Positions 1 to 64,000 of a stretch of DNA of 64,000 nucleotides are shown in pieces (the stretch's first letter is position 1; every line of letters starts with the position of its first letter). This DNA is from Paeniglutamicibacter kerguelensis (GTDB lineage: Bacteria; Actinomycetota; Actinomycetes; Actinomycetales; Micrococcaceae). The position numbers and the translations under genes are program-made. Location of the stretch: contig NZ_JAGIOF010000001.1 of NCBI RefSeq assembly GCF_017876535.1, positions 3,782,001 to 3,846,000 of the forward strand, written 5' to 3'. The notes beneath the pieces were generated by a model. It was not told the DNA's origin. It saw only the letters and a program-made list of their open reading frames with translations, and searched no databases.

Positions 1-73
1 AAGCACGTTCTTTGCATTAGCCCACGCGCGAATATAGCTCTTTGAGACCATATGTGCGTCTTTCACAGCCATG

Positions 74-487
74 TTAGTAGTCAACCCCAAGGGCTAGACG
101 AAGCTCTCTCACGTTATCTGCAATTCCAGCGTCACCATCGGAGGCCTCACCCTTTCCACTAACATCAGCTTCGGGGAACATTTTCGCAATTCGCTCAATT
201 GCCTCTGCGCTAGTTCGCGCCTCGAGTGAGTAAGAGACTGCACCCGCCCTTTCCAAAAGAACAGCCAAGGCATGGAGCAGCGTTGCGCCATCTTCTGCTG
301 CTCTCAAATCATCGATGTTCTCATCGCTCAAGTCCTGCATTGCATCAGCCCATGTTCCGCTTTCTACCGATGCCGGGGGCACGATTGAACTACGTCCGAC
401 AAAAGTGGACTTGAGTGCGGTAGAGCTGGCCGGAATTGCTTCGTCGGGCTGGCCAAACGTTGACTTGATCGGGGCGGGTCGGGTCAT
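74..487 (-). CDS. hypothetical protein, 137 aa
   Basis: I do not recognise a family. The N-terminus carries two short KSTF repeats (about residues 8-11 and 26-29) in a Pro/Ser-rich stretch. The rest is acidic and probably helical, with no membrane segment, signal peptide or cysteine. The AAGGAAAAACACC stretch just before the ATG supplies a ribosome binding site. It sits at the left end of an accessory-looking region next to transposon debris, which suggests a mobile-element passenger. No function is proposed. Confidence 0.55.
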   Translation of the reverse strand: MTRPAPIKSTFGQPDEAIPASSTALKSTFVGRSSIVPPASVESGTWADAMQDLSDENIDDLRAAEDGATLLHALAVLLERAGAVSYSLEARTSAEAIERIAKMFPEADVSGKGEASDGDAGIADNVRELRLALGVDY

Positions 488-721
488 GGTGTTTTTCCTT
501 TGAAGGTTGTTAGCCGGCCCCTGTGCCGGTGTCGCTTGTTAGTAGTCAGAGTCAGGGAATTCTTGGCCGTAAATGTTCCAGGGATCGGGTCTGAACGCGA
601 TCCGTGCATCCTGCGCCTGGTGCCATGCGTAATCCGGGCTTTGGGACTACCGGTACAGCGATTGGCGCTAAGCACTTGATCATGATCGTTTAGGGGTCGT
701 TTAGCGCAGGCGATCCATGTT
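488..721. other. intergenic region with possible Tn3-type terminal repeat
   Basis: No gene is seen. From 693 the sequence GGGGTCGTTTAGCGCAGG begins with the GGGG typical of Tn3-family terminal inverted repeats. It lies about 90 bp before a recognisable Tn3 transposase N-terminus in the correct orientation. The matching distal repeat was not found, so this is only a candidate transposon end. Confidence 0.3.
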
Positions 722-781
722 GTGCGGAGTTTTGCCGGAAGACTCTCGATCACTGGTGGGGTGGCTGTTGTCAGTCTCAGG

Positions 782-916
782 CCAGTGGAATTTCTGACTG
801 ATGAGTATGTCGATGCCTATGGACGGTTCGCAGAGGAACCTACGAGGCCCGAGTTAGAGCGCTTCTTCTTCCTCGACGACGAGGACCGGACTCTGAGCTT
901 TGAACGGCGCGGTGAC
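782..916 (+). pseudogene. Tn3-family transposase, N-terminal remnant
   Basis: The translation reads PVEFLTDEYVDAYGRF, then EEPTRPELERFFFLDDEDR and ERRGD. This is the characteristic start of the DUF4158 N-terminal domain of actinobacterial Tn3-family TnpA (YGRF, GEPS/TRxELERFFFLDDxDR, RRGD). After about 45 residues the similarity stops and the frame runs into unrelated sequence. Full-length TnpA is about 1000 aa, so more than 90% is missing and the catalytic DDE core is absent. The fragment is dead but marks a past Tn3-type insertion or recombination point. Confidence 0.7.
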
Positions 917-1218
917 CCGCAGCCAAGGACTGCGGTCTCTCGCTTAGCGCCAACCGCTGTATCGATAGTCCCCAATGACGGTAATCCGTTAGCGATTGAT
1001 TTTCTGCCACGGACACGAGGAAGGACTCCGCGTCACAGCGTATTTCTTCTCACTCTTCATTCGTACGTCCATACATGCCGTCAACTTTCTCTCGATTTTC
1101 CACGCAGCGGCACTTAGGCAGCGCACCCTTCTCGGTGAATCCGATCTCTGTGAAACGTCGAAATGTCACTCCGGCCTGCTTTGATTGTAGGAAATACAGT
1201 TAGGAACCAAGGGTAAAC

Positions 1219-2145
1219 GTGAGCAAATTCTGGTGGGTAAATCAAGGACAAAGCTACAAGTGGGAATCCGAGCTACGCATACTGTGGTCTCCGCTGGCTA
1301 CCGAAGGAGGCAAAAAGCAGCACCATTGGGACCGCATGGAATTGCTCAGCCCGGGCGATGTCGTCATCAACTACTCCGAGAAGAAGATCCGAGCGGTCAG
1401 TGAGGTGCTAGCGCCTCAACGATCAGCCACCAACCCGCACCTCGGGCTCACTGATCTTGAATGGCAGCGGGATGGACGAGAAATCAACCTCAGCATGCAC
1501 CTGCTGGACGTGCCTCTCGAGCTGTGCGACATCCCGGAAGAACTCCGCAGATCGTGGAAAAGCCCCGGAAGCCCCTTCAACATACACGGAGGCATCAACC
1601 AGGGATATCTCTTCGAGCTGTCGGATGACGCCGGCCTTTGGATCATGAAAGAGCTCGGGTTGACCGCGGAGCCCACCGACGACCTGGCCGACGCGGCGCC
1701 AGGCACCAGCGACGACCAGCTCGAATTGGTCATCGTGGTGGGTCCCGATGGGGAATTTACAACCACACGGCGCCCCGAGCATGCACGGCTCAAGGGATAC
1801 CTATTCGGCAATACGAAGCTGAACGCCTGCGCACTGTGCGGAAACGTGCTTCCCAACAGCCTGCTGGTGGCTTCACACATCAAAAAGCGGTCGGAATGCG
1901 ATCTCGGGGAACGCGGCGACCTGCGTGTTGTCATGGCCGCATGTGCGCTGGGATGCGACGCGGTGTACGAGCGCGGGTACATTGCGGTCGATCAGGCTGG
2001 AATTATCGGGATTGGCCCAAGAAGTGCCGAGACCGATCACCTCAGAACCTATGTGAACGCCCTGGTGGGAAAACGCGTCTCGTCCCATACCCCGCATACT
2101 GCGAAATACTTCGCCTGGCATGCACAATGGCATGCCCAAAAGTAG
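1219..2145 (+). CDS. EVE-like/HNH endonuclease (probable modified-DNA restriction)
   Basis: 308 aa with a GTG start preceded by AAGGG. Residues 1-110 begin FWWVNQGQSYKWE and continue through SPGDVVINY and IRAVSEV, the pattern of EVE-like (PUA-fold) modified-base reader domains. Residues 200-260 carry an HNH-type zinc-bound nuclease motif: CALCG at about 204-208, an ASHIKK histidine motif, then further Cys residues. EVE/SRA-HNH fusions are known as type IV-like restriction enzymes that cut DNA carrying modified cytosine; applying that activity here is inference. No methyltransferase is adjacent, as expected for a type IV enzyme. Its position in the island beside transposon debris, a CRISPR-like array and TnpB supports a defence role. 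Confidence 0.7.
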   Translation: MSKFWWVNQGQSYKWESELRILWSPLATEGGKKQHHWDRMELLSPGDVVINYSEKKIRAVSEVLAPQRSATNPHLGLTDLEWQRDGREINLSMHLLDVPLELCDIPEELRRSWKSPGSPFNIHGGINQGYLFELSDDAGLWIMKELGLTAEPTDDLADAAPGTSDDQLELVIVVGPDGEFTTTRRPEHARLKGYLFGNTKLNACALCGNVLPNSLLVASHIKKRSECDLGERGDLRVVMAACALGCDAVYERGYIAVDQAGIIGIGPRSAETDHLRTYVNALVGKRVSSHTPHTAKYFAWHAQWHAQK

Positions 2146-2320
2146 CGTTCGGCGCTTTCGATTTGAACCGTCCCGCATTTGATGCCGCAGAGATACTGCC
2201 ACCTACGTAATTGAGAACCTGGCGAACCACCTTGGAGATTCGCTTGGAACCGTGCCGAGATCTATATCCCTGTCACAGGCGCGCTTCGGGACGCACTATT
2301 TGGTCCGAGCGGGAACCGTT

Positions 2321-3853
2321 CTACACGCAGCCGCCGCCGCGGTGGCGGCCTTCGCGCAAGTCGTCGAATTCGGCCCCGCAGAGGGTGCACCGGTACCGCC
2401 AATCCCCGGACACCCGGACGTACTGGGGGTTGGTGCGGACGGCTTCTTTCTCAGCGACCCGTGCTGCCTGGGCGGCCTTACGCTGGATGATCTCCTCCGG
2501 GGACGTCGTTTCATCCCAGACGGGCAGCGCAAATGTCGTAGGGGCGGCCGGCGGCCGCGGCGGGGCAGGCGGCCGCGGCGGGGCAGGCGGCCGCGGCGGG
2601 GCAGGCGTTTTCACCGCGACCAGCCGGACGGCCCGCCCTGGATCGCGTGGACGGGCGGGCGGGTCGGTGCGTGTCATCTGCGGTGGAGACTGGCTGCCCC
2701 GGACGCTTGCGCGGGACCACCGAGGCTCGGGGATCCGGGCGATGAGCTGTTGCAGGATCCGGTGGCGGCATGCCGGACAGAAAAAGCCAGGTTGCTGGCG
2801 CTGCCGGTCGCTGGCCGCGTACGACAGACGGGCTTGGGTGTGCCCGGTTCCCGCGAGCCATCGTCCGATGGCGCCCTCGACCCACGGGCTCCGCTCCTCG
2901 CGGCCCCGGGTGGGTTTCTCGGCCACGTGGAAGGCCCCGGCTTTCCCACACGTCCATACGGTGGATCTGGCGCTGCAGGTCGGGCAGGCGATGCTGGTGC
3001 CCCAGATGCTGCCAACTGCGGGAACCGGGGGCACCTCGATGGAGACGGCACTGTCGACGAATTGGCGCGCCTTTGCTTCCGCCTTGGCCCGTGCGGCGGC
3101 TTGCCGGGCTCGAAGCACGGCCTGTCGACCCTCGTGCTCTCGGCGTGCTGCCTCTTCCTGCTTGGCACGGGCCCGCTCTTCCGCAGCATAGCGCGCCCGC
3201 TGCTCCGCAGGGGATCCGGATTTCCACACACGTCGGGCCAGGAGGAGGTCCTGGAGCCGGTCACCCAGGGACCGTTCCGGGTTCTCGGACGGGTGCCACA
3301 CCGTCTCCCGGAGCAGGTGTGCCGGGTCGGCGGGGAGGGTCGACACCTTGGTGATGCCGGTGTGGACCATGGGAAGGATGATGCGCTCGTACCGTTTGGT
3401 ATGCGGGGTCACCCAGACCGGAAGGATGCCGTCGTCAAAGTACGCTTGTGTGCGTTCCTCCCATGCCTGCGTCGGCTGCTTGGAGAGCTGGATCTCGAAG
3501 GCCATGCGTCGGTTGGCCGGGCCGATCGCCAGGACGTCGGCCACCCATCGTCGTTGGGGACCGGGATGTTCCAGGACAGCCCGCCAGCCGGGGGTGTGCC
3601 CGACGAGGCGGTACACGGCGGCCTTGAGTGCGCGGTGCTGCCGCGACTCCGGCTTGTGGATGATCGTGCACTCGGAGGCGGAGTAGTGTGCGAAGAAGTG
3701 GGTCCCGAGTGACGAGCTCTTGGCGATGGCGCGCACGCCGCAGCCAGGCATGGTCAGTTCTTGGCCACGCAGGGCGGCCCACTTGATCTCGTCGAGCTCC
3801 AGCGAGACGACTCTTTCTGTGCCTAGCATCGCTACAAACGGCATGCCCCTCAT
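2321..3853 (-). CDS. CoiA-like family protein
   Basis: 510 aa. The N-terminal half matches competence protein CoiA-like proteins: a domain through about residue 190 with ALKAAVYRLV, WVADVLAIGP and AFEIQLSKQP. The DVLA and EIQLS segments resemble a PD-(D/E)xK-type nuclease core. Next come a basic Arg/Ala coiled region (about 205-285), CPTC and CPAC pairs that could bind zinc, a low-complexity PAPPRP repeat (about 410-440) and a C-terminal CTLCGAEF zinc-ribbon-like piece. CoiA acts in processing of incoming DNA in Gram-positive competence, but these actinobacterial homologues sit mostly on mobile elements and have no proven role. A second ATG at 3844 is an alternative start. Confidence 0.65.
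   Translation of the reverse strand: MRGMPFVAMLGTERVVSLELDEIKWAALRGQELTMPGCGVRAIAKSSSLGTHFFAHYSASECTIIHKPESRQHRALKAAVYRLVGHTPGWRAVLEHPGPQRRWVADVLAIGPANRRMAFEIQLSKQPTQAWEERTQAYFDDGILPVWVTPHTKRYERIILPMVHTGITKVSTLPADPAHLLRETVWHPSENPERSLGDRLQDLLLARRVWKSGSPAEQRARYAAEERARAKQEEAARREHEGRQAVLRARQAAARAKAEAKARQFVDSAVSIEVPPVPAVGSIWGTSIACPTCSARSTVWTCGKAGAFHVAEKPTRGREERSPWVEGAIGRWLAGTGHTQARLSYAASDRQRQQPGFFCPACRHRILQQLIARIPEPRWSRASVRGSQSPPQMTRTDPPARPRDPGRAVRLVAVKTPAPPRPPAPPRPPAPPRPPAAPTTFALPVWDETTSPEEIIQRKAAQAARVAEKEAVRTNPQYVRVSGDWRYRCTLCGAEFDDLREGRHRGGGCV
2550..2603. repeat. 18-bp tandem repeat, three perfect units
   Basis: Three identical 18-bp units (2550-2567, 2568-2585, 2586-2603) lie head to tail inside the CoiA-like gene. 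The unit length is a multiple of three, so copy-number change adds or removes six residues (PAPPRP) without breaking the frame. The G/C-only composition makes replication slippage likely. Confidence 0.9.
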
Positions 3854-4002
3854 CCCCCTTTTGGGCAGAGTAGCGCGTTAGTCGGACAGTTTGGTGCCCG
3901 CAACATCCCAAGACAAGAATTTGCGTGCCGGGGAGGAAGTTTCGACCGTCTTCGTTTGGCCTTACGTGTCGATTTTGACGGCTTCGCCCTATAGCGGCGG
4001 GC

Positions 4003-4305
4003 TTAGGTGGGTTGCGATGCTGGGACTCCGGGCGCCGGCCGCGGCAGCTCATCGAGCTCCTGCCACAGCGCGGCACTGCCCATTTCGGTTCGGCCGATGC
4101 CCGGGGTCAGGTCCAGTGCGAGTGCCTGCAGGAACCGTGCCACGGTGTCGGTGGCCTCCGCGTAGCTGGTGTGGCCGGCTGGTCCGGCGGTGAGGATGGC
4201 GGCGCATTTCTGCGCTTGGTAGCGGGTCAGCCGGACCGGGGCGTCATCCGTCTCGTCGTGCCCGGCGAGTAGTTCCTGGTAGTCGTCGGGGTCCAGCGGT
4301 CCCAT
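4003..4305 (-). CDS. hypothetical protein, 100 aa
   Basis: Acidic N-terminus (MGPLDPDDYQELLAG) followed by helical sequence and a Pro/Ala-rich tail. No family is recognised. It overlaps the 3' end of the next upstream gene by about 79 bp in another frame, which is long for translational coupling. Either this start or the neighbour's end may be wrong. Its place beside the CoiA-like gene suggests a mobile-element cargo gene. Confidence 0.45.
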   Translation of the reverse strand: MGPLDPDDYQELLAGHDETDDAPVRLTRYQAQKCAAILTAGPAGHTSYAEATDTVARFLQALALDLTPGIGRTEMGSAALWQELDELPRPAPGVPASQPT

Positions 4306-4718
4306 GGTTGGGCGCCGTGGCTTTCGCGCTGGAGTTCTTCTGCGCGGCGGCGTTCCTCTGCGGTGCGGTAGCCCTGCCCGGCGATGGCGTTCTGGGCCTT
4401 GGCCAGTTCCTCGCCCATCTGCGTAGCCAGCTGTGCGGCCCGGGCTAGGTGTTCGCCGGCCAGGGCGACGCTGGTCGCGGGGTCTTTGCCTTCGTATTCG
4501 GTGACGTCGTATTCCTCGAGGGATTTCACGAGGCCTTGGGCGAGTTGGGTGGAAATCTGGGGCAGGAAGCTGCCAAAGTTCTTCAGGTTCCCCAGGATCC
4601 GGTACACCTCGGGTGCCGGATGGGTGGCCCGGGTCAGCTGGGCCAGGGCTCGCAGTGACTCGTAGGCGTTATCGGCAACGTGGACTGCCTCGGGGGTCTG
4701 GTCCTCATCCATGCTCAT
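4227..4718 (-). CDS. hypothetical helical protein, 163 aa
   Basis: Starts MSMDEDQTPEAVHVADNAYE after an AGGAG box. The body is Ala/Leu/Glu-rich and probably all helical, ending in a charged EERRRAEELQRE segment and a polar tail. No catalytic motif is seen. The frame stays open upstream to 4904 and encodes plausible protein there (TPHLVLVTWIDDTGETPG), so a longer 225-aa product or a fusion with a second small gene is possible. No function is proposed. Confidence 0.5.
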   Translation of the reverse strand: MSMDEDQTPEAVHVADNAYESLRALAQLTRATHPAPEVYRILGNLKNFGSFLPQISTQLAQGLVKSLEEYDVTEYEGKDPATSVALAGEHLARAAQLATQMGEELAKAQNAIAGQGYRTAEERRRAEELQRESHGAQPWDRWTPTTTRNYSPGTTRRMTPRSG

Positions 4719-5104
4719 GCTCTCCTGGTTCCGTGGACCGCGTGCTGTTCCCACCAAGTTGGTGGGGCACCAGGTGCCCGGGGTTTCGCCGGTGTCATCG
4801 ATCCATGTCACGAGCACCAGGTGCGGGGTGCGGGCGGTGACCTCGACCGGAATGACCGGGGTGCCGATGGTGGTCGCCCGGTGGCGTGGGCTCGGCCGGC
4901 TCATCACCCGGGTGGAAACGCATGAGAACACGCGCCGCAATCCGGTGACGCGGCATCCACGGTGGGACGTGGTGAATCTGCGTGTTCCGGGGTCGGGAAA
5001 GCTAGATCGTGGCTTATGTGTACGACTCCCTTATTCATGCGATCTACGCAAGTCTGGCCAGCAGAAATGGAACGGTCCATTCCCGGGGTGGATCAACCGC
5101 TGGT
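4719..5104. other. region between hypothetical gene and CRISPR-like array
   Basis: The first 190 bp could encode an N-terminal extension of the neighbouring minus-strand gene. From about 4960 to 5104 no gene, promoter or repeat is recognised. If the array is read on the minus strand, this is its trailer side. Confidence 0.4.
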
Positions 5105-5436
5105 TTGTCGGTGCGTAGGCGCCAGGGCAGAACAAATAGGCGGCGAAGGAGCGCCGTGAAAGATTGAGCCGTTCCGCGCGCCCGAGCAGGACGGGGTCAG
5201 CGGCTTCGGCTCCTTCTCGTCGTTGAGCCGTTCCGTGTGTGCCAGGGAAGGACCAGTGGGCCATCGCCCTCCAGTGTGACCGCTGGAGCTATTCCGCGCG
5301 CGCCCGGGCAGGACGTCGCCTTCATTGGCGGCGAGGTCTTTTCTTCGAGCCGTTCCGCGTGCGCCCGGGCAGGACGTCGCCTTCATTGGCGGCGAGGTCT
5401 TTTCGTCGAGCCGTTCCGCGTGCGCCCGGGCAGGAC
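5105..5436 (-). CRISPR. degenerate orphan CRISPR-like array, type I-E geometry
   Basis: Six repeats lie at 5105-5133 (19 of 29 matches, terminal-like), 5166-5192 (2-nt deletion), 5225-5253, 5286-5314, 5347-5375 and 5408-5436. All five spacers are exactly 32 nt: 5134-5165, 5193-5224, 5254-5285, 5315-5346 and 5376-5407. The 29/32 geometry is that of type I-E arrays. On the minus strand the best repeats begin GTCCTGCCCGGGCGC and end GGAACGGCTC, loosely like actinobacterial I-E repeats. Repeats decay toward low coordinates, which fits a leader at the high end. The last two spacers differ at one base, indicating duplication of a repeat-spacer unit. No cas gene is present in the window, so the array is an orphan and probably inactive. 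Confidence 0.65.
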
Positions 5437-5437
5437 A

Positions 5438-6937
5438 CTAAATGACCTGCACCAACACGGTGTGGAACGTCCTCCCGTTGCTGGGCGGAGATGACCCTGG
5501 TGGGTCTTCCCGTTTCATTGCTGTCCGTTGCTTGACCGTACTGGATACGGGTTTACGCGGGGCGGCTCGGCGGGCGTTTTGCGTCTCCTCCGTGCTGGGG
5601 GCGACGGCCGCTAGGGCGGCGATGTTGCGGGCGGCGTTGATATCCCTGTCGAGTACCAAGCCGCAGGCTTCACACTCGAATGTTCGTTCTGCAAGTGTCA
5701 GTTTGGCTTTCACCGCACCGCAGGTTGAACACTTCTTGCTTGTAGGCGCCCACCGATCGATGACTACCAGCTGGGTGCCGGACCAGGCTGTTTTGTAGTC
5801 GAGGAGGTGCCGTATCTGGGCGGGTGCGACGTCGAGTATTGACCGGTTGAGACCGGCCTTGGCGCGAACGTTTTTGCCGGGCTTTTCGATTGTCCCTCGG
5901 GATGACCGTGTCATGCCCGCGACGTTGAGGTCCTCGATGCCGATAATGGCCCAGGTATGAACGAGTCGGTTGGCGACGTTGTGTGCATGGCCTTCACGTT
6001 GACGTGCCTCGAGATGGGTGAGGCGCCCGATTTTTTGGACGATCTGTGCCCGGTTGCGGGATCCTTTCTGCGATTTGGTGAGTGCCTTTTGCAGGCGTGC
6101 AAGCTTTTTAGCGTGTGAGGCCTTAAAGCGCGGGTTGGGCACCAGCTCACCGTTCGAGAGGGCTGCTGCTACCTTCACTCCCAGGTCGACACCTATGACC
6201 CCGGCGGCGCGCTTCCGTTTCGACAGGCGCGGTGTGGGGATCGTTTCTTCGACGGTGAGGCTGGCGTACCAGCGGGGGCCGTGACGGCTGACCGTGACGG
6301 AGGTGACCTCAACGGTTCCGGTGTGGAGTTTCCTGTGGAGGCGATTGGCGTGGTCGTGGATCCGGATTTCACCGAACGTGGGGATCCTCAGGCGCCGGGT
6401 GGTTGCTAAACGAATGCCTAGTGACTTGCGGTCATGGGTGATCGTGAAAGAGTCTCGGGCAACACCGCGTTTCTTGAAACGCGGGTACCCGATTTTCCTA
6501 CCGGCGCGAGTTCCCGTCAAAGAGTCAATCCAGTTGGTCCAGGCGTCGTCTGCGTGTCTCATCGCACTCACGAGCGCGCTCCGGTTCACTTCGTGCATCC
6601 ACGGGTCATGTTCACGTCCGTCACGACCAGGCAGAAGCAATCCTTTCTCGGCGGCGTCATGGTGGGTGTTTCGTGTTTCGGTGAGCCAGGCGTTGAAACC
6701 ATACGCTGTGGGGATGGGGACCTTGATGGATTTGCGGGCTTGTTCCTCGGTGAGTTCCTGCTCGTAGGTGGCAAAGGCAACTTCCTGCAGCCAGCGCCGG
6801 TGGCTTGCTTGTTTCGCCGCGATCGCGTGGTTGTACATGGCCCGCGCCGCGCCCGCCCATTGGGAAAGCTTCCGGGCCTGCTGCGGTGTTGGATCAAGGG
6901 TGAGGCGGTAGGCACGGTGGATGATAGTGGTTGCCAT
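5438..6937 (-). CDS. tnpB: TnpB, RNA-guided nuclease of IS200/IS605-type element
   Basis: 499 aa from ATG 6937, preceded by AGGCGG; an in-frame ATG at 6955 is an alternative. The start MATTIIHRAYRLTLDPTPQQ is typical of TnpB (OrfB). The RuvC residues look intact: Asp251 in IGVDLGVK, Glu335 in GIEDLNVAG and Asp432 in DRDINAARN. The zinc finger has CSTC at 403-406 and CEAC at 422-425. TnpB proteins are omega-RNA-guided DNA nucleases that help retain their element; the guide RNA usually overlaps the 3' end of tnpB and runs past it. No TnpA transposase is adjacent, so this is a solo-TnpB element. The stop codon lies two bases from the first CRISPR-like repeat. Confidence 0.9.
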   Translation of the reverse strand: MATTIIHRAYRLTLDPTPQQARKLSQWAGAARAMYNHAIAAKQASHRRWLQEVAFATYEQELTEEQARKSIKVPIPTAYGFNAWLTETRNTHHDAAEKGLLLPGRDGREHDPWMHEVNRSALVSAMRHADDAWTNWIDSLTGTRAGRKIGYPRFKKRGVARDSFTITHDRKSLGIRLATTRRLRIPTFGEIRIHDHANRLHRKLHTGTVEVTSVTVSRHGPRWYASLTVEETIPTPRLSKRKRAAGVIGVDLGVKVAAALSNGELVPNPRFKASHAKKLARLQKALTKSQKGSRNRAQIVQKIGRLTHLEARQREGHAHNVANRLVHTWAIIGIEDLNVAGMTRSSRGTIEKPGKNVRAKAGLNRSILDVAPAQIRHLLDYKTAWSGTQLVVIDRWAPTSKKCSTCGAVKAKLTLAERTFECEACGLVLDRDINAARNIAALAAVAPSTEETQNARRAAPRKPVSSTVKQRTAMKREDPPGSSPPSNGRTFHTVLVQVI

Positions 6938-7233
6938 CGCCGCCTGGACGCTCATGGAATGAATGTACACCCGGGGTGCGGCAACGACCAGTGCCGTGGA
7001 TGCCGACGCGAACCGGAACTCAATGGCCTTTGCCGACCACAAGCAACCGACGTCCGGTCGCAAGCCATCCACCACTGGCCACCACATTCGAGGAAGTGAA
7101 CCGGCCCGGGAATCATGCCGCCGTTTTGTAAGAAGCCGCTTTACGGGGCGGTCCCCTTCAAACGCCGATAACAGCACTTCTGTCACCTTGATTGGATCCT
7201 GCCGGATGTCTGGTTACTACGAACGCAAATCAT

Positions 7234-7274
7234 AGTTCGAGTCTCCCCATCGGCTCCCACAGAAGGCCGATGGG
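7234..7274 (+). other. tRNA 3'-end-like sequence, possible attachment-site remnant
   Basis: GTTCGAGTC at 7235-7243 is a T-loop consensus. It is followed by TCCC and CATCGGC, which would be a T-stem and acceptor 3' strand of a tRNA beginning GCCGATG. The upstream bases do not complete the T-stem, so only the 3' end is represented. CCCATCGGC (7246-7254) also pairs perfectly with GCCGATGGG (7266-7274), so a simple hairpin is an alternative reading. A partial tRNA 3' end at an island edge is what tRNA-targeting integrases leave behind. Confidence 0.4.
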
Positions 7275-7658
7275 TCACGATTCTTAAGCACAGCAAGGTT
7301 CAGATGAACGCACTCGACTGAAGCGCATCCATCAGGTCGGTGGTCTTCACATTCGTCTGCGGGCACATACAGGGTCAGGCCGTCCAGGTAGCTCCTGTCC
7401 AGCCCCGGTATCGACTTGCACTCTTGCGCCGTCCCAATGAGCGTGAACACTGTTCCTGCTTTTGCGGCGAGCCCAACAGGATGCCTCCAGCCCAAATTCG
7501 GGCAATGCAGCGGCGGAACGCCATTTTCGAATCTCGTTGTGACCGTCGTGCCGGACAGTTCACTTTGAGGGCATCCGCAACGACACGAAGCCAGGCTTCG
7601 GCTGCATGGACTCATGGGCTTCGAGATGAAACCCCTGGTGAATTAAGTACCTGATGTG
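7275..7658. other. region without a confident gene
   Basis: Open frames occur on both strands, but neither shows a recognisable family, a good start or consistent codon use. The minus-strand frame runs directly through the tRNA-like sequence, typical of a spurious frame. This is probably the decayed junction between the island and the chromosomal backbone. Confidence 0.4.
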
Positions 7659-7698
7659 AGTCCACCCCAACCGGGGCCTGCTCCGGTTGGGGTGGACT
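7659..7698 (-). terminator. hairpin downstream of ferredoxin gene
   Basis: Perfect 16-bp arms (7659-7674 and 7683-7698) enclose an 8-nt loop, about 37 nt beyond the fdxA stop. There is no T-tract, so termination is inferred from stem strength and position. Confidence 0.6.
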
Positions 7699-7734
7699 GT
7701 TTGATCCATATGGTGCCACGAGATGGGGATACTT

Positions 7735-8070
7735 CTATGTCAGGTGGGCAGCTGCCTCTTGCAGGGGAAGTGCTGCAACGAGTGCCGCATCAAAGGGCAA
7801 CGGACCCAGTGCTGCCGCACCCTTGGGTGAACCTATCTCAATGAAGAATTCTGCATTGGCGATGGCATAGCCGGCCCAGATCTCCGGCAAGTCTTCATCA
7901 AAATAGATTGCTTCGACCGGACAAACCGATTCACAGGCCCCACAGTCGATGCACCCCCCCGGGTGGATGTAGAGAGAGCGCTCGCCTTCATAAATGCAGT
8001 CAACGGGACATGCATCGACACACGATCGGTCCAGGACATCCACGCAGGGAAGGGCAATGACGTAAGCCAT
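7735..8070 (-). CDS. fdxA: 7Fe/8Fe ferredoxin FdxA
   Basis: 111 aa, starting MAYVIALPCVDVLDRSC. It has the cluster ligand patterns CVDACPVDC and CIDCGACESVCPVEA of actinobacterial seven-iron ferredoxins ([3Fe-4S] plus [4Fe-4S]). The C-terminus is longer and Ala-rich compared with the usual 106-108 aa. It serves as a soluble electron carrier, for example to P450s or oxidoreductases. It lies 12 nt downstream of the aldehyde dehydrogenase on the same strand and is probably co-transcribed. Confidence 0.9.
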   Translation of the reverse strand: MAYVIALPCVDVLDRSCVDACPVDCIYEGERSLYIHPGGCIDCGACESVCPVEAIYFDEDLPEIWAGYAIANAEFFIEIGSPKGAAALGPLPFDAALVAALPLQEAAAHLT

Positions 8071-8082
8071 TTTTCACATCCC

Positions 8083-9525
8083 TTAGACACCCGTGTAGAT
8101 GGTCTTGCCCCAGGAGAAGAACTCCAGCGCAGAGTGGCCCTGTTCCCGGAAGGTGTTTGTGGATGAATCCCCGATCCCGCCGAACGGTACGTTGAGATCC
8201 AGCCCCGCGGTGGGTCGGTTGACTTTGACGACCCCGGCTTGGGCACGCTGGGTGAAGTCGGTTGATCGAGCGAGACTGTCGGTGCAGATACCTGCGGTAA
8301 GTCCATAGGATGAGTTGTTGATTTGGGCAAGCCCTTCCTCATAGTCGGGAACTTCAAGAACCGCGACCACGGGACCAAATATCTCGTCGGTGACGACGGG
8401 GTCGTCGTTGGAAACGTTGGTGATGACCGTCGCCTCAAAGGCCTGGCCGTTTGAGCGGCCACCCTGCAGCACGCGCGCACCACGCCGGGTCGCACCTTCA
8501 ACGGCAGCGATGTCCGCTGCCAGCTGTTGTTCGCTCACGACCACGCCCATGGTGGTTGCCGGATCAAGGCCATCGCCCGGAACATAGTTACGCGCCAGGC
8601 CCGAGAGCTCGTCGAGCAGCGCGGGGAAAATCCCGGGGGTCGCATAGACGCGCGAGGTGGCGGTGCAGGCCTGGCCCGTGAGGCCGAAACCGCCTGCCGC
8701 GATCACTCGTGCCGCGGTCCGCGGAGACGCATCGTCGAGGACAAGCACACCGTTCTTGCCACCCATTTCTAACTGCACGCGGGCGCGGCGCTCGCTTAGC
8801 GTGCGGTGCAGGCCAAGGCCCACGTTTGTTGATCCCGTGAAGGAGAGGGCGGCAATGCGCCGGTCATCGGCCAGAGCCTCGCCGATGACTCTCCCCTTGC
8901 CGTGGACGACGTTGAGTACACCTTCGGGCAGGCCGGCATCCATGAGGGCCATGGCCAGGTGTGTTGCCGACATCGGCGTGAGCTCTGCCGGCTTGAGAAC
9001 CACGGAGTCGCCGGCCAGGAGCGCTGGGGCCAACTTCCATGCAGGGATGGCGATCGGGAAGTTCCACGGGGTAATGAGCCCCGCCACCCCGAGCGGCTCG
9101 CGGCGCGTGTGGATGCTCGTTCCCGGCAACCCGCTTGGCAATACGTCGCCGCTTGCCGCCCAGCCGAGTGAACCGAAGAAGCGCAACACATCGATGGCAC
9201 GGTTCACCTCACCCGTGGCTTCGGCAAGGGTCTTTCCTTCTTCGCGTACAAGGTCGGCGGCAACGATGCCCAGACGGCCGCGGAGGATCTCTCCGGCAGC
9301 CATGAGGATCGCGCCCCGGGCCGGCATGGAGAGTGCCGCCCACTTGCCTTGCGCGGCACTGGCGGCGCCGATGGCATTGGTCAGGGTTTCGACAGTGGAA
9401 CTTGGTGCGACGGATGCGACCTGGCCGGGGCGTGCCGGATTCATGCGTTCAAAATCCGAGGTTCCGGTCCATTCACCACCGATGAGGTTTTGGGCGATGG
9501 CTGTGGCTTCGAGGGTGCTGGTCAT
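8083..9525 (-). CDS. NAD(P)+-dependent aldehyde dehydrogenase
   Basis: 480 aa from an ATG with GGAG seven bases upstream. The ALDH catalytic set is present: Asn155 in PWNF, Lys178 in LKPAE, Glu253 in LEMGGKNG and Cys287 in GQACTA. It oxidises an aldehyde to the acid. Overall it resembles alpha-ketoglutarate-semialdehyde or aromatic-aldehyde dehydrogenases; the substrate cannot be fixed from sequence. It lies between a ferredoxin and an SDR on one strand, so a small oxidative catabolic operon is likely. Confidence 0.88.
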   Translation of the reverse strand: MTSTLEATAIAQNLIGGEWTGTSDFERMNPARPGQVASVAPSSTVETLTNAIGAASAAQGKWAALSMPARGAILMAAGEILRGRLGIVAADLVREEGKTLAEATGEVNRAIDVLRFFGSLGWAASGDVLPSGLPGTSIHTRREPLGVAGLITPWNFPIAIPAWKLAPALLAGDSVVLKPAELTPMSATHLAMALMDAGLPEGVLNVVHGKGRVIGEALADDRRIAALSFTGSTNVGLGLHRTLSERRARVQLEMGGKNGVLVLDDASPRTAARVIAAGGFGLTGQACTATSRVYATPGIFPALLDELSGLARNYVPGDGLDPATTMGVVVSEQQLAADIAAVEGATRRGARVLQGGRSNGQAFEATVITNVSNDDPVVTDEIFGPVVAVLEVPDYEEGLAQINNSSYGLTAGICTDSLARSTDFTQRAQAGVVKVNRPTAGLDLNVPFGGIGDSSTNTFREQGHSALEFFSWGKTIYTGV

Positions 9526-9553
9526 GGTGTACTCCAATACTGTGTCGGATGGG

Positions 9554-10327
9554 TTAGAGGGAGCGGACGAGTCCGCCGTCGCAGCGCAGCGCAACCCCCG
9601 TGATGTAGGAGGCGGAGTCGCTGCACAGGAAGGCAGCCGCGGCACCGAATTCCTCCGGGCGGCCGTAGCGGCCCGCAGGTATTGCCGCGAACGATTCGGC
9701 GCGCACCGTCTGTACGTCGGTGTCCCGCCGTTCCGCGGCCGCCGCGTCGAGTGCATCGATGCGGTCGGTGTTGATGCGGCCGGGCAACAACAGGTTTGCC
9801 GTGACTCCCTGGTGGGCTTGTTCGGCGGCGAGGGTCTTGATGTAGGCGGCGAGGGCCGAGCGCCCGACGTTGGACAGCACGAGGTTTGGCAGGGGCGCGG
9901 TGATCCCGCTCGATCCGATCGCGAGGATGCGCCCCCAGCCGCGCTCGATCATGCCGGGCAGCACCGAGGCAATCAGCCGCTGTTGGGGCAGCAGCAGTCC
10001 GTCGATTGCTGCGGAGAGGTCTTCGGCACTCGTGGTGCTTGCGGGCTTTGGCTTGGGGCCGGGCCCGTTCGTCACGAGTATCTCGACGGGACCCAGCTCC
10101 GCGGTGACCCGGTCAACGGCTTCTGCCGGCGCGGCCGGGACACTGAGGTCCAGGTGGAACGCGACGGCGCCCGGCAGGGACGCGGCCACGGACCGGGCCC
10201 GCTCAAGATCGCGCCCGGTGACCACAACGCGCGCACCCTCGGCGGCCAGGGACGTGGCCACCGCAAGGCCGAGGCCGCCCGTTGATGCCGCAACGAGGGC
10301 GACGCGTCCTTCCACTCCGAGGTCCAC
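9554..10327 (-). CDS. short-chain dehydrogenase/reductase
   Basis: 257 aa from a GTG start with GAAGG upstream. The Rossmann start is ASTGGLGLAVA (a variant of TGxxxGxG). The usual NNAG is replaced by TNGPGP. The catalytic region has SSG and a Ser/Asn where Tyr-x-x-x-Lys is usual: SNVGRSALAAYIKTL lacks the Tyr four residues before a Lys. The C-terminal GVALRCDGG is typical. The missing YxxxK tyrosine puts it among divergent SDRs (for example the BKR-like SDR_5 group), so enzymatic activity is uncertain. It sits 28 bp upstream of the aldehyde dehydrogenase. Confidence 0.75.
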   Translation of the reverse strand: MDLGVEGRVALVAASTGGLGLAVATSLAAEGARVVVTGRDLERARSVAASLPGAVAFHLDLSVPAAPAEAVDRVTAELGPVEILVTNGPGPKPKPASTTSAEDLSAAIDGLLLPQQRLIASVLPGMIERGWGRILAIGSSGITAPLPNLVLSNVGRSALAAYIKTLAAEQAHQGVTANLLLPGRINTDRIDALDAAAAERRDTDVQTVRAESFAAIPAGRYGRPEEFGAAAAFLCSDSASYITGVALRCDGGLVRSL

Positions 10328-10356
10328 TATGCCTTCAATGACACCAACGAGATGGC

Positions 10357-11778
10357 CTATTCGCTGAGATCCTGGCTGTCGACATTCTCTGGCGCGTTTT
10401 CCGGAGCCGCGGCATATGCGATCGAAAGCCGCCGGTAGGAGCGCGTGCACAACGCCCCAAGCGCCAGCAGCAGCGAGGCGATCCCGGACACCAGGAACAC
10501 CAACGCGATCCCGCGAGCATCGCCCTCGCCCAGCAGCCATCCCCAGTCGTCCTGCCCAGCCTTCGAGTCCATGTACGGGATGATCCAGAACTCGGCCAGC
10601 GGCGCGATGATGAACGCGGTGACCGGGGCGGCCGCCGCCTCGAACGTCATGGCAAACCCGAAGACCCGCCCCTGGGTCTCGAAGGGGACGACCCGCTGGA
10701 TCACCGTCTGCTCCGCGGCCTCGACAGCCGGCATCAGGATCATAAACAGCCAGATGCCCACCAGGTACAGCCACCACCACTCGCGCAGCGTGAAGGTGGC
10801 ACCCAGCACGCCGGTGACGGCCACCAGGATCAGCATGGTGCGGATCGGGTTCTTGCCCAGCCCGAACTTCGCCACCAGGCCGCCGCCGATGATGAAGCCG
10901 GTGGCCGTCACGCCCAGCACCACACCCCAAATCTCGACGGGGAAAAGCGTCAGGCCGTAGGGATCCATGAGCGCCATGAACACCCCGCCGGTGAGGTTGT
11001 TGAAGGTCGTGAAGAGGATCAACGCAAAGAGTCCCTGCGTGGCCCTGACCGCCCCGACCCCTGCCTTCAATTCGGACAGTCCCGTATGCCCAGCTTCCCG
11101 GAGAATCCGGGGTTCGGGAATCCTGATGGTCAGCAGATGGACCAGCACCACCACGATCGCCACCAGCGCGATGATGATGGTTCCGCCCATGCCGAGCGTG
11201 CCGATGGCCAAGCCACTGAAGACGCTGGTGACCAGGAACGCGATGCCCTGCACCGAACCCACCAGCCCGTTGGCGTTCGCCCGCTTCTCGGCTGGGACCA
11301 GCAAGGTCACGGTTGTTGAGAGCGCAATGTTGCGCAGCTGTTCCACCACCGCCCCGATCAGCATCACCACGGCAAAAATCCAGAACCAGACCCCTGAAAT
11401 ATCAAGCAAATCCGCTTCCGGGATCAGCAGGAACATCGTGCCGGCTAGCCCGAAGAACAGCAGGGTGAACAGCGTTGAACCGAGCATGACGGCATGCTTG
11501 CGGTATCTGTCCACGATCACGCCAAAGAACAGGCCGAAGACCGAGACAAGCAGCATGTAGGCGCCGCCAATGAGCCCCGTGGCCAGCACGGATCGTGTTT
11601 CCAGGTAGACCCAGAAGGTCAGGGCGAACCAGAGGAAACTGGTGACAACGTTGGCCACGGCGGTATTGACCAGTACATGGAGGAACGCCCGGTGCCCGGG
11701 ATCGGGCACCGCGGCCTTGCCGGTGGATTGCGGTTCCAAGAAACCGTCGTCGGCAGTACGCGAGTCTTCCTGCGACAT
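10357..11778 (-). CDS. MFS transporter
   Basis: 473 aa with about twelve hydrophobic segments. The loop motif between segments 2 and 3, GVIVDRYRKHAVML, corresponds to the MFS GxxxDRxGRR signature. It resembles the MFS_3 type of drug or siderophore exporters. The substrate is unknown. It lies 29 bp upstream of the SDR gene, and its ATG has no obvious competitor. Confidence 0.8.
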   Translation of the reverse strand: MSQEDSRTADDGFLEPQSTGKAAVPDPGHRAFLHVLVNTAVANVVTSFLWFALTFWVYLETRSVLATGLIGGAYMLLVSVFGLFFGVIVDRYRKHAVMLGSTLFTLLFFGLAGTMFLLIPEADLLDISGVWFWIFAVVMLIGAVVEQLRNIALSTTVTLLVPAEKRANANGLVGSVQGIAFLVTSVFSGLAIGTLGMGGTIIIALVAIVVVLVHLLTIRIPEPRILREAGHTGLSELKAGVGAVRATQGLFALILFTTFNNLTGGVFMALMDPYGLTLFPVEIWGVVLGVTATGFIIGGGLVAKFGLGKNPIRTMLILVAVTGVLGATFTLREWWWLYLVGIWLFMILMPAVEAAEQTVIQRVVPFETQGRVFGFAMTFEAAAAPVTAFIIAPLAEFWIIPYMDSKAGQDDWGWLLGEGDARGIALVFLVSGIASLLLALGALCTRSYRRLSIAYAAAPENAPENVDSQDLSE

Positions 11779-11831
11779 GGTTAAAGCCTAGGACTCGCGC
11801 ACGGCCCGCGGTAGGGTCGGGCGGGAATCCG

Positions 11832-12470
11832 CTAGAGCCACTTCCAGAGCGCCGGTGGGCGACCGCGGCCCGCAGCCGGGGCCGCCGGGGCCACGCGCTC
11901 AAGCAACTTGTTCGAACCCAGGGAACGGCCGATGTTGGCCGTCTCTGGCACCGGCAACCCCGCCGCCGCGGCAAGCTCCTTCATGCGGGCAATCAGCTCT
12001 GCCGTGTCAAAACTTTCTCCCAGCAGCGCCCTGGTGGTGTCCCGATTGATCCACAGCGAATCCAGCAACACGGCGGCGGCCTTTGCAACGATCGCCGTGT
12101 GGTCGAAGGGAAGATCCGGAAGCCCGTCCAGGGGAACCAGCATCACCCGGGGATCGGTCATTGCAGTCTTTTCATCCAGGATGACCAGGCGCGCAATCGA
12201 GAGCGTGGGGCCACGCTCGTCACGCTCGAAATCATCGAACACCCCGGCCTCGACGCTCGCCAGGATTGCGCCGGCCGCGACGCCGGCCTTGCTCAGCAAC
12301 GCCCTCTGGACCGCCTCGGCCAGCCGCTCGTGGGCGTTGAGTAGGACCCCGGGGAGCGCCGCGCGGCCGGCAAATGGGTCGAGGTCACGGACACCCAGCA
12401 CCAGGTGCAGCGATCCTTCATGCAGGATCACGGGCACGGCGTCGATGGAGACCAAAGGCTGAGTAGGCAT
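11832..12470 (-). CDS. nrtR: NrtR-like Nudix-related regulator of NAD metabolism
   Basis: 212 aa, starting MPTQPLVSIDAVPVIL after AAGGGC; a longer start at 12488 is less likely. The first 140 residues form a Nudix fold, but the Nudix box is degenerate (GVLLNAHERLAEAVQRALLSKAGV lacks the REUxEE glutamates), so hydrolysis is unlikely. The C-terminus (SNKLLERV, RGRPPALWKWL) matches the winged helix of NrtR repressors, which sense ADP-ribose. It closes an operon with nicotinamide phosphoribosyltransferase and PRPP synthetase, as expected for NrtR. A perfect palindrome ahead of that operon is its probable operator. Confidence 0.8.
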   Translation of the reverse strand: MPTQPLVSIDAVPVILHEGSLHLVLGVRDLDPFAGRAALPGVLLNAHERLAEAVQRALLSKAGVAAGAILASVEAGVFDDFERDERGPTLSIARLVILDEKTAMTDPRVMLVPLDGLPDLPFDHTAIVAKAAAVLLDSLWINRDTTRALLGESFDTAELIARMKELAAAAGLPVPETANIGRSLGSNKLLERVAPAAPAAGRGRPPALWKWL

Positions 12471-12480
12471 GCCCTTGATA

Positions 12481-12639
12481 TTACCCATCTTCCAGCTGCC
12501 GTTTCAGGGCCAGGATGATGCCCATTCGCTCGTTGCGGCCGCGCTGGTAGGCGCGCCATCCCAGCGGCGGCTGGTGCTCGAACTCCGCGAGCTCCCGTTC
12601 CGCCGCCTCAAGCCGCTCCTCAAGGGTTCGTTCCGGCAT
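12481..12639 (-). CDS. small charged protein, 52 aa, in NAD-salvage operon
   Basis: An ATG-to-TAA frame encodes MPERTLEERLEAAERELAEF and ends in ALKRQLEDG. It is very rich in Glu/Arg and probably one long helix pair, with QPPLGWRAYQRGRNERMG between the helices. It sits between the phosphoribosyltransferase stop (7 bp away) and the regulator start (11 bp away), so it is translated within the operon. I know no family for it; the tight packing supports a real gene with an accessory or regulatory role in NAD salvage. Confidence 0.65.
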   Translation of the reverse strand: MPERTLEERLEAAERELAEFEHQPPLGWRAYQRGRNERMGIILALKRQLEDG

Positions 12640-12645
12640 CGGGAA

Positions 12646-14217
12646 TCACCGCAGGTTCCCGAGCACCGCACGCACGTCGTTGAAGGACTGGGTGCGCAGG
12701 AACCGGCCGTCGGCCCACACCGGCTCGAGCAGCGAATCGGCTTCCTCCTGCGCCGTTGCCTTCTCGATGAGCACCAGTTCGCCGCCCTTGTCCCTGGTGA
12801 CCGCGAGGCGGCCGGTCGCCGACTTCTTCATGCCGCTGTCGGTGACGGGGTCCTTGAGCAGGTTGTGCTCCTCACCGTCGATCATCGCCCAGGTGGCCTT
12901 GATGGCCGAGGAGAAGGTGTCACGGGTGACGTATTGGTACGTGTACGAGCCGACGCCGAAGACCACGTTCCCGGCCGCGAAGCCAAGTGCCTCAAGCCGT
13001 TCGGTGATGTCCCGGGCGCGGTCCATGGTGATGGAATCGCCGTAGATCAACCCGAAGTGTCCGTCGACGACCTTGTAACCGGCGTCGTTGACGGTGCCTC
13101 CCGCAAGTTCCCAGAGGATCTGCACCGCGCCGAAGTAGGCGGGGTCCTCGGCGATCGTGGCCGGCTTTTTGTCGTGCGCGATCGACGGGCTGCTCCGCGT
13201 CCCGCACAGGATGTCGGCGGGGTCCCCGGAATCGGGGCGGATTACAACCTTGCCGTCGCGCGCCATGATCTGGCTCTTGAGTGCCGGGAGGATTTCCAGC
13301 AGGACGTTCCAGAAGTCGAAGGTGTCGGCGACGATCGAGACGTTGCCGTTGGTGTGCACGTCCAGGATGCGCTTGAAGGTCTCCAACTCCGAGGATTCGC
13401 TGATGCCGGCGCACATCACCGAGTGCTCCGTGGCCGGGATCGAGCCGAGCACCTGGCCGTTGTCGGTTCCGAACTCCGAGGGGTAGTAGCGGCGGACCCA
13501 GTCGATGGTGGCCAGCGAATCTGAGCCGGTGAAGCTGAGCAGGTGGCCCGCGCCGGATGCGGCAGCCGCCGCGGCACCGGCCATGCCGCGGAAGGAGAAG
13601 TCGTGCAGCTGCCAGTTCACGAATGCAGTGTCCCCGCCGGTCCTGGCTGCCGCGTCATCGAGGATGGTGCGGAATTCGTTGGCAATGGTTGCCGAGGTCG
13701 AGGGCTGCCAGATCGCAGCGGACAGGACCGTCTCGATGTAGTTGGGCAGCCAGAAGAACTCGGGCTCGGTGTTCTCCACGGTGATCGACGGGACCCGCAA
13801 CGGAACTAGGGTGCCTTCCGGCAGGGCGCGGAACATCAGCGGCAGGTAGCCGCGGCGGTGCAGCGCGCGGACGTGTTCTGCGTCGATGCCGTGGTTCGGG
13901 CCGAGCACACCGGTGAGCGTGTCGAGGTATGCGTTCACCGCGTCGTCCTCGTCCGCAGCGAAGAACGGCGCGAACGCTTCGATGCAGTAGGACTGCAGGA
14001 AGGCCTGGAGTCCGAAGTGGACCACCTTGTCCACGCCGTCGATGCGCGAGGCGCGGTTAGTGAAGTTGACCAGCACCTGCGTGGTTCCGGCCGGGTACAG
14101 GCCGCGGTGGCCGAGCTTGTAGGCGTCGGTTTCAAAGAGCGGCGCCGTGACCGCGGCTTTGGTTGAGGTGCCGGTGAAGGTGTTGGTTTGCGTGAAGGTG
14201 CTCGCGGTGTTTGTCAT
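12646..14217 (-). CDS. nadV: nicotinamide phosphoribosyltransferase (NAMPT/NadV)
   Basis: 523 aa, within the NAMPT size range. It converts nicotinamide and PRPP to NMN. Family hallmarks include TDAYKLGHRGLYPAGTT near the N-terminus, NFTNRASR, the VVIRPDSGDP phosphate-binding motif and GVGSYTYQYVTRDTF near the C-terminus. The first 25 residues are a Thr/Ser-rich extension. AAGGGA precedes the ATG. PRPP synthetase directly upstream supplies the co-substrate, and the NrtR-like repressor downstream completes a nicotinamide-salvage operon. Confidence 0.92.
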   Translation of the reverse strand: MTNTASTFTQTNTFTGTSTKAAVTAPLFETDAYKLGHRGLYPAGTTQVLVNFTNRASRIDGVDKVVHFGLQAFLQSYCIEAFAPFFAADEDDAVNAYLDTLTGVLGPNHGIDAEHVRALHRRGYLPLMFRALPEGTLVPLRVPSITVENTEPEFFWLPNYIETVLSAAIWQPSTSATIANEFRTILDDAAARTGGDTAFVNWQLHDFSFRGMAGAAAAAASGAGHLLSFTGSDSLATIDWVRRYYPSEFGTDNGQVLGSIPATEHSVMCAGISESSELETFKRILDVHTNGNVSIVADTFDFWNVLLEILPALKSQIMARDGKVVIRPDSGDPADILCGTRSSPSIAHDKKPATIAEDPAYFGAVQILWELAGGTVNDAGYKVVDGHFGLIYGDSITMDRARDITERLEALGFAAGNVVFGVGSYTYQYVTRDTFSSAIKATWAMIDGEEHNLLKDPVTDSGMKKSATGRLAVTRDKGGELVLIEKATAQEEADSLLEPVWADGRFLRTQSFNDVRAVLGNLR

Positions 14218-14289
14218 GGTCTTTTTCCCTTCGGGAATGTTGGTCGGTTTTAAGTAGTTGGTGGGAAGCGGTGCGGGCGACGTGCCCGG

Positions 14290-15120
14290 CTAGGCGGTGG
14301 CGCCGGCTTCGAGGAATGCTGCGAGCGGAATGACGGTGGCGTTGACGTCGGGGTTCCCGTGCCCGGGGTGCGAATCCGTGGTGAAGATGCGGCCGTAGGC
14401 CGACGTGATCTGGGCGGCGCGTCCGGAGAACACCCCGTGGCTCACCCACAGATCGAGGCGTTCCTTCGGCAGCCCGGTGGCTTGGGCCAGGCCCATGAAG
14501 GTTCCACCGCCGTCGCAAATGTCGTCAACGACCAGCAGCCGTCCGGATTCCGGAAGTGCTTCGCACTGAAAGGTGGAGAGTTTTCCCGTGGCGAAGTCGC
14601 GCTCTTTCGTCGCCCGGTAGAGCGGAAGGCCGAGGGCATCCGCGGCACGGCGGGCCCGTTCGACGGCGCCGGCGTCGGGTGCAATCACACCGACGTAGCC
14701 GCGGTCGTGGGGCGGGAGGCTTGCGGCGATGACCTCGTCCGAGTGGACCACGGCGAGGTTCTCGACAAGTGCCGGCATCACGAGCGAGTGCGGATCGAAG
14801 CAGACAACGCGGTCGGCACCCATCGAGTTGATCAGGTTTGCGTAGACCTGCGCCCCAAAGGGTGTGCCGCGATCCTGTCGGGCACCCGGGAGGTAGGGGA
14901 TCTGCGCGGTGACAGTGTGGCCACCCTGACGGGCGTGGTCGATCCACATCGCCGCCGAGACGAAATCGTTGGCATCCGCACCGGAGATCAGCACGTGCGA
15001 CGGGGTCTGCGTGCTGCCCGCCTGGGTCTTAATGTGCTGCTCCCCTGCTGGGAACGTCATTTCCGTTGCATCGGAGAAAACGGTGAATCCTGCCGGGACG
15101 GTTGCGAATGCCTTGATCAT
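14290..15120 (-). CDS. prs: ribose-phosphate diphosphokinase (NAD-salvage type)
   Basis: 276 aa, shorter than housekeeping Prs (about 310-320 aa). It makes PRPP from ribose-5-phosphate and ATP. The flexible-loop/ATP segment is LPGARQDRG, and the PRPP-binding loop is VVDDICDGGGTF. Short Prs paralogues paired with nadV occur in bacteria and phages. It is first in the operon, 30 bases after a strong palindrome, so it is probably NrtR-controlled. Confidence 0.88.
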   Translation of the reverse strand: MIKAFATVPAGFTVFSDATEMTFPAGEQHIKTQAGSTQTPSHVLISGADANDFVSAAMWIDHARQGGHTVTAQIPYLPGARQDRGTPFGAQVYANLINSMGADRVVCFDPHSLVMPALVENLAVVHSDEVIAASLPPHDRGYVGVIAPDAGAVERARRAADALGLPLYRATKERDFATGKLSTFQCEALPESGRLLVVDDICDGGGTFMGLAQATGLPKERLDLWVSHGVFSGRAAQITSAYGRIFTTDSHPGHGNPDVNATVIPLAAFLEAGATA

Positions 15121-15133
15121 GGAATGAGCATAG

Positions 15134-15165
15134 CACGAATAAACATCATGCGATGTTTATTCGTG
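15134..15165. promoter_or_regulatory. perfect palindrome, probable NrtR operator
   Basis: Arms CACGAATAAACATC (15134-15147) and GATGTTTATTCGTG (15152-15165) are exact inverted repeats around ATGC. It ends 14 bp before the prs start codon. AT-rich in a GC-rich genome, it is placed to block the operon's promoter. Assignment to the operon's own NrtR-like protein is inference from context. Confidence 0.8.
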
Positions 15166-15346
15166 GGAACGCCACATAACGTCGCGGAGCCGTCCCTCGC
15201 CAAGTCTCCCAAAAATGTCCGAAACCAAGGCCGGCCGTAGGCGCCGAAACTACTCAACCCTTCCATGGAATCCCGCAAGGACTCCAAGGAAGGGCTGCAA
15301 TTCGACGCTTACCAAGGCGTCGTGGCGCCTCGTTGAGAGAGGCTGC

Positions 15347-16261
15347 TCAATTCATCTTGTTGAATTGCTCCAGCGTGGCAATCTTCTTGATTTTCATGGT
15401 TTTTGCCACCGATGTTCCGACATACCGGTAGTGCCAAGGCTCGAAGTTGAATCCGGTGACCTTTTCCGACCCTTTGGGGTACCGGAGAATGAACCCGTAT
15501 CGAGGGGCATTCACGGCAAGCCAGCGACCTTCCCTGGTTTTCGCAAAGCAGGTCCGCTCTCGGCATTGCCCGTTCGATGCACCCAGGTCAACGGAGAGTC
15601 CCGTCTGATGCTCCGACAGCCCCGGCAGCGCAACGACCTTGCGTGCGTACTGCGCGCCATAAAGTTTGGTGTACTTGGCCAGTTCGGCTTTCTGGCTATC
15701 GTACGAACGGTAGCCAGAAACAACCTTCAACCGAATCCCTTTGCCCTTCGCTTCGGCATTCAATTCATTGAATGCAGTTGCAGCATCAGTGCGCAGTTTT
15801 TGCTTGGAGTTGGGGAGCTTACCCAGCCTGGGCTTGTAATCTGCGGACAGCTTGTTGCGTTTGCCCAGCACTGCGCTCGTTTCAAACGATGAGCCTTTGG
15901 AAGTGGCCGCCTGCTTGGCGTAGGGGTTGGAAATGTAACCGCGCTTGCCCTTATACGAGACTTTGTACCAGCCATTGACTGCGACTGCGGTCGCTTTGAC
16001 TGAGGTACCCCTTGGGATCAGTCCCATGGATGCGGAAGCGTTGGTATTGGACTTTCGCAGGTGCACCTTGCTGCTGGTTATGACGTTGTAATTCACGCTC
16101 TTCAAAGCGGCAGGCAACGCGGCCCTTGCTGCGACTGACTCAACCTGTAGCGCATCGGTTGCCATGGACGGGCTCGGCGCCACTGCGCAACCACTGAGCA
16201 ATACCGCTGAAATCGCGAGTGTAGTTATGGTCTTGATTCGATGCCCACTTGTACAGGCCAT
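15347..16261 (-). CDS. SH3-domain D-alanyl-D-alanine carboxypeptidase, VanY family, lipoprotein
   Basis: 304 aa from ATG 16261 with AGGAA upstream. The lipobox LLSGC ends at about residue 26, so it is exported and lipid-anchored. An SH3b domain follows (about 60-115: VHLRKSNTNAS, GYISNPYAK). The C-terminal peptidase M15B domain has SEHQTGLSVDLG with the zinc His and Asp, and EPWHYRYVG with the third zinc His. It trims the D-Ala end of peptidoglycan stem peptides; SH3b usually targets the wall. It is a single gene with no operon partner. Confidence 0.9.
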   Translation of the reverse strand: MACTSGHRIKTITTLAISAVLLSGCAVAPSPSMATDALQVESVAARAALPAALKSVNYNVITSSKVHLRKSNTNASASMGLIPRGTSVKATAVAVNGWYKVSYKGKRGYISNPYAKQAATSKGSSFETSAVLGKRNKLSADYKPRLGKLPNSKQKLRTDAATAFNELNAEAKGKGIRLKVVSGYRSYDSQKAELAKYTKLYGAQYARKVVALPGLSEHQTGLSVDLGASNGQCRERTCFAKTREGRWLAVNAPRYGFILRYPKGSEKVTGFNFEPWHYRYVGTSVAKTMKIKKIATLEQFNKMN

Positions 16262-16696
16262 AAACAATTCCTATCGGTTGCACAAGGGTTCCGATTCATC
16301 AACCCGCTACCGTTTTGATCGTCAAAGAATGCCGATCAATACCAGGTGTTAGCCTATTCGACAGATCCGGAGAGAGGTAATTCCTGGCCCGGCCGAAAAG
16401 ATCCTCAAGCTCAGGTCATTGGCTCGGGTCACATAAACGAACCCTCAACACACCAGCATGCAGTTGAAGTCGATGACCCATATGCGGCCGTAGGTGCTGG
16501 TCCTGAAGTTCAGGTTTAGCGACTGACTCGAACGGTGATTCCCGGCGCGCAAATACCGGAACCTGCCGTGCGTCAGATCGATCGATTTTGTACTTGCTGT
16601 GAGGCGTAGCCCAAAGGGCTCCGGCGAAAATAAAAGTAATTGATTTTAGAGAAATTTTCAATAAAATCAGCATTCGCATCATGTCCGCTGAAAGAG
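16262..16696. other. intergenic region
   Basis: No gene, repeat or RNA is recognised. The composition is more AT-rich than the flanks near 16620-16680. Confidence 0.4.
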
Positions 16697-16768
16697 CTGG
16701 GATACCAGGACTCGAACCTAGAATGACGGTACCAGAAACCGTTGTGTTGCCAATTACACCATATCCCA
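16697..16768 (-). tRNA. tRNA-Gln(CTG)
   Basis: 72 nt fold into a full cloverleaf. The acceptor stem is TGGGATA/TATCCCA with discriminator G, the D-stem is GTGT/ACAC, and the anticodon stem ACGGT/ACCGT has loop TTCTGGT, giving anticodon CTG. The T-arm is CTAGG-TTCGAGT-CCTGG. No CCA is encoded. It closely resembles other actinobacterial tRNA-Gln genes. Confidence 0.97.
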
Positions 16769-17072
16769 AAAATTACGAAAAATTCCCTGTTCGGCGGCAA
16801 GCCAGAGCATGAATTAGTAGCGCAACTCGACCACAAATAGTACCCTAACTCCGACCTATAAGCACAATCGCCGATAATCCCAACGAGTTCTTGTCGATAT
16901 CAGCGGGGAATGAAACTGCGAGTGAGGGCCGTTCAGCAGGCACGTCTTGTCAATGTAGGTGCATGTTCCATAGCATATGCCGCGCCTGTGCGTCTGCTGC
17001 AACCATATTCACCTGCGGCGCCGGGGCCATCAAATCAAAGGCATGGGCCTAGTCATGGAAGCCGGCAATGTC

Positions 17073-17099
17073 CGTGTGGGGTCCCATGGACCCCACACG
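17073..17099. repeat. inverted repeat, 12-bp arms
   Basis: CGTGTGGGGTCC (17073-17084) pairs perfectly with GGACCCCACACG (17088-17099) across CAT. No T-tract follows. Confidence 0.85.
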
Positions 17100-17238
17100 T
17101 TCCTCGGTGTCCCGCAACTTGGCCAGCCCGGTTCTCGCACCTTCCCGAAGCATGGTTGCTCCGATGGCCCAGCCGTTCGCGCGCGGGTTTTCATTCTGGT
17201 CCAGTGCCGGTTCCCAGACCTTCGAGCGGAGCTCGCGC

Positions 17239-17282
17239 ATCGGCTGGTACCCGCAGGCGATGACCTCCGGGTACCAGCCGAT
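17239..17282. repeat. inverted repeat, 15-bp arms
   Basis: ATCGGCTGGTACCCG (17239-17253) pairs perfectly with CGGGTACCAGCCGAT (17268-17282) around a 14-nt loop. Confidence 0.85.
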
Positions 17283-17305
17283 GACGCTCAACAAACCGCT
17301 GGCAA

Positions 17306-17344
17306 TCCACCGCGAGTTGATGAAGTTCATCAACTCGCGGTGGA
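17306..17344. repeat. near-perfect palindrome, 19-bp arms
   Basis: 19-bp arms (17306-17324 and 17326-17344) are separated by a single G. It lies 5 bp beyond the stop of the DUF1275 gene, so it may stop or stabilise that transcript, although no T-tract follows. Confidence 0.85.
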
Positions 17345-17348
17345 AAGC

Positions 17349-18095
17349 TCAGGCGGTCAGGTCCCGTTCAACTCTTCTTCGCTTCTCGCCAACAATGGTC
17401 ACGGCAAGCGACAAACAGGCCGAAACCAAGATGGGAATCCACATTCCATGCGGAAGCAGGACGGCTCCACACAAAGCTCCCAACAAGATAAGCAGAACGG
17501 CCATCAGGCGCTTCACCCAATCTTGTTTTAGCCTGGCGCCAAACCAGGAATCCGCGGCCAGACCAGTGATCGTTGAGGTCACCACTACCGTTGTGACATC
17601 GGCGATTTTGACCTGTCTGGCGGCAGCAGCTTGGGCGCCCATGACGAACCCCAGAACGGCTGCCAAGGCAACGGCCGAATGCGGGATTGCTCCCAGGGGA
17701 ACCACCAGCGTGAAGATGGAACATGCCAGCAGCATCGCCGACACCAGACCGAAAACGATCGTTGTCGCAGACGTCCATCCTTCACGGTGTCCCCGCAGCA
17801 ACCGGCCGCCAACAACGGCACCCAAGAAATAGAGAACCAGCGCTATGGCCGGGCCAACCACGGGCAAGTCCGTGGTTCCAGACAATGCCATTCCCAGAAT
17901 CACGACGTTGCCCGTCATGTTGCCGGTAAACACCCTGTCCAATCCCAGATAGCCGACGGCGTCGACGATTCCGGTTGAGAACGTCAGGGACAGCATGAGC
18001 CAGGTAAGTAGCTTTGCTTCCGATACGCGTGCACGACCCTTTCGGAGTCGGTTCGAAGCGGCTGTTTTCGTTTCATCGCCAACAATTAAAGTCAT
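17349..18095 (-). CDS. DUF1275 (YoaK-type) membrane protein
   Basis: 248 aa with about six hydrophobic segments. The family signature GIVDAVGYLGLDRVFTGNMTGN lies near the N-terminus. YoaK/DUF1275 proteins are six-helix membrane proteins without assigned transport activity. The ATG overlaps the stop of the gamma-glutamyltransferase gene as ATGA, so the two are translationally coupled. Co-expression with that enzyme and the Nramp-like transporter suggests a shared substrate. Confidence 0.85.
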   Translation of the reverse strand: MTLIVGDETKTAASNRLRKGRARVSEAKLLTWLMLSLTFSTGIVDAVGYLGLDRVFTGNMTGNVVILGMALSGTTDLPVVGPAIALVLYFLGAVVGGRLLRGHREGWTSATTIVFGLVSAMLLACSIFTLVVPLGAIPHSAVALAAVLGFVMGAQAAAARQVKIADVTTVVVTSTITGLAADSWFGARLKQDWVKRLMAVLLILLGALCGAVLLPHGMWIPILVSACLSLAVTIVGEKRRRVERDLTA

Positions 18096-19900
18096 CGTCC
18101 GACCGCATATCCCTGCATGCCGCGAGCATTCGCGGCTGCCTTGAGTACGCCGGTTTCGGGGTCTCGCGACACTGCACACATGCGCCCGATCTCCCAGCTG
18201 CCGGCTTTTCCAACAATATGTCCTCGCGATTCAAGCCCTTCAATGACCGACTCGCCAATCCTTTCCTCGATGAGAACCACACCTAACTGGTGCTCATGCG
18301 GGAAGAAGGAACTCGGGAAATGAGTGCTGTGGAAAGCCGGAGCATCAATTGCCTCTTGAAGATTCATGCCACCCAAGAGATGGTTCAGCAAGAAGTGAAG
18401 TTGCCACTGGTCCTGCTGGTCTCCGCCCGGAGACCCGAAGGCCATGATCGGTTCACCGTCCTTAAAAATCAGCGTCGGGGAAAGCGTCGTTCGAGGTCGC
18501 TTTCCCGGGGCCAACACGTTGGGTAGATCCTCTTCGAGCCAAGCCATTTGCAACCGGGTTCCCAACGGGAACCCGAGTTCCGGAATCACTGGAGACGAGT
18601 GCAGCCAACCCCCGCTGGGCATTGCCGAAACCATGTTCCCCCACCGGTCGACCACGTCAACATGGACGGTATCGGTACGGGCCTCGCCGTTTGCCTTCGG
18701 ACCGGAGTCCAAGGCGGCGGCCACTGCATTCGGTTCCCCCACGCCGCTCAGTCCCGTCGGATCGAAATCCGCTTTCGTCTCCAGACGGGGCAGCCGCGGC
18801 TCCCGTCCATCAGGCGAGCCCGGGCGAATTTCGTGGGATGCGTTTTCGCCAATGAGCGTCCGACGTTCATCGGCATAATCCGCCGAGAGGAGCGCCGCGG
18901 CGGGAACGTCTGAAACGTCCCCGTACCAGGCATCCCTGTCCGCGAAGGCAAGTTTCGTTGCTTCCAGGATCTTGTGGATTCCGTCAGCCGTGCCGGGAAC
19001 AACATCCATGCCCTGCAGCAATGACAATTGCTGCAGGAAAACGGGGCCCTGGCTCCAGAACCCGACCTTGCAGACCGTGACACCTCCGAATTCGGCAGTA
19101 ACCGGGGCTTCGTAGTGTGGCCGCCATTTCCCCATGTCGTCCTTGGTGATGAAACCTCGGTGGTCTTCTCCCGTCGAGTCCCTCCACGAAGTCTTTGCAA
19201 ACTCGTCGATGGCCTCGGCTACGAATCCGCCGGTCCATTCATCGATGACGGCTTCAAGGGCTGCATCTCGCGTGGCACCGCTGCCAAGCGCCTCGGATTC
19301 GACATCGACCAACCGCTGGTAGGTTTGCGCCAACGCGGGATTGGTCAGGAGCTGTCCAACGGCCGGCACCTCCCCGTTCGGCAGGTATACCTCGGCCGAT
19401 GGGCCCCAATGCATCGTGAAAAGCGGCTCCATGCGTCCGATGTACTCCACGACCTTGGATGTCGCAGGGTATCCGTTTTTCGCGTATCCGATCGCGGCAT
19501 CCAGAACCTCTTTGAGGCTGAACGTTCCGTGGTCTTTCAGGAATGTCAGCCATCCCAGCGTGGCACCGGGAATCGCGGCTGCCAGAAGCCCCGTCCCGGG
19601 CACCATGTCAATGCCCAGCTCCGCAAAGGCCTCGAGGCTGGCCCCGGAGGGAGCCGGCCCTTGCGCGCAAAGCACGACCGGATTGCCCTCATTTGCCTTG
19701 GCAAAGATCAGCGGGAGATCTCCGCCGGGGCCGTTCTGATGCGGTTCAACTACTTGAAGAGCAAATCCAGAAGCAGTCGCCGCGTCAAACGCATTTCCCC
19801 CGCGTTCAAGGATTCCCATGCCTACTTGTGACGCCAACCAATGGGTCGACGACACCATGCCAAAGGTACCGGCCAATTCAGGGCGAGTAGTGAAATTCAC
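18092..19900 (-). CDS. gamma-glutamyltransferase family protein
   Basis: 602 aa from a GTG start with AAGG upstream. Ntn-hydrolase features include GGNAFDAATA near residue 35, the catalytic Thr at 411 in RTDTVHVDVVDRWGN, where autoproteolysis makes the small subunit, and FGSPGGDQQDQ for the gamma-glutamyl pocket. No signal peptide is seen, so it is probably cytoplasmic, unlike classic periplasmic GGT. It would cleave or transfer gamma-glutamyl groups from a compound presumably imported by the neighbouring transporter. It is the second gene of a three-gene operon facing a FadR-type regulator. Confidence 0.85.
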   Translation of the reverse strand: MNFTTRPELAGTFGMVSSTHWLASQVGMGILERGGNAFDAATASGFALQVVEPHQNGPGGDLPLIFAKANEGNPVVLCAQGPAPSGASLEAFAELGIDMVPGTGLLAAAIPGATLGWLTFLKDHGTFSLKEVLDAAIGYAKNGYPATSKVVEYIGRMEPLFTMHWGPSAEVYLPNGEVPAVGQLLTNPALAQTYQRLVDVESEALGSGATRDAALEAVIDEWTGGFVAEAIDEFAKTSWRDSTGEDHRGFITKDDMGKWRPHYEAPVTAEFGGVTVCKVGFWSQGPVFLQQLSLLQGMDVVPGTADGIHKILEATKLAFADRDAWYGDVSDVPAAALLSADYADERRTLIGENASHEIRPGSPDGREPRLPRLETKADFDPTGLSGVGEPNAVAAALDSGPKANGEARTDTVHVDVVDRWGNMVSAMPSGGWLHSSPVIPELGFPLGTRLQMAWLEEDLPNVLAPGKRPRTTLSPTLIFKDGEPIMAFGSPGGDQQDQWQLHFLLNHLLGGMNLQEAIDAPAFHSTHFPSSFFPHEHQLGVVLIEERIGESVIEGLESRGHIVGKAGSWEIGRMCAVSRDPETGVLKAAANARGMQGYAVGR

Positions 19901-19944
19901 TTAGTAACACCTTTTCGAAGAAAAAACATACATATTCAATAAAA

Positions 19945-21210
19945 CTAGAGTGAGCCCAGCTCGTTTACCGCCAAGGAGACGAACATAACGAGCCCGAGAA
20001 CCAATGACGTGTTCATGGCGATGCCGTTTCGGTGTTTCTTGTCCAAGCCCTTGGAGTTCATCAGCCAAAGCAGGCCTCCGATCAGCACCGGCATGAGCAA
20101 CGCACCCATCGCGGCATAAATGAGTACGAGCGTCACCGGCTTGTCCAGGAACAACATCGACAGAGGAGGGATACACATCCATACGATGTAGGCGCGGAAC
20201 GGAATCGAGCGAGCCGCGTTTTCATCGCGCTCATGGGTCGTGCCTCGGAAAATGTTCACGATGTCGTTGAATACGTTTGCCAGCGCGTTGTATCCGCCGA
20301 TCAATGAGCTGAAAACGGCGGAAAACATGCCGATGAGCAACAGCCACTTTGCCGGCTCACCGAACTGCTCGCCAAACGGCTGCGCCAGCTGCTTCAAATC
20401 GGACAGTCCACTGACCTCAGTGCCGCCATTTTGCAGGAATGCTGCGCCGACGATCATCATCGCAAGCATGAATATGAAGGTCATGCCGTACCCGATGACC
20501 AGGTCCAACCGCATGGAACCGATCCATCCCGGGCCCGTCCAGCCACGGTCCCGCAGCCAGTATCCGTACGACAGGAGTCCAATGGACATGCCTACGCCAC
20601 CCATGATGCCCAAAACATAGAAGGTTCCTCCATCGGGAACCCGTGGAGTCAGGCCGCCCGCCAGAATGCTCATGTCGGGGCGTGTCAGGACCGCAGCGCC
20701 AACAATGGAAATAAACATGACGGCAACGAAGAACGCCATGATTTTCTCAAAGGATGCATACTTGCCGATCCACAAGATTCCCATTCCCACGAGAACGGCA
20801 ACAATCGCGCCCAGCTTCACGTCGACGCTCGGGAACATGGCATTGATCGTCAGCCCCAGCGCGCCCGCAATGGCAGCACCGTAGAAGAATCCCAGAATGA
20901 CCGAGTAGATCCCAAAATAAGTGGTGAATGCCTTGTTCAACTTATGGAAGCCCCGCAATGGGCTAATCCCCGTCGCCAGTGACCAGCGGCCAATGCACTC
21001 GGTGACTATGAATTTAATGAAGCAGCCGACAACCACGGCCCAGGCAAGCGCCAATCCATAGCTGGCACCGGAGTTCAACGAAGCAATCAGGTCGCCAGCG
21101 CCAACACCGGCCGCGGCTACAATCAGCCCGGGGCCAGCGACATTGACAATTCTTCGCAACCGAGACCCTTGAAGCTGTCCTAGTTGATCTGGACTGGTTT
21201 TCGTCTGCAT
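19945..21210 (-). CDS. Nramp-like transporter lacking metal-binding motifs
   Basis: 421 aa from ATG 21210 with AAAGGAG upstream. About eleven membrane segments and the start GPGLIVAAAGVGAGDLIASL place it in the Nramp superfamily. The metal-coordinating DPGN of helix 1 is GAGD here, and the helix 6 MPH motif is absent (GVGMSIGLLSYGYW instead). Canonical Nramp proteins import Mn2+/Fe2+ through those residues, so another substrate is likely. It is first gene of an operon with the gamma-glutamyltransferase; uptake of a gamma-glutamyl compound or its product is a reasonable guess. Confidence 0.8.
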   Translation of the reverse strand: MQTKTSPDQLGQLQGSRLRRIVNVAGPGLIVAAAGVGAGDLIASLNSGASYGLALAWAVVVGCFIKFIVTECIGRWSLATGISPLRGFHKLNKAFTTYFGIYSVILGFFYGAAIAGALGLTINAMFPSVDVKLGAIVAVLVGMGILWIGKYASFEKIMAFFVAVMFISIVGAAVLTRPDMSILAGGLTPRVPDGGTFYVLGIMGGVGMSIGLLSYGYWLRDRGWTGPGWIGSMRLDLVIGYGMTFIFMLAMMIVGAAFLQNGGTEVSGLSDLKQLAQPFGEQFGEPAKWLLLIGMFSAVFSSLIGGYNALANVFNDIVNIFRGTTHERDENAARSIPFRAYIVWMCIPPLSMLFLDKPVTLVLIYAAMGALLMPVLIGGLLWLMNSKGLDKKHRNGIAMNTSLVLGLVMFVSLAVNELGSL

Positions 21211-21251
21211 GCCAACACTCTCCTTTGGTGACGCAGGCCATACTGGTCTGC

Positions 21252-21262
21252 TGGTCTGACCA
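21252..21262. promoter_or_regulatory. FadR/GntR-type operator TGGTCTGACCA
   Basis: The inverted repeat TGGTC-T-GACCA matches the TGGTCnGACCA core bound by FadR/PdhR/LldR-type GntR regulators. An extra TGGTC half-site begins at 21244. It lies between the divergent transporter operon and the FadR-family gene, so it probably controls both. Confidence 0.75.
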
Positions 21263-21318
21263 ATATGCCATGCGTACACTGTAGTTAGCAAGGTCAACAT
21301 TCAGGGAAGGAACGCAAC

Positions 21319-22038
21319 ATGGTCAATTGGTCATCAATCAACCAAAAATGGAATTCTCTCGGTGGGAACTTGGCTGCTGAACTCGAACTGATGATCGTGC
21401 GTGGGGAGCTCCCCCAGGGTGAAAAGATTCCGCCGGAACGAGAACTCGCGGCCACGCTGGGCGTATCACGCGCCACCTTGCGGGAAGCCCTCTTGGAATT
21501 GGAGATCAAGGGACTGCTTAGTCGTCGCCCCGGACGCGGAACCATCGTGCTGGAGGCCCCAACCGAGTCTCAGTTCGAGCAGCTCAGTGAGGCGTTTACC
21601 GCGGCACAGCAAGATTTCTCCCAGGTCATGGAAATGCGATTGACCATCGAACCTGCAGTGGCCCGCTTAGCTGCAACCAAGGCAACCGCAGCCGACATCC
21701 GCAAGTTGGAGCAGATCCTGGCAGAGTCGGAGAGCGAAACAAGCTCCATGAAGCTGCTTGAGCTGGACCAGACCTTCCATGTGGCCCTCTCCGACATCGC
21801 CCGCAATCCGTTGCTGTCGGACCTCATCCGAATTGTCGGCGACTGGGCCGGGGCTTCCCGCCGCCTGGGGTTTCAGGGTGGCAAGCGGAAAGAAGCGTCG
21901 CTCCACGGGCACTGGCAAATTGTCGATGCACTCCGCGCCGGCCAGCCGGCCTTGGCGGAAAACGCCATGAGGGAACACATTTCTGGAATCCAGGAGCTGA
22001 TTGCCCCCAAGGCTGACCAGTCCCCCGGAAACAACTAG
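21319..22038 (+). CDS. FadR-subfamily GntR transcriptional regulator (FCD domain)
   Basis: 239 aa. The N-terminal winged helix contains GEKIPPERELAATLGVSRATLREALLELE, followed by GRGTIVLE. The C-terminal all-helical FCD domain (about 95-225) has VMEMRLTIEPAVARLAA and LDQTFHVALSDIARNPLL, with an Asp/His set that usually binds a metal and a carboxylate ligand. It is transcribed divergently from the transporter/gamma-glutamyltransferase operon and probably represses it until the substrate appears. Confidence 0.9.
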   Translation: MVNWSSINQKWNSLGGNLAAELELMIVRGELPQGEKIPPERELAATLGVSRATLREALLELEIKGLLSRRPGRGTIVLEAPTESQFEQLSEAFTAAQQDFSQVMEMRLTIEPAVARLAATKATAADIRKLEQILAESESETSSMKLLELDQTFHVALSDIARNPLLSDLIRIVGDWAGASRRLGFQGGKRKEASLHGHWQIVDALRAGQPALAENAMREHISGIQELIAPKADQSPGNN

Positions 22039-22392
22039 GACAATCCACTTTCCGGAGCCGACGAAAGACTGGCATTCCAGCAAGGATCATCCCGCTATTC
22101 CGGTAGTCCGTGAGCACTGGCAACGGTTTCGCTCTGTCGTGCCAACGGCGCCGAAAATTCAATCGGAAACAGACTCCGCGTGGAGATTCATTTCGAGCGA
22201 CGGTTCGATGGAACCTGAGCATCCCCAACCTCGACCGCAATCTTTCACACCCTCAATGAGTGGACTTTTCACCCAGTAGACAAAGCGCCTCATTGTCGTA
22301 ATTGATTCGTTCAATTCCCAATCAAATGATTGACAAGGTCGGCGGCCTTGGACTTGACTGACAGCAGATACCCGATCGATCGATTGGGAAGC
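22039..22392 (+). other. intergenic region upstream of TetR gene
   Basis: No gene is recognised. CAATCAAATGATTG at 22319-22332 is a 14-bp palindrome, and CGATCGATCG occurs near 22372. Both are candidate binding sites for the TetR protein encoded just downstream. Confidence 0.4.
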
Positions 22393-22422
22393 GTGACAGA
22401 CCTCCAACAGAGGGAACGTTCC

Positions 22423-23073
22423 ATGGATCTTGGCAGGGTTCAGCAAGCAGCAGTCGAATGTTTCGCCGCGCACGGATTCGCAGCCACGGGGATCCGCGAG
22501 TTGGGCGCTGCGGCCGGAATCAACTCCGCCACGCTTTACCACTACACGGGCAGCAAAGAAGACCTTCTGGTCAGCATCATGCGTTCCTGTCTGGAAGCCA
22601 TGATCGAATCCGGTTCCGATGCCATCCGCATAGGCGCCGAGCCCACCATCCAACTGGCAGCCCTCGTTGCCTCACACGTTGGTTTCACCGCCACCAACCC
22701 GCTCACCTCACGCGTTGTTGAGTATGAAATGCGTGCGCTGGGACCCGAAAATCGCCACTCAATGCAGTCGCTGCGCGACGAATACGAGTCGCTCTTTGCG
22801 CTGGTTGTCGAACGCGGACTGCGGGTCGGCGACTTCTCCGCCGATGACGCCACCATGGCGCGGCTCGCCCTGGTGGAAATGGGAACCGGAGTTGCCCATT
22901 GGTACCGGACCGACGGCCGCCTCACACTTGCCGAGGTGCAGGGCTACTTCGTCAACATGGCCTGCAAGATCCTGTCGGCCGACCACACTCTGCTCGACGA
23001 TATTGACTACATTCGCCCACCGACATTGCTGGTCAGCGAACCAATCCCGAAATCCACAAGCGTTCCCGCCTAG
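22423..23073 (+). CDS. TetR-family regulator of the carboxylase locus
   Basis: 216 aa from ATG 22423, which has AGAGGG upstream; a GTG at 22393 would add ten residues (TDLQQRERS) that may complete helix 1. The HTH segment is [31 protein letters not shown]. The C-terminal ligand domain is undefined. It lies immediately upstream of, and on the same strand as, the carboxyltransferase gene, so it is probably autoregulated and controls leucine or acyl-CoA catabolism. Confidence 0.85.
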
Positions 23074-23104
23074 CTTCCCCAGTGCTCACCAGAAAAGAGG
23101 AAAT

Positions 23105-24715
23105 GTGCAACGACTGACCAGCAGCATCGATACCGCGGACCCCGGTTTTCTCAAGAACGCAGTTGAGCAGGAGGACTTGGTTTCCGAACTGCGTCAGCGT
23201 CTGGCCACGGCGGCACAGGGCGGTTCGGAGAAATCCCGGCAACGCCACGTGGACCGCGGCAAGCTGCTGCCGCGCGACCGCGTGGATGCCTTGCTGGATC
23301 AGGGGTCGCCGTTCCTCGAGGTTGCACCGCTTGCGGCAGAAGACATGTACGGCGGCGACTCCCCCGGGGCCGGCATGATCACCGGAATCGGAATGGTCCA
23401 CGGCCGGTACGTCATGGTCGTGTGCAACGACCCCACGGTCAAGGGCGGAACCTACTTCCCGATGACGGTCAAGAAGCACCTGCGCGCCCAGGAAATTGCC
23501 CTTGAAAATGCCTTGCCTTGCGTCTACCTCGTTGACTCGGGCGGCGCCTTCCTGCCCATGCAGGACGAGGTGTTCCCGGACCGCGAGCACTTCGGCCGCA
23601 TCTTCTACAACCAGGCCAACCTGTCCGCACGCAAGATCCCGCAGATCGCCGCGGTGCTCGGCTCCTGCACGGCAGGCGGCGCCTACGTCCCGGCGATGAG
23701 CGACGAAACGGTGATCGTCCGCAACCAGGGCACCATCTTCCTGGGCGGCCCGCCGCTAGTGAAGGCGGCCATCGGCGAGATCGTCACGGCCGAGGAGCTC
23801 GGCGGCGGTGAGCTTCATGCAAGCGTCTCCGGGGTCGTTGACCACCTGGCCGAGAACGACGCACACGCGATCCGCATCGTCCGCGATATCATCCAGACGC
23901 TGCCGCCCACCCCCGTTCCTGTCTGGGACGTGATCCCCGAGGTCGCCGCGCCGGCCGAGGACCCGGACGAAATCTATGGCGTGGTGCCCACCGACGTGAA
24001 CGCCTCCTACGACGTCCGCGAGGTCATCGCACGCATCGTCGACGGCAGCGAGTTCCACGAGTTCAAGGCCAGCTACGGTGCCACGCTGGTCACCGGGTTT
24101 GCGCGCATCCACGGGCACCGCGTGGGAATCGTCGCCAACAACGGCGTGCTGTTCTCCGAATCCGCGCTCAAGGGCGCGCATTTCATCGAGCTCTGCGACC
24201 AGCGCGGCATTCCGCTGGTGTTCCTGCAGAACCTCTCCGGCTTCATGGTGGGCCGCGACTACGAGGCCGGCGGCATCGCCAAGCACGGAGCCAAGATGGT
24301 CACCGCCGTCGCCACGGCCCGGGTCCCCAAGCTGACCGTGATCATTGGCGGCTCCTTCGGCGCCGGCAACTACTCGATGTGCGGGCGGGCGTACTCGCCG
24401 CGCTTCCTGTGGATGTGGCCGGCCGCGCGCATCTCCGTGATGGGCGGGGCGCAGGCGTCCTCGGTGCTTGCCACCGTCAAGCGGGACCAGCTCGAGGCCG
24501 CCGGCTCCAGCTGGAGCCGCGAGGAGGAAACCGCCTTCAAGGAACCACTCAAGAAGCAGTACGAGGACCAGGGAAACCCCTACTATTCCACCGCCCGGCT
24601 CTGGGACGACGGGGTCATCGACCCGTTGGACACCCGTCGGATCCTGGGCCTGGCGCTGGACGTCTGTGCCACCCAGCCGCTGCCCGAAACTTCCTTCGGC
24701 CTCTTCAGGATGTGA
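23105..24715 (+). CDS. accD1: acyl-CoA carboxylase carboxyltransferase (beta) subunit, methylcrotonyl-CoA type
   Basis: 536 aa from a GTG with AGAGG upstream. The two-lobed carboxyltransferase has [23 protein letters not shown] in the N-lobe and [20 protein letters not shown] in the C-lobe. The second is typical of methylcrotonyl- or geranyl-CoA carboxylase beta subunits. It transfers carboxyl from biotin to the acyl-CoA. Six bases separate it from the alpha-subunit gene. The best fit is methylcrotonyl-CoA carboxylase of leucine breakdown. Confidence 0.9.
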
Positions 24716-24721
24716 TGCACC

Positions 24722-26893
24722 ATGACCACAAATCCCTCTAACACCGAGCTCTTTGACGCTTCACTCTTTGACACCGTGTTGGTTGCCAACCGCGGCGAAA
24801 TCGCCGTGCGCGTGATCCGCACGCTCAAGCGCATGGGCATCCGGTCCGTGGCCATCTATTCGGATGCCGACGCCGGGGCCCTGCACGTGCGCGAGGCCGA
24901 CGTGGCCGTCCGGGTGGGGGCGTCCCCCGCCGCCGACAGCTACCTGGACATCGAGGCGGTCATCGAGGCCTGCCGGCGCAGCGACGCCCAGGCCGTGCAC
25001 CCCGGCTACGGTTTCCTCTCCGAGAACGTGGAATTCGCGCGCGCGCTGAAGAACGCGGGCATCGTGTTCATCGGCCCGGGCATCGACGCGCTGCTGCTCA
25101 TGGGCGACAAGATCCGCTCCAAGAACCACGTCGCCGCCCACGACGTCCCGGTCACCCCGGGCATCGCCGAACCGGAGCTCAGCGACGAGGAGCTGATCGA
25201 CGCGGCCGCCGAGATCGGCTTCCCGGTGCTGATCAAACCCTCCGCAGGCGGCGGCGGCAAGGGCATGGTGGCTGTGGACTCCCCCGACGAGCTACCGGCG
25301 GCCCTGGCCAGCGCCCGGCGCACCGCGCTGAGCTCGTTCGGGGACGACACGCTTTTCCTGGAACGCCTGGTGCGGAGCCCTCGGCACATCGAGGTGCAGA
25401 TCCTCGCCGACACCCACGGCAACACCGTGCACCTCGGCGAGCGCGAATGCTCCCTGCAGCGCCGGCACCAGAAGGTCATCGAGGAAGCCCCCTCCCCGCT
25501 GCTGGAACACCAGGCGGACGGCGAGCGCATCCGCGCCGAGATCGGTGCCGCCGCGGTCGCGGCGGCGGAGTCGGTGAACTACGTGGGGGCCGGGACCGTC
25601 GAGTTCCTGGTCTCCGACGAGGCACCGGGCGAGTTCTTCTTCATGGAGATGAACACCCGGCTGCAGGTGGAGCACCCGGTCACCGAGGAGGTCGTGCGCA
25701 TCCGCGGCGGGCGGATCGACCTGGTCGAGGCGCAGGTGCGGATCGCCGCGGGGCAGCCGCTGGGCTTCACCCAGGAGGACGTCACGCTGGCCGGCCACGC
25801 GATCGAGGCCCGCGTCTATGCGGAGGACCCGGCCCGCGACTTCATGCCGTCGACGGGCACGCTGCTGAGGGTGGAGGAACCCGCCGGTCAACACGTGCGC
25901 GTGGACTCCTGCCTTCTTGAGGGCTTCGCAGTCTCCCCGCACTACGACCCCATGCTGGCCAAGGTCGTCGCCTGGGGTTCGGACCGGGACCAGGCGCTGG
26001 GACGGCTGGATGGCGCATTGGCCCGGATGGTTGTCCTGGGCGTGCTGACCAACATCGAGTACCTGCGGCTGTTGCTGAACGATCCCGATGTCCGTGCCGG
26101 AAACCTGGACACCACGCTGATCGAGCGCAAGATGCCGGGCATGGTGTTCCATGCGGTCGGCGACGCGGAGCTGGTGCTCGCCGCCGGACTGGCCCTGGAC
26201 CGGCACCCGGGAACCGGCGGGACGTGGCGTGCCCGGGATTCGTGGCGGCTGGGCGGACCCGCACGCACCCGGAGCCTGCTTGAGCTCGACGGGGAACTGC
26301 GGGTTCTCCACTCGATACCCGGCACATCGACATCCGGCGCCGGCGGCCGCACCTTCATGGTCGGGGACGAGTCCTTCGAGTTCACCACCCTGGGCCATGA
26401 AGACTGTGCCGTCAACGGGATCCGGCAGCGCGTTGCCGTCGCGTTCGGTGAAGACTCCACGCTGTGGCTCAGTCGGGACGGCTGGGTGTCCTGCCTGCGG
26501 GTGGTCGGCCGCGAAGAGGAACTGCACAGGGAGCTGGCAGGGCTGAGCCGGGAGGAAGGGACCGCATCCCCGGAGGTCCGCTCCCCCATGCCCGGCACCG
26601 TCATTGCCGTGGGCGTCGTCGACGGGCAACAGGTTCGGGAGGGCGATGTGCTGGTGACCATCGAGGCCATGAAGATGGAACACCCCATGCGCTCCCCCGG
26701 CGAGGGCACCGTGCGGATCGGCCGGCTGCGGGTCGGCGACCTGGTGAAGGCCCAGCAGGTGGTCGCCACCGTCACCAGCACCTCCACCAGCTCCGTCACC
26801 AACAACGGCAGGCCGGACCCGCACGAACCGCTCGACGGGTCCACCGGCTCCAACAACTCCAACGACCCGGAAGAAGCGAGGATGCCCTCATGA
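24722..26893 (+). CDS. accA1: acyl-CoA carboxylase biotin carboxylase/BCCP (alpha) subunit
   Basis: 723 aa. The N-terminal biotin carboxylase runs from ANRGEIAVRVIRT, through the ATP-grasp glycine loop KPSAGGGGKGM and the EMNTRLQVEHPVTE active-site segment. The C-terminal biotinyl domain has EAMKMEHPM with the biotinylated Lys. The last 40 residues are Ser/Thr/Asn-rich. It carboxylates biotin using ATP and bicarbonate and works with the beta subunit just upstream. The stop overlaps the next gene's ATG as ATGA. Confidence 0.92.
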   Translation: MTTNPSNTELFDASLFDTVLVANRGEIAVRVIRTLKRMGIRSVAIYSDADAGALHVREADVAVRVGASPAADSYLDIEAVIEACRRSDAQAVHPGYGFLSENVEFARALKNAGIVFIGPGIDALLLMGDKIRSKNHVAAHDVPVTPGIAEPELSDEELIDAAAEIGFPVLIKPSAGGGGKGMVAVDSPDELPAALASARRTALSSFGDDTLFLERLVRSPRHIEVQILADTHGNTVHLGERECSLQRRHQKVIEEAPSPLLEHQADGERIRAEIGAAAVAAAESVNYVGAGTVEFLVSDEAPGEFFFMEMNTRLQVEHPVTEEVVRIRGGRIDLVEAQVRIAAGQPLGFTQEDVTLAGHAIEARVYAEDPARDFMPSTGTLLRVEEPAGQHVRVDSCLLEGFAVSPHYDPMLAKVVAWGSDRDQALGRLDGALARMVVLGVLTNIEYLRLLLNDPDVRAGNLDTTLIERKMPGMVFHAVGDAELVLAAGLALDRHPGTGGTWRARDSWRLGGPARTRSLLELDGELRVLHSIPGTSTSGAGGRTFMVGDESFEFTTLGHEDCAVNGIRQRVAVAFGEDSTLWLSRDGWVSCLRVVGREEELHRELAGLSREEGTASPEVRSPMPGTVIAVGVVDGQQVREGDVLVTIEAMKMEHPMRSPGEGTVRIGRLRVGDLVKAQQVVATVTSTSTSSVTNNGRPDPHEPLDGSTGSNNSNDPEEARMPS

Positions 26894-27714
26894 CCGCCTT
26901 CACCATGGGACCAGCCATCCTCTTCTGCCCCGCGGACCGGCCCGACCGCTACGCCAAGGCGCTCGAACGCGCCGACGCCGTCATCATCGACCTCGAGGAC
27001 GCGGTGGCCCCCGGGAACCGCGCGGCAGCGCGTGCGGCACTGATCGAACACCCACAGGATCCCGAACGCACCATCGTGCGCGTCAATCCCGTCGGCAGTC
27101 CCGACTTCGCGGCAGACCTGGAGGCCCTTGACTCCACGCACTACCGCACGGTCATGCTGGCCAAGACCGAATCGGCAGCAGATGTCGACGCGCTCGGGGG
27201 CTATTCGGTCGTGGCCCTCTGCGAGACCGCCCTCGGGGTGCTCAATGCAGCGCAGATCGCCGCGGCACCCCACGTGGCGGCCCTGATGTGGGGCGCCGAA
27301 GACCTCATCGCCTCGCTGGGCGGATCGTCCTCGCGGACCGAAGGGGGCAGCTACCGGGATGTGGCACTGCACGCCCGTTCGCAGGTGCTGCTCGCCGCCG
27401 GGGCGCACGGCAAGGTCGCCATCGACTCGGTGTACCTGGACATCGCGGACCATGCGGGGCTGCTGGCCGAGTCGCTCGACGCCCAGTCTTCGGGCTTCGG
27501 AGCGAAGGCCTCGATCCACCCCGGACAGATGCCAATGATACGACAGGCCTTCACGCCGCCCCCCGAGCAGGTCGAGCGCGCGGTGCGCATTCTGGCGGCG
27601 GCCGAGAAGGAACTGGGGGTGTTTGCCTTCGAGGGGCAGATGGTCGACGAGCCGCTGTTGCGCCATGCGCGGAGGATCCTATCCAGGGCCGCAGGCACCA
27701 CGTTTCGGGGCTAA
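26890..27714 (+). CDS. citE: CitE-like (HpcH/HpaI family) beta-hydroxyacyl-CoA lyase
   Basis: 274 aa, coupled by ATGA to the carboxylase alpha gene. CitE features include FCPADRPDRYAKAL at the start, DLEDAVAP with metal-binding acidic residues, VRVNP with the substrate-binding Arg and WGAEDL. There are no other citrate-lyase subunits, so this is a stand-alone CitE-like enzyme. The M. tuberculosis homologue in an equivalent cluster has been described as a beta-hydroxyacyl-CoA lyase able to split HMG-CoA, which would fit here and yield acetyl-CoA and acetoacetate. Confidence 0.82.
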   Translation: MTAFTMGPAILFCPADRPDRYAKALERADAVIIDLEDAVAPGNRAAARAALIEHPQDPERTIVRVNPVGSPDFAADLEALDSTHYRTVMLAKTESAADVDALGGYSVVALCETALGVLNAAQIAAAPHVAALMWGAEDLIASLGGSSSRTEGGSYRDVALHARSQVLLAAGAHGKVAIDSVYLDIADHAGLLAESLDAQSSGFGAKASIHPGQMPMIRQAFTPPPEQVERAVRILAAAEKELGVFAFEGQMVDEPLLRHARRILSRAAGTTFRG

Positions 27715-27953
27715 CTGTGTCCGTCGGTCACGGAATCCAACGGTCGCGCTGCCCTGCGGTTACGGCGTTCACCGGTTCGGTCCAGGGGCGATGCCTCGAT
27801 CGAAAAACCGGGGCAATCAATAGTCAGGGCCTCTCACCTCTGGTAAAAGCCATGACTGATCACTAAGAATGAAAGCGTCACCGACCGGTGGCACACGTAG
27901 GATCCCATCGTCGGAACCCCGAAAGGATTCCGTAGACCCCAAGGAGGTCACCC

Positions 27954-28367
27954 GTGGATTTTTGGGAATCGTTCTGGAACATCATCTGGTTCTTCATCTG
28001 GTCCTTCTGTTTCATCGCCTACCTGATGGCTCTTTTCAGCATCATTGCTGATCTTTTCAGGGACCGTGAACTCAATGGCTGGTGGAAGGCAGTGTGGCTC
28101 GTTACCCTGATCTTCGTGCCATTCATCACCGCACTCGTGTACCTCATCGCCCGTGGCAGGGGCATGGCGGAACGCAGCCACAGGAGTGCCGTTGAATCCA
28201 GCTTGGCCACCGAGGAATACATTCGGACGGTCGCCCATGCAAGCCCGAGCGACGAAATCGCCAAGGCCAAGGCCCTCCATGACTCCGGCGCCATCACCGC
28301 CGAAGAGTACGAGCACCTGAAAGCCCGGGCCATGGGCACGTCCCCCGCAACCGCGCCGCAGCAGTAG
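27954..28367 (+). CDS. PLDc_N/SHOCT-domain membrane protein
   Basis: 137 aa from a GTG with AAGGAGG upstream. Two membrane segments (about 8-30 and 48-68) include GWWKAVWLVTLIFVPFITAL, followed by a charged linker and a C-terminal SHOCT helix-turn-helix (EIAKAKALHDSGAITAEEYEHLKARAM). The function is unknown; SHOCT motifs are oligomerisation-type modules on bacterial membrane proteins. A close paralogue lies at 37008 and a broken SHOCT gene at 35850. Confidence 0.8.
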   Translation: MDFWESFWNIIWFFIWSFCFIAYLMALFSIIADLFRDRELNGWWKAVWLVTLIFVPFITALVYLIARGRGMAERSHRSAVESSLATEEYIRTVAHASPSDEIAKAKALHDSGAITAEEYEHLKARAMGTSPATAPQQ

Positions 28368-28393
28368 TTGCCGGCAGGAGGGACATCACTGGC

Positions 28394-28424
28394 ATAGGGA
28401 CCGGCTCGCGGAGTCGGTCCCTAT
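28394..28424 (+). terminator. hairpin after SHOCT gene
   Basis: ATAGGGACCG (28394-28403) pairs with CGGTCCCTAT (28415-28424) around an 11-nt loop, 27 nt after the stop. Only ACAGTTTCG follows, so it is a weak terminator at best. Confidence 0.5.
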
Positions 28425-28543
28425 ACAGTTTCGGGTGTCGGCCGGCACTACCTGGCACGCCAATATCCCTTCGGGCACGAAACGTGTCGCTGGCTCCGTC
28501 CCGGGCCCCAACCACCCAGCGAGAGAACTCCGAGGAAGTGCAC

Positions 28544-29269
28544 ATGCAAACGCCACCACGCGGAAAAGTCCACGGCAGCGCGATCGAGGCCATGGCGGAC
28601 GTCCTGGCCGACGGCATCACCATCGCCGTCGGCGGCTTCGGCCTCAGCGGCATTCCCGTCGACCTGATCAACGCGGTCCGCGACTCCGGTGTCAGGGACC
28701 TGACCATCGTCTCCAACAACATGGGCGTCGACGGCAAGGGCCTGGGCGTGCTCATCGACTCCGGCCAGGTCAGCAGGGTGCTGGCCTCCTACGTGGGGGA
28801 AAACAAACGTTTTGCCGAGGAGTATCTCTCCGGTGATCTCCAGGTGGAGTTCGTCCCCCAGGGCACCCTCGCCGAACGGCTCCGCGCCGGTGGCGCAGGC
28901 ATCCCCGCCTTCTACACCAAGACGGGAGTCGGCACCCTCGTCGCCGAGGGCAAGCCGGTCGAGGAATTCGACGGCGAACTTTACGTGCGTGAACGCGGCA
29001 TCGTCGCTGACCTTGCTCTGGTCCACGCCCACACCTCGGACACCGACGGGAACCTCGTCTACCGGCACACCGCGCGGAACTTCAATCCCGTCGTCGCCAC
29101 CGCAGGGAAAGTCACCGTCGCGGAGGCGGAGATCATTGTCCCCCTCGGCGGCATCGATCCGAACCACGTCATCACCCCGGGCGTCTATGTGCAGCGCGTT
29201 GTCCAGGCCATCGACAAGGTCAAGGACATCGAACAACGCACCGTCCGCCCACGCACCGCCACCAACTGA
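28544..29269 (+). CDS. scoA: 3-oxoacid CoA-transferase subunit A
   Basis: 241 aa from ATG 28544 with GAGGAAG upstream; an earlier in-frame GTG lacks this. Family motif VGGFGLSGIPVDLINAV is near residue 28, and GKPVEEFDGELYVRE and HTSDTDGNLVYR follow. It transfers CoA from succinyl-CoA to acetoacetate together with subunit B. Near a leucine-type carboxylase and an HMG-CoA-lyase candidate, acetoacetate is the natural substrate. Confidence 0.9.
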   Translation: MQTPPRGKVHGSAIEAMADVLADGITIAVGGFGLSGIPVDLINAVRDSGVRDLTIVSNNMGVDGKGLGVLIDSGQVSRVLASYVGENKRFAEEYLSGDLQVEFVPQGTLAERLRAGGAGIPAFYTKTGVGTLVAEGKPVEEFDGELYVRERGIVADLALVHAHTSDTDGNLVYRHTARNFNPVVATAGKVTVAEAEIIVPLGGIDPNHVITPGVYVQRVVQAIDKVKDIEQRTVRPRTATN

Positions 29270-29296
29270 ATTCACGACAAGCAAGGAGCATTCACC

Positions 29297-29959
29297 ATGA
29301 GCTGGAGCAGAGACGAGATGGCGTCGATCGCGGCCACGGACCTGAACGACGGGGACTACGTCAACCTCGGCATCGGCATCCCCACGCTTGTCGCCAACCA
29401 CGTGCCCGAAGGGGTGCGCGTGGTGTTGCAAAGCGAAAACGGGCTGCTGGGCATGGGCCCCTTCCCCTACGAGGGCGAAGAAGACGCAGACCTGATCAAC
29501 GCCGGCAAGCAAACCGTCACCATGCTGCCCGGGGCCAGCGTCTTCGACTCCGCCACGTCCTTCGGCATGATCCGCGGCGGCCACGTGAAGGTCGCCATCC
29601 TCGGTGCGATGCAGGTCTCCGGAGCCGGGGACCTGGCCAACTGGACCATCCCGGGCAAGATGGTCAAGGGCATGGGCGGGGCCATGGACCTGGTCGCAGG
29701 CACCCCGCAGGTGATCGTGCTGACCGAGCATGTGGCCAAGGACGGCACTCCCAAGATCCTGCGCGAATGCACCCTCCCGCTGACCGGCGTCCGCGTGGTC
29801 AACAAGATCATCAGCGACCTCGCGGTCTTCGACATCACGGATTCGGGAAGCGGCCCCGGACTCGTCCTGACGCACATGGCACCCGGTGTCACCGTCGAGG
29901 AACTGCGTGAGAAAACCGAAGCCGAGTTCGCCGTCCAAGACGCGGTAATCAAACATTAA
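29297..29959 (+). CDS. scoB: 3-oxoacid CoA-transferase subunit B
   Basis: 220 aa with AAGGAG before the ATG. The catalytic Glu lies in [34 protein letters not shown] and [14 protein letters not shown] are family-typical. It forms the active enzyme with the A subunit encoded 27 bp upstream. A 40-bp palindrome begins 23 bp after its stop. Confidence 0.92.
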
Positions 29960-29982
29960 TTTCTTCGCAAACTTCGGGCAAA

Positions 29983-30022
29983 GTGTGGATGTTTCAAACA
30001 TTAATGTTTGAAACATCCACAC
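29983..30022. repeat. 40-bp perfect palindrome
   Basis: Arms of 20 bp (29983-30002 and 30003-30022) meet without a spacer; the centre reads CAAACATTAATGTTTG. It is AT-rich and followed by no T-run. It could be a bidirectional stop for scoAB, a cruciform, or an operator for the AlbA-like gene 150 bp downstream. Confidence 0.85.
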
Positions 30023-30140
30023 CAACAGTCAGCAAACACTGTCGCCCAAAGATTATTCAACGCCATAAAATACTAGTTGACCTGGTACTACACACTTGCA
30101 ATGTGGTGCACGTCTAACTTTGAAGGTTGCAACTTACATA

Positions 30141-30169
30141 TTGAATGTTTAGACATTACTGCCTATGCT
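30141..30169 (+). promoter_or_regulatory. promoter for a leaderless transcript
   Basis: TTGAAT (30141-30146) and TATGCT (30164-30169) are spaced by 17 bp. The expected start point, about seven bases after the -10 box, coincides with the ATG at 30176, and no ribosome binding site precedes that ATG. Confidence 0.65.
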
Positions 30170-30175
30170 GGGGTC

Positions 30176-31963
30176 ATGGCATGGACTCCCGAGAACCTTC
30201 AACTCCTTCTGGCTCGACTTCGCTCGAACGCCGGAGACTTCACCGACACCGAAGTTCGGGGAGCTTCCAAGGGATGCCCGGACCTCAAGGAGACGCTTAG
30301 CGCCTTCGGCAACATGCCCGGCGGGGGCACCATCGTCCTCGGGCTGGATGCCGCCAACGGGTTCACCGCGACGGGGGTCGAAGATCCCGGCGCCCTGGAA
30401 GCCCTCGTGGCATCGCAGGCACGCACCGCGGTGGTGCCCGAGGTCCAGGTCGCCTTTGAGCGTGTGGACCTCGAGGGCGAAACTGTGGTCATTGCCACGG
30501 TCGCCGGAGTTGTCCCGGAGGCACGGCCCTGCCGGACCGTCCAGGGGAACCTCGCCTACCTTCGCCAGCCGGACGGCCAGTACCGGATGTCGGAGCAGGA
30601 GGTCCAGCAACTCTTGGCCGCCGGCACCCGCCCGCGGCACGACACCCGCCCGGTCGACGAGACCTCGATAGCGGATCTGGACTCCCAGCTGCGCGACCAC
30701 TTCATTGCGGTGGCCCGCTCCGCATCGCGCCGCCTGAGCGAGGTATCCGACGAGGAAGTGCTGCGCTTCAAGCGCGTGATAGAACCGCAGGGCAGCAGGT
30801 TGACCCTGGCCGGGCTCTACGCACTGGGCAGGTACCCGCAGCAGTTCGAACCGCACTTGTCCATCACCGCCGTCGCCGAACCCGCCACCCGCGGAGAGGT
30901 CCGGAACCTCGACCGCGTTGAGTTCGACGGCCCGCTGCCGGAGCTGCTGGACCGCGCCGTGGAATGGGTCCAGCGCAACACCCGCACCGAGATCCGCTTC
31001 GGGTCCAACGGGCATGGCCAAGACGAAACCGAAATGCCGATGGTCGCCGTGCGCGAGCTCATCGCCAACGCCCTGGTCCACCGCGACCTGGGGCCGCACA
31101 CCACCGGCAAGAACGTCCAGATCCGGTTGAGCGGCGACCAGCTGGTGGTTTCAAGCCCGGGCGGCCTCTGGGGGCTGAGCCAGGACCAGCTGGGATGGCC
31201 CGGTGCCAAGTCCTCGGTCAACGAGTTCCTGTACGAGATCTGCAAGATGACGCGCACCGCATCGGCGCACCGTGTGGTCGAGGGCGAGGGCGGTGGCCTG
31301 CGCGAGGTCCGGCTGGCGCTCCGCGACGCCGGGCTGCGCTGCCCGGGGTTCAACGACAACGGCGTCAGGTTCACGGCGTCCCTCATGCGCGGCACCTCGG
31401 TCACCGCAACGGACCGCCTGTGGCTGGGCGAACTGCCCGCCGCTGCGGGGCTCTCGGAAATCCAGAAGCAGCTGCTGATATCGATGCGCCACGGCCGGTC
31501 GTGGAACAGCCACATGGTCAACGACGAATTCGGGCTCTTCGGTTCCGCCGAGGCCGGCGGGGAGCTGCAGGGATTGGTCGCCGCGGGGCTGGCCGTCTTG
31601 ACTGGCAAGAGTTCCTCATTTGCCATGGCACCGGCGCTGGCTCCCGCTGCCGTCAATGTCGCCGCGAACACCGCCGCGGTGAACGGGGCGTCCGCGGGCA
31701 CGCCGGTTGGACACGACACTGCGGCCTCGAACGCGGCGCCCGCACTGCGTGTTCCCGAGCCGATGAAAACCTCGAAGAACGCCGCGGCGATCCTGCGGGA
31801 ACTGGGTTCGGATCCCTTGGAGGTTGCAGACATTTCCTCGAAGACCGGGCTGACCGCAAATCAGATCCGCTATGCGCTCTCCCCGTTGCTGACAGCGGGA
31901 ATCGTCGTCCGCGAGGGCGGGCAGGGGCACAAGGTGACGACCTACAGCCGGGCCGGCGCATAA
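30176..31963 (+). CDS. AlbA_2 (schlafen-like)/HATPase_c_4 transcriptional-regulator-type protein
   Basis: 595 aa. The N-terminus (about 1-120) has an AlbA_2/schlafen-like DNA-binding domain with LKETLSAFGNMPGGGTIVLGLD. The middle has the RELIANALVHRDLG motif of HATPase_c_4 domains (about residue 295). An Ala/Pro/Thr-rich linker (about 480-545) leads to a C-terminal winged-helix segment, EVADISSKTGLTANQIRYALSPLL. Such proteins are often labelled RecG-like but carry no helicase motor. They are probably ATP-responsive regulators. The AT-rich upstream region and the nearby palindrome suggest autoregulation. Confidence 0.78.
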   Translation: MAWTPENLQLLLARLRSNAGDFTDTEVRGASKGCPDLKETLSAFGNMPGGGTIVLGLDAANGFTATGVEDPGALEALVASQARTAVVPEVQVAFERVDLEGETVVIATVAGVVPEARPCRTVQGNLAYLRQPDGQYRMSEQEVQQLLAAGTRPRHDTRPVDETSIADLDSQLRDHFIAVARSASRRLSEVSDEEVLRFKRVIEPQGSRLTLAGLYALGRYPQQFEPHLSITAVAEPATRGEVRNLDRVEFDGPLPELLDRAVEWVQRNTRTEIRFGSNGHGQDETEMPMVAVRELIANALVHRDLGPHTTGKNVQIRLSGDQLVVSSPGGLWGLSQDQLGWPGAKSSVNEFLYEICKMTRTASAHRVVEGEGGGLREVRLALRDAGLRCPGFNDNGVRFTASLMRGTSVTATDRLWLGELPAAAGLSEIQKQLLISMRHGRSWNSHMVNDEFGLFGSAEAGGELQGLVAAGLAVLTGKSSSFAMAPALAPAAVNVAANTAAVNGASAGTPVGHDTAASNAAPALRVPEPMKTSKNAAAILRELGSDPLEVADISSKTGLTANQIRYALSPLLTAGIVVREGGQGHKVTTYSRAGA

Positions 31964-32045
31964 CTCTGGCATGCATGGATCGGCCGGTCGCCTGTGGCAA
32001 TCGGCCGATCCCGCGGTTCACCCATCTCGTTTGGCTGCCGCCCGG

Positions 32046-33101
32046 TCAGGCGTTGAGCATGACCTTGAGTGCCTTGGTCTCGGCGGCCCGGGAAAAGGTG
32101 TCGTAGGCAGCTTCAATGTCCTGCAGGTTGAAGGTGTGGCTCACGAACCTGTCGACGGCCAGCTTCTTCTGTGCGACGAGTTTGAGCAACGTGGCGGTCG
32201 TGTTGGTGTTCACCAGGCCCATGGTGATCGTGACGTTGGAGATCCAGAGCCTGTCGATTGGCAGGTCCACGCCCTTGCCGTGCACGCCGACATTTGCCAC
32301 GTGCCCGCCGGGCCTGACCAGGTCAAGAACCATGGCAAAGGTCTGTGGAATGCCCACCGCCTCGATGGCAACATCCACCCCCAGCCCGTCAGTCAGGGCA
32401 AGCACCTGTTCCTTCCAATCCGCGTCCGTTGACAGCACCCCGTCGGTAGCTCCGAAGGCCTTGGCCTCCTCCAGGCGGTTTGCATCCACATCGATCGCGA
32501 TGATGCGCGAGGGGCCGTAAAGCTGCGCGGTGGTGACGGCGGCGAGTCCCACGGGACCCACGCCGACTATCGCGACAACGTCCCCGGCTTTCACCGCGCC
32601 GTACTGGACGCCGATTTCGTGGCCCGTGGGAAGGATATCGGAGAGCAGCGTACCTTCCTGGGTGCTGACGCCCTCGGGCATCTTGTGCACGGAAGTCTCT
32701 GCATAGGGAACGCGCACGTATTCGGCCTGGGTGCCGTCGATCAGGTGACCGAAGATCCACCCAATGCCGGCAGCTCCTTCCTCGCCCAGGCAGTGGGAGA
32801 ACAGGCCCTGCTTGCAATAGTCGCAACGTCCGCAGGCAGAGATGCATGACAGGATGACCCGGTCTCCCACGGCAAGGTTGGTCACGGCCGAGCCGACCTC
32901 GGTTATGGCTCCCACGCCTTCATGGCCGAGGATCCGGCCTGGGGTTACCGCCGGGACGTCGCCCTTGAGGATGTGGAGGTCGGTGCCGCAAATGGTGGTG
33001 GTTTCGATCCTGACAATCACGTCGGTGGGCTTCTGTATCTTGGGATTCGGTACTTCTTCCCAGGATTTCTGGTTCGGGCCGTGGTAAACAAGGGCTTTCA
33101 T
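32046..33101 (-). CDS. zinc-dependent alcohol dehydrogenase
   Basis: 351 aa with AAGGA before the ATG. The catalytic zinc site is at Cys in ICGTDLHI and the GHEGVG histidine-glutamate. The structural zinc loop is CGRCDYCKQGLFSHC. The NAD-binding motif is VGVGPVGLAA. Overall it is of the medium-chain dehydrogenase type often annotated as alcohol or 2,3-butanediol dehydrogenase. It is monocistronic; the substrate is unknown. Confidence 0.9.
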   Translation of the reverse strand: MKALVYHGPNQKSWEEVPNPKIQKPTDVIVRIETTTICGTDLHILKGDVPAVTPGRILGHEGVGAITEVGSAVTNLAVGDRVILSCISACGRCDYCKQGLFSHCLGEEGAAGIGWIFGHLIDGTQAEYVRVPYAETSVHKMPEGVSTQEGTLLSDILPTGHEIGVQYGAVKAGDVVAIVGVGPVGLAAVTTAQLYGPSRIIAIDVDANRLEEAKAFGATDGVLSTDADWKEQVLALTDGLGVDVAIEAVGIPQTFAMVLDLVRPGGHVANVGVHGKGVDLPIDRLWISNVTITMGLVNTNTTATLLKLVAQKKLAVDRFVSHTFNLQDIEAAYDTFSRAAETKALKVMLNA

Positions 33102-33274
33102 ATTCTTGGTCCTTAGATTCGGTCAAGTCTGATGCAACACTTGATGCCATCCTCAAGGACGGCTTGGATTCCCCCGCAGATGTCAGCAGTGTATAGCACC
33201 GCGAAAGCGGTTGATGGTGTAGGAATCCATCGGATTTCAGCACTTGGCCAGCCCCGGGAGAGGCCGGACCGGGC

Positions 33275-33619
33275 CTAGTCTTTCCTGACGATATCGACGG
33301 AGATCTCCACCGCCGGAATCGTCCCCCGATTCTCCAGCCAGTGCAGGGTCTTCTTATCCTCGGGCCAGCCCACGCCCGGCCCGTAGTCCGTGGCGGCCCC
33401 GTCCCTGTGGTCGGTGATCGTTCCCTGCAGGATGTGGACGAGTCCCGGCCTGCCTATGTGGTCGTGAACAGGGCCGAAGACGCCCCCGGGCTCGATGGTC
33501 ACTTTGCGCATCCGCAGCTGGCGCCCGGTCATGCCCTCGATCTCGGAGCCGAGGTCGACAATGGCCAGGAGCTCCACCGTGACACCCCTCGTCTCGGGTA
33601 CAGACTCTTCGTTGCCCAT
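33275..33619 (-). CDS. cupin-domain protein
   Basis: 114 aa. Cupin motif 1 is GGVFGPVHDHIGRPGLVHILQG, with HxH-type metal ligands, and motif 2 includes WPEDKKTLHWLENRG. A small single-domain cupin binds a metal and may act as an isomerase, dioxygenase or sensor; no substrate is evident. GGAGAGGCGAGG precedes the ATG. It is divergent from the D-serine dehydratase gene. Confidence 0.8.
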   Translation of the reverse strand: MGNEESVPETRGVTVELLAIVDLGSEIEGMTGRQLRMRKVTIEPGGVFGPVHDHIGRPGLVHILQGTITDHRDGAATDYGPGVGWPEDKKTLHWLENRGTIPAVEISVDIVRKD

Positions 33620-33947
33620 CGTCCTCGCCTCTCCCTGCGTCCAGTACTCACATGGTTTGCTTCGGCCCGGGAGGTGTCAAGGTTTTAGGGTGTCTGGACC
33701 TGCCCGATCGGGCGATGGGCGGCAAGGCCAGTTCCCGGCGTTGATCAGGCAATACCTGCCGGATCCCGGCATCCGCCGTGTGGTCCCGAGCAGCGGAACG
33801 CCAGGAGCGCGGCCGTTCCCATCCGAGGTGCGGCAATGACCTTTAATAGGGCCGCGCCCCGGCCGAAACCCGGGGCGTGGCTGTGACCACCAACTCGCCG
33901 GTAGGAAATCATTGCCCTACATTAGGAGGCAAGACAGACCCGAAAGC
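33620..33947 (+). promoter_or_regulatory. divergent promoter region with strong hairpin before dsdA
   Basis: No gene is seen. GCCGCGCCCCGG (33851-33862) pairs with CCGGGGCGTGGC (33870-33881, one G-U pair) around a 7-nt loop. No T-tract follows and no known riboswitch class is recognised. It would lie in the leader of the dsdA transcript. TAGGAGGC at 33922-33929 is a strong ribosome-binding-type sequence, but it is 18 bp from the first ATG. Confidence 0.45.
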
Positions 33948-35321
33948 ATGGAGAAACCAGCAGTTATGAACCAGACCCCCGACCTCGAGCAGCTACTCAC
34001 CGATCCAGTGGTCGCGACCCTGGCCCGCGCCGAAGAGACTGCCTGGTTCACCGCTTCTCCCACCGAAACGGCCGCGGGCATCGAGCAGTCGGGCATCGAC
34101 CCGGCCATCGTCACCGATGCGCAGGCACGCTTCCTGCGCTTCGCACCCTGGTTCGCCGAGCACTTCCCCGACACCCGCGCCACCCACGGCATCCTCGAAT
34201 CCGCGCTGGTCGGCATCCCCGACATGCAGGCGGAACTGAGCAGCCGCTTCGGCAAGGAACTGCCGGGCACGCTCTGGGTCAAGCGTGATGATTCCCTGCC
34301 CGTTAGCGGCTCGATCAAGGCCCGCGGCGGCATCCACGAGGTGCTGCAGGTCGCCGAACGCATCGCCGTCGAGGCCGGCCTCATGGGCCCGGACGACGAC
34401 GCCCGCGTGCTGATGACCCCCGCGGTGCAGGACGTGCTCTCGAAGCACGGCATCGCCGTGGGCTCCACCGGCAACCTGGGCCTGTCGATCGGCATCGTCG
34501 CCTCCGAGCTCGGGTTCAAGACCACCGTCCACATGTCAATGGACGCACGCGTCTGGAAGAAGGACCTGCTGCGCTCCCGCGGCGTCGAGGTCGTCGAGCA
34601 CGCGGGCAACTTCTCCGACGCCGTCGAGGCCGGGCGCAAGACCGCCGAGGAAGACCACAGCGTGTGGTTCGTGGACGACGAGGCCTCGCTGATGCTATTC
34701 GCCGGCTACTCGGTCGCGGGCGCACGGCTTGCCGGGCAGCTGAAAGCCCTGGACATCACCGTCGATGCGAACCACCCGCTGATCGTGCACCTGCCGTGCG
34801 GCGTGGGCGGCGGACCGGGCGGCGTGACCTTCGGGCTCAAGCTTGCCTTCGGGGATGCCGTGCACTGCGTGTTCGCCGAACCGACCCACTCCCCCTGCAT
34901 GTCCCTGGGCGTGCGCACCGGACTGCACGACGCGATCAGCGTCAACGACATCGGGCTGGACGGCATCACCGCCGCCGACGGCCTTGCCGTGGGACGCCCC
35001 TCGCGCCTGGTCGGCGAGCACCTGCAGCAGCTGATCGACGGCTACGTGACCGTCACCGATGAGCGCATGAAGGCGTTCCAGGGACTGCTCCACGACACCG
35101 AGGGCATCGACATCGAACCCTCCGCCGCCGCAGGATTCGCGGGCCCCTGGCGGATCCTCGGGGACGAAACCTACCGAGCGGCATTCGGGCTCGACGAAAC
35201 CCGCATGGCAAACGCCACCCACATCGTGTGGGCCACCGGCGGTTCCATGGTTCCCGCGGCGGAGATGGCCGGCTACGTGGCCGAGGGCCAGCGTCTGGTC
35301 AACGAGGTCGTCTGGGGCTAG
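33948..35321 (+). CDS. dsdA: D-serine ammonia-lyase (D-serine dehydratase)
   Basis: 457 aa from ATG 33948, or 451 from ATG 33966; E. coli DsdA has 442. It is a PLP enzyme converting D-serine to pyruvate and ammonia. The Schiff-base Lys lies in VSGSIKARGGIHEV, GSTGNLGLSIG binds the carboxylate and PCGVGGGPGGV binds the PLP phosphate. No dsdC or dsdX neighbour is present. It detoxifies or catabolises D-serine, which fits a soil saprophyte. Confidence 0.93.
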   Translation: MEKPAVMNQTPDLEQLLTDPVVATLARAEETAWFTASPTETAAGIEQSGIDPAIVTDAQARFLRFAPWFAEHFPDTRATHGILESALVGIPDMQAELSSRFGKELPGTLWVKRDDSLPVSGSIKARGGIHEVLQVAERIAVEAGLMGPDDDARVLMTPAVQDVLSKHGIAVGSTGNLGLSIGIVASELGFKTTVHMSMDARVWKKDLLRSRGVEVVEHAGNFSDAVEAGRKTAEEDHSVWFVDDEASLMLFAGYSVAGARLAGQLKALDITVDANHPLIVHLPCGVGGGPGGVTFGLKLAFGDAVHCVFAEPTHSPCMSLGVRTGLHDAISVNDIGLDGITAADGLAVGRPSRLVGEHLQQLIDGYVTVTDERMKAFQGLLHDTEGIDIEPSAAAGFAGPWRILGDETYRAAFGLDETRMANATHIVWATGGSMVPAAEMAGYVAEGQRLVNEVVWG

Positions 35322-35333
35322 GCAGCAACCACA

Positions 35334-35373
35334 GGCAGAGGCCCCGGACCCACGCGGTTCCGGGGCCTCTGCC
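35334..35373. terminator. GC-rich hairpin between convergent genes
   Basis: GGCAGAGGCCCCGG (35334-35347) pairs perfectly with CCGGGGCCTCTGCC (35360-35373). It lies between the dsdA stop and the convergent lipoprotein stop, so it can serve both directions. No T-tract is present. Confidence 0.65.
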
Positions 35374-35419
35374 CTGCTCAAGCGTCGTAAAGACGCCCGT
35401 CGCACCGACGGTCATGTGG

Positions 35420-35836
35420 TTAGCAGCCCAGTTCGTCGTTGAGGTTCTTCTGCGCCGTTTCGACCTGTGCGATGTTGTCGCTGAGGGATGCCTTTGCCTC
35501 CGGAACCGTCATGTCCGGGTCGACATCGGAGACAGCCTTGTCCAGGTCGTCCCAGGCCGTTTCAAAGGCGTCCCTGCGATCCTCGCCGACCTTCTCCAAC
35601 GACTTCTCCAGGTCCGAGTAGGCCGCCTTGACCTTGTCGCGGGCGGCCTGGATCGCGCCAATGTTAGAGCCGCTGTTCAGGGAGGTCTTGACCTCGGCCA
35701 CCGCCCCAACGAAAGCCGCGTAGGAATCGCACGCGGCCGCCGTGTTTTCCTCGGGCGTCGAGCTGCACGCCGCGAGCGATGCGCCGAGCGCGACGGTCAT
35801 CGCCAGGGAAGTGAAAAGCTTAGTGGACTTGCGCAT
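35420..35836 (-). CDS. putative lipoprotein, 138 aa
   Basis: Signal peptide with lipobox LAAC at residues 21-24, so it is exported and lipid-anchored. The mature part is acidic and predicted to be a helical bundle (VAEVKTSLNSGSN, AAYSDLEKSLEKVGED). Two further Cys residues (positions 36 and the very last) could form a disulfide. AGGAG precedes the ATG. No function is known. Confidence 0.75.
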   Translation of the reverse strand: MRKSTKLFTSLAMTVALGASLAACSSTPEENTAAACDSYAAFVGAVAEVKTSLNSGSNIGAIQAARDKVKAAYSDLEKSLEKVGEDRRDAFETAWDDLDKAVSDVDPDMTVPEAKASLSDNIAQVETAQKNLNDELGC

Positions 35837-35849
35837 TGGTTGCTCCTAA

Positions 35850-36148
35850 TTACTTGTGTGGTGCGAATCGCGGAGGGAGTTCAGGGGCCCAGCAACTGCT
35901 TTTGGCCTGTCCGAACTCCAAGTCGCTGAGCAGGCCCTGCTGCTTCAGCTCCCCAAGTTGCTGCAATCTGGAAACGACATCCATCTGCCGTGCTTGCTGT
36001 GGGTCGGTGGAGCTCGTGCCGCAGGAGGTGCAACGGGAGGTGCAGTGGGAGTCGCGGCAAGGACCGATTCGAGGACGCAGGGATCAATCCGGTCCCCCTC
36101 GAACTCGACGACAAGAATCTCCTCAGACCCGTATTCATACTTTTCCAT
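35850..36148 (-). pseudogene. frameshifted SHOCT-domain protein
   Basis: The ATG at 36148, with AGGGA upstream, opens MEKYEYGSEEILVVEFEGDR and a Pro/Ala linker in one frame. The expected continuation lies in another frame: SSTDPQQARQMDVVSRLQQL, then GELKQQGLLSDLEFGQAK, which is a SHOCT motif ending at a TAA at 35850-35852. The reading frame must shift in the repetitive Pro/Ala-coding stretch near 36010-36040. Either the gene is broken or the sequence has a small indel error. Confidence 0.65.
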
Positions 36149-36160
36149 GGGTAATGCCAT

Positions 36161-37007
36161 CCCTTTCGCCCAGTGCGGCTTGACGACCCTGGCCGGTGAA
36201 CCCGTCAACCGGTGTCTCGCCGATGTCCAGCAAGTAACTTCCAGTCGGCAGCCCGGGCAAACATTGTTGCGGGAGGCCGCGTTCTCGGGCATCCCGTCAC
36301 ACCCTTTCACGAGGCCAATCAGGTAGCGTGCCCGGTCGACGCGGGATTCCTGATCCATCGGAACGCGGTCCGTCGCCATCACGAAGTCGGTCCCGAACTC
36401 GGCGGAGGTTGGCTCATAGCTGCCCGGAACATGGAGCAACCTGTTGGTGCGATGGCCTTTGGGTGTCGATCGCCGCCGGCGACTTGCTGCGGCTCCACAA
36501 GCCAGTGCCCGCAGGCTGCTGCGCAATGGCAGTGAGCATGTGATCGAATCCGGCGCGGATAAAATCGTCGACCTATACAGGTTTCGCATCATCGAGGCCT
36601 CGGCCTTCCTTAGTCATTTCATGGCCCAGTTAATCGTCGTCCGGATCCACCCGCACTGCATCATCCACAGATGATGATTTAGTTGGCCCCGGGCGAAAAC
36701 GATCCTTGGCCGTGGCACGGCCTGCGATGTTGTCGAAACGTCAAGGCGGCATCCAATGTTGGCGGCGCCTTCTCGGCCCGCCATGGAGCAAAGAGATTTC
36801 CCGTGAGCCCCGAAAACTCACCCCTGATGCCGGCGCCAGGTGCTTCGCCTTTCATCATCACCTTTGGGTGAAATGTCCATCATTTGCCGAACAAGTATGG
36901 CCAGACGGCGCCCAAACGCCAAGAATGAGGACCAAGGGGAAATACAGCCAGCACCCCTAACGCCTCGGGGCAACAGGCTCCCGCACGGAACCGGAAGGAT
37001 TATCACC
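36161..37007. other. long intergenic region
   Basis: No gene, RNA or repeat is recognised in about 850 bp. Open frames on both strands lack family resemblance and good starts. The last 60 bp hold the leader of the SHOCT gene at 37008. Confidence 0.4.
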
Positions 37008-37424
37008 GTGGACTTTTGGTCAGATTTTTGGAACGTTATCTGGTTCTTCATCACGGCATTCGTTTTCATTGCCTACCTGATGGTGCTTTTCTCGATCTTT
37101 GCGGATCTTTTCCGCGACCATGAATTGAATGGCTGGTGGAAGGCGCTTTGGCTCCTAACACTGGTCTTCATCCCGTTCATCACCGCACTTGTCTACCTCA
37201 TCGCCCGCGGCAAGGGCATGGCCAAGCGCAACCACGAGATTGCGGCACGGAACACCGTCGCGACTGAGGACTACATTCGAACCGTTGCCAACACCAGCCC
37301 CAGCGACGAAATCGTCAAGGCCAAGGCACTCCTCGATTCCGGAGTAATCAACGCCGACGAATACGAGGCACTCAAGGGCCGTGCCCTGGGACACGCGTCC
37401 GGAGCAGCCTCGCCACAGGTTTAA
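37008..37424 (+). CDS. PLDc_N/SHOCT-domain membrane protein (paralogue)
   Basis: 138 aa from a GTG preceded by GGAAGGAT. It is a clear paralogue of the protein at 27954: the same DFW..FWN.IWFF start, ELNGWWKALWLLTLVFIPFI membrane segment and SHOCT end (EIVKAKALLDSGVINADEYEALKGRAL). The paralogues diverge mainly in the linker. A canonical terminator follows. Confidence 0.8.
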   Translation: MDFWSDFWNVIWFFITAFVFIAYLMVLFSIFADLFRDHELNGWWKALWLLTLVFIPFITALVYLIARGKGMAKRNHEIAARNTVATEDYIRTVANTSPSDEIVKAKALLDSGVINADEYEALKGRALGHASGAASPQV

Positions 37425-37446
37425 CATTCCTTCGGAGATCCCATTT

Positions 37447-37483
37447 CACGGGGCTGTCCCTTCCACGGACGGCCCCGTGTTTT
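37447..37483 (+). terminator. factor-independent terminator
   Basis: CACGGGGCTGTCC (37447-37459) pairs with GGACGGCCCCGTG (37467-37479, one G-U) and is followed directly by TTTT. It lies 22 nt after the SHOCT gene stop. Confidence 0.88.
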
Positions 37484-37725
37484 GTGGTTTCCCACAAATG
37501 GGGCGCCAAGGATTTCGGCACCGAGATGGGCTCCTTCCGCCCGTGCTGTCAGCCATGGGAATCCAAAAAGTGCAGCCCTTCCATGGCGGTGCGAGCGATC
37601 ATATGGAATTCTCAAGGTGAACCCGGTGCGCTGTGTTCCGCTGCCGCGTTCAAACCCGGATTTTCGATCTTCGGGAACGGTTTCGGAACCCGCGGGATTC
37701 GCCAAATGGAAGGCAAGTGAAAACC

Positions 37726-38823
37726 ATGGTTTTTTTGAAGATTGGTTCACCGTTAGGCGACCCCGAGGGTGCTGTGGAGCTTCGTGCCGAACGCTTCAAC
37801 CGCCACACCTTCTGGTGCGGACAGAGCGGCTCGGGAAAAACCTACGCCCTAGGCGTGGTGCTCGAGCAGTTGCTGCTGCACACCGAACTTCCAATGTTGA
37901 TCTTCGATCCCAATGCCGATTTCACCCACCTTGACCAAACACGCCCCGAAGCCGGATCCGAGGCCACGCGCGGCATCGCCGACGCCGGCATCCGGGTCCT
38001 GGACTCAACCCGCCCCGACGGACCCCAGGTTCGCATTCGGTTCCTTTCCCTGTCCGTCGCTTCCAAGGCAGCAGTCCTGCAACTTGACCCGATCAGGGAT
38101 GCCGAGGAGTTCAATGTGCTGCTGCACCTCGACTTCGCGGCAACCAACGTCAACGAAGACACCTACACCGACTCGCTGCGTGCCTCCGGCGATCCGGGCC
38201 GGGCCAAACTTGCCACCCGCATCGAAAACCTCCAGGTGCTCGAGTGGGAGCTGTGGTCCCGCGGTGGCGGATCCGTCACCGACATCATTGACAGCCGCCC
38301 CCGGGCCACGGTTCTGGACCTTGGGGGCTTCAGCCACCCGGACGAACCCAAGGTCGCGGCCTTGGGACTGCTCGAACATCTGTGGACAACCCGCAACGAG
38401 CGCCGGCCACTGCTGATCGTCATCGACGAGGCCCACAACCTCTGCTCCCCGAACCCCGTCACTCCCGTGGAACGCGCGCTGACCGAACAACTGATCCAAA
38501 TCGCCGCGGAGGGACGCAAGTTCGGGCTCTGGCTTTTCCTTTCCACCCAACGGCCCACCAAGATCCACCCGAACGTGCTCTCCCAATGCGACAACCTGGG
38601 CCTGATGCGCATCAACGCGCCGCGGGACCTGGCCGAACTTGCCGAGGTCTTCGGCTTTGTCCCCGAGGAACTGCTCCAGCGCTCCCAACAGTTCCGTCAG
38701 GGCCAGGGCCTGTTTGCCGGCGGATTCATCGACGCACCCACACTGACGCAGATGCGCGACAGGATCACCCGTGAGGGCGGATCCGACGTAAAGGTCCCGG
38801 TTCGGCCGTCATCGACAGCTTGA
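37726..38823 (+). CDS. HerA-like ATPase (DUF87/FtsK-HerA superfamily)
   Basis: 365 aa from ATG 37726; a GTG at 37717 is closer to the GGAAGG box. Walker A is CGQSGSGKTYAL and Walker B is LLIVIDEAHNL; LFLSTQRPTKIHPNVLSQCDN is the sensor/arginine-finger region. It lacks the N-terminal HAS barrel of archaeal HerA, and no NurA nuclease is adjacent. HerA-type ATPases are hexameric DNA pumps, some in phage defence; without a partner the role is open. Confidence 0.8.
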   Translation: MVFLKIGSPLGDPEGAVELRAERFNRHTFWCGQSGSGKTYALGVVLEQLLLHTELPMLIFDPNADFTHLDQTRPEAGSEATRGIADAGIRVLDSTRPDGPQVRIRFLSLSVASKAAVLQLDPIRDAEEFNVLLHLDFAATNVNEDTYTDSLRASGDPGRAKLATRIENLQVLEWELWSRGGGSVTDIIDSRPRATVLDLGGFSHPDEPKVAALGLLEHLWTTRNERRPLLIVIDEAHNLCSPNPVTPVERALTEQLIQIAAEGRKFGLWLFLSTQRPTKIHPNVLSQCDNLGLMRINAPRDLAELAEVFGFVPEELLQRSQQFRQGQGLFAGGFIDAPTLTQMRDRITREGGSDVKVPVRPSSTA

Positions 38824-38842
38824 TGCTTCCGGAAAACTACGG

Positions 38843-40159
38843 CTAGCCTGCGTGGCGTCCGCCGGGTTTCGGCTCTTCCGGTGACTTCGGTTCCTCCGGC
38901 AGATGCACAATCATCTCCGGCGCCCGCGCGACCAATAGCCACACCGGAAGCACCACAAAGCAAAGCAGCGGGAAGAGCGTTGTATCCCCGCCAATCACGG
39001 CCGCAATAAATATGGCGATCCATCCGTCGCGCGAGACGGCAAGGACCGTGCCCAAGGCACCGCAGCTAATCGCCACGGTCAGCGGGATCTGCGGCATGAG
39101 TGCGTGGCACATGAGTCCGGTGGCAACACCGATGAACACTGCGGGGAAGATCCTGCCACCGCGGAAACCGGCAGCGCCCGCGATCACCAGCGCCGCAAGC
39201 TTGATGAGAACCATGATGGCGAGTTGCCACGGAGTGAACTCCCCCGCCCGTTGAACGATTTCCACCGTTTGCGTGCTGCCCTTGAAGAGCGTCAACGGGC
39301 CGCCCAACACGCCCAGCACGCCCAGGATCAGCCCGCCGAGCGTTGTATAGAGAAGCGGGCTCTTCAAACGCCGGAACAACCCGTGGACCGGCGCAAAAAG
39401 CACGGACCCCAGAAGTCCCACAAGGGCCGCGAGACCTGCCACTAGGACGGCCGCGGGGATCAACTCCAACAAGGTGGAAGCCACGGGAGGCGACACCGGC
39501 GCCTTGAGTAGCTGTCCCCCGAGCAATACCATCGTCACCGACGCCGTGCTTGCCGAGAGTAGCGGCAGGAAAAGCCTGTCCCACAGCACGCCGCCGCTCT
39601 TGGCCGCCGCAACAACACCGGTCAGCACCAGTATCGCGGCCACCGGGGTGCCGAAAAGCGCCCCGATCGTTCCCGCCGCAGAGACCATCATCACGAGCCC
39701 GACGTTGATCTGCGGCCAAAAGCGATTGACAAGCGCGAAGACGATCGCCGTGTTGATGCCGATGACCGGTGCCTCCGGGCCCAGGCTCACTCCGCCGGCC
39801 AAGCCCAAGGCCGCCACCATGAACACCCCGGGAACCGCAGTCAGAGCCATGGGCGGGGCAACGAGTTCGATGGTTGCCGAGTCCGGGCCTCCGCGCCCGG
39901 GGACGAAAGTGACGATCAATCCGATGGCAAAGCCCGTGAAGGACAGGACCGCGAAAATCCACCAACCGGAGTCCGGCGGGATGTTCAGCAGGTGGGGAAG
40001 GAACTCCCACAGGAATTCCTCGATGAGGTGGGCGGCTTCGTCCACAAGGAACAAGCCCACCGCGGAAACGACGCCCACGACGATCGCCGGTACCGACAAT
40101 TGCAGCAACAACCGGACGGATGGAACTTCCTGCTCATCAACAGTGCTCACGATCCACAT
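38843..40159 (-). CDS. ClC-family chloride channel/antiporter
   Basis: 438 aa from ATG 40159; a TTG at 40174 is an alternative. About ten or more membrane helices. GPEAPVIG corresponds to the ClC GxEGP selectivity motif, and GFRGGRIFPAVFIG to GGxFxP. The usual GSGIP segment is not obvious, so it belongs to the divergent bacterial ClC group. A short Pro/Glu C-terminal tail is present and no CBS domain. It is convergent with the HerA-like gene. Confidence 0.85.
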   Translation of the reverse strand: MWIVSTVDEQEVPSVRLLLQLSVPAIVVGVVSAVGLFLVDEAAHLIEEFLWEFLPHLLNIPPDSGWWIFAVLSFTGFAIGLIVTFVPGRGGPDSATIELVAPPMALTAVPGVFMVAALGLAGGVSLGPEAPVIGINTAIVFALVNRFWPQINVGLVMMVSAAGTIGALFGTPVAAILVLTGVVAAAKSGGVLWDRLFLPLLSASTASVTMVLLGGQLLKAPVSPPVASTLLELIPAAVLVAGLAALVGLLGSVLFAPVHGLFRRLKSPLLYTTLGGLILGVLGVLGGPLTLFKGSTQTVEIVQRAGEFTPWQLAIMVLIKLAALVIAGAAGFRGGRIFPAVFIGVATGLMCHALMPQIPLTVAISCGALGTVLAVSRDGWIAIFIAAVIGGDTTLFPLLCFVVLPVWLLVARAPEMIVHLPEEPKSPEEPKPGGRHAG

Positions 40160-40286
40160 GCTACCCGAGGGCAAATCACCTTGTCAGTGGTAACGCCCCA
40201 TGGATTGGTCCGGGCATCGGCGCATCGTTTCCGGCGACCCTTGCAAAGGGTTCCGGTGCAGACCAACCTGAGGATAGAGTCAGGCC

Positions 40287-41465
40287 ATGGATGAGCAAAC
40301 GGCCGGATCCGCCGGAAAAACGGCGGACGCGCATGCCCCAGAAAGCCTGACCCGCCGCAATTCAAGGCACCAGGCCTCCGGCCCGCGGCGCGGACGCCGT
40401 CCAGTCTCCTTGGGGCCGATCCCCGGCATCGGCACGAACCCCATGGGGTGGGGTTTCAGGGTCACCCTCGGTGTGCTCATCGCCCTGCTGTTGGCGGTCT
40501 CGCTGGACTCGCTTGCCCCCGTGACATTCAATATCTGTGCCGCGCTGTTCCTTGCGTTGGCCTTGAATCCGCTCGTCGGCATGCTTCGCCGCCGGGGGGT
40601 CTCGCGCGGGAAGGCGGTGCTGCTCATAGCGCTTGTCTTTGCCTTGGTGGCCGGGGTCTTCCTGGCTTTCTTCGTGCCATTCGCCATACGGCAGGGCATC
40701 GCGCTGGTGCTCTCCATTCCAGCGGGCCTTCAAAGCCTGGCGACCCAGGAATGGGTCTTGGACCTCAATACCCTGACAAACGGCGGGGTCGAGTCGTTCT
40801 TGCGGACCTTGGGTGACACCGTGGGCCAGACGGCGTTTTGGGGGTCTGTGGCCGGCGGCGCCCTGCGGCTGGGCGGCACCCTGGTCGGTCTGGTCTCCTC
40901 GGCCGTTTTCATCGCCGTGCTGACCCTGTATTTCCTGATGTCGTTGAGGTCCATGAAGCGGGGCTTTTACTCGCTGGTGTCCGCCTCGAAGCGCCACACG
41001 ACCATCTACCTGACCGAGAAGATCACCGACTCGGTCGGACGATACCTTGGCGGAATGGTGGTGTTGGCCTTTTTCAACGCGCTCTTCAGCCTGTTGCTGC
41101 TGACCCTGACGGGGGTTCCCTTCGCCGCCGTGATTTCCTTGGCGGCCTTTTTCATCACGCTGATTCCCTTGATCGGAACCATCCTCACCACGGTTTTCAT
41201 GACGATCTTTGCCCTGATCAGTTCGCCAACCGCCGGGCTCATCGTGCTGATTTCCATGCTGATCTACATGCAGGTGGAGGCCTACGTCTTGACGCCGAAG
41301 GTCATGAGCAAGGCTCTGGAAGTTCCCGGAGCCATCGTGCTGATTTCGGCCACCGCCGGGGCTACGCTCATGGGCCTTCCCGGGGCGCTGATCGCCGTTC
41401 CCGCGGCGGCCGCGGGCATCCTCATAGTCCGATACATCGTGGTTCCACAACGCAGCAACCAATGA
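40287..41465 (+). CDS. AI-2E family transporter (PerM/YdbK)
   Basis: 392 aa. The basic N-terminal tail is followed by about eight membrane segments with the family pattern PLVGMLRRRGVSRGKAVLL and the C-terminal GLPGALIAVPAAAA. Members include the autoinducer-2 exporter TqsA and Na+/H+ antiporters; the substrate here is not determined. It is divergent from the ClC gene. Confidence 0.85.
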   Translation: MDEQTAGSAGKTADAHAPESLTRRNSRHQASGPRRGRRPVSLGPIPGIGTNPMGWGFRVTLGVLIALLLAVSLDSLAPVTFNICAALFLALALNPLVGMLRRRGVSRGKAVLLIALVFALVAGVFLAFFVPFAIRQGIALVLSIPAGLQSLATQEWVLDLNTLTNGGVESFLRTLGDTVGQTAFWGSVAGGALRLGGTLVGLVSSAVFIAVLTLYFLMSLRSMKRGFYSLVSASKRHTTIYLTEKITDSVGRYLGGMVVLAFFNALFSLLLLTLTGVPFAAVISLAAFFITLIPLIGTILTTVFMTIFALISSPTAGLIVLISMLIYMQVEAYVLTPKVMSKALEVPGAIVLISATAGATLMGLPGALIAVPAAAAGILIVRYIVVPQRSNQ

Positions 41466-41609
41466 TTCCGGACCGAGCCGACTCTCCCGGACGCAGTGCG
41501 GGGAACCGTCGTCCGACGGGGTTCCGCAGTGACGATGGTTGTGGTTATCGTTGTACACGGCGCATTCTGCCCCGCGCATGTCCTTGATATCGAAGGGTCG
41601 GAACACGTC

Positions 41610-42164
41610 ATGGCCGTCAAAAAGACGCAAACGGATTTCATGAATCTTGATGCCGGCGGAAGAATCCGTGTTGCGATTCTGGGCGCCCTCCGGATGCTCC
41701 TTGTGCTGACGGCTTCGTTTCTTTTCTACTTCCTGATTCCCATCGGCGGGTTCAATGAAAGCAACCCTGCCGCGGCGTGGATCAGGCTCTCCGGCGTGGT
41801 CCTGGCATTCCTCACGATCTTGGGCTTCCAGGTGCGGGTCGTGGTTACCGCACGTGTTCCGCAGGTCCAAGCGGTGGAAGCGGTGGTGCAAAGTGTCGTG
41901 GTGTTCATACTCCTGTTTGCCTTGCTCTACTTGTCGCTCTCGGCCACCGACACGTCGAACTTTAGCGAACCACTGGACAGGGTCGGCGCCCTCTATTTCA
42001 CTTCGAGCACGTTCGCCACGGTCGGATTCGGTGACATTACGCCCGTGACATCCTTGGCCAGGGGGCTGGTCTCCATCCAGATGATTGCGGGCCTTGGGGT
42101 CCTTGTCATGGTCGCCAAGCTTGCTTTCTTTGCTGCCCGGAAGGGGCTGGGTCGAGAGGTCTAA
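41610..42164 (+). CDS. two-TM potassium channel family protein
   Basis: 184 aa from ATG 41610 with AAGGG upstream. Four hydrophobic segments occur; the last pair flanks a pore loop with TVGFGD, the K+ selectivity filter (ALYFTSSTFATVGFGDITP). No RCK domain follows, so it is an unregulated ion-channel-2 protein. It probably sets membrane potential or K+ leak; it follows the AI-2E transporter on the same strand after 144 bp. Confidence 0.85.
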   Translation: MAVKKTQTDFMNLDAGGRIRVAILGALRMLLVLTASFLFYFLIPIGGFNESNPAAAWIRLSGVVLAFLTILGFQVRVVVTARVPQVQAVEAVVQSVVVFILLFALLYLSLSATDTSNFSEPLDRVGALYFTSSTFATVGFGDITPVTSLARGLVSIQMIAGLGVLVMVAKLAFFAARKGLGREV

Positions 42165-42585
42165 ACGGGGTCCTGCTACTAGTACATCGGTCACATGCCA
42201 TTGCAGTGCGTGATGCTTAATGAAGACGGATCACAACGGGACCACGCGTTCGCAGGACGCCCATTTGGTGCCCGCGACAGGCACATCATACGTACGCGGC
42301 CCTTCGCGCCGATGGACTAAGGCGTGTCTACTGGTACGGCAATCGCCGCGCTCCAGATGGCAATGACCTCCAAAACGACTGCGGACCGGTAGATCAGTGC
42401 GAGCTTGTTGTTCGGGCTGAGGGACTACCTCGAAGGAACCGAACTCTCTGGCGGGCCGATCCGTTGCGTCCCGCCCACCCCGGCCAGACGCTTGTCTAGC
42501 CCGGCATGCCCGCAATACGGGCAGGCCGCTGGTCCCGGGAAGATCCCGGAACCAGCACCCTGACAGCACCCGACGAGAATCGAGA
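42165..42585. other. intergenic region, possible decayed gene
   Basis: No intact gene is found. On the minus strand around 42300-42420 a short frame reads KLALIYRSAVVLEVIAIW before a stop, looking like the hydrophobic C-terminal end of an unidentified protein, perhaps a transposase. The evidence is too thin to name it. Confidence 0.35.
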
Positions 42586-43794
42586 CTAGTTCGCGAAGGT
42601 GTCCATCAGCTTTCCCTTGGCGTTCCAGAGCCCGAGCGAGTCGCCGCCGTTGTTCAGCACCCCGACGTTGCCGCCCAGGTAGAAGGCGTCGGCGCTGTTG
42701 GTGCCCGGACCCGGGTACACGCGCAGCCGGTCGCCCGGCTCCAGCGTGTAGCCCTCGCCGATGCTCAACATGTTGTTTGCCGCGTCGCGCAGCACGTAGC
42801 CGCCGACGTCGATGCTGCGGTTTCCGGTGTTGGCCAGGATGACGTGCTCGCCGGTTTCGGCCTGCAGGTCGTCGCCGGGCATGTCGTTGACCGAATCCGC
42901 GATGACCACCCCGTCGTTGGACGGGAAGGGCTTCTGGCCGGCAATGTGGCGCTTCATCTGCTGCGGGAAGTCGCCGGTGATGCGCTCGGCACCCAGCGCC
43001 AGCGAAGCGTCCACGGCCGCGGCGGAGTTCACGGTGTAGACGCCCAGGCCCAGGCCGGCGTTCTTGACGCGGGCGGCTCCCGCGGCATCCAGGCCGCGGT
43101 AGCTGGTGCCGAAGGAGTCGGCGTAGGTCGCGTAATCGGCCAGGACCGCCTCGCCCGGAACGCTGCCGGTCAGCTGCTGCAGCGGGACCTCCGGGGCCAG
43201 GGCGGCGAACTTCTTGTTCGAGGCGACGTCGAAGCCGAGGACCTCGATCTTTCCCGCCCGTTCCAGCTTGCTCCACTTGGCGTCATTGGCCAGCGCATCG
43301 GCAACGACCTTTTCCACGCCCGGAGACTTGGCCGGGGACTTGATCTCGATGAACACCCCGGTGTTCCCGGTGACGACGTCGATGACCTCGTCGAAGTGCG
43401 GGATCTTCTCCCCTGCGTAGTTGGCGGAGAAGTAGGAACCCGCATCGAGCTGGCGCAGTTCCTTCCAGGTGAAGGAGGTGATCGGGTCGTTCGTGCGGCC
43501 CGGGAACACCTCTTCGACGTTGGTGGTGCGTGCCGGGGTTTCGTCGTGGAAGATGAACGGGACGCCGTCGCTGCTGAGCTGGACGTCGAGCTCGACGAAG
43601 TCAGCACCGGACTGGCTTCCGGCCTTGAACGCCGCCAGCGTGTTTTCCGGTGCGACGCCACCTGCGCCGCGGTGCCCGACCAGGATCGGTGCGTCATTAT
43701 TGTTGGCGGTCAGCGGTGCGGCCACGCCGGGTACCGCCATTCCGGCGAGCATGCAGGCGGTCAACGTTCCAAGCGTGAGGTTGCGAAGCTTCAT
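42586..43794 (-). CDS. secreted glycerophosphodiester phosphodiesterase with lamin-tail domain
   Basis: 402 aa from ATG 43794; the N-terminal 25-30 residues form a signal peptide (MKLRNLTLGTLTACMLAG, cleavage near VAA). The GDPD domain (about 35-290) has the catalytic HRGAGGVAPENTLAAF and FVELDVQLSSDGVPFIFHD. The last 105 residues match a lamin-tail/LTD beta-sandwich (VILANTGNRSIDVGGYVLRD, YTLEPGDRLRVYPG). It would release glycerol-3-phosphate outside the cell; LTD modules occur on secreted nucleases and hydrolases. It is a single gene. Confidence 0.87.
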   Translation of the reverse strand: MKLRNLTLGTLTACMLAGMAVPGVAAPLTANNNDAPILVGHRGAGGVAPENTLAAFKAGSQSGADFVELDVQLSSDGVPFIFHDETPARTTNVEEVFPGRTNDPITSFTWKELRQLDAGSYFSANYAGEKIPHFDEVIDVVTGNTGVFIEIKSPAKSPGVEKVVADALANDAKWSKLERAGKIEVLGFDVASNKKFAALAPEVPLQQLTGSVPGEAVLADYATYADSFGTSYRGLDAAGAARVKNAGLGLGVYTVNSAAAVDASLALGAERITGDFPQQMKRHIAGQKPFPSNDGVVIADSVNDMPGDDLQAETGEHVILANTGNRSIDVGGYVLRDAANNMLSIGEGYTLEPGDRLRVYPGPGTNSADAFYLGGNVGVLNNGGDSLGLWNAKGKLMDTFAN

Positions 43795-43987
43795 GGTGTG
43801 GTTGCTTTCAGTCTCGGGGATGAACACACCCAACACCCTTCCGTGGCCACGCAACGGTTCAGAGAATGCCACGTGAACCGCGCCTTAAGATCTCCTACGC
43901 ATGGTTTCCGGGCCGTCACAAGCCACGTGAACGCGAACGCCCCGGATAAGCTCGTCAAGAGTCTTAGCGAAGGGGGCGAGCGCCGGA

Positions 43988-45169
43988 ATGGTTGCACGGT
44001 TGGATACGGTCGTTGTTGGTGGCGGTGCCATGGGTTCGGCAACCGCATGGGCGCTGGCCGGGCGTGGACGCGAGGTCACCCTGCTCGAGCAATTCGAACC
44101 GGGCCACAAGCTCGGCGCCTCGCACGGAACCACCCGCAACCTGAACCTCGGCTATTCAGACCCCACCTATGTGGCAATGCTTTCCGAGGCGCTGGGCCTA
44201 TGGACGCTGCTGGGCCAACAAAGCGGCACCGAACAAGTCGCCCGGACCGGAACCGTCAACCACGGCGATCCCGCAGCCCAGGCGCAGACCCTGGAGGTGC
44301 TCACTCAAGTGGGCATTCGCGCAGAGGAGCTTTCCGCGGCCGAAGCTGGTGAGCGCTGGCGCGGCATCAGGTTCAGAGGGCCAGCGCTGTACATGCCGGA
44401 CGGCGGACAGCTGAATCCGGACCTGGCGCTGCCCAGCTTCCAGCAGGTTGCGCAGGAGTCCGGAGCGCACATCCGGCACGGTGTACGTCTGGTCGAACTG
44501 CGGGTGCTCGCCGATGACGAGGTGCGCCTGGTGCTCGAATCGGCTGCAGGAACCGAAACCGTTCATGCACGAAGCGTCGTAGTCACGGCCGGCGCCTGGA
44601 CAGGAAAGCTGCTCGGCGCCGAGTACCCACTTCTGCGGATGACCGTCACGCAGGAACAACCGCTGCACTTTGCGCCCGCGAACCGGGACGCCGTGTGGCC
44701 CGGCTTCAACCACGCGCTGGTTCCCGGGTCCCCGGGATTTGAGCACGCGTACTCCCCCGTCTACGGGATGCTCACCCCGGGTGAGGGCGTCAAGGCCGGA
44801 TGGCACGGGACAGGCGCACCCACCGATCCGGACAAGCGGAGCTTCGCATCCGAGCCCTCCCAGCGCCGCGCGCTGCAGGACTATGCGCGGGTCTGGCTTC
44901 CGGGCGTGGACGCCGACGCCTTCACGGAGATCAGCTGCACCTACACGAACACCGAGGACGAGGACTTCGTCCTCGACCGCATCGGTCCCGTCGTCATCGG
45001 TGCGGGGTTCTCCGGACACGGGTTCAAGTTCACACCTGTCATCGGGAGGATCCTTGCGGACCTGGTCGACGGCAGAGGAACCGCGCCGGCAAAGTTTGCC
45101 GCCGCCCGGAAGATCGCCGACACCACGTTCTCCGATCGTCGGTCACGGCTGCCCCGGAACAGCGACTGA
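43988..45169 (+). CDS. monomeric sarcosine oxidase/N-methyltryptophan oxidase-like flavoenzyme
   Basis: 393 aa, the usual length for MSOX/SolA. The N-terminal FAD motif is VVVGGGAMGSATAWAL, followed by HGTTRNLNLGYS. Cys in TEISCTYTNTEDEDF matches the position of the covalent FAD cysteine. GAGFSGHGFKFTPVIG is the C-terminal FAD segment. It oxidises N-methyl amino acids, releasing formaldehyde and H2O2; the exact substrate is unknown. Its start lies 193 bp from the divergent GDPD gene. Confidence 0.87.
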   Translation: MVARLDTVVVGGGAMGSATAWALAGRGREVTLLEQFEPGHKLGASHGTTRNLNLGYSDPTYVAMLSEALGLWTLLGQQSGTEQVARTGTVNHGDPAAQAQTLEVLTQVGIRAEELSAAEAGERWRGIRFRGPALYMPDGGQLNPDLALPSFQQVAQESGAHIRHGVRLVELRVLADDEVRLVLESAAGTETVHARSVVVTAGAWTGKLLGAEYPLLRMTVTQEQPLHFAPANRDAVWPGFNHALVPGSPGFEHAYSPVYGMLTPGEGVKAGWHGTGAPTDPDKRSFASEPSQRRALQDYARVWLPGVDADAFTEISCTYTNTEDEDFVLDRIGPVVIGAGFSGHGFKFTPVIGRILADLVDGRGTAPAKFAAARKIADTTFSDRRSRLPRNSD

Positions 45170-45242
45170 TTTGTATTAGTCATTGGCCCAAGCGCCGGTC
45201 GCCTCAAGACGCCGCTGCCAGGTGGCTGGCACCGGTAAACAC

Positions 45243-46523
45243 CTATATGGATACCGCGACCTGTCCGCCGCGTACGATTTCCATCAACGGGACGCCCACG
45301 TCCCACACCACATCGGGCGGCAGCGGGACGCCGGTGCGCAATGCCGTCTTGACCGCCATGAAATCACGCGGATTGTTGATGCAGTCGGCCGCGACCAATT
45401 GCTCGCGAAGGTAATACAGCACGCAGAACTTCTCGCTGTCCGGATCCCCGCGCAGGACGGTCCGGTCATGACCGTGCGACAGGCCCGCGATCTGCAGTTT
45501 GATGCCGCCCTGGTCGGACCAGAACCACGGAACGGCCGAGTAGGATTCGGTCCCGCCCATGAGCGTGGCCGCGGCGATCCGGGCCTGTTCGATCGCGTTG
45601 GGGACGCTCTCCAGCCGGATCCGTTCGATGTCCCCTCGCGGGCCGCCGGGCAACGGCATGTTGGCCATGTCGCCGAGCGCCACGGTTCGCCCGTCCGACG
45701 CCACCATGCGCTCGTCGACGTGGACGCCGTTGTCCACGGCCAATCCCAGCCGTTCGGCCAGGCCGGTCTCCGGGACCACGCCGATGCCGATGAGCACCAG
45801 GTCCGCCGCGATCTCCTCAAGGTTCCCGGTGGCGTCGCGGACCTGCACGGAACGGACAGATCCGTTCTCGCCGGTGAATCCCGCTATTTCCGCACCGGTG
45901 CGCACCTTCGTTCCCCGCCGCTGAACTGCCTGCAGGTAGAACGTGCTGGTGGTTTCGCAAACGGCCCGACCGATGAGCCGGTGGGCGGCCTCCAGGATCG
46001 TGACCCGGCAACCGGATTGCCTTGCCGTCTCGGCGACTTCCAACCCGATGAATCCGCCCCCGATGACCACCAGCTTCGCTGACTGCCCCAGGCCTTGCGC
46101 CAGGGTCCTGGCGTCCTCCACGCTTCTCAGGTAGTGGATTCCGCCGAGGTCCGCCCCGGGCAGGGACAGCCGCCGCGGGGTGGCCCCGGTCGCCAGGGCA
46201 AGGGAAGCAAACCCGATTTTCCGTCCCGTGGAGGTAAGCGCCTTTCCCGCGCTGTCAGATTCCCAGACCAGGCCGTCAACGGATTCACCGCAGGCAACGG
46301 TGATGTCTTGCTGCGCAAACCACGTCGAATCGCGCAACAACAGCTTGCCCGCGTCCGACGGGTCCTTGAGGAAACCCTTGGACAGCGGCGGGCGTTGGTA
46401 GGGGGCATGGCGTTCGGCCCCGATCATGGTGATCGGGCGGTCGTCCCCCGCGGCGCGCAGTGCAGTGGCCAGCTCGACGCCTGCCTGCCCCGCACCGACG
46501 ATCAGCGTTCCGCCGATGCTCAT
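45243..46523 (-). CDS. FAD-dependent ferredoxin reductase of P450 system
   Basis: 426 aa. FAD motif LIVGAGQAGVELA at the N-terminus, NAD motif VVIGGGFIGLEVAETA in the middle and the C-terminal FAD segment ALGDMANMP. This is the putidaredoxin/rhodocoxin-reductase type. It passes electrons from NAD(P)H to the [2Fe-2S] ferredoxin, whose gene overlaps its start by 4 bp. It is the last gene of the P450 operon. Confidence 0.92.
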   Translation of the reverse strand: MSIGGTLIVGAGQAGVELATALRAAGDDRPITMIGAERHAPYQRPPLSKGFLKDPSDAGKLLLRDSTWFAQQDITVACGESVDGLVWESDSAGKALTSTGRKIGFASLALATGATPRRLSLPGADLGGIHYLRSVEDARTLAQGLGQSAKLVVIGGGFIGLEVAETARQSGCRVTILEAAHRLIGRAVCETTSTFYLQAVQRRGTKVRTGAEIAGFTGENGSVRSVQVRDATGNLEEIAADLVLIGIGVVPETGLAERLGLAVDNGVHVDERMVASDGRTVALGDMANMPLPGGPRGDIERIRLESVPNAIEQARIAAATLMGGTESYSAVPWFWSDQGGIKLQIAGLSHGHDRTVLRGDPDSEKFCVLYYLREQLVAADCINNPRDFMAVKTALRTGVPLPPDVVWDVGVPLMEIVRGGQVAVSI

Positions 46524-46828
46524 GTTTGGGTTTCCGGGATCCTGACGCGCAACCCGTCAACGGCCGGGAGCTGGCACGACAGCCGGCTGTCGGCGCCGCG
46601 TTCCGCTGCCGTGCAGTCGAGCATCTCATCCTCCGCGTCCGCGACCTCGGGCAGTCCCGGGATCTGGGCAACGTAGACGTGGCATGTTGCGCACATGGCG
46701 TTGCCGCCGCATTCGGCCACGATGCCGGGGACGTTGTTCAGCACCGCGGTGCGCATGACGCTGTCCCCCGGTTTCGCGAGGATCGTTGATTCACTGCCGT
46801 CGGCGTGCTCGTAAACAATGGTTGTCAT
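46520..46828 (-). CDS. [2Fe-2S] ferredoxin (adrenodoxin/putidaredoxin type)
   Basis: 102 aa. Cluster ligands are in CGGNAMCATC and the later SCQL; the pattern Cys-x5-Cys-x2-Cys-x(~35)-Cys is that of P450 redox partners. It carries electrons from the flavin reductase to the P450. It is 4 bp from the P450 stop and overlaps the reductase gene, so stoichiometric co-expression is expected. Confidence 0.93.
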   Translation of the reverse strand: MTTIVYEHADGSESTILAKPGDSVMRTAVLNNVPGIVAECGGNAMCATCHVYVAQIPGLPEVADAEDEMLDCTAAERGADSRLSCQLPAVDGLRVRIPETQT

Positions 46829-46832
46829 CGTC

Positions 46833-48080
46833 CTAGCCCTTCTGCTCCTCGGTTGCCGGGGTCAGCCGCAGCGGGAGTCTTTCCAGCCCGCGTAACGTGT
46901 TGTTGAGTTGGATTTCCGCCTCCCCCGTCATTTCAATCTTGTCGACAAGGCGGGCCAGGGAGTTGAGCACGCATTCCCCTTCCAGCCGGGCCAGCATCTG
47001 TCCCAGGCAGGCGTGGATGCCGAACCCGAAGCCCACGTGTCCGTTGGCGCGCCGCATGATCTCGAAGTCATCCGGGTTTTCCCACTCGCGGGGATCCCGG
47101 TTGGCCGCAGCCAGGAACATCAACACCTTGGAACCCTCGGGGATCGAAATCCCTCCGATTTGGGTGTCCTCGTTGGCGGTGCGGAAGAACGTCTGGACGG
47201 GGGCGGCATGCCGCACGGTTTCTTCGAAGGTGGCACGGGCCCGCGTGGGGTCGGCCTTGAGGAGCTCGAACTGTCCGGGGTTGGCGGCCAGCGCATGCAA
47301 CGCCGATCCGATGCCGTGCACCGTGGTGTCCACCCCGGCGGAGAGGAACGAGCGCAACAGCCTGGCTTGTTCGTCCTCGGTGTAGCCCACGGCGGCTGCC
47401 TCCGCGTGGACCTGCGCACCGAATCCGCCGGGGGCCGGACGGCCCGGGGCGCATTGCTCCATGATCCACACGGCGGCCTTGGAGCCCTTCTCCAGTGCTT
47501 CCTCGTAGAGCCGGTTGATCGGACCGAAGGTGTTGAAGACCATTGACCCGTAGGGCAACAGGTTTTCGCGCCCGTCCTTGTCCAGACCCACCCAGTCGGG
47601 GAAAACCTCCAACGGGTAGCGCTCGGCCAGGTCCTTGACCCCGTCGATGTGCCCCCGGGCGGCAACCTCCACCACGACGGTGTCCGCGTGCGCCTGGAAC
47701 GATTCCTTGAGCGAACGGATGAGTTTCGGGTTCATGATCCGGGTGACCACGGCACGGGCTTCGGTGTGTTCCGGCGGATCGGCTTCGAGGAGCAGCGAAG
47801 GCGGGCGCCAGGGCTTGTTCTTGGCGAAATCGCTGATGCCCACACCGCGTGAGGAGACGAAGATTGCGTGGTTGGCCAGGACCTCTGAGACTTCCTTGTA
47901 CCGGGCAACCGCATAGATCCCGTAGCGTTCAAGCCACACCACGGGGCCGGCATCACGCATGGCCGCATGTCCAAGGTAGGGGTCGGTCAGGAAGTAATCG
48001 CTGAAGGGATCCAGGTCAAGTCCGGGGACACCCTCCGGGGCGATGGTCCACGTTGTTTCGGCAGGCAATGCGTTGCTCAT
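46833..48080 (-). CDS. cytochrome P450, CYP199A-like (para-substituted benzoate oxidase)
   Basis: 415 aa. Haem ligand Cys358 in GFGIHACLGQ, ExxR at 287-290 and I-helix SAGVDTT at 247-253, where Ser replaces the usual Ala/Gly as in CYP199A enzymes. The segment SSRGVGISDFAKNKPWRPPS is nearly that of CYP199A2/A4 from Rhodopseudomonas, which bind para-substituted benzoates and O-demethylate 4-methoxybenzoate. That activity is inferred here. AAAGGA precedes the ATG. The operon order is binding protein, P450, ferredoxin, reductase, so uptake and oxidation are co-expressed. Confidence 0.88.
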   Translation of the reverse strand: MSNALPAETTWTIAPEGVPGLDLDPFSDYFLTDPYLGHAAMRDAGPVVWLERYGIYAVARYKEVSEVLANHAIFVSSRGVGISDFAKNKPWRPPSLLLEADPPEHTEARAVVTRIMNPKLIRSLKESFQAHADTVVVEVAARGHIDGVKDLAERYPLEVFPDWVGLDKDGRENLLPYGSMVFNTFGPINRLYEEALEKGSKAAVWIMEQCAPGRPAPGGFGAQVHAEAAAVGYTEDEQARLLRSFLSAGVDTTVHGIGSALHALAANPGQFELLKADPTRARATFEETVRHAAPVQTFFRTANEDTQIGGISIPEGSKVLMFLAAANRDPREWENPDDFEIMRRANGHVGFGFGIHACLGQMLARLEGECVLNSLARLVDKIEMTGEAEIQLNNTLRGLERLPLRLTPATEEQKG

Positions 48081-48103
48081 GATTGATGGTGATCCTTTCT
48101 CTG

Positions 48104-49072
48104 CTATTCGTTCGGCAACAGGGTGCCGACGTCCAACGGCTTGTCGATGATGCCGTACTTGTGCATCAGCTCCGCGGCCTTGGCAAGCTGGTCATTGTCG
48201 ATGTCGCTGGTGAATTTGGGCATTTCGATTTGCTTCACGACTTCGGCCGTGACCTTGGTGAAGGTCGGCACCAGCTTCACCAGTTCGTCCCTGTTGTCCT
48301 GCAATTCCTTCGCCGATTCGCCGATGGAAGCCTTGAAGGCCTTGATCGCCTCGGGGTTTTCCTTGGCGAATTTCTCCGTGGTGATCCAGCCGGCCACCGG
48401 CATGTCGGCCACCGGACCGTCGAAGAGGTTCCCGATCTTGGTGAACCCGTTGGTCTTGGCGCTCGCCTGGAAGGGCTCGACCTGCCAGATCGCGTCGGTG
48501 TTGCCGCTGTCCAGCGCCGCCTGCATGTCCGGGTACGGCATCTCGATGATCTCCACGTCGCCGCGCTGCAGGCCTGCTTCCTCCAGCAGGGAGGTGATGG
48601 CGATCGTGCCGATGTTCTGGAGGTTGTTCACCGCGAACTTCTTGCCCTTCAAGTCGGCAATGGACTCGATTCCCGAGTCCTTCTTGACGAAGATCCCGTG
48701 GTCTTCGACGCCGACGTCGTTTCCGGAGATGATGGTCAGCGGGATGCCCTTGTGTTTTGCAAGCAGGACTGAGGTGTAGTTCGTGTAGGTGACATCGATG
48801 TTCCCGGAGACCAGCGTCGGGATGGCAGTGGCTCCGCCCTGGGTTTGCACCAGTTCGACGTTGATGCCGTTCTTGGAAAAGACCCCCGCCTCGGATGCGT
48901 GGACCGCGGTCGCGGTGTGGACCAGCGGGAAGTACCCGACCTTTACCGTGGCGGCCCCGGGTTCGGCGGCGCCGGCCCCGGCATTGGTGCCCGCACAAGC
49001 GGTGGCGGTCAGGAGGAGAGCGAGGGCGCCTGCGCCCAGAAGTGCGCGACGGGTGGGAGTCGAAGAAAGCAT
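48104..49072 (-). CDS. ABC transporter substrate-binding protein, SsuA/NMT1 type
   Basis: 322 aa from ATG 49072 with AAAGGA upstream. Lipobox TATAC near residue 26 anchors it to the membrane surface. The NMT1/SsuA-like fold has VKVGYFPLVHTATAVHASEAG at the mature start and DAIWQVEPF. It is cotranscribed with the P450 23 bp downstream, but no permease or ATPase is in this operon. It probably feeds the aromatic acid to the importer encoded at 50221-52677. Confidence 0.87.
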   Translation of the reverse strand: MLSSTPTRRALLGAGALALLLTATACAGTNAGAGAAEPGAATVKVGYFPLVHTATAVHASEAGVFSKNGINVELVQTQGGATAIPTLVSGNIDVTYTNYTSVLLAKHKGIPLTIISGNDVGVEDHGIFVKKDSGIESIADLKGKKFAVNNLQNIGTIAITSLLEEAGLQRGDVEIIEMPYPDMQAALDSGNTDAIWQVEPFQASAKTNGFTKIGNLFDGPVADMPVAGWITTEKFAKENPEAIKAFKASIGESAKELQDNRDELVKLVPTFTKVTAEVVKQIEMPKFTSDIDNDQLAKAAELMHKYGIIDKPLDVGTLLPNE

Positions 49073-49121
49073 CGTAGTCCTTTCAGCACGGTCGGCGGGA
49101 AACCGCCGGATCACGCTCAAC

Positions 49122-49137
49122 TGTGATCCATGTCACA
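49122..49137. promoter_or_regulatory. perfect CRP/GlxR-type site
   Basis: TGTGATCCATGTCACA matches the TGTGA-N6-TCACA consensus of CRP/GlxR regulators exactly. It lies between the divergent P450 operon and the IclR gene and upstream of a TATGCT -10-like box (49139-49144). Carbon-catabolite control of aromatic uptake is the likely meaning. Confidence 0.8.
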
Positions 49138-49151
49138 CTATGCTGGAAGGT

Positions 49152-49174
49152 GTTTTTCCGTTCATAGGAAAAAC
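49152..49174. promoter_or_regulatory. inverted repeat, probable IclR-type operator
   Basis: GTTTTTCC (49152-49159) and GGAAAAAC (49167-49174) are exact inverted repeats 7 bp apart. They sit just downstream of the presumed start point of the IclR-type gene, fitting autorepression. Confidence 0.65.
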
Positions 49175-49193
49175 GAACCGGACAGGAGTGGAA

Positions 49194-50069
49194 GTGGCCA
49201 ATTCATCGGCGGGTCGATCCTCGTTGAGTCGAGCCATACAGCTGCTCGCGGCCTTCGACGTCGATGCCCTGTTCCTGACGGTGTCCCAGCTGGCGGCCCG
49301 ATCCGGCCTTTCGCTGACGACCACCCACCGGCTGCTCGGCGAACTGGTCGAGACCGGGTTGCTGGAACGGCAACCAGACAAGAGCTACCGCCTGGGCGTG
49401 CGGCTCTGGGAGCTGGCCGCCAAGACCCCGGGCGCCGTCGGCCTGCGCGAAATAGCCAGGCCGCACCTGAACGCCGTGCATGCCCGGGTCAGGCAGCATA
49501 CGCAGCTGGCTGTGCGCGACGGCCACGAGGTGATTTTCCTGGACCGAGTGTCGTTCCCGCAGGCGGTGGTGAACTACACGCTCATCGGTGGCAGATTGCC
49601 GTTGCATGCTTCAAGCAGCGGGCTGGTGCTGCTGGCGCATGCACCGACAGAGTTCCAGGAGGAAATGATCGATTCCGACTTGTTCGCCTACACACCGGAA
49701 ACCGTGCACATGCCCTCCGCGCTGCGCGGGCTCCTGCAAAATGTGCGGCGGGACGGTCACGCCGTGGGCAACGGCTACATCCACGCCGATGCGCGCGGCA
49801 TTGCGGTGCCCATTCGCGGGGTGAACCAGGACGTCATCGCGGCCTTGAGCGTGGTGGTGCCCAACGACGAGACCGCGGTAGCACCCGTCGTCACCCTGTT
49901 GGCCGCCGCATCCCGGGCCATTTCACGGGATTTGCTTGCCGCCTACACTGACGACGGGGAGGGTACCTTTCGGGTGCTGGTGCGCTCCAGCGAACGATCG
50001 ATGGCCGCCCTGCCCTCGATTCCCAAGATCACCCCGGAACCGACGGGCGTGCACCACAAGTCATCTTGA
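49194..50069 (+). CDS. IclR-family transcriptional regulator
   Basis: 291 aa from the GTG at 49194 with AGGAG six bases upstream; an ATG at 49140 would be longer but lies near the -10 box. The N-terminal winged helix reads LTVSQLAARSGLSLTTTHRLLGELVETGLLER. The IclR effector domain follows with LPLHASSSGLVLLAHAP and NGYIHADARGIAVPI. It is divergent from the binding protein/P450 operon and probably controls it with a benzoate-type ligand. Confidence 0.9.
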   Translation: MANSSAGRSSLSRAIQLLAAFDVDALFLTVSQLAARSGLSLTTTHRLLGELVETGLLERQPDKSYRLGVRLWELAAKTPGAVGLREIARPHLNAVHARVRQHTQLAVRDGHEVIFLDRVSFPQAVVNYTLIGGRLPLHASSSGLVLLAHAPTEFQEEMIDSDLFAYTPETVHMPSALRGLLQNVRRDGHAVGNGYIHADARGIAVPIRGVNQDVIAALSVVVPNDETAVAPVVTLLAAASRAISRDLLAAYTDDGEGTFRVLVRSSERSMAALPSIPKITPEPTGVHHKSS

Positions 50070-50143
50070 CGCGTTGACCGCACCCGCACGGCACGTGAAA
50101 CCGGCACTCCACGCGGGCCGGCCCGGCTCAACGACCACCCTGC

Positions 50144-50198
50144 GAAAAACGCCGTTGCCCGCCTCGGCCCCTTGATGGGCGGAGGCGGGCAACGGCGT
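50144..50198 (-). terminator. factor-independent terminator of the ABC/phd operon
   Basis: Perfect 17-bp arms (50149-50165 and 50182-50198) enclose a 16-nt loop. On the minus strand the stem is followed by GTTTTTCGC. It lies 22 bp after the ABC ATPase stop. Confidence 0.92.
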
Positions 50199-50220
50199 CA
50201 TCGAATGGAACAGGGCCCGG

Positions 50221-51090
50221 CTACTTGGCGACCATGGTGATGGCTTCCTCCGGGCGGTGCCCCTGCTTGGCCTTCTGGATTTCCGCGTACACGTGGTGGC
50301 GCAGCTCGGTGAAGCGCGGCAGCGACCGGGTTTCCAGCTGGTCGCGCTCGGCCGGCAGGTCGATCACGATGTCTTCCTGCACCACGGTGGGCGAGGAGGA
50401 GAGGATGATGACGCGCTCGCCCAGGTAGATGGACTCGTCGATGTCGTGGGTGACAAACAGGACGGTGACGCCGAGCTTCTTCCAGACGCTGCGGATCAGG
50501 TCCTCGAGGTCCGCGCGGGTCTGTGCGTCGACGGCGGCGAACGGCTCGTCCATCAACAGCACCTCGGGTTGGTAGGCGACGGCGCGGGCGATCGCCACGC
50601 GCTGCTGCATGCCGCCGGAGAGCTGCCACGGGTAGGACTTGGGCACGTGGGCCAGACCCACGGCCTCCAGCGCCTGCTCGACCAGCACCTTGCGCTCGTT
50701 CTTGGGCACGCCGGCGTTCTTCAGCGGCAGCTCGACGTTCTCGGCCACGCGGAGCCAGGGGAACAGCGAACGACCGTACTCCTGGAACACCACTGCCATC
50801 TTCTTCGGCGGGCCGGTGATGACCTGGCCGTCCAGGCGCACCTCGCCCTCGGTGGAAGCGAGCAGGCCGGCAATGCACTTGAGCAGTGTGGTCTTGCCGG
50901 AGCCCGAGGGGCCGACCAGGCAGACCAGCTCGCCGCGGCCCAGATCGAAGGTCAGGTTGCGGACGGCCTCGATGTCGCCGGCGTCCGTGCGGTAGACCTT
51001 CTTCAGGTTGCGCACCGACAGTAGTGCCTCGCCATCGGGAAGCGTGCGCCCGCCGGCGTGGGACGTTGGGTTTTCAGACTGCATTTTCAA
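50221..51090 (-). CDS. ABC transporter ATP-binding protein, SsuB/TauB type
   Basis: 289 aa. Walker A GPSGSGKTTLLKC, Q-loop VFQEYGRSLFPW, signature LSGGMQQRVAIARA, Walker B VLLMDEPFAAVD and H-loop VTHDIDE are all intact. Its start overlaps the second permease gene by 17 bp. It powers import of the substrate delivered by the binding proteins. It is the last gene of the long operon starting near 59.2 kb. Confidence 0.93.
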   Translation of the reverse strand: MKMQSENPTSHAGGRTLPDGEALLSVRNLKKVYRTDAGDIEAVRNLTFDLGRGELVCLVGPSGSGKTTLLKCIAGLLASTEGEVRLDGQVITGPPKKMAVVFQEYGRSLFPWLRVAENVELPLKNAGVPKNERKVLVEQALEAVGLAHVPKSYPWQLSGGMQQRVAIARAVAYQPEVLLMDEPFAAVDAQTRADLEDLIRSVWKKLGVTVLFVTHDIDESIYLGERVIILSSSPTVVQEDIVIDLPAERDQLETRSLPRFTELRHHVYAEIQKAKQGHRPEEAITMVAK

Positions 51091-51847
51091 CCTCTTTCAG
51101 GCCGTGGTACCAACGCAGGACGCGTCGTTCACACCATTGGAAGATAAAGGACAAGGCCACGCCGATCAGGCCCAGCACCACGATGCCTGACCACATTTCC
51201 GGCACGGCGAAGGAACGCTGGAATTGCACGATCGTGAACCCCAGCCCGGAGGACGAGGCAAACATTTCGGAGATCACCATGAGGATCAGGCCGATGGACA
51301 GGCATTGGCGCACCCCGGCCATGATGGTCGGGGTTGCCGAGGGCAGCACCTGGTAGCGGATACGGTTGAAGCCGGAGATCCCGTAGGAGCGGGAGGTTTC
51401 GTTTTGCACCGGGTCGATGGAGCGCACGCCCTCGATGGTGTTCAGCAGCACCGGCCAGATGCAGCCGGAAATGATCACCGCGATCTTCATGCCGTCGTTG
51501 ATGCCCACCAGCAGCATCAGCACCGGCACCAACACCGGCGGCGGCAGCGCCCGGAAGAACTCGAAAACCGGCTCGGTGAGCGCACGCATGGTGCGGTTCA
51601 ACCCGACGGCCAGGCCCAGGCCGATGCCCAGCACAATCGCGGCCAGCACGCCCACGACCAGGCGGATCACGCTCGGCAGCACGTCGGTGACCAGGCGCTC
51701 GCCCATCCACGTCTCGACGAACGTTTCGGCGAGCTGAGCCGGGGTCGGGACAAAGAAGTTCGCGGCACCGGAGGTGGCAATCCACCACCAGGCCAGCAGG
51801 ATCAGCGGCAGGCCCAGCAGGTAGCCGATGGATTTTAGCGTTTTCAT
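51074..51847 (-). CDS. ABC transporter permease, SsuC type (2)
   Basis: 257 aa with about six membrane segments. The EAA-type loop for ATPase contact lies in ARSYGISGFNRIRYQVLPSA-like sequence (SRSYGISGFNRIRYQVLPSA). It is coupled to the first permease gene by ATGA overlap. With the first permease it forms a heterodimeric channel. Confidence 0.9.
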   Translation of the reverse strand: MKTLKSIGYLLGLPLILLAWWWIATSGAANFFVPTPAQLAETFVETWMGERLVTDVLPSVIRLVVGVLAAIVLGIGLGLAVGLNRTMRALTEPVFEFFRALPPPVLVPVLMLLVGINDGMKIAVIISGCIWPVLLNTIEGVRSIDPVQNETSRSYGISGFNRIRYQVLPSATPTIMAGVRQCLSIGLILMVISEMFASSSGLGFTIVQFQRSFAVPEMWSGIVVLGLIGVALSFIFQWCERRVLRWYHGLKEVENAV

Positions 51848-52677
51848 GGCGTTGCCTCCCCACGGACGGACGGATGCCAGGACAGCACACGTTTTTCAAC
51901 AACACGTGTGACCACGTTGATCAGCACACCGAGGAACCCGGTTGCCAGAATCAGCGCATACATCCCGGCGATGGCGCCGCCGGACTGGGCCAGCGTGATC
52001 TCGTTGCCCAAGCCGGGGGAACCAATGAGCAGTTCGGCGGTGATGGCAAGGATCAGGGCCACCGATGCGGCAAGTCGGATGCCCGTCATCAGGTAGGGAA
52101 GCATGGTCGGGAAGACCACGTCCCGCACCCGCTGCCAGTGGGAGAACCCGTAGGAGCGGGCCGTCTGCATGGCGACGTTGTCCACGTCGGCAACGCCGTA
52201 CAGCACTTGGATCAGCACCTGCCAGAAGCAGGCGTAGATGATCAGCAACAGCGAGGACTCGATCTTCATCCCGAACAGCAGCACGGCCAACGGGATCAGC
52301 GCGACCGAGGGAATCGGGCGTAGGAACTCGATGGTGGAGTTCGTGAAGCGGCGCAGGAACGGCGACATGCCAATGAGCAATCCCAGCACCAGCGCAAGGA
52401 CCACGGCAATGGCAAGGCCTATGGCCCAGGCGGTCATGGTGTCACCTACGGCAACCCAGAAGGCGGTCAGGCCCAGATCCAAGGCCAGGGCCGCCAGGAC
52501 CTCGGAGGCCGGCGGCAGGTACTTCGCATTCACGATCCCCAGCACCGGCAGCAGTTCCCAGGCACCCAGGAACACCAGGACGCCGATGAGTCCAAGGACT
52601 GCCTTGGGTGTTTGGCGGGGCCTTGTCGTGGCGGCCTTGTGCCCGCCAACAACTTGTTCTTCAGCGATTTGGGTCAT
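51844..52677 (-). CDS. ABC transporter permease, SsuC type (1)
   Basis: 277 aa with six membrane segments after a polar N-terminus. The EAA-type loop is ARSYGFSHWQRVRDVVFPTM, and LLIGSPGLGNEITLAQSG follows. It partners the permease encoded just downstream. The 158-bp gap to the CoA-ligase gene contains no clear terminator. Confidence 0.9.
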   Translation of the reverse strand: MTQIAEEQVVGGHKAATTRPRQTPKAVLGLIGVLVFLGAWELLPVLGIVNAKYLPPASEVLAALALDLGLTAFWVAVGDTMTAWAIGLAIAVVLALVLGLLIGMSPFLRRFTNSTIEFLRPIPSVALIPLAVLLFGMKIESSLLLIIYACFWQVLIQVLYGVADVDNVAMQTARSYGFSHWQRVRDVVFPTMLPYLMTGIRLAASVALILAITAELLIGSPGLGNEITLAQSGGAIAGMYALILATGFLGVLINVVTRVVEKRVLSWHPSVRGEATP

Positions 52678-52835
52678 TGCGGAAGCAATTCGTCGGGGCT
52701 CGCTGGCGTGCGGATGCCCAACGCCGTCAGTGCACGTGAGGGTTTCTTTCGCATGTCGGGGTTGCCGTCCTTTGGTAGTGGTTGAGCTCTTCTTCGAAAC
52801 GCAGAGTGTGGTGTGCCGTCGGAGCTTTCGCTTCG

Positions 52836-54356
52836 TCAGTCGCCGAAGGACTTCCGCAGGTCGGCCTTGCGGATCTTTCCGCTGGCCGTTCGCGGAAGTT
52901 CCTCCACGATCCTGACGGTCTTGGGGATCTTGTAGCGGGCCAGACGTCCGTTGAGGTGTTCGATGACCTCTGATTCAGAAACTGCCATGCCCTCGCCCGC
53001 AACCACGACGGCGCGGGGAACCTCGCCCCATTTGGGATCCGGGATGCCGATGACGGCGACGGAGGCCACGGAGTTGAGTTCCATGATCGCCTGCTCGACT
53101 TCGGCCGGGTAGATGTTCTCGCCCCCGGAAATGATCATGTCCTTGAGCCTGTCCGAAATGAACAGGAACCCGTCTTCGTCCGTGTATCCCAGGTCCCCGG
53201 AACGGAACCAGGAGTCCTCGGCGAACGCCTCGGCGCTGGCCTCGGGCCGTTGCCAGTATTCATGAATGACATTGGGGCCGGAGATGAGGATTTCACCGAC
53301 CTCGCCCTGGCTCAAGGGTTGGCCGGTGGGACCGGCGATCTTGATGTCGGTGAAGAAGTGCGGCAGGCCGGCGGAGCCGATCTTTTCGCGCGAATGCTCA
53401 GCCTGCAGGGAAGTGGCGCCGGGTGCTGTTTCGGTCAGGCCGTAGCCGCCGGAGAACCCGAGCCCGCGCTTCTCATAGGCTTCGAGCACGCGCAGGGGAA
53501 CTGCCGACCCTCCGCAGGTGATCATGCGCAGCGAGGAGATGTCGGTGGTTGGCCAGGCAGGGTGCTCGGCGAGCAGCTGGAAGGTCGTCGGCACCCCGGA
53601 CAGTGTGGTGATCGAGTGTTTTTCAATCGCCGCAAGCACCGCGGCAGGCTCGAACCGGTCCTGCAGGACCAGAGTGCCGCCCTTGAGCAGCGTCGGCAGG
53701 GCTCCCATGCCGAGCGATGCCGCATGGAACATCGGGGCGATCATCAACGCGATGGAGCTGCTGGTGACGTCGTAGTCGACAAGGACGTTGATCGAGTTCC
53801 AGGTGAGGTTCCCGTGCGTGAGCACGGCGCCCTTGGGCTGGCCGGTGGTTCCCGAGGTGTAGAGGATGATTGCGGGGTCATCCTGCACCACCTCGACATC
53901 TTGGCGTGCGGGGCTTGCCGCCAGGAGCGCCGATTCGTACTCCGAACCCTCCCCCGGCACGTCGCTGACGACCAGAGTGTGCCCAACGGGGCTTCCCGGG
54001 AGCGAAGCCGTTGCCTGGGTTTCAAGTGACGCGGGGGCAATGAGTACAACGCTTCCCGAGTCGTTGAGTGCATAGTTCAATTCACGCGGCGCGAGCCGGG
54101 TGTTGAGTGGAACGAAGATGGCACCAATACTGCCGCATGCAAAGAGGGTTTCAAGGAATGCGGGGTGGTTGTTGCCGAGGTAGGCAACGCGCGACCCCTT
54201 TGTCACTCCCCGATCCGCCAAGGCGTTGGCCAACCTGTCGATACGCACGGCAAGTTCGGCGTAGCTCAGGGACACATCGCGGTCGACGATGGCCACGCGC
54301 TCCCGCGATTTGATGCGGCGCTTGTGGATCCAACTACCAAGCCCTTGGTTAAGCAT
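52836..54356 (-). CDS. phdA: acyl-CoA ligase, phenylpropanoid (PhdA/CouL-like)
   Basis: 506 aa from ATG 54356 with AAAGG upstream. ANL-superfamily motifs are YTSGTTGQPKGAVLTH (AMP-binding A3), GYGLTETAPG, SGDLGYTDEDGF and RLKDMIISGGENIYP, and the catalytic Lys in PRTASGKIRK. It would activate a cinnamic or phenylpropionic acid to its CoA thioester. The context with dehydrogenase, hydratase, SDR and amidohydrolase genes matches Corynebacterium phd and Rhodococcus cou clusters, which is the basis for the name. Confidence 0.85.
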   Translation of the reverse strand: MLNQGLGSWIHKRRIKSRERVAIVDRDVSLSYAELAVRIDRLANALADRGVTKGSRVAYLGNNHPAFLETLFACGSIGAIFVPLNTRLAPRELNYALNDSGSVVLIAPASLETQATASLPGSPVGHTLVVSDVPGEGSEYESALLAASPARQDVEVVQDDPAIILYTSGTTGQPKGAVLTHGNLTWNSINVLVDYDVTSSSIALMIAPMFHAASLGMGALPTLLKGGTLVLQDRFEPAAVLAAIEKHSITTLSGVPTTFQLLAEHPAWPTTDISSLRMITCGGSAVPLRVLEAYEKRGLGFSGGYGLTETAPGATSLQAEHSREKIGSAGLPHFFTDIKIAGPTGQPLSQGEVGEILISGPNVIHEYWQRPEASAEAFAEDSWFRSGDLGYTDEDGFLFISDRLKDMIISGGENIYPAEVEQAIMELNSVASVAVIGIPDPKWGEVPRAVVVAGEGMAVSESEVIEHLNGRLARYKIPKTVRIVEELPRTASGKIRKADLRKSFGD

Positions 54357-54414
54357 CGGTGCCTTTCTTGTGCGCCGGCCCGCGGGCCGGCGCAACGGTT
54401 TCTAGCGTTCTTGA

Positions 54415-55404
54415 CTACTTGATTGTCAGGCCCGCGACGTCGGGGGCCTTGGAGAGGAATGCGAGCTTGGCCGCGAGCTGGCCGAGCGCATCAAGCTGGG
54501 TTGCCGGAACGGCTCCGTCCCAGGTTTCCATCTTGAGGTTCTTGGCAACCGTGGCATCCATCTTCATGAAGTCCGGAAGCATTGCCTTCGCGCCGGCCTG
54601 GTCGGCCTCGGCAGCGGCCAGGGTCTCGGTCATTGCCGCCTTGAAGTCGGCGACGACCTCGGGCTTTTCCTGGGCGAACTTGCCGCTGGTGAAGCTCACC
54701 ATGGTCGGAAGGCCCGGAATTGCCTTCTGGTTCGGGTAGCCAACGAGCTTGTTGTCCTTGTTGGCAAGGGCCTTGGAGAGGAAAGGTTCGGGAGCCCATA
54801 TGGCATCAACATTCTTGCGTTCAAGTTGCGCCTCCATGTCCGGGAAGGGCATTTCGCTGAACTTCAGTGCCGCCGGATCGGCACCATCGATTGCCGCCGA
54901 CTCCTTGATTGTCAGGTCACCCTGTGTCTTGAGCGCATTGACGGTTGTGGTTTTGCCGGCGAGGTCAGCGAAGGTATTGATGCCTGAATCGGCGCGGACA
55001 ACCACACCGTTGATGTCATCACCTTCAGCCTTGGAGTTCGAGTAGCCGGTGACGATTTTCATGTCCAGCCCCTTGTCCACGGCGGTGAGCACTGAGAGCG
55101 GGTTGCCTACGGCAAAGTTCAAGTCGCCGGTGGAAACCGCCGGAAGCATCGCTGCCCCGGCGGAACTGGTGGTGAATTCAACGTCAAGGCCGTGCTTTTT
55201 AAAGATTCCCTTGTCGACTCCGTACTTCACCGCGACCGAAGGGGCGATGGGAAGGACGCCAACGACCACTTTGGTCAGCCCGGCCGAACCGGATGCGCCC
55301 GTTTCCGCTGCGGCCTGTCCGGACAGGGATCCACCGCCGCAGCCCGTCAGTGCGAATGCGGCAATTGTTGCCCCGGTGATAATCGCGGTGAATTGCTTCT
55401 TCAT
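54415..55404 (-). CDS. ABC transporter substrate-binding protein, SsuA/NMT1 type
   Basis: 329 aa from ATG 55404 with AGGAG upstream. Lipobox ALTGC near residue 22. The mature domain starts VVVGVLPIAPSVAVKYGVDKG; the pocket segment MPFPDMEAQLERKNVDAIWAPEPF parallels MPYPDMQAALDSGNTDAIWQVEPF-type sequence in the first binding protein. It is in the middle of the catabolic operon, 58 bp before the ligase gene, and is the natural partner for the adjacent permeases, presumably bringing in phenylpropanoids. Confidence 0.87.
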   Translation of the reverse strand: MKKQFTAIITGATIAAFALTGCGGGSLSGQAAAETGASGSAGLTKVVVGVLPIAPSVAVKYGVDKGIFKKHGLDVEFTTSSAGAAMLPAVSTGDLNFAVGNPLSVLTAVDKGLDMKIVTGYSNSKAEGDDINGVVVRADSGINTFADLAGKTTTVNALKTQGDLTIKESAAIDGADPAALKFSEMPFPDMEAQLERKNVDAIWAPEPFLSKALANKDNKLVGYPNQKAIPGLPTMVSFTSGKFAQEKPEVVADFKAAMTETLAAAEADQAGAKAMLPDFMKMDATVAKNLKMETWDGAVPATQLDALGQLAAKLAFLSKAPDVAGLTIK

Positions 55405-55640
55405 GATTTCTCCTGAGTGGTTTTGATGCGGCACCGGAGTCATTGCCCCATTCGCCAAGAACTTGTGACCGACGCCACAGGTTTCAATCTAATTGCAATC
55501 ATTGAAAAAATCAATGGTTCGATTTTTACTGCTTTTAGGACTTGGTGCGGCCGATCCTTGAACCGCCCCACAGGAGAGGCAAAAGGGCACACCAACGTCC
55601 GGGGTCGCCCTCTCGGGGCTCCCCGGACGCTGGCCGCAAT

Positions 55641-56096
55641 TTAGGCGTAGAAGCGGTAGATTCCGCGCGAGACGACCGATGGCTTGGTCGCGCCCTCGAC
55701 CTCGACGACCTGGTCGACGGCGATCTGGTAGCCGCCCCTGACTTCCTCAACCTCGGCGATGGTGGCCTTCATGCGGATGTTGGCGCCCACCGGAACCGGG
55801 GCGGGGAAGCGGACCTTCTCCAGTCCGTAGTTAACGCGGGTGGAGACCCCGGTGACATCGAAGAGTTCGGACCAGAAGGCGATCTGCAGGCTCAGCGAAA
55901 GGTAGCCGTGGGCGATAGGGCCGCCAAAGGGGCCGTCCTTGGCCTTTTCCGGGTCTGTGTGGATCCACTGGTGGTCATCGGTCGCGTCGGCGAAGGTGTT
56001 GATCTGGTCCTGGGTGACCAGGCGGTATTCGCTGTAGCCCAGGTCGGTGCCGGCTGCGTCTGCGAGCTGTTCGTAGGAAAGAACTGTCTGGCCCAT
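55641..56096 (-). CDS. phdE: MaoC-like enoyl-CoA hydratase (PhdE-like)
   Basis: 151 aa, single hot-dog domain. The catalytic Asp/His segment is FADATDDHQWIHTDPEKA, with GGPIAHGYLSLSL as the second hallmark. It would hydrate a cinnamoyl-CoA double bond to the beta-hydroxy thioester. It is cotranscribed with the acyl-CoA dehydrogenase 63 bp upstream. Confidence 0.87.
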   Translation of the reverse strand: MGQTVLSYEQLADAAGTDLGYSEYRLVTQDQINTFADATDDHQWIHTDPEKAKDGPFGGPIAHGYLSLSLQIAFWSELFDVTGVSTRVNYGLEKVRFPAPVPVGANIRMKATIAEVEEVRGGYQIAVDQVVEVEGATKPSVVSRGIYRFYA

Positions 56097-56159
56097 GGTG
56101 GGACCCTCCTGTGAGTTGTTGGTGCTGGAAAGTGATGAATGAAGTCTTGTGCCTGCCGG

Positions 56160-57347
56160 TTAGCGGAAGGCGCCGATGCCCGTCACGGCCCGGCCGACGA
56201 TCAACGCATTGATCTCGTGGGTTCCCTCGTAGGAATAGATCGCCTCGGCATCCGCGTGGAACCGGGCGACGTCGTAGTCGAGCACGATGCCGTTGCCGCC
56301 GCAGATCTCTCGCGCAAGCGCCACGGTCTCACGCAGCATCCTTGCGGTGAACATCTTGGCCATGGCCGAACTCTCGTCCTTGTACAGGCCCTGGTCTTGC
56401 TGCTCGGTGAGCCGCACGACCATGCCAAGGCAGGCCGTGACGTTCGAAAGCATCTGCGCGAGCTTTTCTTGGATCAGTTGGAAGGACGCCAGGGGCTTGC
56501 CGAATTGCTTGCGTTCCGAGACGTACTTCAACGCTGCCTCGTAGGCCCCGGCGGCGGCGCCCGTGGCGATCCAGGCGACGTCCGAACGCATGTTGCGCAG
56601 GCAGGCCGCGACGTCCGCGAACGAGTTGATCCGCGCCAGGCGCGCGGAGTCAGGGACCCGCACGTCCGCCAGGTCGATGTCCGCGTTCTGCATGATCCGC
56701 AGGCTGGCCTTGCGCTCGATCTTGGACAACGTCACGCCCGGTGCATCGGCCGGCACCAGGAAGCACTTGACCTGGCCGTCGGCCGTGTCGCGGGCGAAGA
56801 CCGCAAGCACGTCGGCCTGGGCGGCACCGCCGATCCAGCGCTTGGACCCGTTGATGACCCAGGAGCCGCCCCGCTCGTCGTCCTCGAAGGACGCCGAGGT
56901 CTCGAGGCCGCCGGCAATGTCCGAGCCGTGCTCGGGCTCGGTCAGCGCGAACACGCCCCTGAGATCGTAGGAGCTGATTTTCGGGTCGAGTGCGGCCGCC
57001 TGCTCCTCGCTGCCGCCCAGGTTCACCGTGGTCCTGAAGAGCCCGGACTGCGCGTTGTAGAACGTGGCGACCGAGGCGTCGATGCGGGCCAGTTCGAAGT
57101 TCCTGAAGCCGGCAAAGAGTCCACGGACCTTTTCCCCGGCGGCCAGGACCTCGGCCGGTTCCATCAGGTCCAGCCCGACGAGCGGGCCGGTGATCTGTTC
57201 GGGGAATTCCCCGCGCTCCCAGTACTCGTTCACGACCGGGCGGACATGCTCGTCCAACGCCGTCCGCAAACGCAGCAGCGCCGCGCGTTCGGCGTCGCTG
57301 AGCAGCCCGGCGAAGCCGAGCTGGTCGCTGGGATAGAAGGCGCTCAC
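56160..57347 (-). CDS. phdC: acyl-CoA dehydrogenase, glutaryl-CoA-dehydrogenase-like (PhdC-like)
   Basis: 395 aa from a GTG whose bases overlap the preceding stop (GTGA). FAD/acyl motifs are FALTEPEHGSDIAGGLET and NGSKRWIGGAAQAD. The catalytic base Glu lies in YEGTHEINALIVGRAVTGIGAF, as in glutaryl-CoA dehydrogenases. In a phd-type pathway it would introduce the double bond into phenylpropionyl-CoA, letting saturated side chains join the cinnamate route. The translational coupling shows it belongs with the amidohydrolase gene. Confidence 0.87.
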   Translation of the reverse strand: MSAFYPSDQLGFAGLLSDAERAALLRLRTALDEHVRPVVNEYWERGEFPEQITGPLVGLDLMEPAEVLAAGEKVRGLFAGFRNFELARIDASVATFYNAQSGLFRTTVNLGGSEEQAAALDPKISSYDLRGVFALTEPEHGSDIAGGLETSASFEDDERGGSWVINGSKRWIGGAAQADVLAVFARDTADGQVKCFLVPADAPGVTLSKIERKASLRIMQNADIDLADVRVPDSARLARINSFADVAACLRNMRSDVAWIATGAAAGAYEAALKYVSERKQFGKPLASFQLIQEKLAQMLSNVTACLGMVVRLTEQQDQGLYKDESSAMAKMFTARMLRETVALAREICGGNGIVLDYDVARFHADAEAIYSYEGTHEINALIVGRAVTGIGAFR

Positions 57348-58237
57348 TGTGCCGTCAATCCCAGGAGACCCGCGGCATTGTCCTTGAGGATCAGCGGGCG
57401 AACCTCGTCCTTCAGCGGCAGCTCGGCGAAGGCGCCGAGCCACTTTTCGGGGGTGATCAGCGGGTAGTCGGTGCCGAAGAGCACCTTGCGGGAGAGCACG
57501 TTGTTGCTCAGCTTCACCAGCGAGGCGGGGAAGTACTTCGGGCTCCAACCCGAGAGGTCGATGAAGACGTTGGCCTTGTGCGTGGCGATCGAGTTCGCCT
57601 CGTCCTGCCACGGCACCGAGGGGTGCGCCATGATGACCACCAGGCCCGGGAAGTCCGCCGCGACGTCGTCAAGCAACAACGGGTTCGAGTAGCGCAGCTT
57701 GATGCCGCGCCCGCCGGGAAGCCCCGCGCCCATGCCGTTCTGCCCGGTGTGGAAGATGCACGGCAGGCCGAGTTCCTCCAGCGCCGCCCACAGCGGGTAA
57801 AACTCCTCGCTTGAGGGGTCGAAGCCCTGGAGCGAGGGGTGGAACTTGAAGCCGCGCACGCCGAGGTCGTTGGCCTGGCGGCGCGCCTCGGTGATCGCCT
57901 CGGGACCTGTGCGCGGGTCGACGGAGCCGAAGGGGATCAACACGTCGTTGTTGCGCGCGGCCCCGGCGACCAGGTCGTCGATCGAGTTCGGCGCATGTCC
58001 CAGTGCGGTGCGGGCGTCGACGGTGAACAGCACGGCCGCCATCTTCGCCTCGCGGTAGACCTCTGCGATCCGGTCCACCGACGGGGTGCGCTCGGTGGAC
58101 TTGAAGTAGGCGGCCGAGGCCTCGAAGAGTTCCTCCGGCATGGCCTTGTGACCGCAGTCGTCGACCTCGAGGTGCACGTGCATGTCGATGGCAGTGATGG
58201 CCGCGAGGTCTATCCGCGATTCGTACTTGATGCCCAT
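57344..58237 (-). CDS. phdB: amidohydrolase-2 family hydrolase, probable beta-keto-CoA hydrolase (PhdB/CouO-like)
   Basis: 297 aa from ATG 58237. Metal ligands are in AIDMHVHLEV, GFKFHPSLQG, CIFHTGQNG, IMAHPSVPW and the Asp in LFGTDYPL, a complete amidohydrolase-2 set. In the cou pathway a member of this family splits the aromatic beta-ketoacyl-CoA into the benzoic acid and acetyl-CoA; the same job is inferred here from the neighbours. It lies 13 bp after the SDR stop and is coupled to the dehydrogenase. Confidence 0.85.
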   Translation of the reverse strand: MGIKYESRIDLAAITAIDMHVHLEVDDCGHKAMPEELFEASAAYFKSTERTPSVDRIAEVYREAKMAAVLFTVDARTALGHAPNSIDDLVAGAARNNDVLIPFGSVDPRTGPEAITEARRQANDLGVRGFKFHPSLQGFDPSSEEFYPLWAALEELGLPCIFHTGQNGMGAGLPGGRGIKLRYSNPLLLDDVAADFPGLVVIMAHPSVPWQDEANSIATHKANVFIDLSGWSPKYFPASLVKLSNNVLSRKVLFGTDYPLITPEKWLGAFAELPLKDEVRPLILKDNAAGLLGLTAQ

Positions 58238-58250
58238 GATTCCGGCTTTT

Positions 58251-59177
58251 CTACTTGGCTGCCGGTTCGGGCTGCAGCTCGGCGGGAAGCTCCGGGAAGT
58301 TCTCGCCGACCGACTGCAGATTCCCGGCAAACGGGAAGCGTTCCTGCAAGGTTGCGTAGTCCCAGCCACCGTCGTTGAACTCCGACTCGATGGCTTCCGG
58401 GTGGCTCCAGAGCTGGAGGCGGTCCCCGCCCGCACCGATGGCCTGGCCGTTGACGTTGCCTGCGGCATCCGAGGCGAGGAAGGCGATCAGGCCGGCAACG
58501 TCGTCTGAGGTGCCGAATCCGAGCGTCTTGCGGAAGAAGTCGGGCATTGCCTCGCCGCGCTCTTCGGCCTCGACGGCCTTGGCGAAGTACGGAACGGTCT
58601 TGGTCATGGCGGTTGCCGCAACGGGGATGACCGCATTGACGGTGACGCCCGCGCGCTTCATTTCCAGGGCCCAGGTGCGCACCATGCCCACGATGCCGGA
58701 CTTTGCGGCGGCGTAGTTGGTCTGGCCGAAGTTGCCGCGCTGGCCGGTGGGCGAGCCGATGGCGATGATGCGCCCGGCGATGCCGTTTTCCTTGAAGTAG
58801 GCGTAGGCCTCGCGGACGCAGGTGAAGGTTCCGCGCAGGTGCACGTTGATGACCAGGTCGAAGTCCTCGTCGGTCATCTTCAGGATGGACTTGTCGCGCA
58901 GCACGCCGGCGTTGGTGACCAGGATGTCGAGGCGGCCGAAGTTCTCAACTGCCGCGGCAACCAATGCCATGGCGGTCTCGGTGGAACCCACCGGGGCGAC
59001 GACCGCGACGGCCTGGCCGCCTGCTGCGGTGATCGACTCGACGGCCTCGGCGGCGACGCCGGCGTCAACGTCGTTGATGACCACGGCGGCGCCCTGGCGG
59101 GCGAGTTCCTGCGCGTAGCTCAGGCCCAGGCCGCGTCCGCTGCCGGTGACAATTGCTACTTTTCCTTCAAGTGACAC
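58251..59177 (-). CDS. phdD: SDR beta-hydroxyacyl-CoA dehydrogenase (PhdD-like)
   Basis: 308 aa from a GTG with GGGAG upstream. Cofactor motif TGSGRGLGLSYA, NAGV, catalytic Ser in IGSPTGQ and YAAAKSG. It is longer than simple FabG, with a C-terminal extension of about 50 residues, as in multifunctional-protein-type 3-hydroxyacyl-CoA dehydrogenases. It would oxidise the beta-hydroxy thioester to the beta-keto thioester. First gene of the long minus-strand operon, divergent from the MarR gene. Confidence 0.87.
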   Translation of the reverse strand: MSLEGKVAIVTGSGRGLGLSYAQELARQGAAVVINDVDAGVAAEAVESITAAGGQAVAVVAPVGSTETAMALVAAAVENFGRLDILVTNAGVLRDKSILKMTDEDFDLVINVHLRGTFTCVREAYAYFKENGIAGRIIAIGSPTGQRGNFGQTNYAAAKSGIVGMVRTWALEMKRAGVTVNAVIPVAATAMTKTVPYFAKAVEAEERGEAMPDFFRKTLGFGTSDDVAGLIAFLASDAAGNVNGQAIGAGGDRLQLWSHPEAIESEFNDGGWDYATLQERFPFAGNLQSVGENFPELPAELQPEPAAK

Positions 59178-59246
59178 GTTTACTCCCTCATAGGTTGCTG
59201 TTGCCCCCGCGGCCTTGCACATGGGAACCTTGCTTAGATACATAAC

Positions 59247-59280
59247 AACTTAAACTCTTGAAAAAGTCAACGATTAAGTT
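59247..59280. promoter_or_regulatory. inverted repeat over the phd promoter, probable MarR operator
   Basis: AACTTAA (59247-59253) and TTAAGTT (59274-59280) are exact inverted repeats. A minus-strand TTGACT -35-like element (59270-59265) lies between them. The site separates the divergent SDR and MarR genes, so the repressor could block both. Confidence 0.6.
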
Positions 59281-59307
59281 TCTCACCAATATCCAGGAGA
59301 TGCCTTC

Positions 59308-59775
59308 ATGCCACCCAAGTCGAGCACCATAGCCAGCGGGATTGAACGGTTCCTGGACTGCGAGCTGGCAGGGGAAATCGAGTTCCTGGCCGCACGCACG
59401 CGCTCCCTGGGTTCGGCGCGCGCCAACGGGCTGCTGGAACCGCTGGGCCTGAAGGTCCGCTCGTATTCCGTCCTGTCGCTGGCTTGCAGCGACCTCTCCC
59501 CCACCCAGCGCGAGCTGGCGGAGTTCCTGTCACTGGATCCCAGCCAGATCGTGCCGCTGGTCGACCAGCTCGAAAAGGGCGGTTTTGTCCAGCGCCATGC
59601 CGATCCCAACGACCGGCGCTCAAAGGTCATCAGCGCAACGCCGGAGGGACACAAGCTCTACAAGAAGGCACGCCTGGAAACGGCCAAGGGCGAATCGATG
59701 TCGATGGAGCGCCTAAACAAGGCCGAGCAGGACACCCTGCGCGACCTGCTTTCGCGGATCGCCTTTACGGCCTGA
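59308..59775 (+). CDS. phdR: MarR-family regulator (PhdR/CouR-like)
   Basis: 155 aa with AGGAG upstream. The winged helix shows SPTQRELAEFLSLDPSQIVPLVDQLEKGGFVQR and the wing DPNDRRSKVISATPEG. PhdR and CouR are MarR repressors released by hydroxycinnamoyl-CoA; the same logic is inferred because this gene is divergent from the pathway operon. It is convergent with the IclR gene, 3 bp apart. Confidence 0.87.
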   Translation: MPPKSSTIASGIERFLDCELAGEIEFLAARTRSLGSARANGLLEPLGLKVRSYSVLSLACSDLSPTQRELAEFLSLDPSQIVPLVDQLEKGGFVQRHADPNDRRSKVISATPEGHKLYKKARLETAKGESMSMERLNKAEQDTLRDLLSRIAFTA

Positions 59776-59778
59776 GCC

Positions 59779-60576
59779 TCAGCGGCTCGCCGCGAGTGCT
59801 TCCTGCACCTGGCAGGCGGCTCGCTGGAGCGCGGGGAGCACGGCCTGCGCAGCTTCCTCGGCACTGACCGGGGCCTGCTGGCGCACGCTCATCGAAACGT
59901 TCATGGCCGCAGCGATGCTGCCGTCCGCGTTGAACACCGGCACCGCGACCGAACGCAGCCCGATCTCCAGCTCCTGGTCGACGATTGCGTAGCCCCGGGC
60001 GCGGATCTTCTCCAGCTCCGCACGCAGGTCGGCGACGTTGTCGATTCCCAGGCCAGTGGCCGAATGCACACCCTCCGCCAGCAGGACGTCAATCACCACG
60101 GGGGCCTGGAAGGCCAGCAGCACCCGCCCCATGGAGGTGTTCACGGCAGGGAACCTGGTGCCGACCGAGATCCCCACTCGCATGATCGAGCGGGTGTGCA
60201 CGCGTGCGATGTAGAGGATGTCGCGCCCGTCAAGGACCGAGGCCGAGGCCGACTCGTGCACCGCGGTGGAGAGGTCCTCAAGCACCGGCTCCATCAGCTG
60301 CGGCAGCGTGGCGCTGGAAAGGTAGGAGTAGCCCAGCTGCAGGACCTTGCTGGTGAGCTCGAAGAACTTCCCGTCCCCGCGCACATACCCGAGTTCCTGC
60401 AGGGTGAGCAGGAACCGGCGGGCCGTGGCACGCGACAGGCCGGTGCGCTTAGCAACCTCGCTGAGCGTCATCGAGGGATGCTCGGCGTCGAACGAGGTGA
60501 TCACCTCGAGGCCGCGGGCCAGAGACTGGACGGACGTCGATCCGCCCGCGGCGGTGGTTCCTGCGTCCTGGCTCAT
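59779..60576 (-). CDS. pcaR: IclR-family regulator PcaR
   Basis: 265 aa from ATG 60576 with AGGAG upstream. The winged helix reads MTLSEVAKRTGLSRATARRFLLTLQELGYV. The effector domain has FPAVNTSMGRVLLAF and ELEIGLRSVAVPVFNADG, typical of the PcaR/PobR/PcaU branch that senses protocatechuate-pathway intermediates. It lies downstream of pcaJ on the same strand but behind a terminator-like hairpin. Confidence 0.9.
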   Translation of the reverse strand: MSQDAGTTAAGGSTSVQSLARGLEVITSFDAEHPSMTLSEVAKRTGLSRATARRFLLTLQELGYVRGDGKFFELTSKVLQLGYSYLSSATLPQLMEPVLEDLSTAVHESASASVLDGRDILYIARVHTRSIMRVGISVGTRFPAVNTSMGRVLLAFQAPVVIDVLLAEGVHSATGLGIDNVADLRAELEKIRARGYAIVDQELEIGLRSVAVPVFNADGSIAAAMNVSMSVRQQAPVSAEEAAQAVLPALQRAACQVQEALAASR

Positions 60577-60636
60577 GGCGTGCGGCTCCTGGGTGATCGA
60601 TGGTGAAAGTGCCCCGCAAAGCTTCGGCGGGAAGGC

Positions 60637-60675
60637 AAAAGAACGGGGACAGGGTGTTGACTGCCCCCATTCTTT
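60637..60675 (-). terminator. terminator of the pca operon
   Basis: AAAAGAACGGGGACAG (60637-60652) pairs with CTGCCCCCATTCTTT (60661-60675) with two G-U/A-C imperfections. Read on the minus strand the stem ends in TTCTTTT. It separates pcaJ from pcaR. Confidence 0.75.
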
Positions 60676-60687
60676 CAAACTTACCGG

Positions 60688-61359
60688 CTACGCCCCGCGC
60701 ACCAACGCCACGGGCAGGCGCCCGGCGAGCTCCTCGAAGGTGATCCCGTGGACGGAACGCACCGCCACCCTCGAATCCTCCAGCTCGAAGATCGCCGACT
60801 CGGTGTAGATGCGCGAGACGCAGCCCAGCCCAGTGACCGGGTAGGACAGGGTCTCGACCAGCTTGGATGCGCCGTCCTTGGAGAACAGGGACATCATGAC
60901 CCAGGTGGCCTTGGCGCCGATCGCCAGGTCCATGGCACCGCCGACGGCCGGGATGGCGCCGGGCGCGCCGGTGTGCCAATTGGCAAGGTCGCCGGAGCCC
61001 GACACCTGGAACGCGCCGAGCACGCAGACATCCAGGTGTCCGCCGCGCATCATCGCGAAGGAGTCCGCGTGGTGGAAGTAGCTGGCGCCGGGCAACTCGG
61101 TGACCGGGATCTTGCCGGCGTTGATCAGGTCCCCGTCGATGTCTTCGCCCGTGGCGACCGGGCCCATGCCCAGCATGCCGTTTTCGGTGTGCAGGGTGAC
61201 GCCCTGTTCAGCGGTGAGGAAGTTGGAGACGTTGGTCGGCTGGCCGATGCCCAGGTTCACGAACGCGCCGGCGGGGATGTCGGCGGCGACCATCGCGGCA
61301 AGCTCGTCTCGGGTCAGCGGCGCTTCGGTGGTGGTGAAGGTGGATGTATCGGTGCTCAT
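60688..61359 (-). CDS. pcaJ: 3-oxoadipate CoA-transferase subunit B
   Basis: 223 aa. The catalytic Glu lies in HTENGMLGMGPV; GGHLDVCVLGAFQVSGSGDLANW is family-typical. With PcaI it activates 3-oxoadipate with succinyl-CoA. Its ATG overlaps the pcaI stop by one base (TAATG), so translation is coupled. Confidence 0.93.
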   Translation of the reverse strand: MSTDTSTFTTTEAPLTRDELAAMVAADIPAGAFVNLGIGQPTNVSNFLTAEQGVTLHTENGMLGMGPVATGEDIDGDLINAGKIPVTELPGASYFHHADSFAMMRGGHLDVCVLGAFQVSGSGDLANWHTGAPGAIPAVGGAMDLAIGAKATWVMMSLFSKDGASKLVETLSYPVTGLGCVSRIYTESAIFELEDSRVAVRSVHGITFEELAGRLPVALVRGA

Positions 61360-62030
61360 TAGTTGTTGCCTCCGAGTGCGACGAGGGTGTTGACGTAGAT
61401 GCCCGGGGTCACCACGACCTCCGGATCGATGCCGCCGACGGGAACGATCTCATCGACCTGCACGATGGCCTGCTTGGCCGCTGCCGCCATGATGGGGCCG
61501 AAATTGCGGGCGGTCTTGCGGTAGACAAGGTTGCCGTGGGTGTCCGCGCGCAGGGCCTTGACCAGGGCAAAGTCGGCGTGGATGGGGCTTTCCAGGACGT
61601 AGCCGCGCCCGTCGATCACGCGGGTTTCCTTGCCCTCGGCCAGCAGCGTGCCGTAGCCGGTGGGCGTGAAGAAGCCGCCGATGCCTGCGCCCGCGGCGCG
61701 GATGCGCTCGGCCAGGTTGCCCTGCGGGACCAGTTCCAGCTCGATTTCCCCGGCGCGGTAGGCCGTATCGAAGTGCCAGGAGTCGGACTGGCGCGGGAAG
61801 GAGCAGATGACCTTTTTGACGCGGCGTTCCTTGATCAGCAGCGCGAGGCCGGCGTCGGCCTGGCCGGCGTTGTTGTTCACGACCGTGAGGTCGGTGGCGC
61901 CGTTGGCCAGCAGTGCGTCGATGAGTTCCATCGGCTGGCCGGCGTTGCCGAACCCGCCGATCAGGACGGTCGCGCCGTCGTGGATGTTGGCCACTGCCTC
62001 TGCGGCCGTGGCGGCGATGCGTGGTGCCAT
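61359..62030 (-). CDS. pcaI: 3-oxoadipate CoA-transferase subunit A
   Basis: 223 aa. LIGGFGNAGQPMELIDALL is the subunit A signature and GVYVNTLVALGGNN closes the protein. It forms the heterotetrameric transferase with PcaJ. The 73-bp gap to pcaF contains a perfect hairpin. Confidence 0.93.
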   Translation of the reverse strand: MAPRIAATAAEAVANIHDGATVLIGGFGNAGQPMELIDALLANGATDLTVVNNNAGQADAGLALLIKERRVKKVICSFPRQSDSWHFDTAYRAGEIELELVPQGNLAERIRAAGAGIGGFFTPTGYGTLLAEGKETRVIDGRGYVLESPIHADFALVKALRADTHGNLVYRKTARNFGPIMAAAAKQAIVQVDEIVPVGGIDPEVVVTPGIYVNTLVALGGNN

Positions 62031-62075
62031 GGTGGTTCTCTCCTAAATTCCTGAAATCTTTTCCTGAGTGCGAAT

Positions 62076-62100
62076 GACCGAGGGTTCAAATCCCTCGGTC
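62076..62100. repeat. perfect hairpin resembling a tRNA T-arm, between pcaF and pcaI
   Basis: GACCGAGGG (62076-62084) pairs with CCCTCGGTC (62092-62100) around TTCAAAT. The loop and stem (GAGGG-TTCAAAT-CCCTC) have exactly the size and sequence type of a tRNA T-arm, followed by GGTCCAT like an acceptor strand. No other cloverleaf arm is found upstream. It could be a tRNA-end remnant or an intra-operon attenuator. Confidence 0.6.
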
Positions 62101-62103
62101 CAT

Positions 62104-63315
62104 CTAAGCGGTGGCGTTCGGGTTTTCCAGCACGACGGCCAGGCCCTGGCCGACGCCGATGCAGATCGCCGCGACGCCCCATCGCTGGTTGTTTTCCTGC
62201 AGGCGGCGGGCCAGCGTGCCCAGGATGCGCAGGCCGGAGGCACCCAGCGGGTGGCCGATCGAGATCGCGCCGCCCCAGGCGTTGACGATGGCCGGGTCGA
62301 TGTCCCAGGCGCGGATGCAGGCCAGCGACTGTGCGGCGAAGGCCTCGTTGAGTTCCACGGCAGCCACGTCGGACCAGGCGATGCCGGCCTTGGCCAGCGC
62401 CTTGTTGGCCGCCTCGACCGGGGCGAAGCCGAAGAACTGTGGGTCCAGGGCCGAGGAGGCGCGGCCCGCGATGCGGGCCAGCGGTGCGGCCCCCAGCAGT
62501 TCGCCGACGTGCTCGGAGCCGATGAAGGCGGCGGAGGCGCCGTCGGACATCGGGGAGGCGTTGCCCGCGGTGACGGTTCCGGTGGATTCCTCGCGGAAGA
62601 CGGTGCGCAGCCCGGCCAGCGCCTGGGCGGTGGAATCGGGGCGGATGGTCTCGTCCATGGTGACCTCGGCGCCGCGCTTACCGGCCGGGGGCACGGAGAC
62701 CACGAGGTTTTCGTACTTGCCCTCGACCCAGGCGGCCGCGGCCAGCTGGTGCGAGCGTGCGGAGAACTCGTCCTGGTCCTCGCGGCTGATCTCGTATTTC
62801 TCGCGCAGCTGCTCGGTGGCCTCGCCGAGGGAGACGGTCCATTCGCCGGGCATGGCCGGGTTGACCAGGCGCCAGCCCAGGGTGGTGTTTGCCAGTTCCA
62901 GGTTGGCCATCGGGAAGGGGCGGTCGGTCTTGGGCAACACCCACGGGGCGCGGCTCATGGATTCGACGCCGCCGACCAGCACCAGCTCCGCGTCCCCGGT
63001 GTTGACCTGGCGGGAGGCGGCGATGGCGGCATCCAGCGAGGAACCGCAGAGGCGGTTCATGGTGGTGCCGGGAATCGAGGTGGGCAGGCCCGCCAACAGG
63101 GTGGCCATGCGGGCCACGTTGCGGTTTTCCTCGCCCGCGCCGTTGGCGTTGCCAAAGATCGTTTCGTCGATGCGTTCCGGGTCCAGCTGCGGGGCGCGGG
63201 CCACGAGTTCGCGGACCACGTGCGCTGCCAGGTCGTCGGGGCGGTGCCCGGAAAGGCTTCCGCCGATCTTGCCAAAGGGCGTGCGGATCGCGTCGTAGAG
63301 GTACGCCTGCTGCAT
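62104..63315 (-). CDS. pcaF: 3-oxoadipyl-CoA thiolase
   Basis: 403 aa from ATG 63315. The nucleophilic Cys is in NRLCGSSLDA, the catalytic His in GGAISIGHPLGASG and the second Cys in CIGVGQG, all standard. It splits 3-oxoadipyl-CoA to succinyl-CoA and acetyl-CoA, the final step of the beta-ketoadipate pathway. It heads the pcaFIJ operon behind two IclR-type boxes. Confidence 0.93.
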   Translation of the reverse strand: MQQAYLYDAIRTPFGKIGGSLSGHRPDDLAAHVVRELVARAPQLDPERIDETIFGNANGAGEENRNVARMATLLAGLPTSIPGTTMNRLCGSSLDAAIAASRQVNTGDAELVLVGGVESMSRAPWVLPKTDRPFPMANLELANTTLGWRLVNPAMPGEWTVSLGEATEQLREKYEISREDQDEFSARSHQLAAAAWVEGKYENLVVSVPPAGKRGAEVTMDETIRPDSTAQALAGLRTVFREESTGTVTAGNASPMSDGASAAFIGSEHVGELLGAAPLARIAGRASSALDPQFFGFAPVEAANKALAKAGIAWSDVAAVELNEAFAAQSLACIRAWDIDPAIVNAWGGAISIGHPLGASGLRILGTLARRLQENNQRWGVAAICIGVGQGLAVVLENPNATA

Positions 63316-63344
63316 GGTGTGGGGACCGACTTTCCGACCAAAAT

Positions 63345-63378
63345 GTTCGCATTGTGAACGCTTGTTCACTAATTGAAC
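63345..63378. promoter_or_regulatory. tandem PcaR/PobR-type IclR boxes
   Basis: GTTCGCATTGTGAAC (63345-63359) and GTTCACTAATTGAAC (63364-63378) are two 15-bp inverted repeats of the form GTTC-N7-GAAC. They have the length and edges of the PobR/PcaU-type IclR recognition sequence. They lie 30-63 bp upstream of the pcaF start codon. Confidence 0.8.
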
Positions 63379-63477
63379 TTTATCAGCAGGGGCGCATCGA
63401 CTTCAAGGGTTTGCCGTCAACTGCCTGCTGGCGCACGTGAAGCGGTCGCCCGTTCAAAGGCCCCTTCTGGACGCCCG

Positions 63478-63684
63478 CTATCCACCCACAACGAAGCTCA
63501 CTTCGCTGGGCGGAACCTCGATTGCCCCTTGAATGTCGATGCGGCGGGCGCCGCAATTTCCGGCGCAGCGCACGTACAGCACCCGCCCCTCGGAGGTGTT
63601 GTGCGCGGATTCCACCACCCACGCGTGCTCGTGGGCTCGCTGTTCGCAAGCGGCCTGGAAGCCGTTGGTTGTAGTTGTGTGCAT
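63478..63684 (-). CDS. small hypothetical protein with CxxxC motif, 68 aa
   Basis: Starts MHTTTTNGFQAACEQRAHEH; a longer start at 63696 is possible. The core YVRCAGNCGARRIDIQG has two Cys in a knuckle-like pattern that could bind zinc together with the His/Cys residues upstream. It is divergent from the CGNR-type gene, with overlapping promoter regions. Function unknown. Confidence 0.6.
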   Translation of the reverse strand: MHTTTTNGFQAACEQRAHEHAWVVESAHNTSEGRVLYVRCAGNCGARRIDIQGAIEVPPSEVSFVVGG

Positions 63685-63702
63685 CATGCGAACCACTATG
63701 CT
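63675..63702 (+). promoter_or_regulatory. promoter for the CGNR-type gene
   Basis: TTGTGT (63675-63680) and TATGCT (63697-63702) are 16 bp apart. The expected start point lies about five bases before the ATG at 63714, so the message is essentially leaderless. Confidence 0.5.
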
Positions 63703-63713
63703 GTAATGGCCTT

Positions 63714-64000
63714 ATGCACCTCAACCCTTACGGAGAATATGCCGTCCTGCTCGCGGCATCGCTGGCCAATGACATGCCGGAAGGCAGGAGCGGCATCGAG
63801 GAACGGGCCCGCACGTTCGGGATGACCATGGACTTCATCCCCACCCCCGAGGACCATGAACTGACCCGCCGGGTCATCGAGGACTGGCTGCGCGTCGTTG
63901 ACGCCACGGACCCTCAGGAACGAGCGGCCCTGCTCAACCAACAGATGGCAGCGGCCGCGGCCTATCCGCGGCTCGTGGACCACGACGACGAGGGCTGGCA
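63714..64000 (+). CDS. ABATE/CGNR zinc-finger domain protein, 5' part
   Basis: 95 codons are visible before the window ends. MHLNPYGEYAVLLAASLAND and VVDATDPQERAALLNQQMA match the ABATE N-terminal domain of actinobacterial CGNR zinc-finger proteins, which are probable transcriptional regulators. The C-terminal zinc finger (CGNR) lies beyond the window. Confidence 0.75.
   Translation, partial: MHLNPYGEYAVLLAASLANDMPEGRSGIEERARTFGMTMDFIPTPEDHELTRRVIEDWLRVVDATDPQERAALLNQQMAAAAAYPRLVDHDDEGW

Follow-up and report, generated by a model that had tools for sequence, protein, structure and literature searches.

A probable PhdR-controlled ABC importer for hydroxycinnamates in a phd/cou-type gene cluster of Paeniglutamicibacter kerguelensis, with a translocator that may be shared between binding proteins

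In actinobacteria, MFS carriers are usually held responsible for the import of aromatic acids derived from lignin. In the stretch of P. kerguelensis DNA analysed here (64,000 nucleotides; contig NZ_JAGIOF010000001.1, positions 3,782,001 to 3,846,000; referred to as the window), genes of a phd/cou-type pathway lie together with genes for an ABC importer. This raises the questions of what the importer carries, how it is controlled, and whether it serves this pathway alone.

Results

Gene content of the cluster

The cluster and its flank include the following genes (coordinates in the window).

59779..63369, minus strand: IclR regulator, CoA-transferase pair and thiolase of the β-ketoadipate branch (Pfam)
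59308..59775, plus strand: divergent MarR regulator of the PhdR/CouR type (Pfam MarR; best PDB matches 5cyv/3fm5)
58251..59177, minus strand: SDR dehydrogenase, PhdB-like (adh_short; neighbour conserved in relatives)
57344..58237, minus strand: amidohydrolase, PhdC/CouO-like side-chain hydrolase (Amidohydro_2; 78% identity to Corynebacterium glutamicum P0057)
56160..57347, minus strand: acyl-CoA dehydrogenase, PhdD-like (Pfam)
55641..56096, minus strand: MaoC enoyl-CoA hydratase, PhdE-like (Pfam)
54415..55404, minus strand: SBP1, lipoprotein substrate-binding protein of the NMT1/NitT-TauT family (PF09084; lipobox)
52836..54356, minus strand: CoA ligase, PhdA/CouL-like (AMP-binding; best PDB matches 8weu/8wev)
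51844..52677, minus strand: ABC permease 1, TM1 (BPD_transp_1)
51074..51847, minus strand: ABC permease 2, TM2 (BPD_transp_1)
50221..51084, minus strand: ABC ATPase (ABC_tran; catalytic motifs intact)

The first-pass annotation had assigned the ligase, acyl-CoA dehydrogenase, MaoC hydratase, SDR, amidohydrolase and divergent MarR genes to the phd/cou type. Each was found intact, and this identity is strongly supported by the amidohydrolase, by CouR as the top PDB match of the regulator, by the resemblance of the ligase to feruloyl-CoA synthetase, and by an exact CouR box (see below). Particularly, the MarR protein matched 5cyv/3fm5 with an E value of 1.2e-24, compared with 2e-9 for the next entry; both structures are CouR of Rhodococcus jostii RHA1 according to passages of PMC4737184. 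In the alignment to CouR, Arg38 is kept and Arg36 is replaced by Lys (numbering counted by hand). The ligase matched 8weu/8wev with an E value of about 1e-164, and 8wev is a feruloyl-CoA synthetase by name. As to the adjoining β-ketoadipate genes, the CoA-transferase pair scored above the cut-off of the NCBIfam pcaI_scoA family and slightly under that of pcaJ_scoB (241.8 vs 243.6), and the top model for the thiolase was 3-oxoadipyl-CoA thiolase, with a score under that model's cut-off.

The same ten genes, with 60–98% identity, recur in 11 of the best 80 of at least 558 relatives' loci, where the importer permeases and ATPase are 81–98% identical; the arrangement is thus not due to chance. A PhdT/CouT-type single-protein permease was not found in the Pfam scan of the locus genes, and the closest relative in the genome of the phd-linked MFS protein from Arthrobacter-type loci shares 47% identity with it. 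Hence, the cluster departs from the phd set in its uptake component and is classed as a variant of it.

Class and integrity of the ABC importer

The NitT/TauT-type parts are complete, namely an NMT1-family SBP, two BPD_transp_1 permeases and an ABC_tran ATPase. Walker A, signature, Walker B, the EAA-like loops of both permeases and the SBP1 lipobox are all intact. The earlier description of the importer as SsuABC-like stands at the superfamily level and does not extend beyond it, given the two different permease genes and the NCBIfam equivalog and subfamily models for Ssu, Tau and nitrate systems, all of which scored under cut-off (SsuA_fam 97.8 bits vs 163.5, TauC 119.8 vs 342). On these missed cut-offs, the idea that the importer carries sulfonates was rejected. 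SBP1 matched NMT1 and related families only, and its solved relatives in the PDB are mostly binders of taurine, sulfonate, nitrate or pyrimidines, none being named an aromatic-acid binder.

The best matches of TM1, at 65–86% identity, were found in 48 other genomes of the family, whereas its best paralogue within the same genome reached 33%. Distances of TM1, TM2 and the ATPase correlated with those of PhdC and the SDR (Mantel r 0.66–0.74; 24 loci and the window), which fits joint descent. Congeners carry a second SBP gene (SBP3) next to TM1, and a likely remnant of it is present here.

52674..52754, minus strand: short ORF, likely deletion remnant of SBP3

This ORF is similar to five SBP3 proteins with their N and C termini joined directly, at a level that 0 to 1.3% of shuffles attain. 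Its stop and the start of TM1 overlap, which is also the case for SBP3 in locus L011.

Transcription units and CouR boxes

Three sites bear on the organisation and control of the cluster.

59256..59272, no strand: degenerate CouR-like box in the MarR–SDR intergenic region (3 mismatches)
55587..55637, minus strand: terminator-like hairpin 3' of the MaoC gene (-40 kcal/mol, z -4.1)
55500..55516, no strand: exact CouR box CATTGA-N5-TCAATG upstream of SBP1 (0 mismatches; consensus from PMC4737184)

The exact box is the sole such copy in the 4.8-Mb genome. At up to one mismatch the genome holds 25 sites, and the reversed pattern gives one. With 25 sites, use of the box as a general regulon finder was dropped, and the evidence from it was limited to the exact site and conserved positions. 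A box at up to two mismatches precedes SBP1 in all 11 SBP1-plus-ABC loci among the best 80 of at least 558, and in 5/5 same-genus SBP1-plus-ABC loci of the Micrococcaceae survey. Boxes are scarce in other genera (6/45 overall before SBP1, 1/22 before TM1). Sites with three mismatches are frequent by chance (14 expected per window); hence the box at 59256..59272 rests on its position. At up to two mismatches, a box lies upstream of the SDR gene in 43 of 68 cases across family loci, as compared with a mean of 0.7 and a maximum of 8 in the permuted-box control. In this genus the SDR promoter box is degenerate; this and the scarcity of boxes in other genera count against the model proposed below.

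The first-pass annotation had placed the importer in the same operon as the catabolic genes. This holds for the ligase and importer and fails for the SDR, amidohydrolase, acyl-CoA dehydrogenase and MaoC genes, as the hairpin and the exact CouR box lie between the MaoC gene and SBP1; a single operon for the whole cluster was rejected on the same grounds. As predicted from sequence, the cluster is made up of two adjoining transcription units, ligase plus importer and SDR-amidohydrolase-acyl-CoA dehydrogenase-MaoC. A simple promoter and terminator scan gave no consensus sigma-70 site and missed the hairpin; thus, the promoter positions rest on reading of the sequence.

Distribution of ABC and MFS carriers at phd loci

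Comparison of gene order over the Micrococcaceae, a check proposed by the first-pass annotation, revealed that the combination of ABC and phd genes is widespread. The 67 PhdC genomes (window included) gave 64 core loci, G031, G057 and G114 being dropped with only two of the four core genes at the PhdC locus, and second PhdC copies were excluded from the counts. A full ABC importer was present at 22 of the 64 loci (including G029, with 52–64% identity), an MFS permease at 18, and both at none. Loci L115, L118, L136, L143, L146, L151, L153 and L156 were kept despite contig ends, so that some loci recorded with no carrier or with SBP1 only may be incomplete. The identity limits (45% for the locus survey, 50% for SBP1, 60% for TM1 and 48% for SBP2) were chosen after inspecting the lists. 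Among the best 80 of at least 558 loci, which partly overlap the 149-genome set and are therefore not independent of it, ABC was found in 13, MFS in 53 and both in none.

The slot filled by SBP1 here is taken by an MFS gene (PF07690) in relatives. Together with the lack of any locus with both carriers (0/64, and 0/80 in the best 80 of at least 558), this supports the earlier suggestion that the importer stands in for an MFS carrier. Among the 18 genomes with an MFS gene at the locus, 7 carry TM1 elsewhere, and 6 of those 7 also carry SBP1. Hence, MFS and ABC systems are not exclusive within one genome, and strict genome-level exclusion of one by the other fails. Nine PhdC genomes, including congeners G091 and G138, lack both an MFS gene at the locus and a TM1 of 60% or more (G029 has a TM1 of 53%, and the loci of three others are cut by contig ends), which indicates that the pathway can do without the importer.

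Outside the Micrococcaceae, an ABC importer lies beside phd genes in 2 of 20 fetched PhdC loci, with permeases and ATPase of 39–64% identity. These 20 were picked for score and diversity from 65 non-Micrococcaceae PhdC genomes, and four of the loci are cut by contig ends; 28 further loci were left out as too short to judge. The combination had been put forward as possibly undescribed. Its wide spread had been missed. In the open-access full text searched, no paper was recognised as describing an ABC importer within a phd or cou gene set.

Co-occurrence of binding proteins with the translocator

SBP1 (at least 50% identity) is present in 46 of the 149 genomes, all 46 being among the 67 PhdC genomes (raw counts, uncorrected for phylogeny or aromatic-pathway richness), and in 0 of the 82 PhdC-negative genomes of the family. 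No more than 5 kb separate SBP1 from the phd core in 39 of these 46 genomes, and in 38 it directly adjoins the MaoC gene. All 46 are also within the 49 genomes with TM1 (at least 60%), by raw counts that ignore phylogeny, even where TM1 is located elsewhere, as in 12/12 genomes with SBP1 only and 4/4 with SBP1 plus MFS at the locus. Within four genera, these genes vary together in their presence and absence.

A second binding protein is encoded next to the cluster.

49224..50069, plus strand: IclR regulator, divergent from SBP2-CYP199 (Pfam; start by coding score)
48104..49072, minus strand: SBP2, NMT1-family binding protein of the P450 operon, without its own permease (relatives at 48% or more)
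46833..48080, minus strand: CYP199-family P450 (CYP199A4 4dnz, E 5e-141)
45243..46828, minus strand: 2Fe-2S ferredoxin (46520..46828) and ferredoxin reductase (45243..46523) (Pfam)

The P450 belongs to the CYP199 family, and its activity is predicted accordingly from sequence; CYP199 systems act on 4-methoxy substrates. The permease-less SBP of this neighbouring operon and the apparently shared translocator had both been overlooked in the first-pass annotation.

An alternative without a common translocator was considered, in which the importer works for SBP1 and hydroxycinnamates alone, and SBP2 and SBP3 either use other permeases or have non-transport roles. The full ABC importer beside the phd core in 22/64 loci, its position behind the CouR box here and the presence in the genome of other NitT/TauT-like permeases (at best 33% identical to TM1) are in favour. 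However, SBP2 relatives (at least 48%) occur in 16 genomes, all 16 with TM1, though TM1 is present in 49/149 overall (raw counts, phylogeny ignored). Ten of the 16 SBP2 loci are distant from TM1; each of the ten combines SBP2 with a CYP199-like and an IclR gene, and none has a TM1/TM2-like permease within 15 kb. Furthermore, the neighbours of TM1, TM2 and the ATPase vary: PobA/PcaHG in 4/8 g4 genomes, PcaHG in the g5 genome, and SBP2-CYP199 in 4/6 g22 genomes and one g8 genome, while SBP1 mostly stays with phd. A dedicated importer is therefore unlikely.

Co-occurrence and permease-less SBPs agree, at the level of this sequence survey, with several SBPs on one permease pair. It seems reasonably likely that a single ABC translocator of the Micrococcaceae acts as an aromatic-acid hub, for which each operon would supply its own lipoprotein SBP and regulator. 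The SBPs would be gained, lost or relocated along with their pathways and the translocator would be retained, and MFS versus ABC hub at phd loci would represent a recurrent evolutionary switch.

The partners proposed for such a hub are SBP1-phd under a CouR-type regulator, the SBP2-CYP199 demethylase under IclR, and SBP3 with the translocator, in some genera near pob/pca.

Discussion

Substrate and proposed mechanism

Less likely again than a dedicated importer is one that carries aromatic acids with another main ligand, such as 3-phenylpropionates, methoxylated cinnamates or hydroxybenzoates. The acyl-CoA dehydrogenase for saturated side chains, the adjacent CYP199 system and the closeness of some translocators to pob/pca genes would fit such a ligand, but SBP1 adjoins the MaoC gene in 38/46 genomes and here shares a gene run and the CouR box with the feruloyl-CoA-synthetase-like ligase. 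The ligands of the nearest solved SBPs might suggest that the importer lies in the cluster by coincidence and takes up a sulfur source, a nitrogen source or a vitamin precursor. This is very improbable given the absence of SBP1 from all 82 PhdC-negative family genomes, the various layouts in which the importer accompanies the cluster (including the 2/20 loci outside the family), the CouR box upstream of SBP1, and the taurine, Ssu and nitrate equivalog cut-offs, none of which was reached.

From sequence identity, gene order, occurrence of the box and co-occurrence of genes, the cluster probably encodes a PhdR-controlled hydroxycinnamate importer, the translocator of which would be common to pathway-specific binding proteins. 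We infer the ligand, enzyme steps, transport, repression and sharing as follows. p-Hydroxycinnamates (p-coumarate, ferulate, caffeate) would be the substrate class imported and degraded. SBP1 at the cell surface would bind the acid and pass it to the TM1/TM2/ATPase translocator, and the ligase, encoded in the same operon as SBP1, would convert it to the CoA thioester. Hydration by MaoC and oxidation by the SDR would be followed by release of the hydroxybenzoate by the amidohydrolase, and the acyl-CoA dehydrogenase may provide an entry for saturated phenylpropionates. Hydroxybenzoates would proceed via PobA/VanA to the nearby β-ketoadipate genes. The CouR-like repressor would occupy both promoters and be displaced by the CoA thioester; thus, uptake and activation would be switched on by the first product. 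The translocator would most likely serve as a hub, with SBP2 of the CYP199 operon and SBP3, which is encoded with the translocator itself and in some relatives near pob/pca genes, docking to the same permease pair.

If this is correct, an SBP-dependent ABC importer under the CoA-thioester switch of its own pathway would permit scavenging at low concentration, and would furnish lignin bioconversion strains and sensors with a promoter-importer pair that responds to CoA thioesters. The hub would also make the function of orphan NMT1-type SBPs directly testable, as neighbouring enzymes predict the ligand, and a single permease deletion should silence several pathways together.

Comparison with known systems

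Several SBPs also share one membrane pair in TphC/TpiAB of Comamonas, which is of the tripartite tricarboxylate family and not ABC; the likeness to the system proposed here thus lies in the multiple SBPs per membrane pair, and the difference in the transporter family. CouPSTU of Rhodopseudomonas palustris is an ABC importer with an SBP of the branched-chain amino acid type, and is set apart by this family from SBP1, which is NMT1-related only. Similarly to the present cluster, CouPSTU and TarPQM mediate SBP-dependent uptake of coumarate and ferulate and are encoded near catabolic genes, as described in passages of PMC3610893. PatDABC of R. jostii RHA1, likewise from an actinobacterium, also takes up aromatic acids by an SBP-dependent ABC system; by its description in passages of PMC10973024, it differs in carrying phthalate and monoalkyl phthalates, with no phenylpropanoid link.

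The C. glutamicum phd cluster shares with that of P. kerguelensis the amidohydrolase (78% identity), the ligase, the MarR repressor and the same enzyme classes. PhdT of C. glutamicum, like the product of couT in R. jostii RHA1, is of the MFS class. The cou system of RHA1 resembles the present one in its CouR-type repressor, in a CouR box overlapping the -35 region of the promoter and in the amidohydrolase CouO as the final step; couT there is driven by its own promoter, and the available passages of PMC4737184 include no ABC importer, the word 'transporter' being absent from the main text. In the passages of PMC10576375 and PMC7593625, phdA of C. glutamicum is the ligase gene and phdR, phdT, cg0344-47 and PphdB are mentioned, and the PhdT permease accounts for uptake there, whereas in P. 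kerguelensis an ABC importer lies beside the ligase.

Gene content of the phd cluster

The first-pass annotation had proposed a phd/cou-type phenylpropanoid pathway carrying its own ABC importer. Pfam assignments and inspection of motifs bear out the presence of both at 50221-59775, with all reported cluster genes intact. The genes, whose start codons were chosen by reading the window sequence, are:

50221-51084, minus strand, ABC ATPase
51074-51847, minus strand, TM2 permease
51844-52677, minus strand, TM1 permease
52836-54356, minus strand, CoA ligase
54415-55404, minus strand, SBP1, an NMT1-type substrate-binding protein
55641-56096, minus strand, MaoC
56160-57347, minus strand, acyl-CoA dehydrogenase
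57344-58237, minus strand, amidohydrolase (PhdC)
58251-59177, minus strand, SDR
59308-59775, plus strand, MarR regulator

In the ABC parts, the motifs for catalysis and docking are intact, as is the lipobox of SBP1. The genome (4.8 Mb, completeness 99.8%) belongs to Micrococcaceae, and the closest named relatives of the amidohydrolase in the protein search are from Paeniglutamicibacter.

The C. glutamicum PhdB-E gene order and the enzyme steps of the pathway are assumed here as background. The amidohydrolase shares 78% identity, over 98%, with the C. glutamicum protein P0057 (77% in a separate alignment), and two nearer relatives, P0013 and P0017, bear the source name 4-hydroxyphenyl-beta-ketoacyl-CoA hydrolase. 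For the CoA ligase the PDB search ranks 8weu and 8wev first; 8wev bears the name feruloyl-CoA synthetase. The top PDB relatives of the MarR protein are 5cyv and 3fm5 (E 1.2e-24; next match 2.1e-9), both assigned in PMC4737184 to CouR from R. jostii RHA1, one in complex with p-coumaroyl-CoA and one free of it. Two CouR arginines are reported there to be essential for DNA binding, of which the window's protein keeps one as Arg, the other being Lys in the alignment. The phd/cou identity proposed for the enzymes and regulator is thus strongly supported.

The pathway products would be hydroxybenzoates. Genes that bear on their further use are:

60688-63369, CoA-transferase pair and thiolase (top models PcaI/PcaJ and 3-oxoadipyl-CoA thiolase)
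G000:C1:3852146-3856420 (the window's own genome, 6-11 kb after the window stops), a relative of 4-hydroxybenzoate hydroxylase and a protein with a VanA_C domain

Among the former, PcaI alone exceeds its model cut-off. The hydroxylase relative is 89% identical to a congener's 4-hydroxybenzoate 3-monooxygenase, which scores above the subfamily cut-off and under the equivalog cut-off. The VanA_C protein and this relative could form an onward funnel for ferulate- and coumarate-derived hydroxybenzoates.

ABC importer and MFS carrier at phd loci

The importer was said to stand where the phd set would have an MFS carrier, and comparison of gene order across Micrococcaceae agrees. Among the best 80 of at least 558 named PhdC loci (ABC counted at ≥45%), 13 have the full ABC importer (11 with SBP1), 53 an MFS protein (2 with SBP1), 4 SBP1 alone and 10 none of these; ABC and MFS never occur together in these 80, and all six loci named Paeniglutamicibacter have ABC. 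In a less biased, evenly drawn sample of 149 Micrococcaceae genomes, PhdC was found at E 1e-60 or better in 67, and the loci of all 67 were fetched. The 64 with at least three of the four core genes at the locus, including the window and leaving out G031, G057 and G114, comprise 22 with full ABC (20 with SBP1), 18 with MFS (4 with SBP1), 12 with SBP1 alone and 12 with none; several surveyed loci are truncated by contig ends. One of the 22 ABC loci (G029) reaches 52-64% identity only. ABC and MFS together were found at 0/64 loci (hypergeometric 1e-4, kinship ignored), and the MFS protein (PF07690) mostly lies between MaoC and ligase, the slot of SBP1 in the window. The ABC genes lie downstream, as in the window, or upstream of the MarR gene, depending on the genus. 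Outside Micrococcaceae, ABC genes adjoin phd in 2 of 20 fetched loci (L215, 58-64%; L210, 39-53% identity). Two results run counter to the overall reading: nine genomes with PhdC, including two congeners, lack both a locus-borne MFS gene and a TM1 reaching 60%, and TM1 is present in 7/18 MFS genomes.

A contig labelled as an Acidobacteria MAG (L018) bears a phd-ABC locus whose genes share 71-92% identity with those of the window; it is most likely a Micrococcaceae contig misplaced into the wrong genome bin. Arthrobacter sp. C2 has a second, 90% identical PhdC copy (L016, 10001-10894) in another setting, with P450, ferredoxin-like and reductase genes close by; other phd genes are missing there, and the full cluster of the same record is L013.

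Co-occurrence of SBP1 and TM1

SBP1 (≥50% identity) is present in 46/149 genomes, every one among the 67 with PhdC, and in 0/82 PhdC-free genomes. Its distance from core genes is at most 5 kb in 39/46, and it adjoins MaoC in 38/46 (window counted by hand). A point against the overall reading is that no solved SBP1 relative among the PDB matches is named as an aromatic-acid binder. TM1 (≥60%) is present in 49/149 genomes, namely all 46 with SBP1 and three (G034, G113 and G120) that carry an SBP3-TM1-TM2-ATPase unit, SBP3 being a further substrate-binding protein linked to the translocator (TM1, TM2 and ATPase). Within genera g1, g7, g23 and g31, SBP1 and TM1 are jointly present or absent. It is possible that this co-occurrence is confounded by general richness in aromatic pathways.

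TM1 is located elsewhere in 12 SBP1-only and 4 SBP1-plus-MFS genomes. Such distant TM1 genes are surrounded by PobA/PcaH/PcaG relatives in L230, L232, L233 and L237 (4/8 g4 genomes), by PcaG/PcaH in L245, and, in L238, L240, L242, L244 and L167, by SBP2 (see below) together with IclR and a CYP199-like gene. The fetched TM1 stretches L231, L234-L236, L239, L241, L243 and L246-L249 hold no complete PobA/Pca or SBP2-CYP199-IclR set.

Regulation and transcription units

The CouR box, cATTGA-5 bp-TCAATg, is reported to overlap the -35 box of cou promoters (PMC4737184). An exact copy at 55500-55516, ~100 bp upstream of SBP1, is the only one in the genome (25 sites with up to one mismatch, this one included), and none occurs in 30 window-sized Markov sequences. 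Two stretches picked out by eye, TTGATT-17 bp-TAGATT (SBP1) and TTGACT-17 bp-TGTTAT (before SDR), are possible promoters whose -35 would each be covered by a box; a consensus promoter scan detected neither. The SDR-side box in this genome has three mismatches, a level frequent by chance.

A box with up to two mismatches precedes SBP1 in 11/11 named loci having SBP1 and ABC. In the survey loci without the window, such boxes precede SDR in 43/68, CoA ligase in 19/57, SBP1 in 6/45, TM1 in 1/22 and MFS in 1/18; permuted-palindrome controls gave means of 0.7, 0.4, 0.3, 0.3 and 0.05 and maxima of 8, 3, 4, 4 and 3, respectively. The six SBP1 genes are confined to two genera; in most other genera SBP1 follows MaoC, with no recognisable box of its own. 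The scarcity of boxes before SBP1 or TM1 beyond those two genera counts against the overall reading.

The MaoC-SBP1 gap contains a hairpin (-40 kcal/mol, z -4.1). Given this hairpin and the box before SBP1, a division into two units is the most likely arrangement, importer and ligase sharing the second. The single operon first suggested would apply to importer and ligase only, and SDR, amidohydrolase, acyl-CoA dehydrogenase and MaoC would form a separate unit.

The adjoining CYP199 unit and a probable binding-protein remnant

Further features next to or within the importer region are:

45243-50069, CYP199-type P450, ferredoxin, ferredoxin reductase, SBP2 and divergent IclR, adjoining the importer
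48104-49072, SBP2, the NMT1 protein of the CYP199 unit
52674-52754, 26-codon ORF at the place of SBP3 in congeners

CYP199A4 acts on 4-methoxy aromatic acids. The window's P450 matches it at E 5e-141, and by analogy 45243-50069 is likely a 4-methoxy-aromatic-acid demethylase unit. It has no permease of its own in the window. SBP2 relatives (≥48%) occur in 16/149 genomes, 16/16 with TM1 (hypergeometric 3e-9). All 10 SBP2 loci distant from TM1 were retrieved. IclR, SBP2 and a CYP199-like gene are present in every one (order IclR-CYP-SBP2 in L259), and none has a TM1/TM2-like permease in 15 kb, although an ABC ATPase at 33% occurs in one of them, L250.

In congeners L009 and L011-L015, SBP3 lies between ligase and TM1. 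In the window this place is left with just the ORF at 52674-52754, which resembles the two SBP3 ends fused together and whose stop overlaps the start codon of TM1, the same overlap that SBP3 shows in L011. It is probably what a deletion has left of a second binding protein.

In Zafaria cholistanensis (L019, 988-8352), a single run immediately upstream of phd comprises a P450 (44% to the window's CYP199), an SBP, a Dak1/Dak2 gene, TM1-TM2-ATPase and a Fer2-domain protein; the dihydroxyacetone-kinase-like Dak1/Dak2 gene is an odd presence there. Next to the SBP2-CYP199 unit, L256 and L257 have another P450, at 43-44% to the CYP199 of the window, and L256-L258 an extra SBP, at 37-38% to SBP3, which suggests that the SBP-plus-P450 pairing occurs repeatedly.

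Comparison with known systems

The evidence best supports a unit for hydroxycinnamate uptake and catabolism under PhdR control, where an ABC importer stands in for the MFS carrier and the translocator probably serves several pathway-specific binding proteins. What the analysis establishes is sequence, gene order, the box and co-occurrence; we infer the ligand, transport, repression and sharing.

Reported carriers include C. glutamicum PhdT, a phenylpropanoid permease (PMC10576375), and RHA1 PatDABC, for ABC uptake of phthalates (PMC10973024). Open-access searches, covering mostly titles and abstract openings, turned up no ABC importer within phd or cou clusters, nor any translocator shared among aromatic pathways in Micrococcaceae. 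ABC uptake of coumarate is already known from R. palustris CouPSTU (PMC3610893).
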